Part shown: positions 1-64,000 of the stretch, piece by piece
Layout of the letters: every line of letters starts with the position of its first letter
How positions within the stretch are numbered: the first letter of the stretch is position 1
From: Nymphaea colorata
Lineage: Eukaryota > Streptophyta > Magnoliopsida > Nymphaeales > Nymphaeaceae
Assembly (NCBI RefSeq): GCF_008831285.2
Contig: NC_045145.1
Coordinates: forward strand, 6,572,802-6,636,801
Direction of reading: 5' to 3'
DNA length: 64,000 bases
Notes under the pieces: generated by a model
What the model was told of the DNA's origin: nothing
Seen by the model: only the letters and a program-made list of their open reading frames with translations
The model's database searches: none
Translations under genes and position numbers: made by a program

Positions 1-2380
1 TCAGGAAAAATTCATAAATAAATTTCAGAAATGTGCAGGCAAGGGGATTTTCATGGGATACTCTAGCAAAAAACATGGCTACGGATGTCTTGATCCCATT
101 ACAAACAAGATTATGGTCTCACAGGATGTAAAGTTTTATGAGTCTGAAAAATATTTTGAAAATGTGCAACAAGAAGAGCATCCTTCTCAGCCCACCGATG
201 AAATCAGCAATATCTCTCGCCCCTTGACCGACATTTTAAATCAAGTTCCTCGCCAGAAAATTGTTGAGGTAAACCAGCCCTGCAGATTCAAGAAGCGGCT
301 GGTAAAAGAGGAAATCAAAATTTTACTTTGGAAATCACTAATATTTCTCAAGTTAGACATTCTTCACAACAATGCAGGCCTCCGGTCAGGTTAATTGATT
401 ACTATACCTATCTATCCACTGACAATATTCATTCTATTGAAAAATATTTATCTTTTGATGGATTGTCAAGGTAGTATAAAACATATGTTCATGCAACCTA
501 CAAACTCCAAGAGACAAAAAATTTTGAAGAAGCTAGCAAAGATGTCAAATGGATAGATGTTATGAAAGAGGAACTTAGAGCTCTTGAAAAAAACTGTATG
601 TGGGAATTCCTTGTCCAGAGGGAAAGAAACTGGTTTGATGCAAATGGATTTACAAAACTAAATTTAAAAGCAATGGAGAAGTAGAACGATACAAAGCGTG
701 ACTTGTTGCAAAGGGATTCGAAAGAAGGGGCCCGACTGAGGGTATTGACTACTACACATAGACTTTTGCCCCGGTAACAAAAATGAATACAGTAAGGGTC
801 TTTCTTGTTGTTGCTTCCATAAAACGATGGAGTCTCTTGCAACTTGACGTTAAAAACGCCTTTCTCCATGGCAAATTAAGCGAAGAAGTATTCATGCATG
901 TCCCACCATGTGTCACAAGTAAACTCGGTCATGCGTGCAGACTCAAGAAAGTTTTGTATCCTCTCAAACAGTCGCATCGCGCGTGGTTCTCTCGTCTTAG
1001 TCTTGCTCTCAACAAGGATGGCTTCAAACAAAATACAGCATACTATACTATGTTCACAGCCATTCGAGATGACAAGGCAACTATCATACTCGTATATGTT
1101 GATGATAATATACTTACTGGAGATTATACCAAGTACATACATTTGATAAAGACGTATCTCAACCAAGAATTTGAAATCAAGGATCTTGGAACTCTTCGAT
1201 ACTTTCTTGGAATTGAAGTTGCTCACTCCGACAAAGGTGTTTTTATTTGCCAACGGAAATACATCATTGGTCTCCTCAAAGAAACCGGTTATCTAGGCTA
1301 AAAAGCTGTAGAGACGCCTCTTGAGACAAATTGCAAGCTGTTGAAAGAAGAAAGCAACACAATTGAAAATGTAGAAAGTTTTCATAAACTCGTCGGCAAG
1401 CTTATATATATTACGGTCATTCGTCTAGATATAACACATGCAGTCAGCCTTATCAGCCAATTTATGCATAAACCAAGGTCTAGCCATGTCGAGGCAACAC
1501 ATAGAATACTGAGATACTTAAAAGGGAGCCTAGGCAAAGGCATTTGGATGAAACAAAGTCCATCCCTTACTATATCTGGGTACTACGGAGACCCTAATGA
1601 CAGGAGATCAACATCAGGATACTACACATTTATTGGGGAAAATCTTGTGACATGGAAAAGCAAGAAACAAACAGTTGTGGTGCGATCAAGTGCTGAAGCC
1701 GAATGCAGGGCTATGGTTGTATGCACATGTGAACTCATTTGGATCAAAGCTCTTTTCAAGGACATGAGTTTGGATATAAGGGAATCGATGGAACTAAAGT
1801 GCTACAACATGGCAGCTATCCATATTGGTGCAAATCCTATGTTCCACGAGCGAACCAAGCACATTGAAGTCGACTGTCATTTTGTTCAGGAAAAAATTCA
1901 GGATCACACTATTCGAACTTCACATGTTAGAAGTGAGAACCAGTTGGCTAAGGTCTTCACCAAGAGTCTGAGAAAAGAAAAGCATAAGTACATGATCGAC
2001 AAGTTGAGGCAGATTGATATTTGTCTACCAACTTGAGGGGGAGATTGTTAGCTGAATTATAGGGATTGCCTCCATTTATTATTTTTTTTTGTTAGGAAGG
2101 TGGATCTAATCACTGCCTTATCATGTTTCCTTTCTCACTGTTTCCATATCTCTCGTTTCCTTATTCATCAAAGGAACGTTTATAATCTGGTCTGGCCTGT
2201 ACTCTATAAATTGAGGATTCATCATCCCTAAGTTTGTATCACAGAAATAAAGGAGAGCTCCCTTTCCCGTGGGCGTAGGCATCAAAATGCCGAACCATGT
2301 ATATGCTTGAGTATTATGTTCGCTCTTTCCTACTGTTTTTTCATGGATATAGAAAAGAGAAGTCGCAGTCAACTCCTTGG
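1..2380 (+). mobile_element. Ty1/copia retrotransposon, 3' half, decayed
   Basis: The 3' part of a copia polyprotein on the plus strand; the 5' part lies outside the window. Positions 53-250 match the end of the integrase core (GYSSKKHGYGC followed by a VSQDVKFYE segment). Positions 783-1301 are reverse transcriptase, with LDVKNAFLHG and the catalytic YVDD at 1095-1106. Positions 1341-2036 are RNase H, with SKKQTVVVRSSAEAE and a tail ending at the polypurine tract. The frame is broken many times between 394 and 780. A TAA at 1299-1301 separates reverse transcriptase from RNase H in the same frame. The element cannot make a working polyprotein. Confidence 0.93.
2046..2372 (+). repeat. Putative 3' LTR of the copia element
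   Basis: The RNase H frame stops at 2034-2036 and is followed at once by a purine tract (GAGGGGGAGA) and then TGTTAGCTG, a common copia LTR start. An AATAAA-containing segment lies near 2245. The 3' limit is a guess, near a CAGTCA at about 2366-2371, because the 5' LTR is not in the window for comparison. Confidence 0.55.
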
Positions 2381-3820
2381 TCCATCGGAAAAAACTGCTA
2401 GAGGGTAGCCTCCATGCATTTTATTCCCAAGCCAAAGGCACCCGTGTACAAACAATGCATAAAAGATACTGACACAAGAAATTTTACTGGCATTGCAACA
2501 AAAAGGAACAACCCTCAACTGGGCTAGTCTGAGAGATGTGCATATAGTGTGCAAAGTGCAGAAGGTGGTATCGGCCACCCAGTGCACCTCTGCCTTCTTT
2601 TCTCAACTGAAGCCACCTTAGCCAAGAACGATTTGAGACTACAGTAATGTCCTCAACCTTGTTATATCGGACATCCCACAAAGCCTCACTTAGCAACGCT
2701 GTTTCTAGGAAGATATGGTTGCGGTGGTAGGATATGGAGATCAACAAGACCACCGGGCTCAAAATACACCATCCTATAGTCATTCTTTTCTCACAACATG
2801 AATACACACCTGAGCATTAATGTCTTGCCATGGCGCACATATTTCACCGAATGCCAACCGAATGGAAAGCTTGCGCTTGCCTAGGGTCATTTTCAATTGA
2901 GATTGGAACGAGTGAATATGCCTTGCCCAAAGGGATTGGGCTTCCACCCATAAGCTCATTCAAGACAGTTCCCCCTTCTGGAAGGAGCCATCACATGCCC
3001 CACGTTACAGTGACGAAGGATGCTCTCGAAACCTTCGGACAAGAACTGCAGCTAAACCATCTAATTAAGTTCCCTAGTGACAAAGAACAAGATCCCTAGT
3101 GACAAAGAACAAGAGATATGAAATATTAGCAAAAAACATTGAAGATAAAGTTGCCATTTATAGGGTGAATGAATATACCTTTTTTTCTCTCATTTCATTT
3201 ATTTTCCTTTCTTCTTTCTTATCCAAAACCAAATTTATTTAATCTTTTCCTTTCTTTAAAATTAGACATTCCAACTAAAAAACTAGCTATTTTCCAATCT
3301 CTTTTCACCGCCCTTGGTGAGTTCAACCAAATAATATATGGGATCGACAAAAGTAATTTCCACAACCAAAGCGGCAAAGAGCAAGGGTAACTTAATCTTA
3401 GTTCAATTCCCATCAAGTGCCCTCCATTGATCTCTCATGAGAGAGAAGCAAACACAATGCCAACCAGACTGAAAATGGCAGTGGTCATGGTCATCATAGC
3501 ACAGCTCCGCTTCAGACTGAAGCTAACAGAAGCTGCAACTGCGCATTGAAATCTTCCTAGACCATAAACTTGTATGATCTTCTTGTCAGGAGCTTGTAGA
3601 ACATTTTGGATTAACTTGAGCAATGAACCCAGATATATTACTGATGGCAACGTAGATGATTTTAGCGCATTATACAGCTCGGTGATGATGTTTTATGTAC
3701 ATCCAGTCAGTTTAAATGTAGGTTAGGCCATTTGCTTCCGTTAGACTAAAACAATTGATACCTACAAAAGACATGATACACCCTCCCATGTGTTGCTACT
3801 ATTGCAATGTACACAAAGTC
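2381..3820. other. Intergenic DNA and SMC1 3' UTR
   Basis: No recognisable gene. Open frames on both strands in 2484-3100 are short and match no family I know. The lowest few hundred bases before 3821 are expected to hold the SMC1 3' UTR and polyadenylation site. I see no clear AATAAA on the minus strand close to the stop. Confidence 0.5.
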
Positions 3821-3869
3821 TCATGATTCCCTGTACCGTGTAAGGTCAAATGTCAGAGTCCTCGAGCAG
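3821..3869 (-). CDS. SMC1: SMC1 coding exon 18 (terminal)
   Basis: Codons 1200-1215 and a TGA at 3821-3823. It encodes [16 protein letters not shown], matching the plant SMC1 C-terminus. Acceptor TTTGCAG|CTGCTC, after an 81-bp intron. Confidence 0.93.
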
Positions 3870-6295
3870 CTGCAAAGAATAAAATCGGAAATTAACATGG
3901 AGAGAGAAAGCGAGAGAGAAGGAGAGAGAATGAAGTGCCCAAGTGTTCACCTTTTATCACAATCCCTGCAAACTCCAATCAGTGCTTGGGCTTTCTCATA
4001 GAAACTGTCTTTCAGCGAAATCACAATGCACTGAAATCTCTTGTCATCCTTCCCCTCGTTACTATCAATCGTGCAAGACTTGGAGCAGATAAAACGGGCA
4101 ATTTTGGCAACATTAACATTGTCCAGTGCAGCATCAACTTCATCGAGTATGAAAAATGGGGTGGGACGGTAACTGAAAAGCAAAGAGAACCAATTAAAGA
4201 ATGCAAACTCCTCGAAACCGTCACGTGATTGTAATTAGCATCATGTGTTGGCAAGTTCGAGACAACTACACATTTAGTAAATTATACAGGCCTATATATA
4301 ACTAGAAAAACTTCTTTAGGTCATAAGCTACAAGTTGAAGCAGTTGGATGACCTCTTATGGGACTACTGCATCCACTCAGCATTAGCAAAGTACTACCTA
4401 AGAAAACAAGTCCATCAACATTGAACCGGCCCAAAAGAATCCTATATGAGATTTGAAATAATGAATGTTATACCGAATATTAAATTTACACGCATAAGAC
4501 TACAATTTCTTTGATGCATACATATATAGCTACTTGCCTATACCAGTAGTTGTGTATGGCAATCCTGTTCATAACAGCAACTGCCTCCACTTTTTAAGGT
4601 TCCTTTTTTACATTAAAACAGGTTATCAGGTGATCTAGAACCAATATAACTACAAATTGAAACATACCGTACCTGTGAATTGCAAAGAGCAAAGCGAGAG
4701 CTGCTACCGTCTTCTCTCCACCAGACAATTGCTCCATATCACGGAAACGTTTTGAAGGTGGCATGGCTGTATATTTGATACCATGTAGGAATGGATCATC
4801 TTCGTTTTCTAAGCTTAGGTATGCTGTCCCACCCATGTTAGGCGTGCTATTTGTGGTAAGCTCCTTGTATATCTTATCTATGTTGTCAGCAATATGGTTG
4901 AAAGCCTCCATAAACAACTCATACCTGCATCCAAATAGACAGCACAAATTCTCTCTTTAAACAACAAGACAATTACTAATAGGCAGGTAAAAACTTGCAC
5001 AAAGGGTATAAAAAAGCACTGAAAAGGTTTCCCTTACATATCATATCACACAAGGCTTAGCCTCCCCAATGAAAACGATTTCATGCAGTGCCTTCCCTAT
5101 TGGATATCACCTATGCCACATGGAACTCCTTGACAGCTTAGTTGTTAAGGTGTGGACTAGTCCACGCCTAGGCATGAATCCACACCCGTCGCTTAGATCC
5201 ATCACTTACGTGACATGGGTACGTGAACTTAACCCACGTACCCACTCCAGTACGCGGATACGTGGAAGTGGGTACGGCAAAGCATCGGGTACGAGTTGGA
5301 GCGGGTCTAGGTCAGACCCAATCAGAACCAAAAAAAATTGTTCAATTTTATACGAAATGAAGTCGAGCTCTGCAGCCTCACCAGCGTTTTTTGCAGTAGA
5401 GCTCTATCGCAACTATCACCGGCCGCCACGACGACGTTCGGCGACCCACAGCAACGTCCAGTGGTGTCCAGCAGCAGCCGGTGGCAGCCAGGTAAGTGTT
5501 TTTTTTTTTTTATTCGTTTCACTATTATAACTTAGGGTTCCGTTTTTTTATTTGGAGGTTTTCCGTTTTTTTTTATTTGGGGATGTTTTTGTTTGAAGAT
5601 TGAACTGAAAATCTATAGATTTATATACGTTTTGATGTTTGTTTGATTTTATGTGCTTATCTGTTGCTGCCACTTTTGTTTGGTTGCATTTTATTTCTAT
5701 CGACTATTTCGGCTGCCGATTTTGTTTGGTTGCTGCCACTTTTGATTAAGAGTTTGATGAATCTATCAGCTATTTCTTTCAATTCTCATCATCAACCAAA
5801 AAAAGTGATGCTGCCGATCAGCCAAGCTTATGCACAAGCCTAAAGAGACTAGTTGATTGCTTATTGTTTTATTCTTTGAATTTTCTGATCATTATATATT
5901 TTTGTTGTGCATCTTTTTATTATTTTGTTTGGAGACTTTTTTATGGGATTACATTTATGTACTATTTTTTTTTTCATTTTATCATTTTTGAGAATTTAAA
6001 AATTTGTTGTACCCGCATACCCATAATTTTCAAAATCACCGTACATGAACCCGTATCGCCATACCCATACCCGCACCCATGTGACATAGTCCACCAGTTA
6101 GGCGACCTTGCACATAGATGCGCCTAGACTGGACTAGGCGCTAGCACGCCTAATCCATGGGAAGGTGAAAAGTCACCTTCCCTTCAAATTAAGTCTTGTA
6201 ATTTTGTTATACACAGTTATACCATATATACTTATATTATATGCAGTTATATTATATAATTTCTGTTCTTTAGGTACAGTTTGTTGTACATTAAT

Positions 6296-6336
<41 letters not shown>

Positions 6337-8036
6337 AGTCATCAAGTGAAAGTTCCAGCCACACGTTAAGTACATATTCTATAAAACCAAATGAATTTTC
6401 GTATATATCGTATGTGCTCTGAAACATATTTTGTGGAAACTACGCCAGCCTTCTTACAACCTATGTCTATGGTAAAAAACAACTAGTTTCTCTTATTTAG
6501 TGCATGTCTAGCAATCAGACAAATACCTGCAGACCTCACTTTTGCAACCTGAATACAGATTTATTTTCTCATTTGTGAGGGTGTTTTTGTGTGAGATGTA
6601 TATTATATGTTATATGTACAATCTGTTGTAAACTTGTAAATTGTAATGTATATTATATGTACTGATTTTATATGATTTTTGTTTGAAATGATTCAAATGA
6701 AATAGTCAATAAGGCCTATAGCAAAAATAGTCTATAAGAAATGCAAGTATTGTCTAGTATCTAAACAAGAATGATGTGTTTTCTTTTGTGTATCAAACTA
6801 AGGCATCAGCTAGAACAGAACAGCACAGTTTTCCAGTATGTAAACAAGCTGGAAATGTACTGTTAATCTGTCATGTAAACAAGAATCGAATAGTTTTTCA
6901 TGTTTTATTTTTTGGTTTTACTTACGAAGTATAATCATTCAATTAGAACAGAACAGAACAATTTTTCAAGTTTTACTTGGAATAGAAGCTTACAGTTCAG
7001 TGAGTAAGTACATAATTTATTATGTAATGGTTAACATAACTAGAAAAACCACAAAAAGAAAAAGGTCGCCTTAACAACTAAGCTTGATAGGTAGCCGCAC
7101 TCATACCAAAACCCCGAATTGGTGCTGGTGCAGGTGTGGCTGCTGCTCCCACTCACCATTCACCAATCAGCAGCCAAGGCAAGTGCAGTGGACTGCACCT
7201 ATGCACAGAAGGCTTGACTTTGACTCAAGCTGGGGTACTGTCAGATAGGTTCGAAAATCACTAACTCATTAGCATAATCTCACAAACAAATCATATCTTA
7301 TGCTTTTTGATATGTAGTCTTTCTAAATTTTATTTTAGATTTTTTATATTAAAGATATGTGTTAGCCTCTGCACAGCTAACAAACTGTCCAGCGCCTTCC
7401 TCTGCTTAATTTTTCCTAAAACCACATGAAGCGCAGCTTCTCTCACGAAATGTAAATCTTCGTTAGGATTTAATTCCCTTAATCATGCTTAAGTACATAA
7501 CATGATGGGTTGGGTTAATAAAGCCTAACTGGACCCGACCTGTTACATGAAGAAATACTAAAATGAAAACGCAGAAACAGGAAATAACAGAAATAACAAT
7601 CTGTAAAATAAAAACTCTGCGCCTAACAATATGGTGCACTCCCACCGACAGAAATTTTGTGGGTCTAAAGACATAGCTGGGAAAATGACATATACGTCTT
7701 TGACATCATCTATTTCCCGGAAACAAGTAATGATTTTAAATTATTTAAGTCAAAATTTTCAAATATTTTGCCGGCTAAATTTCACATCCTTAGAAAACAT
7801 ATGTGACTGAAAAACACTAAATCCAGCATATAATTTAGACCGATTAGACGATGTTTTAAAGTGTCTAGTCCAGGAAAGACTAAACCATGCTTAATAAGCC
7901 CAATGGTCTAGAATCTAGATCTAACTAGACAGTGGCCAGGCAGCGAACCTCTTAAAAAGCATAATCAAGACTTCAAAAACTTTAAAAATGACCTGAGTTC
8001 TAAAAATAACTTGCCAAATGGAAAAGAATTTTGAAA

Positions 8037-8076
<40 letters not shown>

Positions 8077-11000
8077 ACACACACACACACACACACACAT
8101 GCACACGCGCAAGCATCAGTGTCATAGAAGTTGACTGTGCACAAAACTTTAATATGTACCTCCTCCTTTTCACCAAGTTGTATTGATCAGTTACTTCTTT
8201 TTCTTCTCTCCTAGCAGCTTCAAATTCTTCAACAGCCTCTTTCTCTTTTTCTTGGAGAGCTTCATATTGATCTAAGGCCTTTAGGTTGGGTGCTGTTCTT
8301 TCAATTTCTGATGTTAAGGAATCCATTTTTTGTTTGAATTCTGCCTCCTTTTTATCCCTGTCAGAGCTTTTAATATCCCTGAGACCTGATTTGATTAGTT
8401 CACTGTAGTCAAAGCTTACTGTTTGTACAGAAGAATCTATCTCCATCGGATCACCAATGCTTGGAAGTGTAATCTGTTGCAATTCACAGTTCTCCAGTAT
8501 ATCTTTCTTGCGTGATTTAAGCTGCTCAATCAGGGTCTCCTGTTGGCATCATACATTCTCAGTAAAATGAAGGTTGGAATAATTTCCCTCAAGGGGCAAA
8601 TTAAAATGAGTAAATGAAAAAGGCAACAAAAACAAGTAAAGGGTCTCGGCTTAGGACTGCACTTACACACATCAGCTAAAGGAAAGATAAAATAAAATTT
8701 TGCATAGTCCTTCAGAACAGACAGCATTCAAACTTGAAGAACATGCTTAGGTCCACAGAAACAAAACTATCATCAAACATCAAACCTTGGAGCCAATCTG
8801 ACGCTTCAACTTGCTAATGTCACCCAGAACAAGGTTTGCTTTCTTCTTTAACTCAGAAAGGATATTTTCACACCCTTCTACCTTTGATTTCCACTCTGCA
8901 AATGCAAAGAGTAAAGGGCCAAGTCAAAACACAGAATGGAATAGCTTTCACTAGAAATATGTCAAATTCCATTTCCCAAGATCATATTGAGATCTTTACA
9001 TCGCACGTGTTGGAAGGATCAAGATCCCAGAGTAATGTCTGACTCTCTTTGAAGACCATTGTGGAAATATAATATATAGTGTTTGTGAAGCATATTTCAT
9101 TACACAATATAGCATGTCAGGAACCTCTTCCACTGTCTAATATAACATTAGAACATTTTCCTCAGTGTTTACAATAGCCAGCTAACAGTGATCACTGAAA
9201 GTTATTTTTTCAGCAGCATATTATTAGCTTAAGTCGTCAACATCTCCTCGCATAATTGTTTCCCTCATGTAGCTCAGGCCAAAAAAACAGTAACAAAAAG
9301 TTGCACCTGGGTACCACTTAGGCTTACACGATCCAAGTTGACTAGTCATCCATAAGGTGCCAAGCAGGGTCATTGAGGAACTTGGAGCCTAGGCAACAGC
9401 GCACTATCAATAACACTTATCAGTTACCATGTGAAAAAATAGATCCGTTGTGAAAAACTAATCTACACCGCATTTTGGAATACATTACACCTGGACATGA
9501 CAGGGCACTTACTGACACGGAGTTTCTCTCTCCCAATAACCATCATTTTAAGTGGCAAATATCAAAAGGATGACTACCAGGCCAGACAAAGCACAAGAAA
9601 CGGAGACTCATCAATCAGTGAGAAACAAAAAAAAAAAATTTTTCATTCTTATTTTTTGGAGAATGAGAGAGAGAGAGAGAGATTTTTTCCCAGGAAAACA
9701 TTGGAACTCAAAAAATTTAAAAAAAATAGAAAAAATATTAAATTTTGAGCTTTTTACCAATTTCATTATTGATCTAAATCCAAAACAGTTATTAAAATAT
9801 TAGAATAAACATCAAAAAATAAAATATATTAAAAACATTTTTTTCTGAAAAAATAAGGGAAGAAAAAAATACAATAGAAAAGGGATATTTTCATTTTGGT
9901 GCTTTTTGAAAATATCATGATTTTTATCTTTCTCTTTCTTCTAGCTTAAAAAAAAAATGGGAACAGCAATGTTTGTAACAATGTATAAAAGTATCATCCA
10001 AACATAGAAAAAAACGTCAACCAAAGAGATGCCATGGAGAGCAATATTAATTATTGGAAGGAAAACTGCATATAATGCATAAAGAATTAAATGATGAAAA
10101 AAACCAATAACATACATGATGCTGTTTCCAGTCCCAGTCTACCCGCAAGAATTTTCTTATGCAAACGAGCATTTTGTAATTGAATGCTAGCATGAACCAA
10201 TGAGATATCTTGCTTTGTCCCTTGAAGATCGATCACATTCTGTCTAAGGTTTTAAATTTTAATCACCACGAGTTTAACAGCTATTATTGGATACCATTTT
10301 CCAATTTGTGCTTCTTCTGTGCAAAAGATAAAAATGGAAAGTCTCAGACTCATATACCCTAGGAGGTTACTAGCTTATTTAATACCCAATGACAATACTA
10401 ACTTATTTAATCTAGTTTTCTGCGAGGAGGACAAATTTGGTTGCTGCTAGGAATGACTGGTACAGGCAACGCACAAATTAGTAAATATATATGAACTCAG
10501 CAGAAAAGGTTAAATACCATCAACTTCAGCCTTCAGCTCTTCCATATATCTTTCACCTTCCTCCATTGCCTGTCTGATATCAGAGTCTTTCTTGTGCAAT
10601 TCCTTCAGTTCTTCTTCTAATGAACCGAGAGCAGAAGAAAGTTTTGAAACTGGAGCATCCATGTCACGTTTCCGTTCATATTCCAGTCTACAGCAGGCAT
10701 CAAATTGTTAATTAAGACACCAAGAAAACAAAAAAGTGCTACTGGAAAAAATGAAGTAGAGATGCAGAGGCAACTGAAAATCCTAAATCCAGAGCATGCG
10801 ATCAACAAAAAACAAGCAACTGGGATCCCCAGACCTTAGCACAAGAAAAGGTGTAATGAGAACGATGCTACAGCCCACAGGGGAGCCCCAAAAAAATTGT
10901 GTTTTCAGGACCACATCGTGTTGGCTTAGTGAAAAATATGCAAGACAGCCTATTTTAGTTTCTCGAGTCATCTCATGTACCAAATTAATTATGATAACTT

Positions 11001-14000
11001 TACCACTTACCAGCCCAGCATGGGACAAACACATCAACAGGTGTGTAGTGTTCAATAGGTTTTAGAACATACATCAGCAAGAATACCTATCTGCAATCTG
11101 CATGATATACCAGGTCAAAAATCAAGAAACCTATGTCCATAATTCAACTGAAATCAACTCAAGAGCCCAAATGTATGTATCTCTTTTCCTTCAATTTCCT
11201 CACAAGATAGAAAGCTGGAAGCTTTTCCAATATCCGCTTCTTTACTTGACAATCATTGCAAAGAACCATACAACTTAATATGAAATGGCATTCCTAAAGT
11301 TTAAAACATAGTCACAAATAACGTCTCGGAGTTTTAAATGGCGAGGTTTTTCTCGGTATAATACGGCGAGCTTGAATAAAAGGGGAAAAATATGATAAAC
11401 TTTTTAAAATTTTAAAAAACTAAAAATGCGGGAAAAAAAATAAGTGAGAAACTGATAACACAAACATCACAAGATAAGTAGATTTGTAACAAATAAAAAA
11501 TAGAAAAATGAAAAAAACTGTTTGACATTAAAAAAACTGAAAAAAAATGAAAAAAGTGAAAAAAACATTAAAAACGCGTTAAAAACACCTTTTTTTGTTT
11601 ATAGTGATTTTTTTCAAAAAAAATGCCTTTTTTTAATTCTAAACGACCATTTAATTTATCGCGTTTTTTTTCAAAAAAAAGTGTTTTCTATGACTACGGT
11701 TTTAAAAAATGAATGCCAAAGGCCATAGTCACAAATAACGTTTTGGAGTTTTAAACTGTGCAGTATTTCTCAGGTATAATACGGTGAGCTTGAAAAAAAC
11801 GGAAAAAATATGATAAATTCTTAAGAACTTAAAAAAATAAAAATGGGAGAAAATAAAATAAGTGAGAAACTACTAACACAAACATCAAAAGAAAAGTAGA
11901 TTTGCAACAAATAAAAAATAGAAAATTTAAAAAAAAAAACTGTTTGGCATTAAGAAAAATGAAAAAAATGAAAAAAGTGAAAAAAAACATGAAAAAATGT
12001 GCTTTTTCGTTTTAATGTATTTTTTTAAAAAAAAACACGTTTTTTTTAAGTTTTAAATGGCATTTAATTTTCTCTCGTACGTTTTTGTGACTATGCCGAA
12101 GGCTAAAGGGATAATTAATATGAAGCCCATTAAAAGAAAAAAATGAGTGCCTTTTTGCATCCCAAGATTTTGTGTTTTACATGTTTTTTTAATTTTAAAC
12201 TTACATATAACCAAGAAAAGCTAAAGTGATATGCTTACTAAGAAACTGCAATGCCGATGGCCCAATACATTTCTTCCCATACATGCATTGAGACACTCTC
12301 TCTCTCTCTATGTGTGTGTGTGTGTGTGTGTGTGTATACACAGTTAGCCACAAATATCACGATATTTTCAAAATATTTCCAAAAATATTTATTGTGATTT
12401 TATCGAGATAAAAATGCGAGCACTATCTAAAGCTGCGCTCAAACAGGGGAATTGTTAGTATTTTTGAAAAAAAAAAATTAAAACTTTAAACTGCACATGG
12501 TCCATTTCACTTTTAAAAGGGGTAGTTTTGTAATGAAAAAGTTTTAGTAGGGCAGTTTTGAACTTTTTTCTACTTTTAATGGCAAAAACAGAGAAGGGGA
12601 AGAGGATTAGGACTTTTAAGCCATTTCTCCCTCAACAATAGGGTTTGGGGCTTGGGCATTGGTGACGTGAGGAGAAAGGAGACCTGCGGTCCAGCAGGGG
12701 GCCTTTGGGGCTTCAGTATTTCCTTCACTCGGACCTGCTGTCTATCTTTTAAGTTATAACTATTCAATAGAGGAGCAGCAAGCTTTATGCCTTCAAGTTC
12801 ATTTTTCTATTTTTACATAATTTTTTTATTTTTTGTTTAAAAAAATTGCCAAGATTTTCCCAAGATTTTTCCGAGAAAAATAGCTTCGTCAAAAAAAACT
12901 TGAGAAAAACCTCGCCGACATTTTCCCAAGAACGATATTTGTGGCTATGACACACACACACTCTCCGTTCAGACACACAATAAATCACCAAGCACATGCA
13001 GAAGTACTTTTAATGAAGATAAAAAAGATAATTGGTAAGATCCAGAGCAATCACATACTGGTACTTCAGTTTTGACAACTGGTTGTTCAAACTAAGTCTT
13101 CGCTCTGAGTTTCTTTGTGCAGTCTTGAGTTGATTTTCCTCATATTCACGAATGTTATTAACCCCCACAGATTTACTAAAGTCTCGATAAATCCTGTCAA
13201 CAATCTCATTGATCCTTGTCTCAAGCTTGGTGATGTCTTTAGCTCTGTTTGAAATGTAAGTCTCAAACTGTGGCACCAAAAAGATCAATGTGAGCTACCA
13301 GAATATAGTCACTGCAAGTTACATTTTTAAGGGAGTTTATAACAAAGTAACCTTTTGTCTTTCAGGTTCAAGACGACTTATTTCTTCCTTCACATTAATT
13401 CTTTCGTGGTTTAACTTTGAAATTTTGTCTTCAATAGTTTTCTGCAGGAGAACCCACTCGTTAAACTAGCACAAACAAAACCACATATTTGGAGGCCAAA
13501 AAACAATGGAAGTCTGTACAACAAACCGGATCCTTTTCTGGCATCAAGGTGTATTGCCAGAAAAATGGAACAGCAACAGCATATTCTCCCATAAAGAGAA
13601 ACCTAAATATTCCAAAAATTTCAAAAAGTGTTCAAATTCTGCACTTAAAAGCTCGCTGACCTTTTCCAGATTGGAATAATCAATTTTTTTTTCAAGGCCA
13701 GTAATTTTTCCAGATGCATCAGCCTCTTTCATTTTCATGTCTCTGATTGAGCCAAGCTTTTCCATTTCTGCTTCATAGTCATCTTTATTCTTCTTCAGAC
13801 CTGAAAATGCAAGAAAGTATCTCCACGTTTCACAAAAACCAAATGTGAAAAGAACTAGAAAAATAAATCTAAAATTAAAATTTTACAAAACGAAGTCAAA
13901 TTTTAATGGAGAAATAAAAACACTCAATTTTGTATTTCTTCCGTTTAACTGCATAAATCACACAGGCAACAGGAGGCTAAATGAAAGAAATCTAAAGTAT

Positions 14001-17000
14001 GCTTTTGTATACCACCAAAACCATAAAGAATACCAACCTTTAATTGTGTGTTCATCCCATTTAAGTGACCGAGCTTCCATTCCACCACTAATTCCTCCAG
14101 TCATTGTACCAGACTTTGTCAAGAGAATACCATCGACAGTCACCACTGTGATTTATTGAGTCAGGAGATTCAGGACAAAACCAGAAAGAACCAATTTAAT
14201 ATAGACGAACTTGTGTATAAGAGCTTGCCTTTATATCGTTCTCCACTCCAACTGAGGACCTTGGCCTCCTCAAGAGTATCACAAACTAATGTATTTCCGA
14301 CAGCATAAAGTACAGCCTTCTCCAAGAAGGGGTCAAATGTATCACTATTAAGGTCATACACCACATCTTCAAGAAATCTAATGCACCAAAACAAATTGGA
14401 AACAACAATTGACAGAACCTACTCCAATAGCATGCATTACTTCTAGGATGGGATTAAAAAAAAAACAGAGCGCGAGATGCCTAGGAGTCACCAGACTAAT
14501 TTTATGTTGTTCGAGAACCGGCAACTTTTAGGGAAACAGAGATACCGATTAAAACCTTTCTTTCTAAAGGATATTGAACCACATCAAAAATTAGCCTCGC
14601 ACTTCCTCCCAGTGTCCGCAGCTTCTCATGCACAGGCTTTACCCGGACTGACTGTATAGGTATGAAAGTCTGAGGTGGAAGTCGTTGTTCCTTTAAATAC
14701 TGAAATGTGAAAAGAGAACCTATTATCAACAAACACACACCAAAAAACAATATGCACGCATATGAGGATAAATGCATGTCCATGAACATATTTACGATGA
14801 CTGTTTCCCCAACAAAATGGAGAAGAGAAGAATCAGTCAACAACCTGTGAAAAGAAAAAAAAAATGCCCACAAAAAGGTATATTTTTCGAACTCCAAATC
14901 CACAATGCAAGAATATAGGTCCATAACTGTCTCGCTATAGACCTTTTTCCTGCAGAAATAAAGATACAAAGATAGGAAGCAGGTGGAGACAGAACAGACA
15001 CTAAGGAGCACTCTCAGGTGAAGATTCAAGTGACAGTGTTGCGAACAATCCACAACATAGAATAAGCTCTAGGTAAAGCCCATTGTTCTAAAGCTCGTAT
15101 AAGTTGTCATTCATGCCTAGTAGTAGCTAAGCCAACCAAGAGGCAAAACAAATCTAATCTAGTCCTATCCAAAACGAGTTGGAGTTACAATACCAAGATA
15201 ACACGGTTTGGAGTATTGAACACCACCATCCTAACCCTTTAAGTTTGTCACAGATAATAGAAGATGAAGTATACTTAGGCATACTTGACACAGCTCACCC
15301 TAATCCTTCATGTTCACTTTCGAAGGCTATGTAGAAACAATCTCTTTTGGCCATCAGCGAAACAAGACCCTTTTGTTTCATACGCATGTATGCTTTCTTC
15401 GTTATCTTCAAATTCAGTAATACTACTTCTGCATGGAAACTGACATAAGTGTCAGAATCAGACACCTTCATTTATCATACATGCCTACGTACTCTCATAC
15501 ATACATGCAGGCACGTGTGGGTGTGGGTGTGGGTGTGGGTGTGGGTGTGTGCATTTTCGTTTGTGGGGGGAGGCGCAGGTGGTTGTGAGCATGACATAGG
15601 TTTTTCCACCCACTTTTTGTTAAAGTCATTGAATATAAATAGACACATTAATAAAGGGAAAACCTTTCTTTGTATGCTCTTGCTTTTTCTTTTTTTTATG
15701 ATTTAATTATCTTCAAAATCAGTAACATTACTTTTGCATGGAAAGTGGAAACTGACATGGTTGTCAGTATCAGATACTTTTATATATGCACTCATGCATC
15801 TTATTTTCATATAAACATACATATGCATGCACACAAAAACATACATATATATATACATGAACAAACAAATACACAGCACATATATATATAGGCAATTGAC
15901 TAAAGGAAAGGGATTTGTGTGTGATGCCATGTGCCTAATCTTCTTCCATTTATTTCTAACCAAAGAGGAGGGTTGGCAACTCAACCCCCTACCTTCTCCT
16001 TTTCCTAATGTGACAGAAAAGGAAGAGCTTCTTTTTTTGTCCAAAAAAAAAAGCAAGAAAATGCACAGTGATTAGAAGGATCCAAGCAGTGTCAGTCCAA
16101 ACAAGAGATAAGCACAGATACTTAATTTTTATAAAAGTACCTAGCTAACATAAAATTACCTTAATACACTCTTTCCCTGTTTGCTCATCATCAACTACAA
16201 CAGCATCCATGAATTTGCCCATTGCAACAGTAATTGCAAGATTGTATTTCTTCTGAGTTGGCTTACAAAGACCCGTCATGCGCCCGTGGACACCTGGGAA
16301 CAGTCGCTTGAGACTTTCAACTGCTTCAGATGATCTTCTATCTCTTTCACTTTCATGCATATCAGCCTTGTATTCTCGTAATTGAGCTTCAATTTCACTC
16401 ACCTTCGCTTTTAGGTTGTCATATTTTGCCCTGTTAGAATTTCAAAAATAAAAACGAAAATAATATGAAAAGACAAGCAGCTTGAAGCAAAACAAAAAGA
16501 TTAGAAAAAAAATCCTACATAAACAGATCAAAATATTTAATCCATGCAATGCAAAAGCCTTAGTTTCTTACGCAAATTACAGGAGCAAAGAATATTTGAA
16601 GTGACTCCACAAGAAAAATCATACATAAGAACTGGAGCACAAGAATGTTGAGTGACTTCACAAGAAAAATCAGATATTGTTTATAGCACACTAACTGTAC
16701 TGGAGAACATATCAACAGATTGAAGCACCTCCAAAATTCAGTTTCCGTGATCATTTTATCAAATATTAAAGAACATAACAAGCAAAGATAGAAAGAAGGA
16801 TCAAGGCAATTCAGTTTAGCTACCTAGATTTTCGGTGTCTATCTTGCATAACACTCAACTCATGCCTCGATTTTGTTAGTTCTTTTGTGTTCTCTGTAAT
16901 TGCATCAGTGATCTGTTTCAGCCTTGACTTCATTTGGCTCTCTTGAGAAGCAAGCTCTTTCTCACGGTTTCTTAGTTGTTCGAGATTTTCTTCCAAGTAT

Positions 17001-20000
17001 TTTAGAGCTTCGATATCAGCTTGTTGCTGCGTATCATACACCTCTTTCTCATCCCTCAGTTTTGCAGTCTTCAATCCAGCTTCCTCCTTACTGAAATGGA
17101 TAAAACTTAAAACATTAGCAATAAACTGAACAAGGGAAGAAATGATATCATAGCACCTTGATGAAGCAAACATTTAGATCCCACAGAAAGTTGTTCAAAC
17201 TTCAAAGAACACAATGAAATAGTCAAAATAAGCATGAAAGCGTACAGATAATAAATTCTAATGGTTTGTTTGAGTAGCTTATAAATTTAATTGACAAACG
17301 AATGTAAATCTATAGCTTTTTACTATTGGCTTTTTAGTTTTTAGTAATTTACTACTTGTCCATGCAAGTACTATCACAAACAAATCCTGAAAAAAGAAAT
17401 TACTCAAAACTCTATAGATTCCAGTATAAACAGTCACTTCACCTAATGCACCAGCATTCATCATCAGTATTTTTCAAGCTCATTATATGTGTGCATTTTT
17501 TTATCCATTTTTTGGTCCTTCACCTAAACACACTAAGTTCCCCATTCTTCCCCCGGCAATATTTATTTTTCCAGCCACACAGTTTCCCAGTTTTAGCTTC
17601 AACTTATTCAGGAAGGTAATCGTTCAACTGTTTTTCTGAACTCCATTACAGTGATAGGGTAAAACTATAGGAGAGAATTGAAATCATTGAGCACACAGAA
17701 CAGATGTACCCACACATGCATGTACATGCGTCACACTCACATGCACATATTATCAATCAAGCCCGAAAAGAACCAAATATACTCACCTTTCATTCACAAA
17801 AACAAAGGTGAACATGTAATTCCCCATTCCTTTTCTCATTACATAGTTTTGTGATTGTTAGGCAACAAATCAATCTCATATGTGATTTAATAAATTATAA
17901 GCTCATCATTAATCTTTTAGGTATATGCAATTGTAAAATAACTTGTTTGGTTTGTAGCTGCGTACATAGGCTAGTTGGTCATTAGAGATATCATGTACTA
18001 TTCTTTTATATCAAGGATTTATGCTATATCAGGTAGCTTCTAGTGCTCTTTAAAGCTTGTGGAATGTTTGGAATTTATTTCCTACATTCTTATGTTAAAG
18101 GTTTTTTGGATTAACAATCTCATGTTACAAATTGTTATTCCTCCTCCCCAACCATTCAGTTATTATTAAAAGAGAAAACACATTCCTGTATCGGGTAGTA
18201 TGTTTCACATAGGAACATACCTTTGCTTACTAAAAAACCCAAAATTTTGAAGTTTGGCCAGCAAATTATAAGGAAGAATGTGCTCGTAAGGAAATTATTG
18301 TGACATATGCATCACACACTCCCATATAATTAGAAGAATAGCCACATACATGCGGAAAAATATCTCTGTACATGGAACAGCATATGGTAACAACCAACCA
18401 AACAAACGTGCTCAGCTGGTGTGGGTCATCCACATCAACAGTCCACGTTTTTTGCTTTTAAAAAAAAATAATAATTTAAAAAAGATGCTCAATGTATTAA
18501 GTCGGCCATATCAAACAACAGGAACCAACAAAATGCAATACTAATTGCCAAAAATAACAACAAAATTCAAGCAATTCCCAATGGAAAACCTACAACTAGC
18601 AACTTACAACAATAAAACAATTAAATTTCATGATAATACATTAAACATTTCATAGCATGATAACAAACATGATTGAAAGTTCAAAAGATCAAATTTAGTG
18701 AAGTTGAACAACTAACTAAGGTTTACAAGTAATATTGCAAAAGAAAACGCTCACAAGTAAATATGAGTGCAAAACCTTACCATTCTTAAATTCTAAGTTG
18801 CTAACTTCTAAATCTCTAACTCCAATTTCACAATCATAAAACAAAAGCTAAAATTACTAATCTAACTTTAAAAGAAAAAAGGAACATAAATCCTCAAGTA
18901 TAATATGGTCCACGTTAACGTTGCTTGCAGTAAAATAGTCTTCTATTATAATTCTAATGAACAAGGAAAAATATTAAGAAGATAATGCACATACATGTGA
19001 CAGTTAAAAGCTTAAAATAACATGAAATATTCAAGCATAATAATATATGAATTGCAATTATAACTATAGTTATAGGTGTGCATGTACACATAAATATACT
19101 TTTAATGCAAAAAATCACATGAAATGATGAAACAACAAAAAAGAGTGAAAAAAAATGCACAAGAAACAGAACAAAAAAAAATGTCCCAAAAGAAGAAGAA
19201 AAGAAAAAGAAAAGGTGCATGTGTACACACACATATTTTTAATGCAAAAAAAATCACATGCAACAACAAAAAAGTAAAAGCTGGACAAAAACAGAATAAA
19301 ACAAAACTTTCAAAAGAAGAACAAGGAAAAAAAAGAAAAAAAATTAGGTTGTCGACATAAAAAGCCTAGGCTATTGTGTATATGTTTTCAAATAGTAAGC
19401 CACATAAAACCTGCTAGGCTAGGTGAACATCCACCTACGAGCCTAGGCAAGCCTCTGACAATGCAACTAAGAAGGAGAGCAAACAAATGTTGTATGAAGG
19501 CATGAACCAAAATGGTACACAATAAGACTATCATGATCATGTAGAAATTGGCAATTTGGCAGGCACCTTTAAAGTTTTAAACAAGAGAAGCACGGCAACT
19601 TATTCATTAGGACATTGCACTCATATGACACAAAAATGGCTGGTAGTCTCATCACCAATAAGCCCTTCATAATGTTGCATAATAGGACTTCCTAAAGTTT
19701 TTAATCTTATACTTGCAGGCTCTTGAAAGCTTATAGATGCCCTACTCAGCTGAACAGTTCGAGGTAGACCCGCAAAGAATCTAATGTCAATAATATATGC
19801 TTCAAGAAAATAAAAGCAAAATAGGGAGAATAATGCCTTCCCACCAAATTAATTTTCCTAAGACGCAAAGACAAACTAAGAAGATCTTAACAATCAACAA
19901 AGAAAATATCATCAATACTTAAAATAAAAAAGAATTACAGAATGTAACATCCTCTCAAACTAAACTACCCTTGTGATGATTCCAGCACCAAATGAAGTCA

Positions 20001-23000
20001 TACCAGAGTAACAAGTTCTAGAAAACAAACAATTAACAAATGCTTACATCCTATGGTACTCCTTAATCTGAGCATCTGCAAGCAGAAGTTTTTCCCCTCC
20101 TTGACCTTCTAAATTCAGATTATTTATAGCTGTAGCTACATCATGCATCTCTTTTTGAAGCCTTTCTACCTCTTTAGCATGCACTTTCCTTTCGCCTTTC
20201 TTCTTCTCTAGTTCCTTCTTGGTGCTCTTAATTTTTGACGTAACACGAGAAATCTCCTCCACCAATTTCAAAAGCTCTGGTTTCTGTAGAAACATTTGGG
20301 TTGTCATCAAAATGCACCAATGAGATAGATCAAAAGCATTTAAATTGACGTTAACCAAATAATTTCTTTTTCTATCTAGTTCTATAAATACGAAATTCTT
20401 GTAATATTATTCAAACCATAGCTAATGCAATCACTTCTTTCACATTGAATTTGTGATCATCCTGAAGCAGATTGGAATCAGTCAGGAAAACTCAATTCCC
20501 ACCAATGGGAACCATGATTCTCCTGATGAGGGACTCCAATGTCCATAGATTGGGAATCCCAATTCCTTGATGAATCCTGATTCTCTTCTAATGAAATCCA
20601 AACACAAGCTTTGAAATCCTTATTTATGTTACAAGGGCAACATGGGCACAAATGCACACATCAGTATGCGTTGCAACATTTCAAAAAACTTGTGTGTGTG
20701 AGAGAGAAACAATAAGATCTTAAGGGAATGAACACCAAAATAAGACAAATAATAGCTCCACTGTGCCCTAGCCATGTCCCACACTTGAGAATCATGATTA
20801 CATGAACAAGGTTGAGATTCTTAACTCCCTTAAAAAATGCTTAGTATATGTTCAAAAGATAGGCATAAAAGCCGTAATATATTGACGAAGACCATTAACA
20901 TATTAAAAGAAAATTCCACTCAGTTCTACAAGGATTAACATGATATTTAACCAAAAGAAAAAAGAATAAATTATATAACACAATGTTAGAACAAAAATAA
21001 TATACTACACATATATTTTCACAGTACATTTCTTTATTCATTTCATTTTATGAAAACTATTCCAACATTTAGGTCATGTTTTCCTTAACACCGCGCCAAC
21101 GCATATTTCCACTTTATCTTATAGTTTTCCATTTTCAATTTCAACTAGTGTGTTGTGTTAGATATTTACCAAAAGAAAACCCAATTTAGTAAAATTTTCA
21201 AGCAAAGCCTTATTCAAAAATTACATTCAATTGCTCCTGTGTATATGGTCCACAAATCATAATTTGGACAAGAATGTTAATTCCTGGAAGTTTGTGCAAG
21301 TAGCCATAATGCTTCCTACAGCTATTACAGACCACTTGACTACTATCCTCCAAAACTTTCAAAGAATCACTTGCCTAATCTGATTATCGTACTTCAAAAT
21401 TTCATTTTGTGTCTTGGCAAATAGGAATGAAACACAACTTTCAAAACAATAAGAGATACTTATTGACAAAAGAAAACATCTACTTCTGCAAAAATAAGCT
21501 CCAAAAACTGTCTTTCAGTGTGTTCATGGTGCTTTACATAGCATGAACATTGTTACAGATATCAAAGAGTTTCAAATATCATAACAGTTCACCAAAAGCA
21601 GGTGAAATGAAAAAAATGGGAACTAATCATGATATGTTCAAAATATTCTGCAAGAATATAGTGAGATTTTGATGCATCTTTTGTTCCTTGAGGAAAACAT
21701 TTTGAATAAGCTTTAATCTTTTTCTCATTTGAATTTCTTTGAACATTTTTGTATCTATTTTCAATGTCTATCAATGTTTTCGTAAGAAAATTAGTAGAAA
21801 ATTCATAAATTTCACAATAATTCTGTTATTTTTCATATCTATTTTTTTGTGTTTTGAGTTTCCAAGATCATCCGGAGGGAAAACAAACTTTTTGATAACA
21901 CTTGAGAAAACCTAGCTGCCAAAGACCTGAGAATGATATTTTTGGCAGTGTTGGTGAATGGTATGGATAAAACCTACTTTACATAGATGGGCAACATTTC
22001 TTATAAGAAAATCAAGGATTGCATTTTGCAAGTATCGCATATACACACATATATAATGTCACATAAATGTGAACTTAGACATGCGAGATGAAATTAAAAA
22101 ACATCACATAGCAAAAGCGTAAGATAAAGGTTGTTTATGAGACCAAGCTAATCAACCCATGAGTTTATGATTCATCTAAAACACTCAAGTCAAAATCAAT
22201 TCTGATATGCAGGGTAACTTTGACTGCAATTGACATGGATGCAGATTGAATTTGGTGGATGGATGAGAACCACACCTGCACCACCCAGTGAGTGTGTGCA
22301 ATGTGGGTGCTTTGACTCCCATAAAGAGTCCATGTGACATATGGCAAAGCTTTATATATGGATTTCAAAGGTATGTGGGAAATATGGAGAGGATTCTAGG
22401 TTTTTCACTATGAGATCAAACTGCTCCTTGTGGTTGTTTTAAGAGGCAGAAAATGTAATTAAAAAAACAAATATAAGGTAGATTTGAAATTGACAAAGTA
22501 ACAGAAAAAATAAATTTTATCAGCTTGTATAATGCATACCCAGGTTCAAAGGAAAAAGTGCTATGACTATTGACCACACCATCAAGAAGACCTCCAAAGG
22601 TATAATTGTTTTGGTAGTATACGTTGATGATATTATCCTAATAGGCGATTGTGATGAAGAGCTTTCGACTACAAAGACTTTTCTTCAGAAGCACTTTGTC
22701 ATGAAAGATCCTGATCACTTGCCGTATTTCCTGGGATTGAGGTTTCCCATAACAAGGAAGGTGTAGTTTTGTTTTATAGGAAATATGTACTGAACCTATT
22801 GCACGATATAGGGATGTTAGGAGCCAAGCTTGTTAGTCTTCCTATGAACTCACGTCTTCATCATCATGATGATCAATCAGAGGTAGTGAATTCACGATCT
22901 TACAGGTCTCTCATTGACAAACTTCTTTATGTCACTGTGACTAGACCAGACATTAGCTTTCTGTTGAGCTAAGTCAGCTTATAGAAAAGCCCAAAAAAGT

Positions 23001-25520
23001 TCATTGGGATGTTGCATTGATGGTTTTAAAATATTTAAAGTCGCCCCCAGGCAGAAGCCACTTATTCAAGAAAGGAGAGCCTCTAGAGATTGTTGCTTAT
23101 AGTGACGACGCTGACTATGCAAGGCCTATTGGCAACAAAAAATCCACCATGGGCTTTTGTGTATTTGTTGGAGACAACCTCATATCATGGAGAAGCAAGA
23201 ATCAAAATGTAGTTTCTAGGTCAAGTACAGAATTCGAATATAGAGTAATGGCTCAAACGGCTACTTAGATGACTTAGGCTAAATCTATGATGCTAACAAA
23301 TCTAAGTGTTCATGTTCCTCTTCTTATGAAGATGTATCGTGATAACAAGGCTGCCACCTACATTGCTAATAATCTAATGTTTCATCAGAACAAACCATAT
23401 CGAGGTGAATTGTCATTATGTTCGGATCTCATACAAAGAGGTGTTGTGCCCAATGTTATCTGTATCGTACGATACGCACGTATCGTATAGGTTTAAAAAA
23501 CCTATATGGTACGCTTATACACGATACGCTCGTGTATCCTAAGCGTATCGCTCGTATCGTACGATACGGATTAAAACACAAAATTCTTTATTTTTTAAAC
23601 TTTAAACACCCTTCCCTCCCTTTCTTCTTGTATTTAAAGACTCCAAGAGACATCAGAGATTTTGCCCATTTTCATTAAAAATAACCGAGGATTCATCGAT
23701 TTGGGAGATATTATCGTTGAATTATGAAAGATGATAACTATATGTTTTGAACTTATAAAATTATGATGTAATCTAAGTCCTAAAACTCCAAGTCCTAAGG
23801 CTCTAAGTCCTAAGATTCTATAAAATTTTCAAGTTTAAAATTGTGATGGATGCTTATTATGTTATTCTGAATATCTGATTTCTTATTTTTGAATGTGTTG
23901 TTGATACACATGAATGTTCCTTATGTATGATGATCTTTTTTATATTTGAATACATTTTTCTTGATTTCTGATTTTTTTGTTCATTTTTTCAGATTTTTAA
24001 TGATTTTTCTCTATTTTTTCTGATTTTTAAATATTTTTTAAAATTAAAAAATTAATTTTACGATACGCTACGCTACGTTTGCGATACGTTACGATACGGC
24101 GCATAGGTCGGCCCGACCGATACTCGATACGTTACGCCTTTTATAACATTGGTTGTGCCTACTATTCATGTAGCCTTTGAAGATCAGGCAGCAGATATAT
24201 TTACGAAGGCCTTCCTATTGTGCCTACGATTTTTCTAGATGTTGTAATAAGAAGCTAAGCATAGTTGATATATATGCTCAAGCTTGAGGGGGAGTATTGA
24301 AACTAGAAAGTTCATGTTCAAGTTTGATAGTTTTCTAGTTTTTAGAGAGTTAAAGTCCTCTTTAGGCATTTCTTATATTTGTGTGGTTCTCTTATGTAAG
24401 GGAGACTTGTCGACCCCTAATCTCTCACCAATTTGGTGCATGTTAAGAGTTGTTGATAAAGATGAGTCTATGCTTCATAAAGCTTATGAAATGTGGGACA
24501 ATATGATTGAACAAATTCAATGTATAGTTTTTAAGAAAGAAAATAAATGCATTGCACTTGATAATTCAGAGCTCTTTGATCGCATACATACAATATTAGT
24601 TGGAAGATGGGATAAGAGCAATACTCCTTTGCATTGCATGGCTCATTCTTTAAATCTAAAATATTATACCAAAAAATGGATTAAAGGAGCTCCTGGATGT
24701 GTCACTCCAAATCTAAATAGTGAGTTATCTAAGAACAGAATAACATGTATGGAAAGACTTTTTGCAGATTGTTATACCAGAAGACAAGTTGTTTGTGAAA
24801 TTTTAGTTCTGAAGATGCAGCAGCAACAAGAGAAGATGATGGCATAAGTCCTTTTGATTGGTGCCCGTCTTATGGATCAATAATGCATGTGCTTTAGAAA
24901 CTTGCATTGAAATTACTATCACATCCTATTATATCATTGTTTTGTGAAAGAACTTGGAGCATATATGGTCATATACACAACATTAAAAGTAAAAACATCA
25001 CTAGCCAACGTGTAGAGGACTTGGTTTACGTGCATTCTAATTTGCGTCTTCCTTCAAGGAAAGAAAAAGAATACAGGTATTTTTTTACTATGTTGTTTTG
25101 CTTTACTCATTTTCTTATGTTGTATTAGATTTATTATATTTTTGTGGTCAATATTTTTTATTGGTTAAGTTTCATCTTTAATAAAATGCAGTGTGGATCA
25201 TCTCAATATTGGGATGTAAATCCAGATGAATTTGACTTCGATAGAGAATGCAATTTATATACTGCTCACACGGGTTTAGCTGATCATGTTATTCCTTCTA
25301 AAGAGTTTGATGATGATATCGTTGAAAGCATTGAAGAAAATCAAGATATTGGTAGAATTGGAATGTCACTCTGATTGATGATGGATGAAGTATGAACTGC
25401 GAACTCAAAACTAGATTATATTTCTTGTTCAATTAATCATTGATATCATGATTTGCAATTTTGAATTTGTTATTTAATAATTTTGTGGTTTATAGACAAT
25501 TTCTGTCATACTATATATAC

Positions 25521-25559
<39 letters not shown>

Positions 25560-28500
25560 TAATAAGTTAATAATAATAATAATAAATACCCTCACCGCAC
25601 CGCCGCACCTAAATTTTTTAAGATGTGCCACCCCGGCACACACACTCAACACCTATGTAACATAGTTGATAATGATTTAGATACATTCACCACAAACTTT
25701 CTTTAACAATAGAACTCATTTTCCCATTGGGAAAGAGGAAGGTAAATGTTTTAAAAACATGAGTAGTAGGCATAGTGCATGGTATTGGAGATAAATACAT
25801 CATACGGGACGTGTTTTATTTTTAAAACGATCTACTCCAATTTCCAAGAATCGCAACCTTAAACGCAATGTGCCCTCAACTGAATGCTACCAAAAAAATG
25901 TGCCATAAGATATGAGTAACACATACCATATCACATCAGCATAGTGAATAAGCACACATGTTTATTTGACATCTACTTTCTACTCATATAAGTCTAAAGG
26001 AACACTTAAGTGGAGAACTTGATCATTGTCATGCTGAATCTTGGATCCAAATCCCATGGAGGTAACCTGTAGATTGACTATCAAAAAATTTATGGAAAGC
26101 AACGTTGCAGAAATGGTATCATTACTAGATCAATGCAAGAGAGACATTAGCAAATACATGTGCATATAGATAATGGAATTTCTGACAGGAAATTTATACA
26201 GAAGATGCACTGAAGTATAAGTGTGGCAAGCAATGTTGTAAAAGGCGTATAGCAAAGTTGCAGAGATGGTATCATTACTAGATCAATGCAAGAGAGACAT
26301 TAGCAAATACATGTGCATATAGGTAATGGAATTTCTGACAGGAAATTTATACAGAAGATGCACTGAAGGATAAATGTGGCAAGCAATGTTGTAAAAGGCG
26401 TATCATAACATGTATCGGTCGGGCCGACCTATACACTGTATCGTAATGTATCGTAAACGTAGCGTAACGTATCATAAAATAATTTTTTAATTCATAAAAA
26501 ATTTAAACAATTAGAAAACATAGAGAAAAAAAATCAAAAATCGGTAAAATCAGAAAAAACAAAAAAGAAATTGAAAAAAACATGTTTTATATGAAAAAAA
26601 AACTCATCACATCATTCATAAGCCATAATATATTGACAACACATTTAAAAATGACAAATAAAAAAATCATAATAAACATTCATCACAACTTTAAAGTTTA
26701 ATCAATTGTTTTAGTCTTACATTACAAGAAACGCGTACAATATGTGTTATGCGTATAATACACATTTTTTTCACGTTTTTTTATTTTCTGGTGTCTTTTT
26801 AAAAAAGACGTGTTTTTTTCACGTTTTATACGACTAACTGTGTTTTGGCATATTATACGTGTCTTTTTCGAATAAGACGCTTTTTCTGTGACAATGAGAA
26901 AAACTAATAAAACTTTCCCCTCACAACGTTTAGACATGTTTAGAAAGAGGGATAGAGAGGTTCTTTTGTAAAAAACCACAAAAAATCATTTTATCTTTGT
27001 ATGGTACGATACAATAGGCCTGGGCATCGGGCCGGGCCGGCCCGGCCCGGCCCGCTTCCCCTCCCGTCTCCTGACTCCCTCACGGGTAACGTGAGGGGAA
27101 GTGTTTCCGGCGAGCCCCCTTCTTCAAGTGCTACGCCGATTAAAGATCAAAAGCAGCAGAAGAGGAAGGATCGACCGTGCTAATCGCAACGGTGTTTAGC
27201 ATTTTGCATTTGAGGTTGGATTGTAGATTGTGTTTCTATCGTCTCATCAAAATCTTTGGGTTGGAGAACGGAGAAGGTACTCCGTCTGATCGATTCTAGG
27301 GTTTTTCTGCAATTAGATTGAAAGAATCGTGATTTTGGGATTCTTTGGGTGTAAAGATAAAAGGGATTTGTGTTCTTCTTGTTCGGAATCGTTCCGATAT
27401 AGGCTAGCGTTTAGGTATCATCAGGAAGATGGCCGGCCAGGGTCAGAGGCTCAACATCGTTCCGACGGTGACGATGCTCGGGGTCATGAAGGCCTGCCTA
27501 ATCGGTGCCACAGGCCCACGAGGGGCCACGCCCTACTCAAAAAGAGGAGCGACACACCGACGCCCTAACCGTTCAGTTCCGGCAGATCCTGAAGAAGATG
27601 GGTGACACCATGAAGACATCCACTTTCGCCCTCACGGAGGCCAAGCATGTCGCCGGTATAATGTCAAGCACGTCGTCCTCGAGAACGTCCGATCCACGAC
27701 GCTGAAGGTAGGGAGAGGGGGAGCGGAGAGGAGGAGAAAGAGGGAGAGGGGGAGCAGAGAGGAGGAGGAAGACTGGAAGAGGGATTGGCCGAGAGGGGGA
27801 AAGGAAGGAAGGGGAGAGGAGGAGGGAGACGGGAAGGGAGAGAGGGAGAGGGAGACGAGGACAGGAGGAGGGGCCGAGGGGGAGCACCGAGCGGGAGGGG
27901 GAGGCGGAGCCCGGAGTCGTGCCGGGCCGGCTTATCGGGCCCGAACCCGACCCGAGCCAAGTTTTTCCCGGCCCAGGCCCGGCCCGACGCCCAGCCCTAC
28001 GATACAAGGGTGTATCAGGTGTATCGTACGATACGGCCCTCGTATCGCACGATGCAGCCGATACGCCTACAATACACAATTGAATCATGTATCGTAAGCG
28101 CATCGAATAAATTTTTCAAACATATACGATATGTATCGCACAATACAAGCCCGTATCATGCGATACGGATAACACTGGTGGCAAGGAATACTGAGACAAC
28201 CAAGAAGAAATCATGATAAAGAAAGGATCCAATAAGAGAAAATATCATTAACATAACCAGTTAATCATCAGAACCATACATTAATCCATTTATAACATCG
28301 ATCTAACACCAGCTACTGCCATTCCTAGTATCAATGGATCTTGTCACTAAGGCCATAATCTTGAAATAAGGACTTCAATTAGGAGGTAACCCTGTTTGTA
28401 CAAACCTTCCCATCTGAAGTCCAACTTGTTCATGAACATGTTGCTCAAAATGTCACTAATTTTAGCAATGAAAGGTCCTAATGATGACATACATCCCCAA

Positions 28501-31500
28501 TGAAAAGCGGCTAAACATAATTTGAGACATTTCAAAACTTTTATACCAGAGGAACTTTGATGTGTTATTTAGGTCCAATTTAAGAAGGCAAATCTTCTCA
28601 ACTGTATGAGAGACTGAAATGGCAGGTATATTTTATATTGGAAACATGCCAAGTATCAAGAACAGGATCAAGGAACAAGGTGAAAATAACCTTTTTATCG
28701 AGTTCGCCTGTTTTCTTTGCAATCCTCTTCTCAACCAGCACCACCTCCTTCAGGTATGTAGAGTTCTCCTTGTTCTTCTCACTAATATCAAGCTCAGATT
28801 CTTCCTGTACCTTCAACTTTTCCTCCAGAATCCTATTTTCTTTTTCTAGTTCTTTGTTTGTTTTCTCAATATCCTTCTCCGCATTGAACACTTGCCACAA
28901 AAAATGCACCCTTTTCAGAGATTTCTGCATGGCAAGTTAAAAGCCATAGGTTTACAACTGAACACATAAATCCATTATATGAAGTGTGACCAAGATACTA
29001 GAAATTCCTCTAACCATCCAAAAACTACATGTTGAAAAAACAAAACAAATGACAGCGGCTTTGGAAACATTTAATGTACCACTGATCCATAAGAGCTAAT
29101 AACAACAATTAAAATCAGCACCAACAAGACGGGAAGGTTGCTGTCTGACTTTTTTCTAATTTCTTTGGACAACTCAATAAAGTGATGAACTATGCACAAT
29201 CTGATTAGAAGTTTTCAAAGTAAGCAATAGGATTCCAAGTGATCAAGAACTATGAAACAACTAACTGAACAGGCAGAAGTTTATGTGGACCTCTCACAGA
29301 TGATGGCTTCCTGGAACCAAAACTGTCTGTCTGAGTCATATGGGTGTGGATACAGGTTCGGTTATGGGTACGGAGATGCAGGTACAGCTAGGAGAATTTA
29401 GGAAATGTGAGTACAGGGGTAATGCAGGGTAAATATATGAAAAATGCCACAAAAAATTCAAAAAGAAATAACATTTAAATAAAGAAGTAATATAAATAAA
29501 AACAGTACATGTTAATGACCAATAACTCTCAAAAATAGAATGTAAACTGAGTTACAAACAAGCTAAATCAAGTAAAAGTAAGTAGTTTCGATCCAAAAAG
29601 CACCTAAGTGTGTCTAAGCACCCGCTTTCTGTGTCGGTTTATCATTTCCTTTTCCTTTTTCTTTTCATTAGTGGCTGCTTCTTTTTCTTTGCCCTATCCA
29701 ACCCAAACATTCGATAATCACATCTAGTATATCGTACTTCACAAACATCACCTTCCACTGAATGTCAAAGATCATATATGAGCCTAAGACAATGTGTTTC
29801 ATCAATCAGGCATGCTCAACTTAATGGGCTCAATAAACTCGTCAACTTTGATTAGGAACAACCATATGAAGTCATAGAAATATCCATTATATAACTCATT
29901 GGACTTTCAAGGTCACAGATAAAAAGAATATATCTACCCACCGTTCGTCACATCTATACACATATGCACACATGCAAATATGTAATTCTTAGAATTATCT
30001 AGTCAAATTATCTATAGTTATCCAATTTGTGAACTATAAAAGAATGTCAAACCATGCATACCAACTCATCCTGCAAACGCAGATGCTTCTCAGCTTCTTC
30101 TTTTTGTTCCTTCTTCTGTTTCCGTTCCAGCACAATAGTCCGTTTTTTCTGATAAGCTGACGCTGATTTCTCTTCAGCCAAAGCCTTCTTTTCCTCAAGT
30201 TCATCATATTCCCTCTTGCATTCATCAGCCCCAGATATTTGCTCAATTAGTGCAGTAAGTTCCTTAGGATTCTTTGAAGCAATTGATTCAACATCTCCCT
30301 GGAGCATGCAAAATTCACAACAAAAAAATACCACTGTAAAGATACGTTGAATAATGAAACAAGAAGTAATTTTATGCCAAGGACGCTTCAAACAAAACAG
30401 AATAAGCCCAGGACATCATTAAACCTCAAATTTCTTCTCTGGTTAAGCTGCCAAAGAGTTGCACAAATCCTCACCACCCCACACATACAATAAGAGATAA
30501 ATTTATGGTTACAAACATGACTGCATGAAGTTGACACATAAAGCCTCTGAGTCAACCTGCTATCAACTAATGGCCACCACCAAGGTTCATTATAGAAGAT
30601 ATATCATTATTTCACTGCAAAAAAAATCCTCATTTGCTTTATTAATGCTAAAATAATAAAATATCCATCTATGTATGCGAAACCAAGATGTCTGATGTCT
30701 TCAAAAAAGTTCGAAAATAAAACTCCAGCACGAAGTTGAACGATGAAAGAATAATTTACAGAACCCCACTCAAACATGTAGGTTCCTAAGTTCCTAACAT
30801 ATGAAAAGTTCAGAAATAGCCATCAAGGAAATATCTCCCAATCATTCACTCTGTCAATGATAGTTGATGGAAATCATTTAAATAGATATTAAATTATTTA
30901 TTTAACCCATATTCAACAAATATCATGCTCAGAGTCTAACGGTGAGGCTTTTTACTCATGTATTTTTGGCAGAGTCTTCCTCAGGAAAATCTTGGAAAAT
31001 TTTTAAAAAATGAAAAATCCCTAAACATATGTCAAAATAAAATAAATGAAAATCAACAAGAAGACAAAATGATAAAAGGATGTTTTTATGATGACAAAAA
31101 TAATGATAAATAATCTAATTTAAGTTCAAAGTTTAATGCATGATGATATTAACATTAAAAAAAATAAAAACCAAAACAATGGGAAAGAACACACAAAAAA
31201 ATCGAGAATAATACATTAAATTTATCTTCACTTTTTTCAAAAAAAAAAAAAAACACATTTTTTCACATTCCTTTCACTTTTTTTGGTTTAACGTTAATAT
31301 CACATTTATGCAGAAAAAACATGATACTCATGGCAATTGTTCAACCCTAACAAAGAAAAAATAGATCTCTCTCAAAAAAAAAAAAAAAGCCTCTCCAGGC
31401 AGAAAAACCACTTTGATGGAAATAAAGTTCATGAGGTGTCCAATTTGTGTGGTTGATGAGCCTCTAGAGAGGGGCAATCTGTAATATAGTGCATTCTGCT

Positions 31501-34500
31501 CTGGTGATGTTCCTTGTAATCTTATGTGCATGAATTTGAAAGGCTTCTGTGATCTTTTATAATTTGCTTCCTATGCATCACATCAGAGTCTGCCACGGAG
31601 CAGAATGCATTGAAGTGGGCAGGTACACTACATCGCATGGACACAGATATGGTGTTAATCTCTCTCTCTTTCTCTCTCTCTCACACACACATATATATAT
31701 ACACACACAGAGAGAGAGAATCTCCTTTTTGTTCTGTTTTTGTATTTTTCTTCTTTTATGTCTCTTTCCTTTGACTGTTAAACCAGGTGTTGGAGGAACA
31801 GCTAGGCACTGGAGCTGTTGAGACCTCCATTTGCTAGCTTCTCTAAGAGCAAGCTCCTTTTAATTGCCTTATAAATTCCATTCTGATGAATAGTTTTGTC
31901 AAGCACATTTTCCTGGTTTTTCAGTATATCATGCATTGTCAAAAAAATCGTTTTCGACCATAATACAGCAAGGTTTTTCTCAGGCATAATACGGCAAAGT
32001 TGTTTTTGTCAGGAAAAATTCAAAAATTTAAAAAAAATCCAATAAACTAAAATAAAATGTGAAAAATATGAAAATAAAAATCTGGTAAGTAAAATATTAA
32101 AAAAAAAACCAAAAAAAACGTAAAAAAAGGAATAAAACAGGAATAAAACGTAAACAAAAGGTTGCGTTGTTTTCATCATTTTGGCCTTTTTTCAAAAACA
32201 TGTGCTTTTTCCCCTTTTTTCAGCTCATAATTTTTGACGTTTGTCTCGTGTTTTTTCAAATAAAATGTGTTTTCTGTGACAATGATATCATGATCTTTTA
32301 TTTCATCTCGATTGCCTTAAGTGAGTATTTTTATGAGTCACCATTTGTGACAATATTGATCGTTCTCCCTCAGGCCTTTGCAACTAAGTGTTTCTAGTGA
32401 ACCTTGTGAGATTTAAGGCTTACTTGAGAAGTACTTAATTTACACAGTATCAATGCTTGGATTTTAAGATCAGTGTGCTTGCCGTGGACATCCTAGCTGC
32501 TGCTGTGAGAGAGACACATGTCTAGTTTTTTAGACACGTCATGTCTCAAAATGTCATGTCTTAGATGTCAATGTATGCCGCCGTTGGTGTTAGTGTTGCA
32601 GCATGTCTGACACCAACACCACTTGCTTTTGGAAGTGCAGATGCAACATAGGGGATCTGGCAATGTTTTCCAAACTCAAAAGTGTTGAGGGATAGGAAAG
32701 TGCAACACCCAGCCTTGATGCGACTAGACGCATATGCAAATGCAGAAACCAAGGTGAAAAAAGGAGTTAAGGAAAAATAACACAAAAAAAAATAGAAACA
32801 TTAAGCATACTAGATTTATTTAATGCACAAGAAATGTGTCACACAAAAATAATGTTACAGACCAGGAAAAGAAAGCCCCAAAACAGTATGCAATAATGTA
32901 CTTTCCCTCAGGAAAAAAATTCAGAAACAAAGGAGAAAAAAAAAGGAAGAAGAGAAGGGAAAGCTTGCTAGCATCCTGCCAAGATCTGAGCAGAATGATG
33001 CAGCTATCCAGAGATAGTTTTGGACAGTCTTCTTGGAGTCATCAATATAGATGCAGCCAGACCATGAAACAAAATGGGCAGCCAGGCAGCACAGCTCATC
33101 ATGACAACCTCTCTTTTTTTAACCATTTGTTAAAGTACTTAAAATTGGACGCAATGTTTTAAAACTTGGTGCTTCAGGAGAGGGAAGCCGTAATCATAAG
33201 AGAGAGAAGCCCAAGATAAGAGAGAAAGGGAGGCATTAAAAAGAGAGAGAGAAGCCAGAAAAAGAGAGAAAGAGGAACATTAAAAGGAGAGAAAGAGTGA
33301 CATAGGGAACATCAGACTAAGAGAAACATTAGAAATCCACAGAGAACTTGTTGGAAATTTAATGCTTTTTAATGCATTTTAAATTTTACAATTGTGCTAC
33401 TTAGTTTTAACTTGTTACGACCATGAGATTAAATAAACCCACCAAACTTATAAAGTGGAAGGTGGGATGCACATGCTTGACCCGTGACTCAGCCGAGTCA
33501 AACAAGTCCTTGCAAAGTCACACTGAGTTTTGTGCACAAACAATCCCCTTACTGAATTGACCTGGTAGGGGACTGAGCCAAGTCAGCTGAGTCAACAACC
33601 TGACTCAGCGAGTTTTAAAACACTGATTGGATGTTAGAAGGCTTTTAACTTTACCTGAAAGGTCTTTAGACCCAAGAAAAATAGTTTGTGCATCCACGTG
33701 GAGTGCTCTTTTCATGGTAGTATGCCTCATAGCACTCTATCGTGCATGCTATTGTACATTTGTACACCAGCGCTATTTTAATTGTGTGCTGAAGCACTTT
33801 ACTAAGCATGTTCTACTAAAGAGGTGTTCTTTTGCACCTCATAGTGTGTTTTTGGCAATAATGAGATACAGCTGCACACACATGCACATATACGTGCACA
33901 CATATATACGTGCATCTTTTAGTATTAAATCAAGAGCAAAACGAAATCAGAAATTATACATGTTTGGAACTCAATTGAAGAGTCTAGAACTCATATTGTG
34001 CCACAAGTAGAAGTAACAGATAAAATGATGCAACAGGGGGTTTTCCAAAGAGCAAACAATTCGTATGGATTTTCAGTGTTAGGTGATAAGACAAATATCA
34101 TTGGCTCGGCTCATGCTCAGCTTATAGTAGCTCATTAAGATTGTAAAATAGGCTTGTGCATTTCAAATTTTCAATGCAACTGATAGGACTGCAAGTATTT
34201 TTCAGTTTCATATATCGTCACAAATGTTGCCACTTTTTCTAAAATATCAAATTGAAAGCTAAAAGTAAGGAAAAAAAACAAAAAATTTTGAAAACCTATC
34301 GCAAAACAAAAAATACTGTTTTTATTGTGATATTTTTATGTTTTTTCTAAAAAACCTTTTTTGTTAATTTTTTATTTTATTTTATTATTTTAATAATTAT
34401 TTTGAATTTTCATCTTTTTTGGAAAGTAAACAAGTAAAAAGTTCAAATTAGTTGTTCATAATATTTTTTTTAACTTTTGAATTTTTTCTGATTCCCAAGA

Positions 34501-35904
34501 ATTTCCTAAAGAAATAACTTCCCAAATAATAACTGAGAAAAGCCTCAACAGTAAAAGACCAAGAATGGCATTTGCAAGAACGGTCTCATATAGCTCCTCA
34601 GCTGGTAATCAGTTGTGTAGTTTAAAAATATGTTTCCCCTGTCAATTCAGTTTAACATGAGCTCAAGGACAGCTAAATCACAAGAATAAGTGAAATTTGA
34701 AGACCAATATAAGCTTGTTGACCAGCTGTGGCAGTTGAGGATGGATTATAACTTCAACCATCACGTTACCAATTTTGATCATGGACACAAAAACTTTAGA
34801 ACCCTTTTGTCTGTCGACGCATCTTTCCTCAGGAAGTTAGGACGCTAATCAAAAGATCCGAAACTATATTAAACAGTTTACCAATATTTAAAAGTGACTA
34901 CCATCTCGAGAAAGCTTCACCCAAGGGACACAACATGTAGTACAGCATCTTGCAAAATACGAAAGGGTAAATAAGATATTAAGAGTACCCCAATTTGGGG
35001 ATAGATAGAATAGCAACGGCATGCATTAGCAAATACAGGAGTGATCAAGGCACTCATTAGCCTTTACTATGTTTACGTCCTTTTACTAGATGTCACCCTA
35101 CACTTGAAAATAGCAGTTGAAAGCGAGTTGATCAATTTAAGCAAGGTATTCAGCGAACGAAAGGCCACCTACCAATGTATGATAAGTTTGATGTAATGAT
35201 ACCAAAAAAAGAAATCAGTCTCTAATTATCTATCCCCTTCCCATAGCACTAGCCAGCGTTTGACATTAGTGTAACAAGCTATATTTTCGACTCCAGCTTC
35301 CTTCTAGAACGGTGCATTTACAGTTTAATGGAAAGTCTACTAGGTACCCGACCAAATTATGCACAAAATGGGAAAAATCTGGCATCTAAGACTAATGATG
35401 CAATTCTCAGAAATGACAGCGAAAAATTGAACGAACGGAAATGAGGAAAGGACAGAGCGTAACTACCTGGAAAACCAGGAAATTCCGGGCTTTGACCAGA
35501 ATTCCGATCGATTTCAGTTTATCGTTGTACTCCCCCCAACTCACTTGCTCGCCGTTTATCCTGTAACTGCTACCGCTTGCGCCCGCAATTGTCCGCGTAA
35601 ACTCCACCTGCTCACCAGCACCTGTCACGTAGACCAGCTGCACATACGCCCTGCGCCCAGGCCTGTCTTTCTCCTGGTCGTCGTTCGCGTAAATGAGATC
35701 CTTGAGCTGCGCGCCCCGCAGGTTCGACGAGCGCACCCCGAGAACGAAGCTGATGGCGTCCATGAGGTTGGACTTCCCGGCACCATTAGGACCAATAATC
35801 GCCGTGAAGTCAAAGAAGGGGCCAATTGTCTGGTGGCCCTTGTAGGATTTGAAGTTCTCGAGCTCCAGACGGTGAATTTTCCCACCAGGATCCAACGCCT
35901 GCAT
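3821..35904 (-). CDS. SMC1: Cohesin ATPase subunit SMC1, complete gene, 18 coding exons
   Basis: SMC1 pairs with SMC3 and the kleisin (SCC1/REC8) to form the cohesin ring that holds sister chromatids together in the nucleus. The joined product has 1,215 residues, close to the usual 1,210-1,240. The N-terminal head has Walker A GPNGAGKS at residues 38-45 and an [14 protein letters not shown] segment. A coiled coil spans about 160-510. The hinge runs from about 515 ([12 protein letters not shown]) to 665, with [14 protein letters not shown] second coiled coil reaches about 1040. The C-terminal head carries the ABC signature LSGGEKT at 1108-1114 and Walker [13 protein letters not shown] near 1132-1143. 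Exon limits (minus strand, given high to low): 35904-35467, 30298-30062, 28924-28691, 20283-20048, 17090-16824, 16430-16160, 14699-14575, 14338-14229, 14145-14038, 13800-13661, 13441-13352, 13267-13059, 10687-10518, 8895-8786, 8539-8160, 4924-4673, 4172-3951, 3869-3821. They total 3,648 nt with no stop or phase conflict. The start is the ATG at 35902-35904, which gives the family-like [18 protein letters not shown]. Confidence 0.97.
3951..4172 (-). CDS. SMC1: SMC1 coding exon 17
   Basis: Codons 1126-1200. It contains Walker [13 protein letters not shown] and the switch segment [14 protein letters not shown]. Acceptor TTTTCAG|TTACCG, donor AAAAG|GTGAAC. Confidence 0.95.
4673..4924 (-). CDS. 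SMC1: SMC1 coding exon 16
   Basis: Codons 1042-1126. It begins [19 protein letters not shown] and carries the ABC signature LSGGEKT at residues 1108-1114. Acceptor ATGCAG|GTATGAG, donor CACAG|GTACGG. Confidence 0.96.
5217..6080. mobile_element. Nested element with GGGTACG-type ends
   Basis: GTGACAT occurs on both sides (5210-5216 and 6081-6087), and the ends are GGGTACGTG and its near-complement GCACCC. Subterminal regions are rich in GTACGTG/TACCC motifs. Inside, 5340-5492 is a GC-rich block ending in CAG|GTAAGTG before a T-rich run, so it looks like a first exon and donor of a lost transposase gene. A partly similar segment (GGGTGTGGATACAGG, GGGTACGG) occurs at 29338-29385 in intron 2. Confidence 0.45.
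6299..6334. repeat. (AT)n microsatellite
   Basis: About 18 uninterrupted AT units inside the intron-15 element. Open frames across it are translation artefacts. Confidence 0.95.
8039..8099. repeat. (TC)n(AC)n compound microsatellite near the exon 15 donor
   Basis: About 17 TC units followed by about 12 AC units on the plus strand, which read (GT)n(GA)n in the SMC1 transcript. It starts about 60 nt after the donor of exon 15. Confidence 0.95.
8160..8539 (-). CDS. SMC1: SMC1 coding exon 15
   Basis: Codons 916-1042. It starts [20 protein letters not shown], has the plant-type acidic insert (DPMEIDSS), and ends with [20 protein letters not shown] and VKRR. Donor AGGAG|GTACAT. A (TG)n(AG)n tract lies about 60 nt into the following intron. 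Confidence 0.95.
8786..8895 (-). CDS. SMC1: SMC1 coding exon 14
   Basis: Codons 879-915 ([13 protein letters not shown] to KRQIGSK), coiled coil. Acceptor TTGCAG|AGTGG, donor TCCAAG|GTTTGA. Confidence 0.92.
10116..10243 (-). pseudogene. Exon-like fragment of an unidentified gene in SMC1 intron 13
   Basis: A 128-nt segment bounded by CTTAG| and |GTATGTT. It is open for 42 codons with protein-like content, including [18 protein letters not shown]. It is not part of SMC1: including it would shift the frame and give an immediate TGA, and the family has no such insertion. It is most likely a gene fragment carried in by a transposon. The source gene is not recognised. Confidence 0.35.
10518..10687 (-). 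CDS. SMC1: SMC1 coding exon 13
   Basis: Codons 822-879, [16 protein letters not shown] through MEELKAEVD plus one base. Coiled coil. Acceptor TGTAG|ACTGG, donor GATG|GTATTT. Confidence 0.92.
11307..11698. mobile_element. hAT-type MITE, CATAGTCAC family, copy A (intron 12)
   Basis: It starts CATAGTCACAAATAACG and ends TATGACTACG. The flanks GTTTAAAA and GTTTTAAA are a near-match 8-bp duplication. The interior is A-rich on one side and T-rich on the other, giving long imperfect fold-back potential. It has no coding capacity and sits 25 bp from a second copy. Confidence 0.6.
11724..12095. mobile_element. hAT-type MITE, CATAGTCAC family, copy B (intron 12)
   Basis: It starts CATAGTCACAAATAACG and ends GTGACTATG, a perfect 9-bp inverted repeat. 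Flanks are CCAAAGGC and CCGAAGGC (8 bp, one mismatch). Its first 50 bp are near-identical to copy A, so the two form a close direct pair. Confidence 0.65.
12310..12336. repeat. (TG)n microsatellite
   Basis: About 13 TG units just left of the MITE at 12343. Confidence 0.9.
12343..12949. mobile_element. Related MITE with TAGCCACAAATATC ends (intron 12)
   Basis: A perfect 14-bp inverted repeat, TAGCCACAAATATC at 12345-12358 and its complement at 12934-12947. The ends resemble the CATAGTCACAAATA family. The target duplication is obscured by (TG)n and (AC)n tracts on both sides. Confidence 0.55.
13059..13267 (-). CDS. SMC1: SMC1 coding exon 12
   Basis: Codons 753-822, including [20 protein letters not shown], a conserved SMC1 segment. 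Acceptor CCACAG|TTTGAG, donor TACCA|GTATGT. Confidence 0.94.
13352..13441 (-). CDS. SMC1: SMC1 coding exon 11
   Basis: Codons 723-752 ([10 protein letters not shown] to EPERQK), 90 nt, phase 0 at both ends, coiled coil. Acceptor CTGCAG|AAAACT, donor CAAAAG|GTTACT. Confidence 0.92.
13661..13800 (-). CDS. SMC1: SMC1 coding exon 10
   Basis: Codons 676-722, [20 protein letters not shown] and onward, the start of the descending coiled coil. Acceptor TTTCAG|GTCTG, donor GAAAAG|GTCAGC. Confidence 0.93.
14038..14145 (-). CDS. SMC1: SMC1 coding exon 9
   Basis: Codons 640-676. It ends the hinge with [18 protein letters not shown] and [14 protein letters not shown]. Donor AAAG|GTTGGT. Confidence 0.94.
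14146..14228 (-). other. SMC1 intron 8: GC-AG intron, 83 bp
   Basis: The donor reads AAAG|GCAAGC, a GC site in an otherwise strong U2-type context, and the acceptor is ATCACAG|TGGTG. Joining gives [12 protein letters not shown], the conserved hinge sequence. No nearby GT donor keeps the frame. Confidence 0.9.
14229..14338 (-). CDS. SMC1: SMC1 coding exon 8
   Basis: Codons 603-640, hinge, from [15 protein letters not shown] to SWSGERYK plus one base. It is a 110-nt exon between an AT-AC intron and a GC-AG intron. Confidence 0.93.
14339..14574 (-). other. SMC1 intron 7: candidate U12-type AT-AC intron, 236 bp
   Basis: Read on the minus strand, the intron starts ATATCCTTT at 14574-14566, the full minor-spliceosome 5' consensus. 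It ends CCTTAAT AGTGATAC at 14353-14339. CCTTAAT fits the U12 branch-point core, with its branch A about 9 nt from the terminal AC. Splicing AT to AC joins CA to A and restores Gln followed by [15 protein letters not shown], the expected hinge sequence. Confidence 0.88.
14575..14699 (-). CDS. SMC1: SMC1 coding exon 7
   Basis: Codons 562-603, hinge, from [12 protein letters not shown] to FDVV plus two bases (CA) of Gln603. The exon ends at a U12-type ATATCCTTT donor. No GT donor here gives a phase that fits the next exon. Confidence 0.92.
15515..15550. repeat. (GTGGGT)n short tandem repeat in intron 6
   Basis: About six hexamer copies, a telomere-like G-rich array (not the plant TTTAGGG unit). 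The rest of intron 6 (14700-16159) is simple AT-rich DNA with no element I could bound. Confidence 0.85.
16160..16430 (-). CDS. SMC1: SMC1 coding exon 6
   Basis: Codons 471-561. It covers the last part of the first coiled coil and the first half of the hinge ([15 protein letters not shown], then [12 protein letters not shown]). Acceptor AACAG|GGCAAA, donor ATTAAG|GTAATT. Confidence 0.95.
16824..17090 (-). CDS. SMC1: SMC1 coding exon 5
   Basis: Codons 382-471. The acceptor TTTCAG|TAAGGAG completes Ile382, and the exon encodes [14 protein letters not shown] and further coiled coil. The donor is TCTAG|GTAGCT. Confidence 0.94.
17091..20047. other. SMC1 intron 4, no bounded element
   Basis: AT-rich intron of 2.96 kb. 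Two similar A-rich blocks around 19110-19160 and 19215-19280 suggest an internal duplication. No transposon ends or exons were identified. Confidence 0.5.
20048..20283 (-). CDS. SMC1: SMC1 coding exon 4
   Basis: Codons 304-382, starting [14 protein letters not shown]. It ends with two bases of codon 382 (AT|GTAAGC). This is the exon downstream of the 8.4-kb intron 3 and is coiled coil. Confidence 0.94.
22540..24415 (+). mobile_element. Ty1/copia 3' fragment in SMC1 intron 3, interrupted
   Basis: Truncated copia on the opposite strand to SMC1. Reverse transcriptase with [12 protein letters not shown] starts near 22614. RNase H ([18 protein letters not shown], then SSTEFEY) occupies about 23017-23450 and resumes after an insertion at about 24160. 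The polypurine tract GAGGGGGAG at 24285-24293 is followed by roughly 120 bp of a truncated LTR. There are several stops and frameshifts. A 701-bp hAT element is inserted at 23451-24151. Confidence 0.88.
23451..24151. mobile_element. Non-autonomous hAT element, CAATGTTAT family, copy 1
   Basis: Ends CAATGTTAT and ATAACATTG are a perfect 9-bp inverted repeat. The flanks are a perfect 8-bp target duplication, GTTGTGCC (23443-23450 and 24152-24159). The copia RNase H sequence continues across the duplication, confirming the insertion. Both subterminal regions are packed with CGTATCG/CGATACG units, some as the palindrome GTATCGTACGATAC. No transposase. Confidence 0.88.
24416..25374 (+). pseudogene. 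hAT transposase 3' fragment
   Basis: It contains the end of a hAT transposase. [20 protein letters not shown] followed by [14 protein letters not shown] is the C-terminal dimerisation region. After an apparent intron (donor near 25076, acceptor TGCAG near 25190) comes [11 protein letters not shown] and an acidic tail to a TGA. The upstream part ([11 protein letters not shown]) has in-frame stops between 24847 and 24907. It abuts the truncated copia LTR and is not the source of the CAATGTTAT elements as far as can be seen. Confidence 0.75.
25500..25557. repeat. (TA)n-rich microsatellite
   Basis: TA/CATA repeats about 58 bp long, followed by an ATA-rich run. Confidence 0.9.
26098..26403. repeat. 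153-bp tandem duplication spanning a hAT boundary
   Basis: Copy 1 (26098-26250) and copy 2 (26251-26403) are near-identical. Each contains the target-site sequence GTGGCAAG followed by about 20 bp of hAT terminus (CAATGTTGTAAAAGGCGTAT). Only copy 2 continues into the element. Confidence 0.85.
27015..27998. mobile_element. Pack-MULE carrying a V-ATPase subunit D fragment
   Basis: A GC-rich block inside the hAT element, flanked by a perfect 9-bp duplication ACGATACAA (27006-27014 and 27999-28007), the size typical of Mutator-like elements. The ends are AGGCCTGGGCATCGGGCC and the complement of AGGGCTGGGCGTCGGGCC. Next to the right end is a purine-rich GGGAGAGG-type low-complexity tract (27705-27900). 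There is no transposase. The interior contains a captured host gene segment. Confidence 0.82.
27429..27708 (+). pseudogene. Captured V-type H+-ATPase subunit D fragment
   Basis: It starts with ATG GCC and reads [20 protein letters not shown], the subunit D N-terminus. Other-frame pieces continue the family ([27 protein letters not shown], then NVKHVVLEN in a third frame). Two or more frameshifts and a deletion of about six codons after ILKK break it. About 300 bp upstream has the look of the donor gene's 5' UTR. It ends at TLK, so the last half of the gene is missing. Confidence 0.85.
28691..28924 (-). CDS. SMC1: SMC1 coding exon 3
   Basis: Codons 226-303, phase 0 at both ends, acceptor GCAG|AAATCT, donor AAAAAG|GTTATT. 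It is coiled-coil sequence beginning [14 protein letters not shown], which aligns with the family's KRERFLWQLYN region. Confidence 0.94.
28925..30061. other. SMC1 intron 2
   Basis: AT-rich intron. Positions 29338-29450 resemble the GGGTACG-type element found nested in intron 15. Nothing else was recognised. Confidence 0.4.
30062..30298 (-). CDS. SMC1: SMC1 coding exon 2
   Basis: Codons 147-225, phase 0 at both ends, acceptor CTCCAG|GGA, donor TTG|GTATGC. It opens with [14 protein letters not shown], the conserved end of the N-head, and runs into the first coiled coil. Confidence 0.95.
31663..31722. repeat. (TC)n(AC)n(TA)n(AG)n compound microsatellite in intron 1
   Basis: A short run of mixed dinucleotides: CT, then CA, TA, CA and GA. 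Confidence 0.9.
31934..32284. mobile_element. hAT-type MITE, CATTGTCA family (intron 1)
   Basis: It starts CATTGTCAAAAAAATCG and ends CTGTGACAATG. The perfect 8-bp target duplication is ATATCATG (31926-31933 and 32285-32292). The internal GGTTTTTCTCAGGCATAATACGGC matches the start of the intron 12 MITEs, so these belong to one family. Non-coding. Confidence 0.8.
33152..33625. mobile_element. hAT-type MITE with internal TGACTCA motifs (intron 1)
   Basis: Ends CAATGTTTTAAAACTTGG and AGTTTTAAAACACTG are an inverted repeat. Flanks ATTGGACG and ATTGGATG form an 8-bp duplication with one mismatch. The left half is GAGAGA-rich; the right half has several TGACTCAG/GAGTCA copies. Similar GAGTCA-rich DNA occurs at 41020-41470. 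Confidence 0.72.
35467..35904 (-). CDS. SMC1: SMC1 coding exon 1
   Basis: Codons 1-146, phase 0 at the end, donor CAG|GTAGTT. It encodes the N-terminal ATPase head with the complete Walker A loop. It is GC-rich compared with the rest of the locus, as is common for plant first exons. Confidence 0.96.
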
Positions 35905-36294
35905 CTTCAAATCCCTTACCTGGCTAGAGTATTGAAGCTGCGGAAGGAAAAAATAGAAGCGAGACGATGAATCTCCAGCCCTAGCTAGGGTTTCAACGGC
36001 AAATTTTCCACTAATCCGAAAAGAAACCCCAAAATTGAAACTCTCGTTTCGTGAAATCGGGAGGAGAAGAACAAACGAGAGGGGAGAAAGGAAATGGATG
36101 AAGAGGAAGAGGAGGAGGAAAACGAGTGAGGAACGGAAATCCCCGATTTCCTTCCCGCTGAACGGATTGCAATAGCTGGGAAAGAGAGGGAACGTGCTTT
36201 TGAAAAACGGGTGAAATTTCAGTCTGCCGCTTGAAGTTTTGGGTACTAAACAACGAATCTCCCCTTGTTTCTTCTCATTTTCACGATATGCCAC
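35905..36294 (-). promoter_or_regulatory. SMC1 5' leader and promoter-proximal region
   Basis: Pyrimidine-rich in the sense direction, as expected of a plant 5' leader. The SMC1 frame stays open upstream to another ATG at 36292-36294, which would add 130 residues. That extension is hydrophobic and Phe-rich and has no SMC similarity, so I treat it as leader. No TATA box could be assigned. Confidence 0.4.
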
Positions 36295-37839
36295 CCACTG
36301 TTCCTTTTCTCCTTCAATTGATCTACGCGCTAGGTTACAAAATTACCTAATTTACAACAAACCGGCTCTCACGTCAACTTTTTGCAGAAACAATATTTTA
36401 CATTTTACTATTGGGTGGATTTGGGTCCAGACCTGTTCATAGCCAATTGAAAGTTTATTAACTATATCATTAGTGTTCCATGAGAAAAAATCTGACTTCA
36501 TGCCTAATTATTTGGTCTAATTCTTTGGTAGGACAAGACACACAAGTCGCCTTCCTTAATTTCTTATTTCTATTTGTTGGCTATGAACGCTTGTAAGAGG
36601 AAGCTTTAATTGGGAAACCCGGAATGGACAATGGAGTAGGTTATACGCTCAACCCCTAGAAGTGGTCCATATGCACTCCGTATAAAGAGCACTTTCTTTG
36701 TTACATCATTAACACATGAAGTCATGTTCTAACAGATGGGAATTTTTATCATTGTATATGGCATTTTTCTCATTCCACTTTTGCCCTTATAGGTGTCTTC
36801 CTTTTCTACAATAAGGGCATTTTGGTCATTTCTTCTCTTCCATGTGGTCCCGGTCATAACATATAAACTACTCCATTATTGCCCCCCCCTTTAATTTGCT
36901 TTCTTTTCAGCCTATGCAATTGTCAGCACAAGGACATAAATGTCCTTTGTTAGAAAGTTTAACATCCTCCACCCTTGTTGAAATTGAAACCAACTTCAAC
37001 CAACATAAATGCCTTTCATTGTTAATGTCCTCTACCCTCGTCCACAAAAAGGAACGAGTAAAACTCTTTAAAACCCTAATCAAGCAACCCTATGATACCA
37101 AAGCCTTGGTCAATGATCACCAGACTCCTTGAGTTTTCACCAGTAGTGCATTGCCACTGGCCATTTCAAATTGTTTAGGAATTTCCTTGTCAGTCTAGAC
37201 TCAGCTTTGGTTAGTTCTATTTTTGTTCTTTTATCTAGTTTTATTATGGGAATACTTTCTCTAGTTTTGTTACTTTTGTTGACTTGGCATCATTCAAGCT
37301 TGTTACTTAGGTTATGAATCATGTGATCAAGCAAACTGCTGGACTCTGTAAAAAGTCCCTTGAGTGCATTGTTGCTTTACAAAATAAATCACTATGTACA
37401 GAATCCATTGGCCGCGTCAATATGCAACAAAGTAAATCGTTACACTATGCATAAAAAACCTTTAGTGTGTCACTATGTGCAATGATAAATATTTAAGTCG
37501 CTATTTGTACATTTTGAAACTAAATTGTCAAAGTTGAACTAGTTGTTCCTGTTGCATGACTTTCACTAATCGCTCAAAAATTCGTGTCATTAGTTTAAAC
37601 AATGATATATACTTAAGTCAGCCATTAATACATACAACGAATGTTAAACTGCTAAAGTAATCTCCATTAGTAAATTGTCAATAACACATGGTACTAAAGT
37701 TGCGAATGATACATGTTAAGTTTGACATTTGTATTGTTGTATTGAATAGGTACACCATTGCTCCTATTAGAGTAACTCAAAGTGTGATGACCTTCTTTTG
37801 TAGGATGAACGGCAAATGGTGTGGGTTTTTTAGTATTTT

Positions 37840-38420
37840 GAAAAGTATTTGGTGGAAGAAGAGATGATTGAAGAAGAGAATAATGCAATAAGAGAAGAGA
37901 ATGCTGCTTGAGAGAGAGAGAAAAGATGATCGAAGGATACATGTTGAAGAAGTGGGGAGATGTTGGGGGAGAAGGAGAGAATGGAGGTCAAGGGAGATAA
38001 GAGGGTTGAAAAAGTGGGAGTTGAAAAGTGGGAGATCCAAAGAGAGAAGAGAGGGTTGAAGAAGGATAGAATGAATAAGTAAGAGCTGTTGGGTGGGAAG
38101 AAGAAGGCAGAGGTTAGGAGAGAGAATAAAAAGTTGAAGAAGTGAGACAGACATAGTAAGAAGAGAGGGTTGAAAAGGTGAATGTTGGCAAAATGAGGAA
38201 TGAATAAGGGATAGTTACATGGATAAAAGAGGACGAAAGGAAAAAGAAAGAAGGGGCAATTGCATAGACAAAGTAAGAGAATGCATTGATGCAAGAGTTG
38301 CATTAATAGAAGAATATAGAGTTGATAAGGGCGAAGGTGGGAGCTACAGGGATAAAAGTAGAGGATGGAGCTCAGAAGGAAAAAAAAAATGAAATTTACA
38401 AGGATATAAGAGGAGGAAGA
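37840..38420. repeat. Strongly purine-skewed tract (GA-rich plus strand)
   Basis: Nearly 600 bp of irregular GAAGAAG/GAGAGA DNA with recurring phrases such as GAGGGTTGAAGAAG. Long open frames on the minus strand here (Leu/Phe/Ser-rich) come from the skew. Confidence 0.75.
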
Positions 38421-41400
38421 TGTATGCAAGGACAAGAGTATGGACCAAATACAACCCATGGTAAGTTGTTGTGTGACTTTTTATGTCGTGGAGGAAGTGA
38501 TTTTGCATTTGATTGAATGAACCTCTATAAATGAAGACAGTGATTAATGGTAATTGTGCAACATTGCTCCTTTAAATTGCACAATTGTTAGCATATATTG
38601 TGTGCTCAAGTATTGTATGGTAAACATCAATCGAAGAATAAAAGGAAAAGATGTGAAGACCTCATTTTAACAATATAAAAGCGAATTGAATGACACTTGT
38701 TTGACAATGTTTCTTGCCCCAATGGCTTCTGTAATAAAATAATTTTTCTCACAACATTTGGTTTGGTATTACGAGTTGGCAACATAAAAAGACGAGGGTC
38801 TTCTTCATGTAACAATCACTACATGTTTACTTCAAAATGATTCCTGCAAATTAGGTAGTCACATTTGAAGTTGGTTAAAGGTAATTAACAATTTATTTTT
38901 GTTATAGGCTCAATAATAGTGATGTAGCACTGTGTAGCTGCTTGTAGATTTACAGAAAGTGATATGTTGTTGAAGTTTACTTTGCAAATTAGATAGTGAA
39001 TTGTTGCAGCCATGAGACTTGTTTCACTCGTAATATGCATCCCATGTGACATTAGTCAGGTTTTGTTATTGGTTCGATATTCTATATTGGTATCATCGGT
39101 TGAACAATTACCAAAAGAAACGACTAAAGAGGATGCACTTCAACAGAATTATTGACAATAGATCCTAAGCTTTGATGGATGATGATGAATGCTTAGATGA
39201 AGAAGTGAAACTCTTTAAAAAACACCTTCCCGTTTGGAGATTTTGAGATGGCTATGATGTCGGAAGTTGCAATATTAGAAAGACACGAAATATCACTATA
39301 ATAGAAGGGATAAGTGCATGACACTCCTAGGCATGACAATGAAAGAATCAAGCAAATGCTTAGTTGAGAAATTATACAAAAGTCTCATGCTGGGAATGAA
39401 GTACATCAATGAAACAAATCAAGAAATAAGAAAAATTATATTTATTTTATTCAGTTATAAATAATAAGTGACAATTTAGGGTCACAAATCATTTCAAGGT
39501 GGATACAATTCATTGAAAATGCTGAACAAGTGGATTACTAGGCATATAGTGTCTCTGTTCTCACCCACCTATATCGCCAAGCCTATCATATGAAGGAGGG
39601 TATAACCCAAAGATTTTGGCCATTTATACAAATTAAACACATTGGTTAAACTATTGTTTTTATTGATTTAGATAGACCACCAAGAGATCAGAGAATTTGA
39701 CCTGTTATTTTGAAAAGGCATAGCCAAGGGATGATGTTTCCTTTGTGAGTTCATCAATTGGCTCCATTTCTCTAGGCAAATTTTCAAAGATCTGCAAGTA
39801 GGGACGTATAAATGCAAAGGAATATTATTATCATAAGTATTATAGATAAGAGGCAACAAGAGGTCCATCAAAGTAAATCTAATTTGTTTCCTATTGTGTG
39901 ACAAGAAGAAAATACAAGGAAAATGAATACACATAGGGCATAATGGGCTATTAATTTTCCAACTGGCATGAGACAAGTAAAAAGTGCCCAAGCAACTTAA
40001 TTGAGAAGAACATCGGCGCCACAATGGGAAGTACAATGGCACGTACGTTCGATATACCAATGAATTGGCCACCTGGAATGAGTAAGGTGCCTGAATTAAA
40101 TCAATTAATCCTTACGCTGGGGAGGGTACGTCCAATTACTAAGTCAACTATTGGCCATGGGTGCACATTCAAAAACCCTCTTTTATATGTCATTGGCATG
40201 TTTCCAAATACTGCCTTTCCAAGCAAATGTACCATAAAAATAATAGTAGTAAAAGAAGCAACCTGCTTGGAAACAAATTAGTTCGGCTATGCTTTATGAT
40301 GAGACTCAAAATGCATCTCAGGATCTATGTAATGGAAGCCTATAAATTTTGTTCTAATTCTTCTTCCTCAAGTCGCCGAGAACTGCAAACTTCATCTGCC
40401 GACACTGTAAGTAAAATTGCAGTTGCTTGGCAAAAGGGCTGCTCTTTTACGTGGCCACCTGATCGCCTGATCCCAATTGACAATTCAGAAGTAGGATGCC
40501 TGCCTTCACTCGTGAAAAATTAGGCACACCCATTCCTGGCTTTTTTTCTTCGCGTCAACATGACACAGTACAGGTCCTTCTTTCCTTTCTCACCATGACT
40601 GTTCACTCTGAAAGTAGTCAGTCACGCAAGTCTCACCTTCATTTCCACCTCAACCATTCAGATGATCTCATCAATCCTACACATACAAGAAAAAAAAAAA
40701 AAAAAATACATGTATTTGCGGAAGCAGATTTTGTTTGTTTGTTATAAAGAAGTTACGATACCACATCAGAAACATAAAAACAAATTGTCGAAAGAGCTCG
40801 AACGAAACACCCACCACAGATAAAAGATTTCCATACACCTTTCATTCTAGAGCTTTAAAACAACTTTTCATTTCGCTTCTTGGACCTGGATGGACCAAAT
40901 CCCAAGAGGATTGAATAAAGTCGACAAGTTTGAGTAGGTGCGCACCGACAAGAACTGATATTAATTATTAACGAATTGTTTCAAGTTGACCCAATTATGA
41001 GCTCCTATCCTCTAGGACTCGTCCGCTCGAACAAGTTGTAAAATAACTATAATATAAACCACTGCAGTTGAATCGAGCCAGTCAGGAACGAGTCTAACCA
41101 ACCTTGACTCATGACCGGCTTTTTTATCAATTCGAGTTAACTCAAACAATTCACCGAGTTTGCCAACTACATTTTTTTTTTTTGCTCCTTTGAGGACACA
41201 AGTGCATGCTGTCCTCCACAATTTATGTCCAACGTATGGTATTGGCTGTCTCGTCGAATTGGCCCAAGAATCGCCCGAGTCAATTCCGGATTGCCAGAAA
41301 ATCTGGCCACGAATTAAGGTTGGGTCGACCCATCCCTAACTTGCTCCTGACTCAATCTTATTCGCCTTTGACTTGTCCAATTCAGGTTATTTTAAGACTT

Positions 41401-42063
41401 GAATGAGTCAACGAGACAACTCACTGACCCAGTGACTCAGCAAATCCGATTCCGAGTCACGGGTTTGCCAACTATGGTAAGCATCACTGTCTTCAAAGAA
41501 CAATGTGTTTTTTTGAACCATGTGTTCGGCATACCAAACGCCCTCTAAATAACTACATATGAACGTTCTTGTTTTTTATATGTTCCCTTCGTTTTTAGGG
41601 TTGTAACTCGAAGACTTAATATTTGCCGGCACCCAGAACCTATATTGGGTCATCAGCTGACAACATTCAACGCATATGTGAATGAGCTTAGCTGTTCGAT
41701 TTCCTATTATTACATGAGTAAACATAACTTAACAATTACTTTACTTGATATTTGGTTCACTTGTTTTTAAGTTATATATACAATCAAGTCATTGCACAAC
41801 ATTTTTTTTTATGTTTAAATGATAAGTTACATTTTTCTTTTTCTTAAAACATAGTAAATGAAACCTAGCCAAAGCCATTGAGTTGACCTGCCGAGGCACA
41901 AGTCAGGTCCCAAGTGATTGAATTTTACAACATTATTACAGTTAGATTAGGCTATACCTACTTTAGTTTATTTTTAATTTTTGTTCCTTTTGTGTAATTA
42001 ACTTTCTACAAAGAACTTTCTTTTCAAGACAAGTAAATGCTCCTCCTTAGGACCACTGACTCT

Positions 42064-42462
42064 GGGGGTGTTTGATTCACTTGATGCCAATGGAATTCCA
42101 AAATCATTATTATTCTCGTTCTCTAAAAATAAGAATTGCATGATCAAACAAATAAAGAATTTTGATTCAATATAGGTTTCCTCTAGAATCAAAATTCTGG
42201 AATTACAATATCACACTATCGGGTGGAATTATGATTCTAGAATACTAGATTTTTTTGCATTTAACTTTGGGGCACAAGGCATGAATGTTCTAACTCTTCT
42301 AAAATTTGAATTCTCTTTTCATCAAATAACTTATTTTTATTTCTAGAAGCAACATTTCATACTATCAAACTCAAAAAGAAAATTGGACACTTGCTTCCTA
42401 GGTTGAGGTGAAAATTTGATTCTAAGAACAGAATCAAATTTCTAAAACATCAAATGTCCTCC
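42064..42462. mobile_element. Probable MITE, GGGGTGTTTGAT ends
   Basis: Left end GGGGGTGTTTGATTCA, right end ATCAAATGTCCTCC, an imperfect inverted repeat. The interior is AT-rich with repeated GATTCTAGAAT-like words. The target duplication is not clear. Confidence 0.45.
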
Positions 42463-45319
42463 AAAGAAAAAGGTCGAACTCGAGCCTTTCTCTATCCAGA
42501 TTTGCCGGTTCAAAGGGAACTTCCAATGGCCAAGGGGGTTTTGGCCCAAGGTGATTGAGTTAACCATTATCTTTGATGGTGGAAGAGCTTCAAGTTGGTC
42601 TTCAATTAGAGTCTTCTCATTGGCTGGTGTGTGTTTGACTAGAAAATTTTGAGGTTGGTTCGGTTCAGTTTAGGCCAACCTCAACTTGCTAGGACATCCC
42701 TTTGCCTGTCTCTCTTTCAGGTTTTCCACTATAGAAGTAGATAGACATAACTAGCCTTTCAGTATCATTCGATACCAGAAACACTTGAGGGTCTTATGGA
42801 TCTATCGCAAATATTTGGCTAAGTTTATGAAAGATTAGTTTAGTGATCGATGATCTTTGAGCAGATTCATGGGACACTTACACAGACTGTCCTTCCTGCC
42901 AAACGTCGGATGCCTCTGAGCACTCTGTAGCGGCCTTTGAGCACTGAGCACTTAGTAACGAAGCTACTTTTTTGGCTTGGGCATGCTTATGTTGCTTTGC
43001 ATTCTTTTTATCTCTTTCTTTCTCCGCCATCTAAGCATGCTTATATTTTAACCGACTCATACACTCAACATTAGCATATCTTTCTAGGTCTTAGATGAAA
43101 ATTTTCTGTTGAAACATGCCAAAAAGAGTTAATACTGGACGTGTGGTATCTTCTAGAAGCCTGCTTACCTTCAAAGGCATATCATTATCCAAATAAATAA
43201 ATTAAACTTACATGCATCTTTTATTCTTGAAGTTGAACTAGAATCATATCATTATCTTTTATTCTTTCATTCTTAAATTGATTTCCATTAGCGAATATTG
43301 AAAATGAAACTGCGTCAAAGTCTCCCTCGAGAGATCAACTCAATCCCATGTCGATTCCTTTTGCATTAGAAGTTGTTCATATCTTAGGTGGGTACGATGT
43401 GGAGTACACTACCGGTTCAACTTTGAATCGTTTAGCACTCACCTTAAACAGAACAACCAACCACAAACTGAGTTTTAATGTTCATTTGTTCTATGAAAAA
43501 GTTGTAGCAAAGGCCAGACACTGCCTAAGGCGTACATTGATTGGAAATTTTGAGTTGCTTTACGTTTTCTTCTTCATGAAGCTGCCTGAAGAAGGGCAGA
43601 AGCCCTCTCCTTTTCCTTCACCCTGAAGGTCCATGAATGCTTTGAGACGTGGGTAGACCCGTGATACACCGACCAAATCAACTAGAGTATCACACTGCCA
43701 CCGTTTGCAGTTCGGAGGAGAATCGATCTGACGACCAGACTTTCACTGCCCCACTAGCCCAACCAGCTATACTATACCCCCTGTGACACATTTTTCTCTT
43801 AATTGTTTGCTTAAAAATTGATCACAAGAATGACTAGATTAACAAAAGTAGAGGAGGTAAAGACCAATACATAATTGTTTAGAGTTTGTGTGGCCAAAGA
43901 GGAATCGACCTTCCACTCTTAGCATTGCAATAATGTGTAGCCGTTGCCATTTTGTAAAGTTGGAGGACGGCCAGAGCTTTCTGTTAAATATTTAGTTCAA
44001 ACTTTACTTAAAGGCCACCTAAGGAACGGCTTTGAGTCTTGAGATCCTTTGATTTTCAAGTGTAGACCCAATGGATATTGGTAGGTTGCTATCCATGTGT
44101 GAATCATGGTAAGTCAGTCGGCCAAGTCCAAAATGGAACCAGGCCTAGCTTTACGCCACAAGGATCTCGGTTTCAGTTGCTTCGTGTAGATTTTTTTTTT
44201 TTCGGTAATATGCAAACTCGATTCTCTACCTGATTATGCCAACACAAAGACAATTGAGTATCTAACTTCTTACCATCTTTAGGATGATGATTTTAAGTCC
44301 AACGTTCCTATGAGGTTGGATGAATCTCTTTTTGGTTTAGTTCAAGTGCCGGTTGAATGAAATGAAACTGTCTGGCACAGTTTATGAATCAATAGATGTA
44401 CAGTATTTCAATAATCACAACATTTACTATATCAACAACGACCTGAACCAATTACATGCCAAGTGGGGTTGGTTACATACCAAATTGAAAACCTGACAAC
44501 AATGCACCCGTGGTTGAAAAACTGATACAACAGCACATCCTTATTTTGATTCCCGTGGGTAGTGGGTACTACAAAGCTTTAGACCTCGAAGCAAGGGAAA
44601 TTTCAGCCTTACTCGGGCCATGGAATTCTCTCCCACTCACCTGAAAACAGAAGCTCCTATCTAGAAATAGGAAGCTTCTATCGAAATTGTGTTATTAACA
44701 CGCCAACACGTGGAAACATAAAACGAAGTCATTTTCTGCCCTCTTCTGTTTTCTAACCAGAGATGAGGAAAATGAGATAAGCAACGGTCGCATCCCAAAA
44801 GTTGTGGTTTCCAGTCAAGAAAGTTCTGCTCAAGGCTTCTCGGCCAGACCACGCCTAGAGTTCAACATACAAATTGAGCATCCCTGGCTACAAGATGGTG
44901 GCACCTTCCCAGTTGCCCAATAGTTTCAATGTGTTTGAAACAAGAGGATCAGTTGGCGCCAAAGACCACAAAAATAAAAATAAGTGGGCCTTTACTGAAA
45001 ACATTATGCGCGTAACCTGAAACCCATAAATATCACATTCTGATCATGTCATGTTTCTGAAATGAAATCAAATGATTCAATATGACTCATCTATTCATCC
45101 ACTGCCTTCAATTAGAGGACATGTTGCTGTTCATTTATAATTCAAATGCTATTATGATACATGAGAACAAAGAAAAGTCATTCCGTTGCCAAATATCGAG
45201 CAGCAGTTGGCTGTGTTGGGCTTCCATGATTTGCAATAGATTCATTCGTTAACTGATGACCTTTGATGTGGCAAGGTGCAGAACATGTCAACCAAGGCAA
45301 AATGGAACATATATGGATA

Positions 45320-45399
45320 TCATGAAGAGCAGAAGAATCTGATAGATCCCCCGAGCACGCTGCCACTGAAGCCTTTAATATCTGGTGTGCCTCCATGTT
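45320..45399 (-). CDS. FYR-WD40 gene exon 14 (tentative terminal exon)
   Basis: The acceptor ATCTAG|AACATG keeps the phase and gives 25 more codons to a TGA at 45320-45322. The acceptor is weak and the residues do not look like a WD40 blade. Another site 18 bp upstream gives a shorter tail. Treat the 3' end as unresolved. Confidence 0.35.
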
Positions 45400-48300
45400 C
45401 TAGATACAACTGAGGTGGAATACAGATACTGGCGTTACCTTCTGTCATTAATCCATTTTTGCTCCCACTATAAGCTTGTCCTTGTAAACAAGCGGGACTT
45501 CTACAGTTTTGTACCAAAGGATCTTTTAGTGGGGTGGAGACTCCAGAAACTTTATGACAGGAGAGAAAAAAAAATTGTGGCAATCTGCCATGCATCAACT
45601 ATATACATCACTTGCTATTAACCAAAGATATCTAAAAGACCCAGAGATTAACTTCCCCAGGGGCTTGAAGAGCACATGTACAAGAACACACGACAGTCAG
45701 CACTGGCAACAGCAAATGTATTTGAACTTGCATCAGCAGCAATGCATGAAACCCTAGCACCTAACAAGCAAATTATCCAAATAAGTAAATGGATACTTTA
45801 ATTAAGCATATGCTTTTTTTAATGAAAAATGTATATACCTGAATGCACAACAGAGTAATTGACCGGTAGGAATTATAATTTACCTTTAAGATTATTTAAA
45901 TAGGCAACTTTATGACCACTTGTCAGTTTCCAAAGATAGACATGCCCATCAATCCTGCCAATGATTCCATAGCCAGGCAAGACATTTGCTGCAGAAGACC
46001 TACAGAAGTTTGACAAAGATTTCGATAACTACATGTTAATCCAAGCTCCATGGATATGTGTATTTAGTTTATTATTCCATTTTGATATCTAATGTATTTC
46101 ACATTGTAGCTAAAAAATTAATGGTTACAAGAAAACAACATTTTGCTTCAAGAGCTGGCAGAAAACCTGACAGCAGGTAGGCAAAACACTTGACAGGGAT
46201 GGACAGAATTTTGTGAAATGAAAAAATTACTAAATAATAGGACTTTGCAAAGTAAAACGGGGTTGCTTGCTCAAGAACATCCAGTAACTAACAGAAATAA
46301 TGAAGTCCATTTCTGAAGCACCCTTTCAGACATTTCTGAAGCACCCTTTCAGAAAATGTAAAAACTCCACATTATTTTTGAAGGAAGAGTTTTATATGTT
46401 CAAACTTCAATAAAAAATAGAAGCTTCAGGCGCAATACCTTGTATCCACTGTATTTCCTAGAATTAGCATATCTTTCAGCAAAAGAGCAAGCCTCCAGCA
46501 CCCAGTGTAACTCTTGTCGGAACCCTCAAAGCAGTGATTTGACCAGTATGTGTCACAAGAAACAGTTGAAACAAGGAGCCAGACAGCGACATCCTCACTT
46601 TCCATTGGAGAACAAGCAGACTTCCCGCTAGGGCCCCAAAAGGACAATTCTGAAGTACTTAAAACAGCGGCCTGGTGCCCAACCTCGTCAACGGAAGGAA
46701 TAGCACCAGAAAAAAAACCAAAAGGAACAAAATGGTGTATGGAGCAGCCTGAGTACGAGAATTTTGCCAAGAGGACCCTCCTTGATACATCCCTGAGAGG
46801 TAAACAGGAAAATGCCAATATGATACGAGAATTAATAATTTGAAGATTCAAAAAGGGTAGGGAATATATATTGTTTTGAGGGGGTTGTGACAGAGAGGGA
46901 GAGAGACAGTTCACAAACTAAAACATCAAGATAATTAGTTGTGAATGACGCTATTATAGATTGATCATTATCTCTTTTATACATTTGCTTCTTTTGTAGT
47001 GTATTTCTTCAGCACCATCTATGAATCTAAAAAACTTAGGGCTCATATTGCATGATCCTCTATCAATAGTATGTATGTAATGCCAAGAGCCCTAACGACA
47101 TGTTAGTCTAGTATATGCTGGCTCAGAATGTGTGGTGGAAGCAAGACAATGTGCCTCAGAAGGCAACTTCTAAATGTACAGCATAGTGACAAGATATACT
47201 CAGGAGAACAGATAAGTTGGTGCCACATGAAAGACAGTCACATCCTCAGGAATGTAGTCACATAGCTTTGCATGCATTTGCATTCCTATGTAAGTGCATT
47301 AGGACAAGTAGAAACTACAGAAGTATGTGCACTTCTGCATGCTTCCTCATATGCTTGAGCTACCTGAAACTTAGAGTACCATGCATTGGCATATATTCAT
47401 GATTAATTAAAAGAAAACATCAAAATTTGTGAACCTATCAAACAACTTTAGAACATTCAAATTGTGTCAGATAAGATGCAACACAATAATTTACCAAAAA
47501 ATGAAATATGCAGGAAAGTGTATCCTTAAACTTATATGACAAGCATGAAGCATACCATAAACCAAATCTCCCAACACAGTCGTGCCCAATGATTAGATAG
47601 GGCCAATTTGGCATCTTCTCCAATTCCACCATGATTGCAGTATCAGTAAAATATGGAAGTGTGAATTCTTCCACGTCCATACTGTAGGAATGTAAGAATG
47701 TCATTCAAATTTGGTTAACTTCCGACAATCAGATAATGAGATGCCAAGCTATAGAAACAAAATTATTTTGCAGTCTGAGGGCTCAAGGGTTAATGTTGTT
47801 TCCCAAGACAACAAGGTGCCACATGCTAAGTTAAGAAAGCATACCGAAAACAAAGTGGATAAATATTAAGGTACTAATTGTTTGATCTATTTATCCAAAT
47901 CTAGAAAATAACAATACCTCAGACCTGAGAAAGTGATTTGTAATACAATGAGAAAACATTGATACTAATTTCAGTTGCTTTAACACCTAATTTATGATAT
48001 CATAACTCTTTGTCCTGGTTTAACCAAACGCAACTGATTTCTGGAGATGGCACACCATATTTTTGGTTTCTAGCTTCAGTAGACTGAATTCAATTGAACA
48101 TAATATATTCAAAGCCAAGTTCACTTTAAGCACAGAAAATATATGAAATATATGGCATATATGAATAAGATAAATAGATATGCATCCCTTGCAGGAAAAC
48201 TAGATGAATCCAAAAGCAAGATTTGGATGTCATCAGAAGGATCATTTTTCTGAAAAATTAAGCAATGTGGTTCACAATATACGCATATGAAAACAAATAG

Positions 48301-51300
48301 AGAGAAAAAAAAAGCCAAACAAAAAAGAAATGATTTGGTGACAATCCTAAAAGCCAGCAGAATGAAACAACAAAAAAGCCCTGTGTTATATCGCAATAGT
48401 TGCAGCACATATTTGATGCATAACTTAGCAAATCAGATAGCACAAAAAGTAGAAACCTTGAAGACAATGATGAAAAGTCCAAACAACCAGAGAAAATCAA
48501 ATAGACAAATATCAAGAATGAAAGGATACATCAGAGAACAAATACCTCCATGTGGTATTCATGACCCACACATGTAACTTCCCCCACTTTTGTGCAGCAA
48601 CAAGATAACATGGCTCACAAACTAACAAACAGTGGGAAGTTTCAACTACTTTCAACTTAGCCAATACAGACATATAACCAGCTTTTACTGATACAACTTT
48701 CACAGAACTTCCCTGAGAAGCTGCTTTACAAACAGAGCACAAGCACCCAAAGTCTCGCTTACTGCAAACATTAAACAGAGCATCAATATGTGTGATAATT
48801 GGCTGAGCAAATTCCTGACAGAAATAAACATGAAATACCTGCACCATGGAGTTCTAATGCTATCAAGCAAAACAAGGAGCTTGCCATCAGGTATAAACTG
48901 AATTTTGGATCTTTCACCAGGAAACTGCAAGGAATTCAAGGTTGTAGGTTCACGGACTCTCAGTGAAACAGGCCATCTCTAAAAAGAAATGTGAAAACCA
49001 GAAGCTTACTTTTTGGTCATAACTGTAGCTGCACAGAGGTAACTGAATCGGCGCATAACCATGAAAGGAAGGGTACTTTTCTGTCAGTTCCTTATCTGGA
49101 ATCGCATAGACAAAAAGTGTCCTACTCATTTCTTCAGGAAGGCCACAGATAACACATAAGAGAACACCATTCCTTTGTTTTTTCAATAGCATAGATGAAA
49201 CAGGAATTGGGCTCACACAACAGCTAACAAGGTCAATGCAACTTGTTGAAGAATTGTTGCACTTGGTTGACATTGAATTAAGGTGATTAAATGCAACTGT
49301 CTCAGGTTTTCGTTCATTAAGCAGTATATCATCCCTTTGATCAGGCACAACCTTATTAGATGGATCCCCGGTAAAGCAAGTTTGCCTTTTAACTGGAATG
49401 TTCACTGGTTTCTCAAAACATAATGCAGGACAGCAGTCTTTTGCAGGAAGAGATAAAAAATCAGGTTTCCTTGAGACATTTAGGACATCTTCCTCCTCCA
49501 AGACATTTAGCTTACATTCCTTTTCCTTTTGAATGTAAGGAATAGAAGTGCAACCCATGACTTCTCCGTTTTTAGCTGTATCAACAGCGTCCCCATCCAT
49601 AACAGAGATTCCCATGGATATACTTTCTGCAGGAATAGCTCTCTCCACATCCACATCACAGAAATGATTGGTTAGCTTGTTCCCATTTGGAGATGAAAAC
49701 TCAACAGCAAAATTACCCTCCACAACAGTATGCTGGCTAATTTGTGGTTCAAAAGTTGTGTTATCGAAAAGCTTCTCCATGAAAGCGTTTGCTGTGCCAA
49801 CATCAGTTACCATTTTAGATTGATCAAGCTCCTTTGCATCAGAAAAAAAAGGCATACAGGGATGCCCTTTCACATTAGGAGAAGCCAAAGCATGCTCGCT
49901 GCTAGAGGTAGCACCTTGAAGATCTTTAAGATGAGTATCACTTGTCTTGGAAACAAACATTCTACCATCAGTCTCTAACAATTGAATACCACATTCCAGG
50001 TTCAGAAGATCACTTGTATCTTCTACTGGTGAGTAACATTGTCCATGAATGCTAGAATCTTCTTGTTTAAATGAAATATGCAAATTTGCAAAGTTTGCAT
50101 TTGGGATATTATTTTCAGGCCCATCTTGGCAATCATTTTGTAGTCCAACATGGCGTGTTTCAACAGTTTCTGCTACTAAGCACAGCATGGCTGAATCAGA
50201 CCTAAGTGAATGGTCATCACCTTCATTACTTGAGGAACCAGAATCCTTCTGTTCCTTGAATTCAATGGAGGCACATGAAGCAGAACTATGAGACTTATTA
50301 GAAGACTTTGGCACAACTATTGGCATGGGTTCATCACTTTCTGAAATGAATGGAAAGCCTTTGAGTTTACAGTGATTTTCATTGTTATTTTTGGAGTTCC
50401 TATCCTCAGAGGCAGATGCATTACTGTGTCTGCTTGCAAAATCATGAGGCACAAATTCATGGAACTCCCCAGCCTTTGTAGCATTACTCAACAGTAAACA
50501 TTCCCCTGCTTGCCTTGACTTTGGACTGCACATTTTCAGTGTCTCAAAATCCCAACCTAGTAAGTTGGAATTTTCCCATTGATTTTCAGAGTCTCCAACA
50601 GGATTGACATCGGCCTTGCCAAGGTTTACACTTAAAGGCGTGTGACTAGTGAGGAGATCAGCATATGTGTCATCCTCCAAGCTGTCTGCAATAATAGGGT
50701 CAACGTCTGCCAATAATTTCTGTTAAGCATCAAATGGGAGATGAATACTTAGTGAATTTACGATAACTGTTTTTTATTTGACCAAAAGGAATGACAGTAC
50801 CTACTTCAAGGTGTGGACCTAACACCTGCAGTTGATTCTTCACAGCTGCTTCTGGTTCTTTTGACGATTCAGAATCAACTCCATCTGCAGTAGAAGATAC
50901 TATGACGCATTAGCGCACAAAGCAACAAGATTTTATGCAGTGACCATTCATTATCACCCAACGTGGAAGAATATGCTGCCTACAGAACTCCAACTGGAAA
51001 GTAACCATGAACAATTATTACCTTTACATAAAACATCGCTGCTGTTAAAAGCTCCATGGTCCTTAACCGGAATATTTATTGCATCTTGAGAAGCCCCTTG
51101 CTTGATGTTATCTAATTTCATTTTCCGGTTTACCTTTTTCCTCCGTGAGTACTTTAGCAAAGGCAAAGCTTGTGGAAGCAGAACTTCCATCATCGACTTT
51201 GCAAATTCTTTACCCATGATGTCAGAATCACTTCTTTCAGAACCAGAATATTGAGTTCCAAGATCCACATGGTTTTCTTCATCTGACTGGGATTTCAAAT

Positions 51301-54300
51301 ACGATCCTTCAGAAGCAGGAACACCAAAAGCAGGCAAAGCAGAGTTTGACATGTCCTTCAATATGGCTGGTGGAGCTTCTTCCTTTTGCAAATTAAACCT
51401 CAGTATGTCACCAGCATCCTTGCCCTCCATTGACATGTGCATTTCCACACCATTTGAAGAACATAACAAGCAAGTATCAACTGCTACAACCTCACTACTT
51501 GCAACTTCAGGATTTCTTTTGTTGTTTCCAAGAACAGGGCAAGCAGTGTTATCTGTATCAACAATAAGGAGACTACTGTAAACCAAAAATTATAAACAAA
51601 TGGTGCACAGCATAGCTTCATAATAATAGATAACAACTTTTTATTTAAGGGAGAAAGGATGGAAAAGCTACCATGTGTAAGCTCAAAGGAATCTGGCACC
51701 AAGACAAGATTACTTGTAAGAACATTCGGCAAAGTGAATGTCTGTTCTCCTTTGTCATTTTTGTCTTCATTGACTGTACAATCTCTTCCTTGCAGAAACA
51801 CTGGCAATGATCTCTGTTACTAAACATTGGTGCTTCTATTTCCAAACCGAAGTGTATGATATGTGCATACTGCAGAGAGAACATTAAAAGAACTTCCTTT
51901 CTCAAGATAAAATATATTACTTGTGCAGAGAGAACATAAAAGCAATTGCTATAGAATCAAAACATTTAAAATTTTAAACTAAGATAGAAAGTCTGATTGA
52001 AAAGAAAAAAGAAAAGGCGAGGAAGAGACCGTTTCAGAAGGTTGTATCCAAAAATAGAAGCAATGACAATTGACAAGTTTGATAAAGTTTTCTTAAAATT
52101 TTCAGAAATTCAACAAAAACATCGTATTCATAGTCCACATGTGTTTTCATACAAGGCATATGTCCAACCAACTTCAGAAAGCCTATTATCCCATCATAAG
52201 CAATCCTAACAACATGATCTAAGAAGAAAATTCTCCTCCTTTAAGAAAGAACTTACCATGCATCTCTTTGTAACTACAAAGGTCACCACTGTCTTTGGCG
52301 AGGTCTTCTTTCTCACAGCAATGATACAAAGAATGATACGATTCTAGAGTAGGGAAACCATCTTTTGCTTCGGCTAACTTTGTGTTTCCTTCATTGTCAT
52401 ATCTGAGGGTCGGATGTACTGATGAGACTGCAATTGCATGATTAATATTTAGTGAACAACTTTCTTTATTTGTTGGCAAAATACAAGTTTCATCAGCTTC
52501 TTCTTCTAGGGGACTAGAGAATGAAAGCTTATTGCTCCAGTCAGTACCACTGATCTTAGTTTTACAAACATAGTCATCATAAGAAGGATCATCCTCCCTA
52601 CTTATTTTATGTGAAGTCAAACTTCTTTCATGCAAGTCATCTACTGTGCCCTCACAGTGTCGAGTCTGACTTTCACATTTGAAACCCTGATGCATTTGAG
52701 TTGACGGATCATGTGTTTTCTGCCTTTTGGGTCGAGAATGAAAAGCTTTACTTCTTTGTTTCTTCCATTTCTTGCCACTAGTTTCTTGTTTTTGTAACTC
52801 CACTAGTAGATCAGGCAACCTATGTAAGTTAGAATTTTGCTTTTCTAATGTTAAAGAGTCCTTGCAACTTGGAAGAATCAAACTGCTCTCTGTCAACCTA
52901 TGTTCATCTGCAACAAGCTCACGGAGCAGCCTCTGAACAAAGGGATTTGTGAACCCAAAAAGCTGCATTAACAATTCAAGACAACAATGAGTTGGTAAAA
53001 GGAAACAAATCAGAAAACGCAAGTCCATGTTCACTGAAAAAATTGCACCAGCATTTCTCGAACAGAGCTTTTTTGTTGGTAGCAATAACAGAAGTTCACA
53101 ACTACAATAAAATCTTCAGGCCATGCATGTCAACAGATAGATGCATGCGGTATGAGTTTTACAGACCTAATATCGATTTTTTGTTTCCTCCTTAATATAA
53201 AGAACCAAAATCAAACCCTTGAATACAGTTCAACATTATATAAAGCCACTGCCCATCAGCTATGAAGCCCTTATTTTTAAAGTGTCTCACTTATCTGAAT
53301 AGGCACATATACAGAATCACATCAAACTCTTCAATGCTTCAAAGATATGGAGAAAACCAAAGGTTTACCTGAATACCGTCTATTTTGCATGAAAATCGTT
53401 TCCCATGCCAAATCTTGACTCGACAATTATTTTCCTTGTTAAACTTCCCCCACGCAATGTCTGGAGTCTGTCCTGTCACTGATTTACCACCTGCCGCAAC
53501 CTGTACACAGTAGTGATTCAGTATCATCTCTTATCGTAAAAGAATAAAATAAAAATAGGATGAGTACCACCTCTGTCAATGAATGAATGCATGCATTATT
53601 GATTTTAAAAAACACAGAAAGCAAACATAGAAATAAAATGGCTTAGTGAACAGAAAAGCACAACAACCGTAGACATAGAAGAAATAAACATAAATACACA
53701 CCAAAAATAGCGGCCCTTTTGACCCTTCATGTATTTCCATTCTGTACGTATCACCAGCGCATGTGCGAACTGCTTGATAACCAACAGGGTAGGGGTACCG
53801 ATCTTTTCCCTGCACAGAAGATTAGCTTCATCAGCACGGTGAAGATCTATCAACTCAAAAGCTCACGACATGGAAATATAGATTCCTCAACATCCCGGCC
53901 CGCAAATAAAGGGAAACGCATTATTGATTCATATCAACTGGTTCGCTTGCGAAGCACATACATAGAATTCCTCCGCACCCCAAAGTTGATGGATCGGTAT
54001 CCTATGCTAATGCGCCATAGCCACTGAATTACTTGATTTCTTCTAACAAAGGTTCTTGAAAAAAAAGAAAAGGAAACAATCCAACGCCGCTTTTATCTGT
54101 TCTTGATACAAAATGGAGATAACCCTCCGGATTCCGAGCGCAGAATCTCTTCGTAATGACATGACAATGCCACTCCCAACGAAAGGTAACGCATTGTACC
54201 CAGCCACTATGCTATTTAGTGAACTGAGGCAACTCCAAGTGACAGAGAAAAAAACTTCTCAGACAAAAAATCAAAACCTAACTACCCCGAATGAAAGCAA

Positions 54301-54654
54301 GGAACAGGTGAATGCATTTGCATCCTATTAAGAAGTACTAAAGACGTCTACAGGCAAAAGACTCGGTGCGATAACGTTCGCTCCATAGAATAGAATTTCA
54401 AGTCCACCATAAGGAAAGAACTACTCCTAAGATACGAGTTAAATCCACTAGCAACCACAGATGAATCAAATCAAGCGGAGAGAGACAAAAGAAAGTCCAG
54501 CTAGATCTCCGAAATAGAGCTCATTTTCAAAATCTAACATTAACAGGTAAACGCCACTTACCCTCGAACAACTCCAGTACTTCTTCACCCATGGTCCTCG
54601 GTAAAGTGATCCGATAGCTACGATCTCGAGCCCATCATCGTTCTGATTGTCCAT
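45320..54654 (-). CDS. FYRN/FYRC-domain protein with WD40-like C-terminus
   Basis: About 1,480 residues from 13 firm exons and one tentative. FYRN (YPYPVGYQAVRT to GSKGPLFLV) lies at residues 37-68 and FYRC (AWGKFNKENN to FTNPFVQRLLREL) at about 83-128. FY-rich pairs are found in nuclear chromatin proteins such as TBRG1 and trithorax-type regulators. A basic segment KKWKKQRSKAFHSRPKRQK near 175-193 could be a nuclear signal. The middle, to about 1150, is Ser/Asp/Glu-rich and probably disordered. The C-terminal part has WD40-like strands (KLHVWVMN, GRFGLWDVS, GRIDGHVYLWKL) and paired cysteines (CLCSVC, CEPC). The start is the ATG at 54652-54654. Exon limits (high to low): 54654-54562, 53809-53702, 53500-53369, 52962-52257, 51788-51672, 51552-51022, 50884-50801, 50706-49010, 48924-48839, 48761-48546, 47681-47556, 46792-46439, 45999-45884, and possibly 45399-45320. 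All phases agree. Function beyond a likely chromatin role is inference. Confidence 0.88.
45884..45999 (-). CDS. FYR-WD40 gene exon 13
   Basis: Codons 1417-1456, with GYGIIGRIDGHVYLWKLTSG, a clear WD40 repeat. Acceptor CTGTAG|GTCTTC, donor AAAG|GTAAAT. Confidence 0.9.
46439..46792 (-). CDS. FYR-WD40 gene exon 12
   Basis: Codons 1299-1417, starting DVSRRVLLAKF and including DVAVWLLVSTVSCDTYW. Acceptor TCTCAG|GGATGT, donor ACAAG|GTATTG. Confidence 0.88.
47556..47681 (-). CDS. FYR-WD40 gene exon 11
   Basis: Codons 1257-1299, from MDVEEFTLPYF to LIIGHDCVGRFGLW, a WD40 blade end. Acceptor CTACAG|TATGGA, donor TTATG|GTATGC. Confidence 0.88.
48546..48761 (-). CDS. FYR-WD40 gene exon 10
   Basis: Codons 1185-1257, with CLCSVC and CEPC cysteine pairs and KWGKLHVWVMNTTW. 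Acceptor TTGCAG|TAAGCG, donor TGGAG|GTATTT. Confidence 0.88.
48839..48924 (-). CDS. FYR-WD40 gene exon 9
   Basis: Codons 1157-1185, FPGERSKIQFIPDGKLLVLL, a WD40-like strand pair. Acceptor TTGCAG|TTTCCT, donor TGCAG|GTATTT. Confidence 0.88.
49010..50706 (-). CDS. FYR-WD40 gene exon 8 (large)
   Basis: Codons 591-1156 in one open exon of 1.7 kb. It is mostly disordered and Ser/Asn/Glu-rich. At the end, VLLCVICGLPEEMSRTLFVY and IQLPLCSYSY look like the start of the folded C-terminal part. Acceptor GGCAG|ACGTTG is the only nearby site in the right phase. Donor AAAAA|GTAAGC. Confidence 0.9.
50801..50884 (-). CDS. FYR-WD40 gene exon 7
   Basis: Codons 563-591, acidic. Acceptor CTGCAG|ATGGAG, donor GTAG|GTACTG. 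Short, and placed by phase and splice sites. Confidence 0.7.
51022..51552 (-). CDS. FYR-WD40 gene exon 6
   Basis: Codons 386-563. It is Ser/Glu-rich with a basic patch KYSRRKKVNRKMK after MMEVLLPQALPLL. Acceptor ATACAG|ATAACA, donor AAAG|GTAATA. Confidence 0.85.
51672..51788 (-). CDS. FYR-WD40 gene exon 5
   Basis: Codons 347-386, GRDCTVNEDKNDKGEQTF onward. Acceptor TGCAAG|GAAGAG, donor CATG|GTAGCT. Low-complexity region with no domain assigned. Confidence 0.8.
52257..52962 (-). CDS. FYR-WD40 gene exon 4
   Basis: Codons 112-347. It begins LFGFTNPFVQRLLREL (end of FYRC) and then a basic, hydrophilic stretch with a bipartite-type nuclear signal. Acceptor AATGCAG|CTTTTT, donor CATG|GTAAGT. Confidence 0.92.
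53369..53500 (-). CDS. FYR-WD40 gene exon 3 (FYRC start)
   Basis: Codons 68-111, VAAGGKSVTGQTPDIAWGKF to KIDGIQ. Acceptor GTACAG|GTTGCG, donor ATTCAG|GTAAAC. Confidence 0.92.
53702..53809 (-). CDS. FYR-WD40 gene exon 2 (FYRN)
   Basis: Codons 32-67, GKDRYPYPVGYQAVRT through GPLFL, the FYRN core. Acceptor GTGCAG|GGAAAA, donor TTG|GTGTGT. Confidence 0.92.
54562..54654 (-). CDS. FYR-WD40 gene exon 1
   Basis: Codons 1-31, MDNQNDDGLEIVAIGSLYRG, donor AGG|GTAAGT, phase 0. The upstream ATG in another context near 54774 was not used because the conserved sequence starts here. Confidence 0.85.
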
Positions 54655-54939
54655 CCGAGGAAAGAAACGGGGTTTGCAGAGCAAAGGAGAGAGGGAGAGA
54701 GAGTCTAGGGTTCCAACAATGCGTTCGCGGGAAAAGAGAGATGGTTGAAGGGTGGACGCGGGAAATGACAGCATTTAACGGGGTGAGGAAAGTGGATCGA
54801 GTATCTGAAACATTGTAAGAACGAGACCCGGTTCTGACCACGAGGCCCGAGGGCTGGGTTTCGGGTAACTTAAGGCTGGGCGTCGGGCCGGCCCGGGCCG
54901 GAGAGGCCGGCCCGACGGCGGCCCGGTCGGCCTCCCCCT

Positions 54940-55110
54940 TCGCCCCCCTCCCGCATCCCGTCTCCCTCCCCCTTCCCCTTCCCCCGAATCCCGTCTCCCT
55001 CCCCCTTCCCGAATCCCGTCTCCCTCCCCCTTCCCGTCTCCCTCCCCCTTCCCCCCTTCCCGTCTCCCTCCCCCTTCCCCCCTTCCCGTCTCCCTTCCCC
55101 CCCTCCCAAT
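54940..55110. repeat. CCCGTCTCCCTCCCCCTTC minisatellite inside the Pack-MULE
   Basis: Irregular tandem copies of a 15-30-bp C/T-rich unit. Gly/Arg/Glu-rich frames on the minus strand are artefacts of it. Confidence 0.88.
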
Positions 55111-55394
55111 GTACTCCCCGATACCCCAATAACCCCACGCCTTCCTGAAGGTCCATCTTCCTGAACCAGCCGCTGTCGCCTCTTTCATAGGGAGCTACTG
55201 GCCATCAGCTTGGAGCCGCCGGAGCAGTGGAAGCCATTTTTACAGCAATTGCCATTTTTATGATGATTTCCGAGTCCCTCCCCCTTCCCCCATTCCCGTT
55301 TCCCTCCCGGATTTGCACGACAAGGTGTCTCCCTCCCGGATTTGCACGACAAAGCGCAGAAGGAAGAGGATTTAGGGCTTGGGTTTCCAGCGAG

Positions 55395-55625
55395 ACGATG
55401 ACCACGGCGTTGCCGAAGATGAAGTCGACGGACGACGGTTTCCAGCGAGACGACGACCGCGGCGTTGCCGAAGATGAAGTCGACGGACGACGGTGCCGTA
55501 TCCTGGTAGACCTCGAAGCTGCATCTGTAGAAGGCGGAGAGGTCGGCGCCGTTTCGGACGGCGACTGCTTGCCCCGTGGTTCGCCCCGCCGTGTTTCGGA
55601 CGCCCGTGATGCCGATCGCGACGAC
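55395..55625 (-). pseudogene. Captured pectin methylesterase fragment
   Basis: The minus strand encodes [20 protein letters not shown] then VYQD, and after a deletion [11 protein letters not shown]. These are neighbouring catalytic-domain motifs of plant pectin methylesterase, with about 20 intervening residues lost. The segment around [11 protein letters not shown] is tandemly duplicated (period about 56 bp, 55384-55495), which shifts frame. Not functional. Confidence 0.82.
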
Positions 55626-56099
55626 GAAGCCGGGCCGGGCCGGGCCTAATTTTTGGTGGCCAGGCCCGGTACCCGGCCCGGCCCGATACCCACCCCTCTT
55701 CGGGTTGCCTTCGGGGTCATAAAAATGTGCAAGCCCGAACCCCACCATTACAACAAACCAAACCAGATTTTTCTCCTGCAAATTTCAAAACTATGTTGGC
55801 AGTATTTTCTCGTTCATTTTTATGCGTAAACGAATTATTCATCGTCGCATGCCCGATAAGAAAATAGTTTATAAGCGTATACTTGTGTCAAGTTGTCTGA
55901 TAGAATGACATGGCATAAAGGTTCAAAGCGCTGGTTTTTTGATGTTTGTGGGTGCATGTGCCTATACATAAGGGCACTTTCGGGACCCGTGTTTGCCTCA
56001 CTATAAATTCTCACTATAAATTCCCATGGATTAAGGTCGAAACCTTTCCACTCAAACCTTAAATCCATGACTTTTAACATGTAATGTGGTATGAACATC

Positions 56100-56335
56100 A
56101 GGTCAGCCTGACCCGGATGTTTGAACCCGAGCCCGGACTTGGCCCGATGCCCAAAACCCCAGTTCCGGCTTGCCCAATTACAATAATTATATATATATAT
56201 AAAATATTTTTTGAATTTAAAATATAAATAATAATATATATATTATTAATAAAACAAAATAATATTTAAAATTAATCGAGTCTCCGTTGGTACCAGGTAC
56301 TTGTTGGGCACTCGGCCCGATGTCCACCTCTAATG
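56100..56335. repeat. AT-rich repeat bounded by GGCCCGATG words
   Basis: GCCCGGACTTGGCCCGATGCCC at the left and CTCGGCCCGATGTCCACC at the right surround an ATATAT/AATAAT-rich core. The words resemble MULE ends of this window, but both are in the same orientation. Confidence 0.4.
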
Positions 56336-56989
56336 TAACGTAATATGGATTTATAATCCATGTTATAGAGATCTTTAGTTTAAAGGAGCTGGGGACCTTA
56401 AATCTATGGATAAGAAATTTCAATTAGGATAAAAGCTGACTTAAAGTGAAGGTTTAGCTAGGAATAGGGTTAAGCTTGAAGGATAGGAAAGAGAGAAGAG
56501 GAGGGAGCATCATGAAATAACAATTGAGAGATAGAAAAGGACAGTGTGGTCTAGGGTTTGGCATCGTGGCCATAGTCTGATCCAATCTCTTCTTGATCCG
56601 TATTTATTTGCATGGCATCTATTTATGGATCCGATATAGTTTTGGTCCAGTTTAGTATAGCCAATGGAATTTTAACTGGCGTATGGATCACTTGTAGTTG
56701 GAGCCTAGTTTTGAACCAATTTAGCTCAGTTTGGGGCTGTCATTGTATGAAATTGGATCTGGATACGATTGACTTGATTTTTAGCTTGATCCATTCAAAT
56801 CTCCACCGCACCTCCATTTTGAAAGGCATGACCTTGAAAATCAAACTATACATGCCAAAGCTAGAAAACCGATCATGCATATCATCGACAAAGGTTAGGA
56901 GATGCACACCGAAGTCCATAATTCAAACAGAAGGACCATATGGATCTTCTAAAGGCGTCCATGAAGTGCATAAAAATCCTTTTAGCATT

Positions 56990-58400
56990 GAAACATAGGA
57001 AATCACCCGAGAAAATATCATTGTTATATAGTTTTTGGGGACTATAGCTTTATTTAAAGATTTGTGAGAATCCAAATGACAATTTTATCCATTATAAACC
57101 GGATATGCATTCTTCTAGGTTTCTACACATATTAGATTCATACTAATTGAAATGATACATACCCAAACATATCAGATTACTTTTAAGTAAGTCTATTCAA
57201 ACAGATAGAATGCAACATACAATCATAATTGGTATATATAGGCCCATCAAATGGATATTTAATGATCTTCCACTCGGCCCACATATGTCGTTATATGATT
57301 GTAGATTACAAATTAATTCTTATGAGCTCAAAACCGATATTTGCACCATCGTCTTTTACAATCTAGTCCATTAACTATATTAATATCGGATCAAGGGGAT
57401 TTTGATCCCTCTCATTACAATAGTCTCATCAATTGTTATATATATCAACATAATTAAATGACATATATCAACATAATTAAATGACATAGATAATGCATGA
57501 ACATGTAGCATGGAAATTGCATGTAACGTGATCTTATAGTATGCCTATTTCCAACTGGTCAAACATTATATTTCAATGACATCAAAGCTTAACAAATTTA
57601 GAGGGAACCTGAAACAAAAACTTTATTTCAAAGGCAAAAATGTTTATAACAAAAAATGTTCAAATACAAACTTCTACTTAAACCAATGTCATGCAGTGAC
57701 ATAAAACTCATACCAGCAATATGCTTATAGAAAACATTGGGTAAAACATTCTTATTAAATGGATTTGCAATTAGAGTTTATACCAATCTGCTTAACAGGT
57801 ACTAGACCATTCTAAATTTTTATTTAAGAAGGAACTTAATGTTAATGTGTTTTCTTTGATGAACTCCTGTTATTTTGTTGTTTTTTATAGTACTATAGAA
57901 TTATTATCATACAATAGTTTTAATGGCCATTCAGTTTCATCTAAAATACATAACCTAATGGCAAAATTAGTAATTATATTCCATGATTAGATGTCCCATA
58001 ACAAGCTATGAATTATGTTGCTGTGGTAGAAGAAGCAATGAGTGTTTATTTGACACTCCTCCATGAGAATGCTCCTCCAGCCAAGATATAATACAACCCA
58101 ATACATGTCTATGACTATCTTAGCATATAGCAAAATTGAGATTGGAATATCTAACAACCTCCAAATGATTTGATTTGCTGTATTTGAGCATAACTATGTG
58201 TGGAATTGGTCAAACACATGAACCAGTTTTAAAGACCACTGTACCAATTAGAAAGTGCAATAACCCAATGTAGATGGTGTGCGCTATCCTAGACACAAAC
58301 TATTGGTTATAGAGAAGCAGAATAGAGCAAGCCTTGTTTTAGATGTCAACATCTGGAACAAACAAAACAAGTGTTCTAAAATAGGAACTCCTCTTGGATC
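56990..58400 (-). mobile_element. Antisense Ty1/copia remnant (RNase H and probable LTR)
   Basis: On the minus strand, 58120-57750 gives broken RNase H phrases (LAGGAFSWRS, IASST, FIACYGTSNHGIWLL after ignoring stops). Upstream pieces (SFGGC, YSN) precede it. Below about 57530 is AT-rich DNA that could be the LTR. Many stops and frameshifts mark an old copy. Limits are approximate. Confidence 0.6.
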
Positions 58401-61032
58401 TGTTCTACTAATGTATAATTGATATCCAGCTTACTGGGGATCCAGAGCTTTATGATTATGGATTGTTGGGTCAGAAACCACCGTGATTCAAGCCTACAAA
58501 TTTGTTTAAACAAAGTTCCAAATCTTGTTTTAACTTGAAATCCAAAAAGCTTTACCGGCTCAATCCTTAGCCTAATATCCAAGGCACCAGATACCCAAAA
58601 CTTATTAGTTTAATCAATGGATCTTGGATTCTCCAGCAAGATATTACCAAAATGATTCAATGCACTTTACTAAATCTAGTTCACATGGATTGTTACCCAA
58701 AATTTCAATAAAAAAAATCTAGAACCAAGACAATATTGTTGAAATATGGATCAAGATCGTACCAAGCGATCCATATCAAGTTACTGGATAATTCTATATT
58801 GGAATTTGATTTTGAACTCAGGCCTTGACAACATCCCATCAATCCTCAAGTCTAATGTCAGTCAAACACAAGTGTTCCAACCTACTCCAACAAACAATTC
58901 ATGAAAGTGGTTTCTTCTTTAGCAATGATCAAACAAAAAGGAAAAAAGCGGGGAACATGTTTTCAACCTTCTCATTTATTGTAGAGGTTGTAGAGGCCAT
59001 TGTTAGCTATGAAGGACCTTTGAGTAGTAAGCTCAAGGACAAGCCCTTTAGCAACAAAGCAAGATAAAAATCATGGTGAGTGCGTGGCTGAATTGATCAG
59101 GTCATCGGAGCCAAGGCAAGGCCCGCTTGGGTCCTGGCCCCATCTCAATTTTTTTTTTAAATAATTTTACATGTAAATTTTAGAAAATTTCACTTATTCT
59201 ATGTAAAAAAATTGAAAAATGATATTTCGGCCCTAGTCAAAATTTAGAACATTTAATTCAGCCCCTCATAAAAAAAAAATTCTAGTTCTGCCCCTGCTGT
59301 TAGGGATTATGTAGCCAAAACTTGATGACTACCCATACACTCATCGGTACTATAGGCGAGAGGAAAACCAATAATAAGAAAAATGGAAGGGTGGGGTTAA
59401 TATATGATGAATATGCGAGAGATGAAAACCATAGAATCCCAATTGAATGACATGAGAATGTGATTAATTCTAATTCCTTATTGGTTCATTTGATCATAGC
59501 ATCATTACTTACTGTAGATGATTCTTTTAAAATCTCTTCCAACATGTAGATCTGACTTCTCAGACCAAAGAATGCCCTCAAGAAAAAGGTGAAAAAGAAG
59601 CCGACTACGTAGATATCCAACTGGGCAAGTACTAAATCTTTGAATTTTGTTTTCTATGAAGTGCATCATTTGCCCAAAAAAAAAAAAAAGAAAGAAGAAA
59701 AAGGAAAGAAAGGGACAAACTAAAGTAAAACATCAAAAGTATGTGAGCTGGTTCGGTAAGAAAATTAACTTGTCATGAGTTGTTTTTCATAACAGAAATT
59801 TGATTAATAATCCTATAAATACTTGGTGGGTTGATTTAGGTGGCACTATTCACACAGCCAAAACCTTGCTTGTCTTTCTGAACCGAAATGACCAATGCAA
59901 CATGAAAAAAACATATTCCCACGAAGCAAGATGCATTCACACATAAAAGTTGTTGAAGCACATACATGGAGTTGTTTTAGAAAGAAACTTTTTTATTAGA
60001 TGATACGTTTTGTGTACACTAAGAGAAAGCTTGTTTCTATTTCAAAACTGAATAAATTTGAAATTGCTTTGTCTTTGAAAACTCAAAATCATTCATTTAT
60101 TCAGTATTTATTGGTTTTATTTGTATATATAGCGATTTGTACTGTTTGGAAGCTAAGATCCATGTCCACCGATCTCTATCATGTGAATACACATTGTAAA
60201 TAATGAAGATATAGCCTATTTAACTATTGATCTATATGATTTAGCAACATCTTTTGGGAAGCATTTCGAAGAAGAGAGTCTAAAGACCAGTAAAAGAAGG
60301 GATTCTTGAATTTTTATTTGTGCCAGAGTATATTTCTTTGAATTTTTGTAAGATCCAAATTAAAATATTCTAAAAATCCATTCTTTTTGTAAATCTTAGG
60401 AAGCCAAGGCCCTTGCCAGCCACTGCTCTACCCCTCCTTTATTAACCTACTTTGTGAAGTGTACTAGAATTTACATAGATGCACGTGTATTCTTTTTATG
60501 TACATGCATATCAAATACATGTGTCGTGTAATTAATATATATCTGTGCTGCCATATGTCGGATATTACTGGATGGCTAAAAACTAAAAACTTGTTACTAG
60601 GAAACAACTAACAAATGAGTGTTAGCGATGGTTTATAGTATTTTTACCAACAATTTATGATGTTTTTAGCAACAGCTTTTATGAATTTTCCATCCAACAA
60701 CATCCAGCCCATGGTATAAGAGAAAAAAAAAATCAGGCCTCTTAATTTTGTGTCAAAAATATTATAAACAAATGTGAACATCCTAACATGTTCACAAAAA
60801 ACAATTCAATATAAATAATGTTTTAGTTCAAGTTATTTTTATAAAAAAATTGATTTTTCTAATATCAAACTTTTGATGTTATAAGAGTCATTCATTTTTT
60901 AATTATTAAAAAAATATGAGTAGAATCAAGAACTGTCCAACTTAATGCATAATATATATTAATCATCAAATCACCCTTAAGATCATATTCATAAGGTTAG
61001 ATTGCATTAAAAAACACTTTAATAATTATTTT
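58401..61032. other. Intergenic DNA, no gene seen
   Basis: AT-rich. Open frames at 58825-59067 and 60000-60203 are short and lack family similarity. Only the repeat at 59095-59300 was recognised. Confidence 0.5.
59095..59300. repeat. Dispersed repeat with GGAGCCAAGG and GCCCCTGCTG ends
   Basis: Left GTCATCGGAGCCAAGGC, right TTCTAGTTCTGCCCCTG, with a T/A-rich core and GGCCCTAG/CAGCCCCT words. It is typical of a short plant DNA transposon derivative. A similar word cluster lies at 60398-60438. Confidence 0.35.
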
Positions 61033-61099
61033 TGTCACACCCTGACCTTTATGTTTAGAAAAAAAAAAGGTTTGTGGGTTAAAAGGTCGGGGTGTTACA
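61033..61099 (+). repeat. Left LTR of the gypsy element, 67 bp
   Basis: TGTCACACCCTGACC at the left and GGTCGGGGTGTTACA at the right are imperfect inverses, so the LTR is nearly a hairpin. It contains ATGTTTAG followed by A10. Confidence 0.75.
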
Positions 61100-61103
61100 G
61101 TTT

Positions 61104-61121
61104 TGGTATCAGAGCCATGAC
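61104..61121 (+). promoter_or_regulatory. tRNA-iMet-type primer binding site
   Basis: TGGTATCAGAGCC begins 4 nt after the left LTR. It is the standard primer site of plant Ty3/gypsy elements. Confidence 0.85.
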
Positions 61122-61320
61122 AAACTCCATTATGGATGTGAGTTAAAGCCTATCTGTGAAGCCGTGTTGCTCAGATACGCATTTGTTTGATTAATTGGTT
61201 ATTGTAGTTTTGATTTTTCAAGTATAAGTATGTAATGTGATATATGTTTTGAATTTTGTGACGTTGTGATTTGACTTGTGAGTTTGGTATTGGTCGTGAT
61301 TTGAGAATAAAAGAACTTGT

Positions 61321-62460
61321 TTGTACAGATGGAATATCATCGTAGGGGTAAGGAGCGAGCTGGGCCGTCTTCAGAGGCACATAGAGCCCAGCCCAACCCA
61401 TTCTGATGCGCATACTCCACGGGATGACAGTGCGTTAGAGCCCCAGTATGCTCAGCTAGGTGGGGGTGCCCAAACCCCACCGAGACAGACTCCGCCAATG
61501 GATCAGCAGACTATATTGCTGACCACGTTGCAGACGCTGACCACGTTAATGCAGTCAATGGTCGGTAATCAGAGGAGTAATGCATCTCCTTCGGGGGACA
61601 CCAGTGCTCCAGTTCGGGAGAAGGCAACGGCAGTGTCTTATCAGCAGTTTATAGCGATGCAGCCGCCTATCTTTTCAGGAGGGGGCAGTCATGACAAGGC
61701 AAAGGACTGGATTGAAGAGGTTGAACGTATTTTTGGGCTTCTGAAGGTGCCAGAAGAAGATAGAGTGAACTATGGCTCCTATTTGTTGAAGGGTGATGCC
61801 AAAAATTGGTGACAATCTACTAGTGAGATTCGGTTCGCTGGCCAAGGGTCAATCTCATGGAAGTAGTTTAGAGATTCCTTCTTCAGCACATACTTTCCAG
61901 TATATGCCAGAGACAAGAAAATGCAAGAATTTCTAGATTTGCAGCAGAATCAGTCGAGCTTAGAAGAGTACATTACGAGATATCGGCACTTGGAGATGTA
62001 TTGCCCACATCTTTACACTACAGATGAGGCCAGAGCGGGCAAGTTTGTGCGTGGGCTGCGAGATGGACTACGAAGCAAAGTGTTGACAAGTAGACCTCGT
62101 GACTTGGATGAGACGGTTACAATGGCACGATGCATAGAAGAAGATTGGGTAAGGACACAAAAGGATCATCAGAAGAAAGCAGGCCAGCATTCACAAGGTG
62201 GACGGACAAAGGTAGAGCGCCAACACTTTGCGGGCAGGACAAGGCCTTATGAGAGGCGGGATGACCGAACTTTCAGACGGAACCAGCCTACCCGTAGTGA
62301 GGCCACACAGGGGTCAGTGGCCACTCCGACTTCTCAGAAGTACCCCACTTGTTCTCGTGTGCACCCCGGAAAGCCGTGCTATCGGGTGACTGGGGCTTGT
62401 TTACATTGCGGAGGTATGAGACACTTTATCAAGGATTGCTCGTTGAAGAAAGAAAGAGAA
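61321..62460 (+). pseudogene. Gypsy gag with CCHC zinc knuckle
   Basis: It shows the gag capsid-type core (QQFIAMQPPIFSGG, WIEEVERIF, FVRGLRDGLRSKV) and a zinc knuckle CLHCGGMRHFIKDC at 62398-62439. Two in-frame stops lie at 61810 and 61864. The first stop follows NW, where the family usually has a second Trp, so it may be a G-to-A change. Confidence 0.88.
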
Positions 62461-62499
62461 TTGAAGAAGCCTGAAGCCGGTTCTTCTAGCACACGACAG

Positions 62500-62871
62500 A
62501 CGTCTGGACGTGTCTACGCTACTACTGTGGAGGAGCTCCAGGCACACGACCTCGTTGAATGTACTTTACTTGTCAGTTCTCATATTGCTAGAGTGTTATT
62601 TGATGCAGGAGCGACACATTCTTTTATATCTAGTCGATTTGTTACCTCACTAGAAGTGTCGGCTAGAAGAATGCTATATGTTTTAAAAGTTGTTAGCCCG
62701 ATGCATGCTCAAGAGTCATGTCGTGAGTATCTTTCTGATGTGGACGTGGAAATCCATCAACTTCACATACCCGCACAGTTGGTGATCCTAGGTCTCAGTG
62801 AGTTTGATGTGATTTTGGGTATGGATTGGTTGTATGCGTATTATGCCATTATAGATTGCAGGAAGAAGTAG
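62500..62871 (+). pseudogene. Gypsy aspartic protease
   Basis: The active-site segment LFDAGATHSFIS (Asp codon at 62602) and the later VILGMDWL motif are both present. A TAG at 62869 ends the frame before reverse transcriptase. Confidence 0.87.
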
Positions 62872-62877
62872 ATACAG

Positions 62878-63597
62878 ATGTTGACTAATGAGATGCAGCC
62901 TGTGCAATTTCATACTCGTAGGGCCAGTCGAACTGATAAGATATTGATGTCTGCATTGAAGGCTAAGCGATGGATAGAAAGTGGAAGCGTTGCCTTCTTG
63001 GTCAACGTGTTGATCAATGAGGCTAAACGGATGATATTGCAGGATGTTGCCGTGGTGAGTGAGTATCCTGATGTGTTTTCTGAGGAATTATCGAGTTTGC
63101 CTCCAACTCGAGAAGTGGAGTTCAAGATAGAGTTGTTACCAGGAACAACTCCTATTTTTAAGGCAACCTACCGTATGGCACCAGCAAAGTTAGAAGAGTT
63201 GAAGAAGCAACTGCATGAGCTCTTAGATAAGGGCTTCATCCGACCTAGTGTGTCTCCTTGGGGAGCACCTGTATTGTTTGTGAAAAAGAAAGATGAGACT
63301 ATGCGCTTGTGCATAGATTATCGTATGTTGAATCAAGTCACCATCAAGAATAAGTATCCACTTTCAAGAATTGAAGACTTGTTTAATCAACTTAAGAATG
63401 CAAAGGTTTTCTCTAAGATCGATCTGAGGACAGGCTACCATCAACTCTTGATACGGGAGGAAGATGTTTCTAAGACTGCTTTTCGAAACAGGTTGAGCAG
63501 ATGGCTTCACTCACGTCCTATTGGGGAGGTTTTGAGATTGTCGTTTGTAGTGCCAGCACGTCATGTTTTGGTTTTATTGATGTCTTCTTTTTGTTAG
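62878..63597 (+). pseudogene. Gypsy reverse transcriptase, N-terminal part only
   Basis: [34 protein letters not shown] and [11 protein letters not shown] are all recognisable. Similarity stops after KTAFR near 63488, before the catalytic YxDD block. The following residues appear to come from the far 3' end of the element, marking the deletion junction. Confidence 0.88.
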
Positions 63598-63734
63598 GCA
63601 TCAATGTTATGATTTTGGGGCATTTTGGTCATACACACAGATGTGAATTTGTATGAAACAAAATTGTTATATAAATGAAAGTTCGTCTCATTGTTTTGAA
63701 TTGCTTGGCTCATCGTCTTTTTGAATTGTTGGGT

Positions 63735-63804
63735 AGTCACACATCGATGTTTTATGTTTAGAAAAAAAAAAAAAGTTTGTGGGTTAAAAGGTCGGGGTGT
63801 TACA
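63735..63804 (+). repeat. Right LTR of the gypsy element, 70 bp
   Basis: It aligns end to end with the left LTR. The A run is 13 instead of 10, and positions 9-16 differ. No strong polypurine tract lies just upstream. Confidence 0.7.
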
Positions 63805-64000
63805 ATTTTTGTGTCTTATCTTAGTGGTCCGATTTTTGTGTCTTATCTTAGTGGTCTGTATTTACCAATCTCTCTCTCTTTCTCTCTCACACACACACTC
63901 ATATATACACATATGAGAGAGACAGAGAGATTGGTAGGTGCTAAACATTTAGATGGTAGGGTAGTAAAGGAAAGCCCTTCATTTTTTCTGTAGTGGTTTT
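63805..64000. other. Flank of the gypsy element
   Basis: Two tandem copies of a 29-bp unit (TTTTGTGTCTTATCTTAGTGG) at 63807-63860, followed by (CT)n, (AC)n and (GA)n tracts. No gene seen. Confidence 0.7.

Follow-up and report, generated by a model that had tools for sequence, protein, structure and literature searches.

Positions 14339..14574 of the minus strand are best read as a 236-nt U12-type AT-AC intron, intron 7, lying within the hinge of SMC1, a reading supported by the DNA sequence, the gene model, signal scoring and junction enumeration. To a genuine U12-type AT-AC intron at 14574..14339 of plant SMC1, removed by the minor spliceosome, we assign a probability of about 95%. This assessment draws on the sequence elements themselves, a unique restoration of the reading frame, continuity with solved SMC1 proteins, snRNA genes able to pair with the intron, and likeness to the CBP20 intron of the same genome. 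In the proposed mechanism, U11 and U6atac would pair with the donor ATATCCTTT and U12 with the branch-point core CCTTAAT, the terminal AC would be taken as the 3' splice site, and hinge exons 7 and 8 would be joined; if removal failed, retention or exon skipping would lead to an early stop.

The window, by which we mean the whole 64 kb stretch of DNA analysed, carries the SMC1 gene at 3821..35904 on the minus strand, running from ATG to stop with 18 exons and 17 introns and encoding 1,215 amino acids. The model was built by joining minus-strand open reading frames via anchors and GT-AG scoring, with introns 7 and 8 placed by homology. The joined exons contain no internal stop and comprise 1,215 codons plus the stop, confirming the 1,216-codon frame described in the earlier sequence-only reading, which counted the stop. 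The predicted protein aligned with PDB SMC1A (7w1m_A, which we take to be the human protein) over residues 10-1214, hinge included (E = 3e-229), and a single gap, of one residue, falls near the intron 7 junction. Across the 408 Mb assembly (783 contigs), a 50-amino-acid SMC1 query matched once, and a hinge-family search returned eight places. Four of them are SMC1, SMC3 and two loci that we assign to SMC2 and SMC4; the remaining four lie on small contigs, are not plant-like and have an open frame under code 6 alone. The SMC1 gene in the window is the sole plant-like copy recognised in the genome. The small contigs with SMC-like genes (C340, C444, C185 and C390; L008, L010, L020, L021, L022 and L024) have longest frames of 338-1,117 codons when TAA and TAG are decoded as Gln, as against 103-165 under the standard code; judging by these frames, the contigs are probably contaminants from a ciliate or another organism using code 6. 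Scans of the genome-contig and viral-contig collections for relatives gave none.

Exon 7 (125 nt, 14575..14699, minus strand) and exon 8 (110 nt, 14229..14338, minus strand) both encode hinge sequence, exon 7 ending ...FDVVQ. Joining GTTCA to ATTTGAC across the intron yields VVQFDPFLEK. The ends of the intron, set by homology and frame, are AT and AC, with the donor reading ATATCCTTT from 14574 and the terminal AC at 14339..14340, exactly the letters and coordinates first proposed. For six terminal combinations we enumerated the junction pairs that keep the frame and contain no stop, 34 in all (GT-AG 7, GT-AC 10, GC-AG 1, GC-AC 2, AT-AG 8, AT-AC 6), and only AT 14574 with AC 14339 added no residues. 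The next-nearest pairs, GT-AC 14582/14353 and AT-AG 14574/14345, each add two, and all seven GT-AG pairs add at least 19, which bears out the claim that no GT-AG alternative restores the hinge. Sliding the junction also permits TA-CA and AT-AT ends, outside these 34 pairs, with loss of the consensus at the first bases. Placement inside the hinge likewise held up: Pfam SMC_hinge matches residues 1-69 of the 114-residue spliced hinge peptide, with the junction at residue 42/43, and the read-through peptide matched no family in the same Pfam comparison. The intron sequence matched a single location in the whole genome.

The signals within the intron are those of the minor class. The 5' splice site, ATATCCTTT (14566..14574, minus strand), agrees at nine of nine positions with the U12 donor ATATCCTT(T), the published consensus being ATATCCTT (PMC2831892); the full match claimed for it was therefore correct. 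The branch site also stands near the 3' end, as had been noted, with its core CCTTAAT (14347..14353, minus strand) perfect at seven of seven. Only the core is perfect, since the nonamer GACCTTAAT scores seven of nine against the branch-site consensus TTCCTTRAY (PMC5932401), the mismatches being GA for TT at its first two positions. The remaining 16 of the 17 SMC1 introns all fall short of a U12-type score (donors 3-6 of 9, branch cores 3-6 of 7). Under a first-order Markov null, the probability of a 9/9 donor at a set position is 2.3e-5 and that of a 7/7 core within 8-14 nt is 0.0022. Chance is a poor account of these signals even once the 17 introns and the small number of possible placements are taken into account.

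Several points weigh against the reading, among them the two mismatches in the nonamer, the branch-site spacing, the U4atac search described below and an exonic copy of the donor. The core ends 8 nt before the end of the intron and its 3' A lies 9 nt before the last base, as against a spacing of 10 in the CBP20 and SMC3 introns of the same genome; depending on the A chosen and the way of counting, this either reaches or falls slightly short of the optimum of 11-13 nt that PMC3584512 cites. The pyrimidine share from -20 to -4 is 0.47, compared with 0.35-0.82 in the other 16 introns, one of which is poorer in pyrimidines, so whether a polypyrimidine tract is lacking is not clear-cut. A second perfect ATATCCTTT occurs at 8857-8865 on the minus strand, a decoy U12 donor inside coding exon 14; because this copy sits within coding sequence, the 9-mer by itself is not diagnostic.

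In the SMC1 model, a stop falls at codon 627 if intron 7 is retained, at codon 622 if exon 8 is skipped and at codon 659 if intron 8 is retained. Since retention and skipping both end the frame early, full-length SMC1 from the sole recognised plant-like copy would need the intron 7 splice. We infer that SMC1 transcripts use the ends 14575 and 14338 and that their splicing is U12-dependent; this step may also limit SMC1 output, and cohesin output would depend on the minor spliceosome. The downstream intron 8 (83 nt, 14146..14228, minus strand) is of the GC-AG kind (AAAG/GCAAGC...CACAG/TGG, where / marks the junction), a point that the sequence-only reading had missed, and its lone in-frame GT-AG candidate inserts extra residues. 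Exon 8 is thus flanked by two introns with non-GT donors.

Genes for three of the four minor snRNAs were found in the whole genome above the Rfam cut-offs: U12 at one place (88.9 bits), U11 at one place (75 bits) and U6atac at five (best 97.6 bits). The Rfam model for U4atac had no match in the genome, in a search that is unable to show absence, and no Rfam model matched within the 64 kb window at gathering scores. Motifs able to pair with the intron are present, namely GTAAGGAA in U12, AAAAGGG in U11 and AAGGAGAGA in three of the five U6atac loci. The genome also encodes a CENATAC-family gene (E 1.4e-28) and has DIM1-family matches at three places; the divergent one of these could be DROL1, by our assignment.

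We weighed three other accounts of the locus. A GT-AG intron of the U2 type that leaves an in-frame insertion in the hinge, such as 14545..14367 on the minus strand with 19 added residues, has in its favour that seven in-frame, stop-free GT-AG pairs exist (six with slightly different anchors) and that the best of them reaches 12.8 in our home-made score, although the 15 modelled GT-AG introns score higher, at 13.4-15.4. It would, however, insert residues where the SMC1A alignment has a gap of one residue only, and it offers no explanation for the perfect U12 donor and branch core; we consider it very improbable. Such GT-AG sites in the hinge, including the weak 14545..14367 pair, might instead serve as cryptic sites or give an isoform if minor splicing fails. 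Handling of an AT-AC intron by the major spliceosome has precedents (PMC2831892, PMC8280824), but the U2-type AT-AC introns described for sodium channel genes all have G at +5 (PMC2831892), whereas SMC1 intron 7 has C at this position besides the complete donor ATATCCTTT and the core CCTTAAT, making this account highly unlikely too. Finally, the apparent contaminant contigs in the assembly invite the suspicion of a pseudogene or assembly error in which the intron would be meaningless. Against this stand the open 1,215-codon frame over 18 exons, its E value of 3e-229 to PDB SMC1A, and the position of the sole recognised plant-like copy on a contig (C8) of 25,082,955 bases, and we regard the suspicion as scarcely credible.

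The SMC3 gene of this genome likely carries an AT-AC U12-type intron as well, just past the hinge, which the sequence-only reading had also missed. The assembly is plant-like in content, an Arabidopsis SMC3 query matching exons at up to 88% identity, and C1:30796995-30797652 reads TTCAAG/ATATCCTTT...TTCCTTTACTTTTCATAC/AGATAGAC, joining RNAIQ-E-IDQDIT. The joined peptide aligned without a gap at the junction to the solved SMC3 chains 6yuf_C (presumably fission yeast SMC3; E 5.4e-8) and 6wg3_B (presumably human SMC3; E 3.4e-6), the latter alignment having a gap a few residues upstream; these alignments are weaker evidence because the region is coiled-coil. Of the 138 pairs here that keep the frame and are free of stops, two leave the residue count unchanged, AT-AC 30796995/30797652 and AT-AG 30796997/30797654. 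Seventeen pairs are GT-AG, and the nearest of them (30797015/30797654) adds six residues. Because this pair adds so few residues and shares a fair U2-like acceptor with the 3' end of the AT-AC intron, a GT-AG reading keeps some weight and the SMC3 case is less certain than that of SMC1. The SMC3 intron lies 37 residues after the GGMTGG motif and the SMC1 intron 54 residues before the corresponding motif of its own protein, and this difference in place makes a shared ancestral intron unlikely.

Donor scans around other cohesin and SMC genes covered regions rather than modelled gene limits, SMC2 and SMC4 having been named by reading open reading frames. On the gene strand, the 20 kb SMC2 region has no donor of the form [AG]TATCC[TC]T and the 30 kb SMC4 region has two, one near a different gene (in our reading a response-regulator-like open reading frame) and one at 15481004. 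The 30 kb SCC3 region, scanned on both strands, has two sites on the gene strand and one on the other; of the former, one is upstream of the first SCC3-like open reading frame, and 22833285 has no open frame for an exon edge. These donor scans of the SMC2, SMC4 and SCC3 regions gave no supported U12 intron, a verdict that does not extend to the SMC4 site at 15481004. In 191.8 kb scanned on both strands, a non-random set of regions picked to cover these genes, there are five copies of ATATCCTTT. Three of the five sites (SMC1 intron 7, SMC3 and CBP20) have a branch core and AC within 1 kb, the core CCTTTA[CT] having been included only once SMC3 was seen; the other two, the decoy in exon 14 (8865) and a site in L028, lack them.

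A cohesin gene that needs an inefficient spliceosome for its full-length protein would tie chromosome cohesion to minor splicing. Human CENATAC is reported to favour AT-AN minor introns, and its loss leads to chromosome segregation errors (PMC8280824); in Arabidopsis, according to work cited in PMC11039992, AT-AC introns are impaired by DROL1 mutations. Since both genes appear to carry AT-AC U12-type introns, at different places in the hinge region, the SMC1:SMC3 heterodimer could conceivably be gated jointly by AT-AC-specific minor splicing (CENATAC, DROL1), so that the cohesion of plant chromosomes would be linked to the activity of the minor spliceosome. We hold this to be an improbable idea, the more so after the SMC3 junction enumeration; the pairing of SMC1 and SMC3 was noticed after the fact. 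AT-AC introns in both genes would offer a direct test of cohesin as a shared plant target; if regulation is absent, SMC1 intron 7 is merely another stable plant minor intron. Land-plant minor introns are described as very stable, with cell-cycle control unsupported as their general reason (PMC10639083), and in PMC7367187, which tabulates four plants, 13-26% of U12 introns are of the AT-AC subtype. At3g54670 (SMC1) is listed among splicing-related genes in a table of PMC545797. The titles, abstract openings and passages searched held no statement that SMC1 or SMC3 of plants has a U12 intron; the intron may be catalogued already, as supplements and the databases U12DB, ERISdb and IAOD lay outside that search.

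SMC1 intron 7 adds to an already known class of minor introns. CBP20, whose AT-AC U12 intron 4 was reported in all ten plants compared (PMC5932401), is a close reference and served as the positive control. In this genome the CBP20 intron is 719 nt long and reads CCAG/ATATCCTTT...TTCCTTAACGAGCATAAC/GCAG, with the joined frame DYDPGRGGYGKLVQREL; like SMC1 intron 7 it has a ATATCCTTT donor and an AC end, here with the core CCTTAAC, but it belongs to a different gene and has a better branch nonamer (TTCCTTAAC) and a spacing one nucleotide longer. The SMC3 intron shares the same donor and AC end, with TTCCTTTAC as its branch site, and differs in occupying another place in a paralogous gene. The minor intron of human SMC3, retained in Roifman syndrome (PMC4667643), likewise sits in a core cohesin SMC gene, though in SMC3 rather than SMC1, and we liken it at the level of the gene and not of its position or subtype. 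The rare U12 AT-AC intron in an essential cohesin gene that was originally put forward is therefore supported as an intron yet is less exceptional than claimed, given this human minor intron and the AT-AC one in the SMC3 of this genome. Within the known context of plant and human minor introns it is ordinary in kind; what merits a test is the apparent presence of such introns in SMC1 and SMC3 together.
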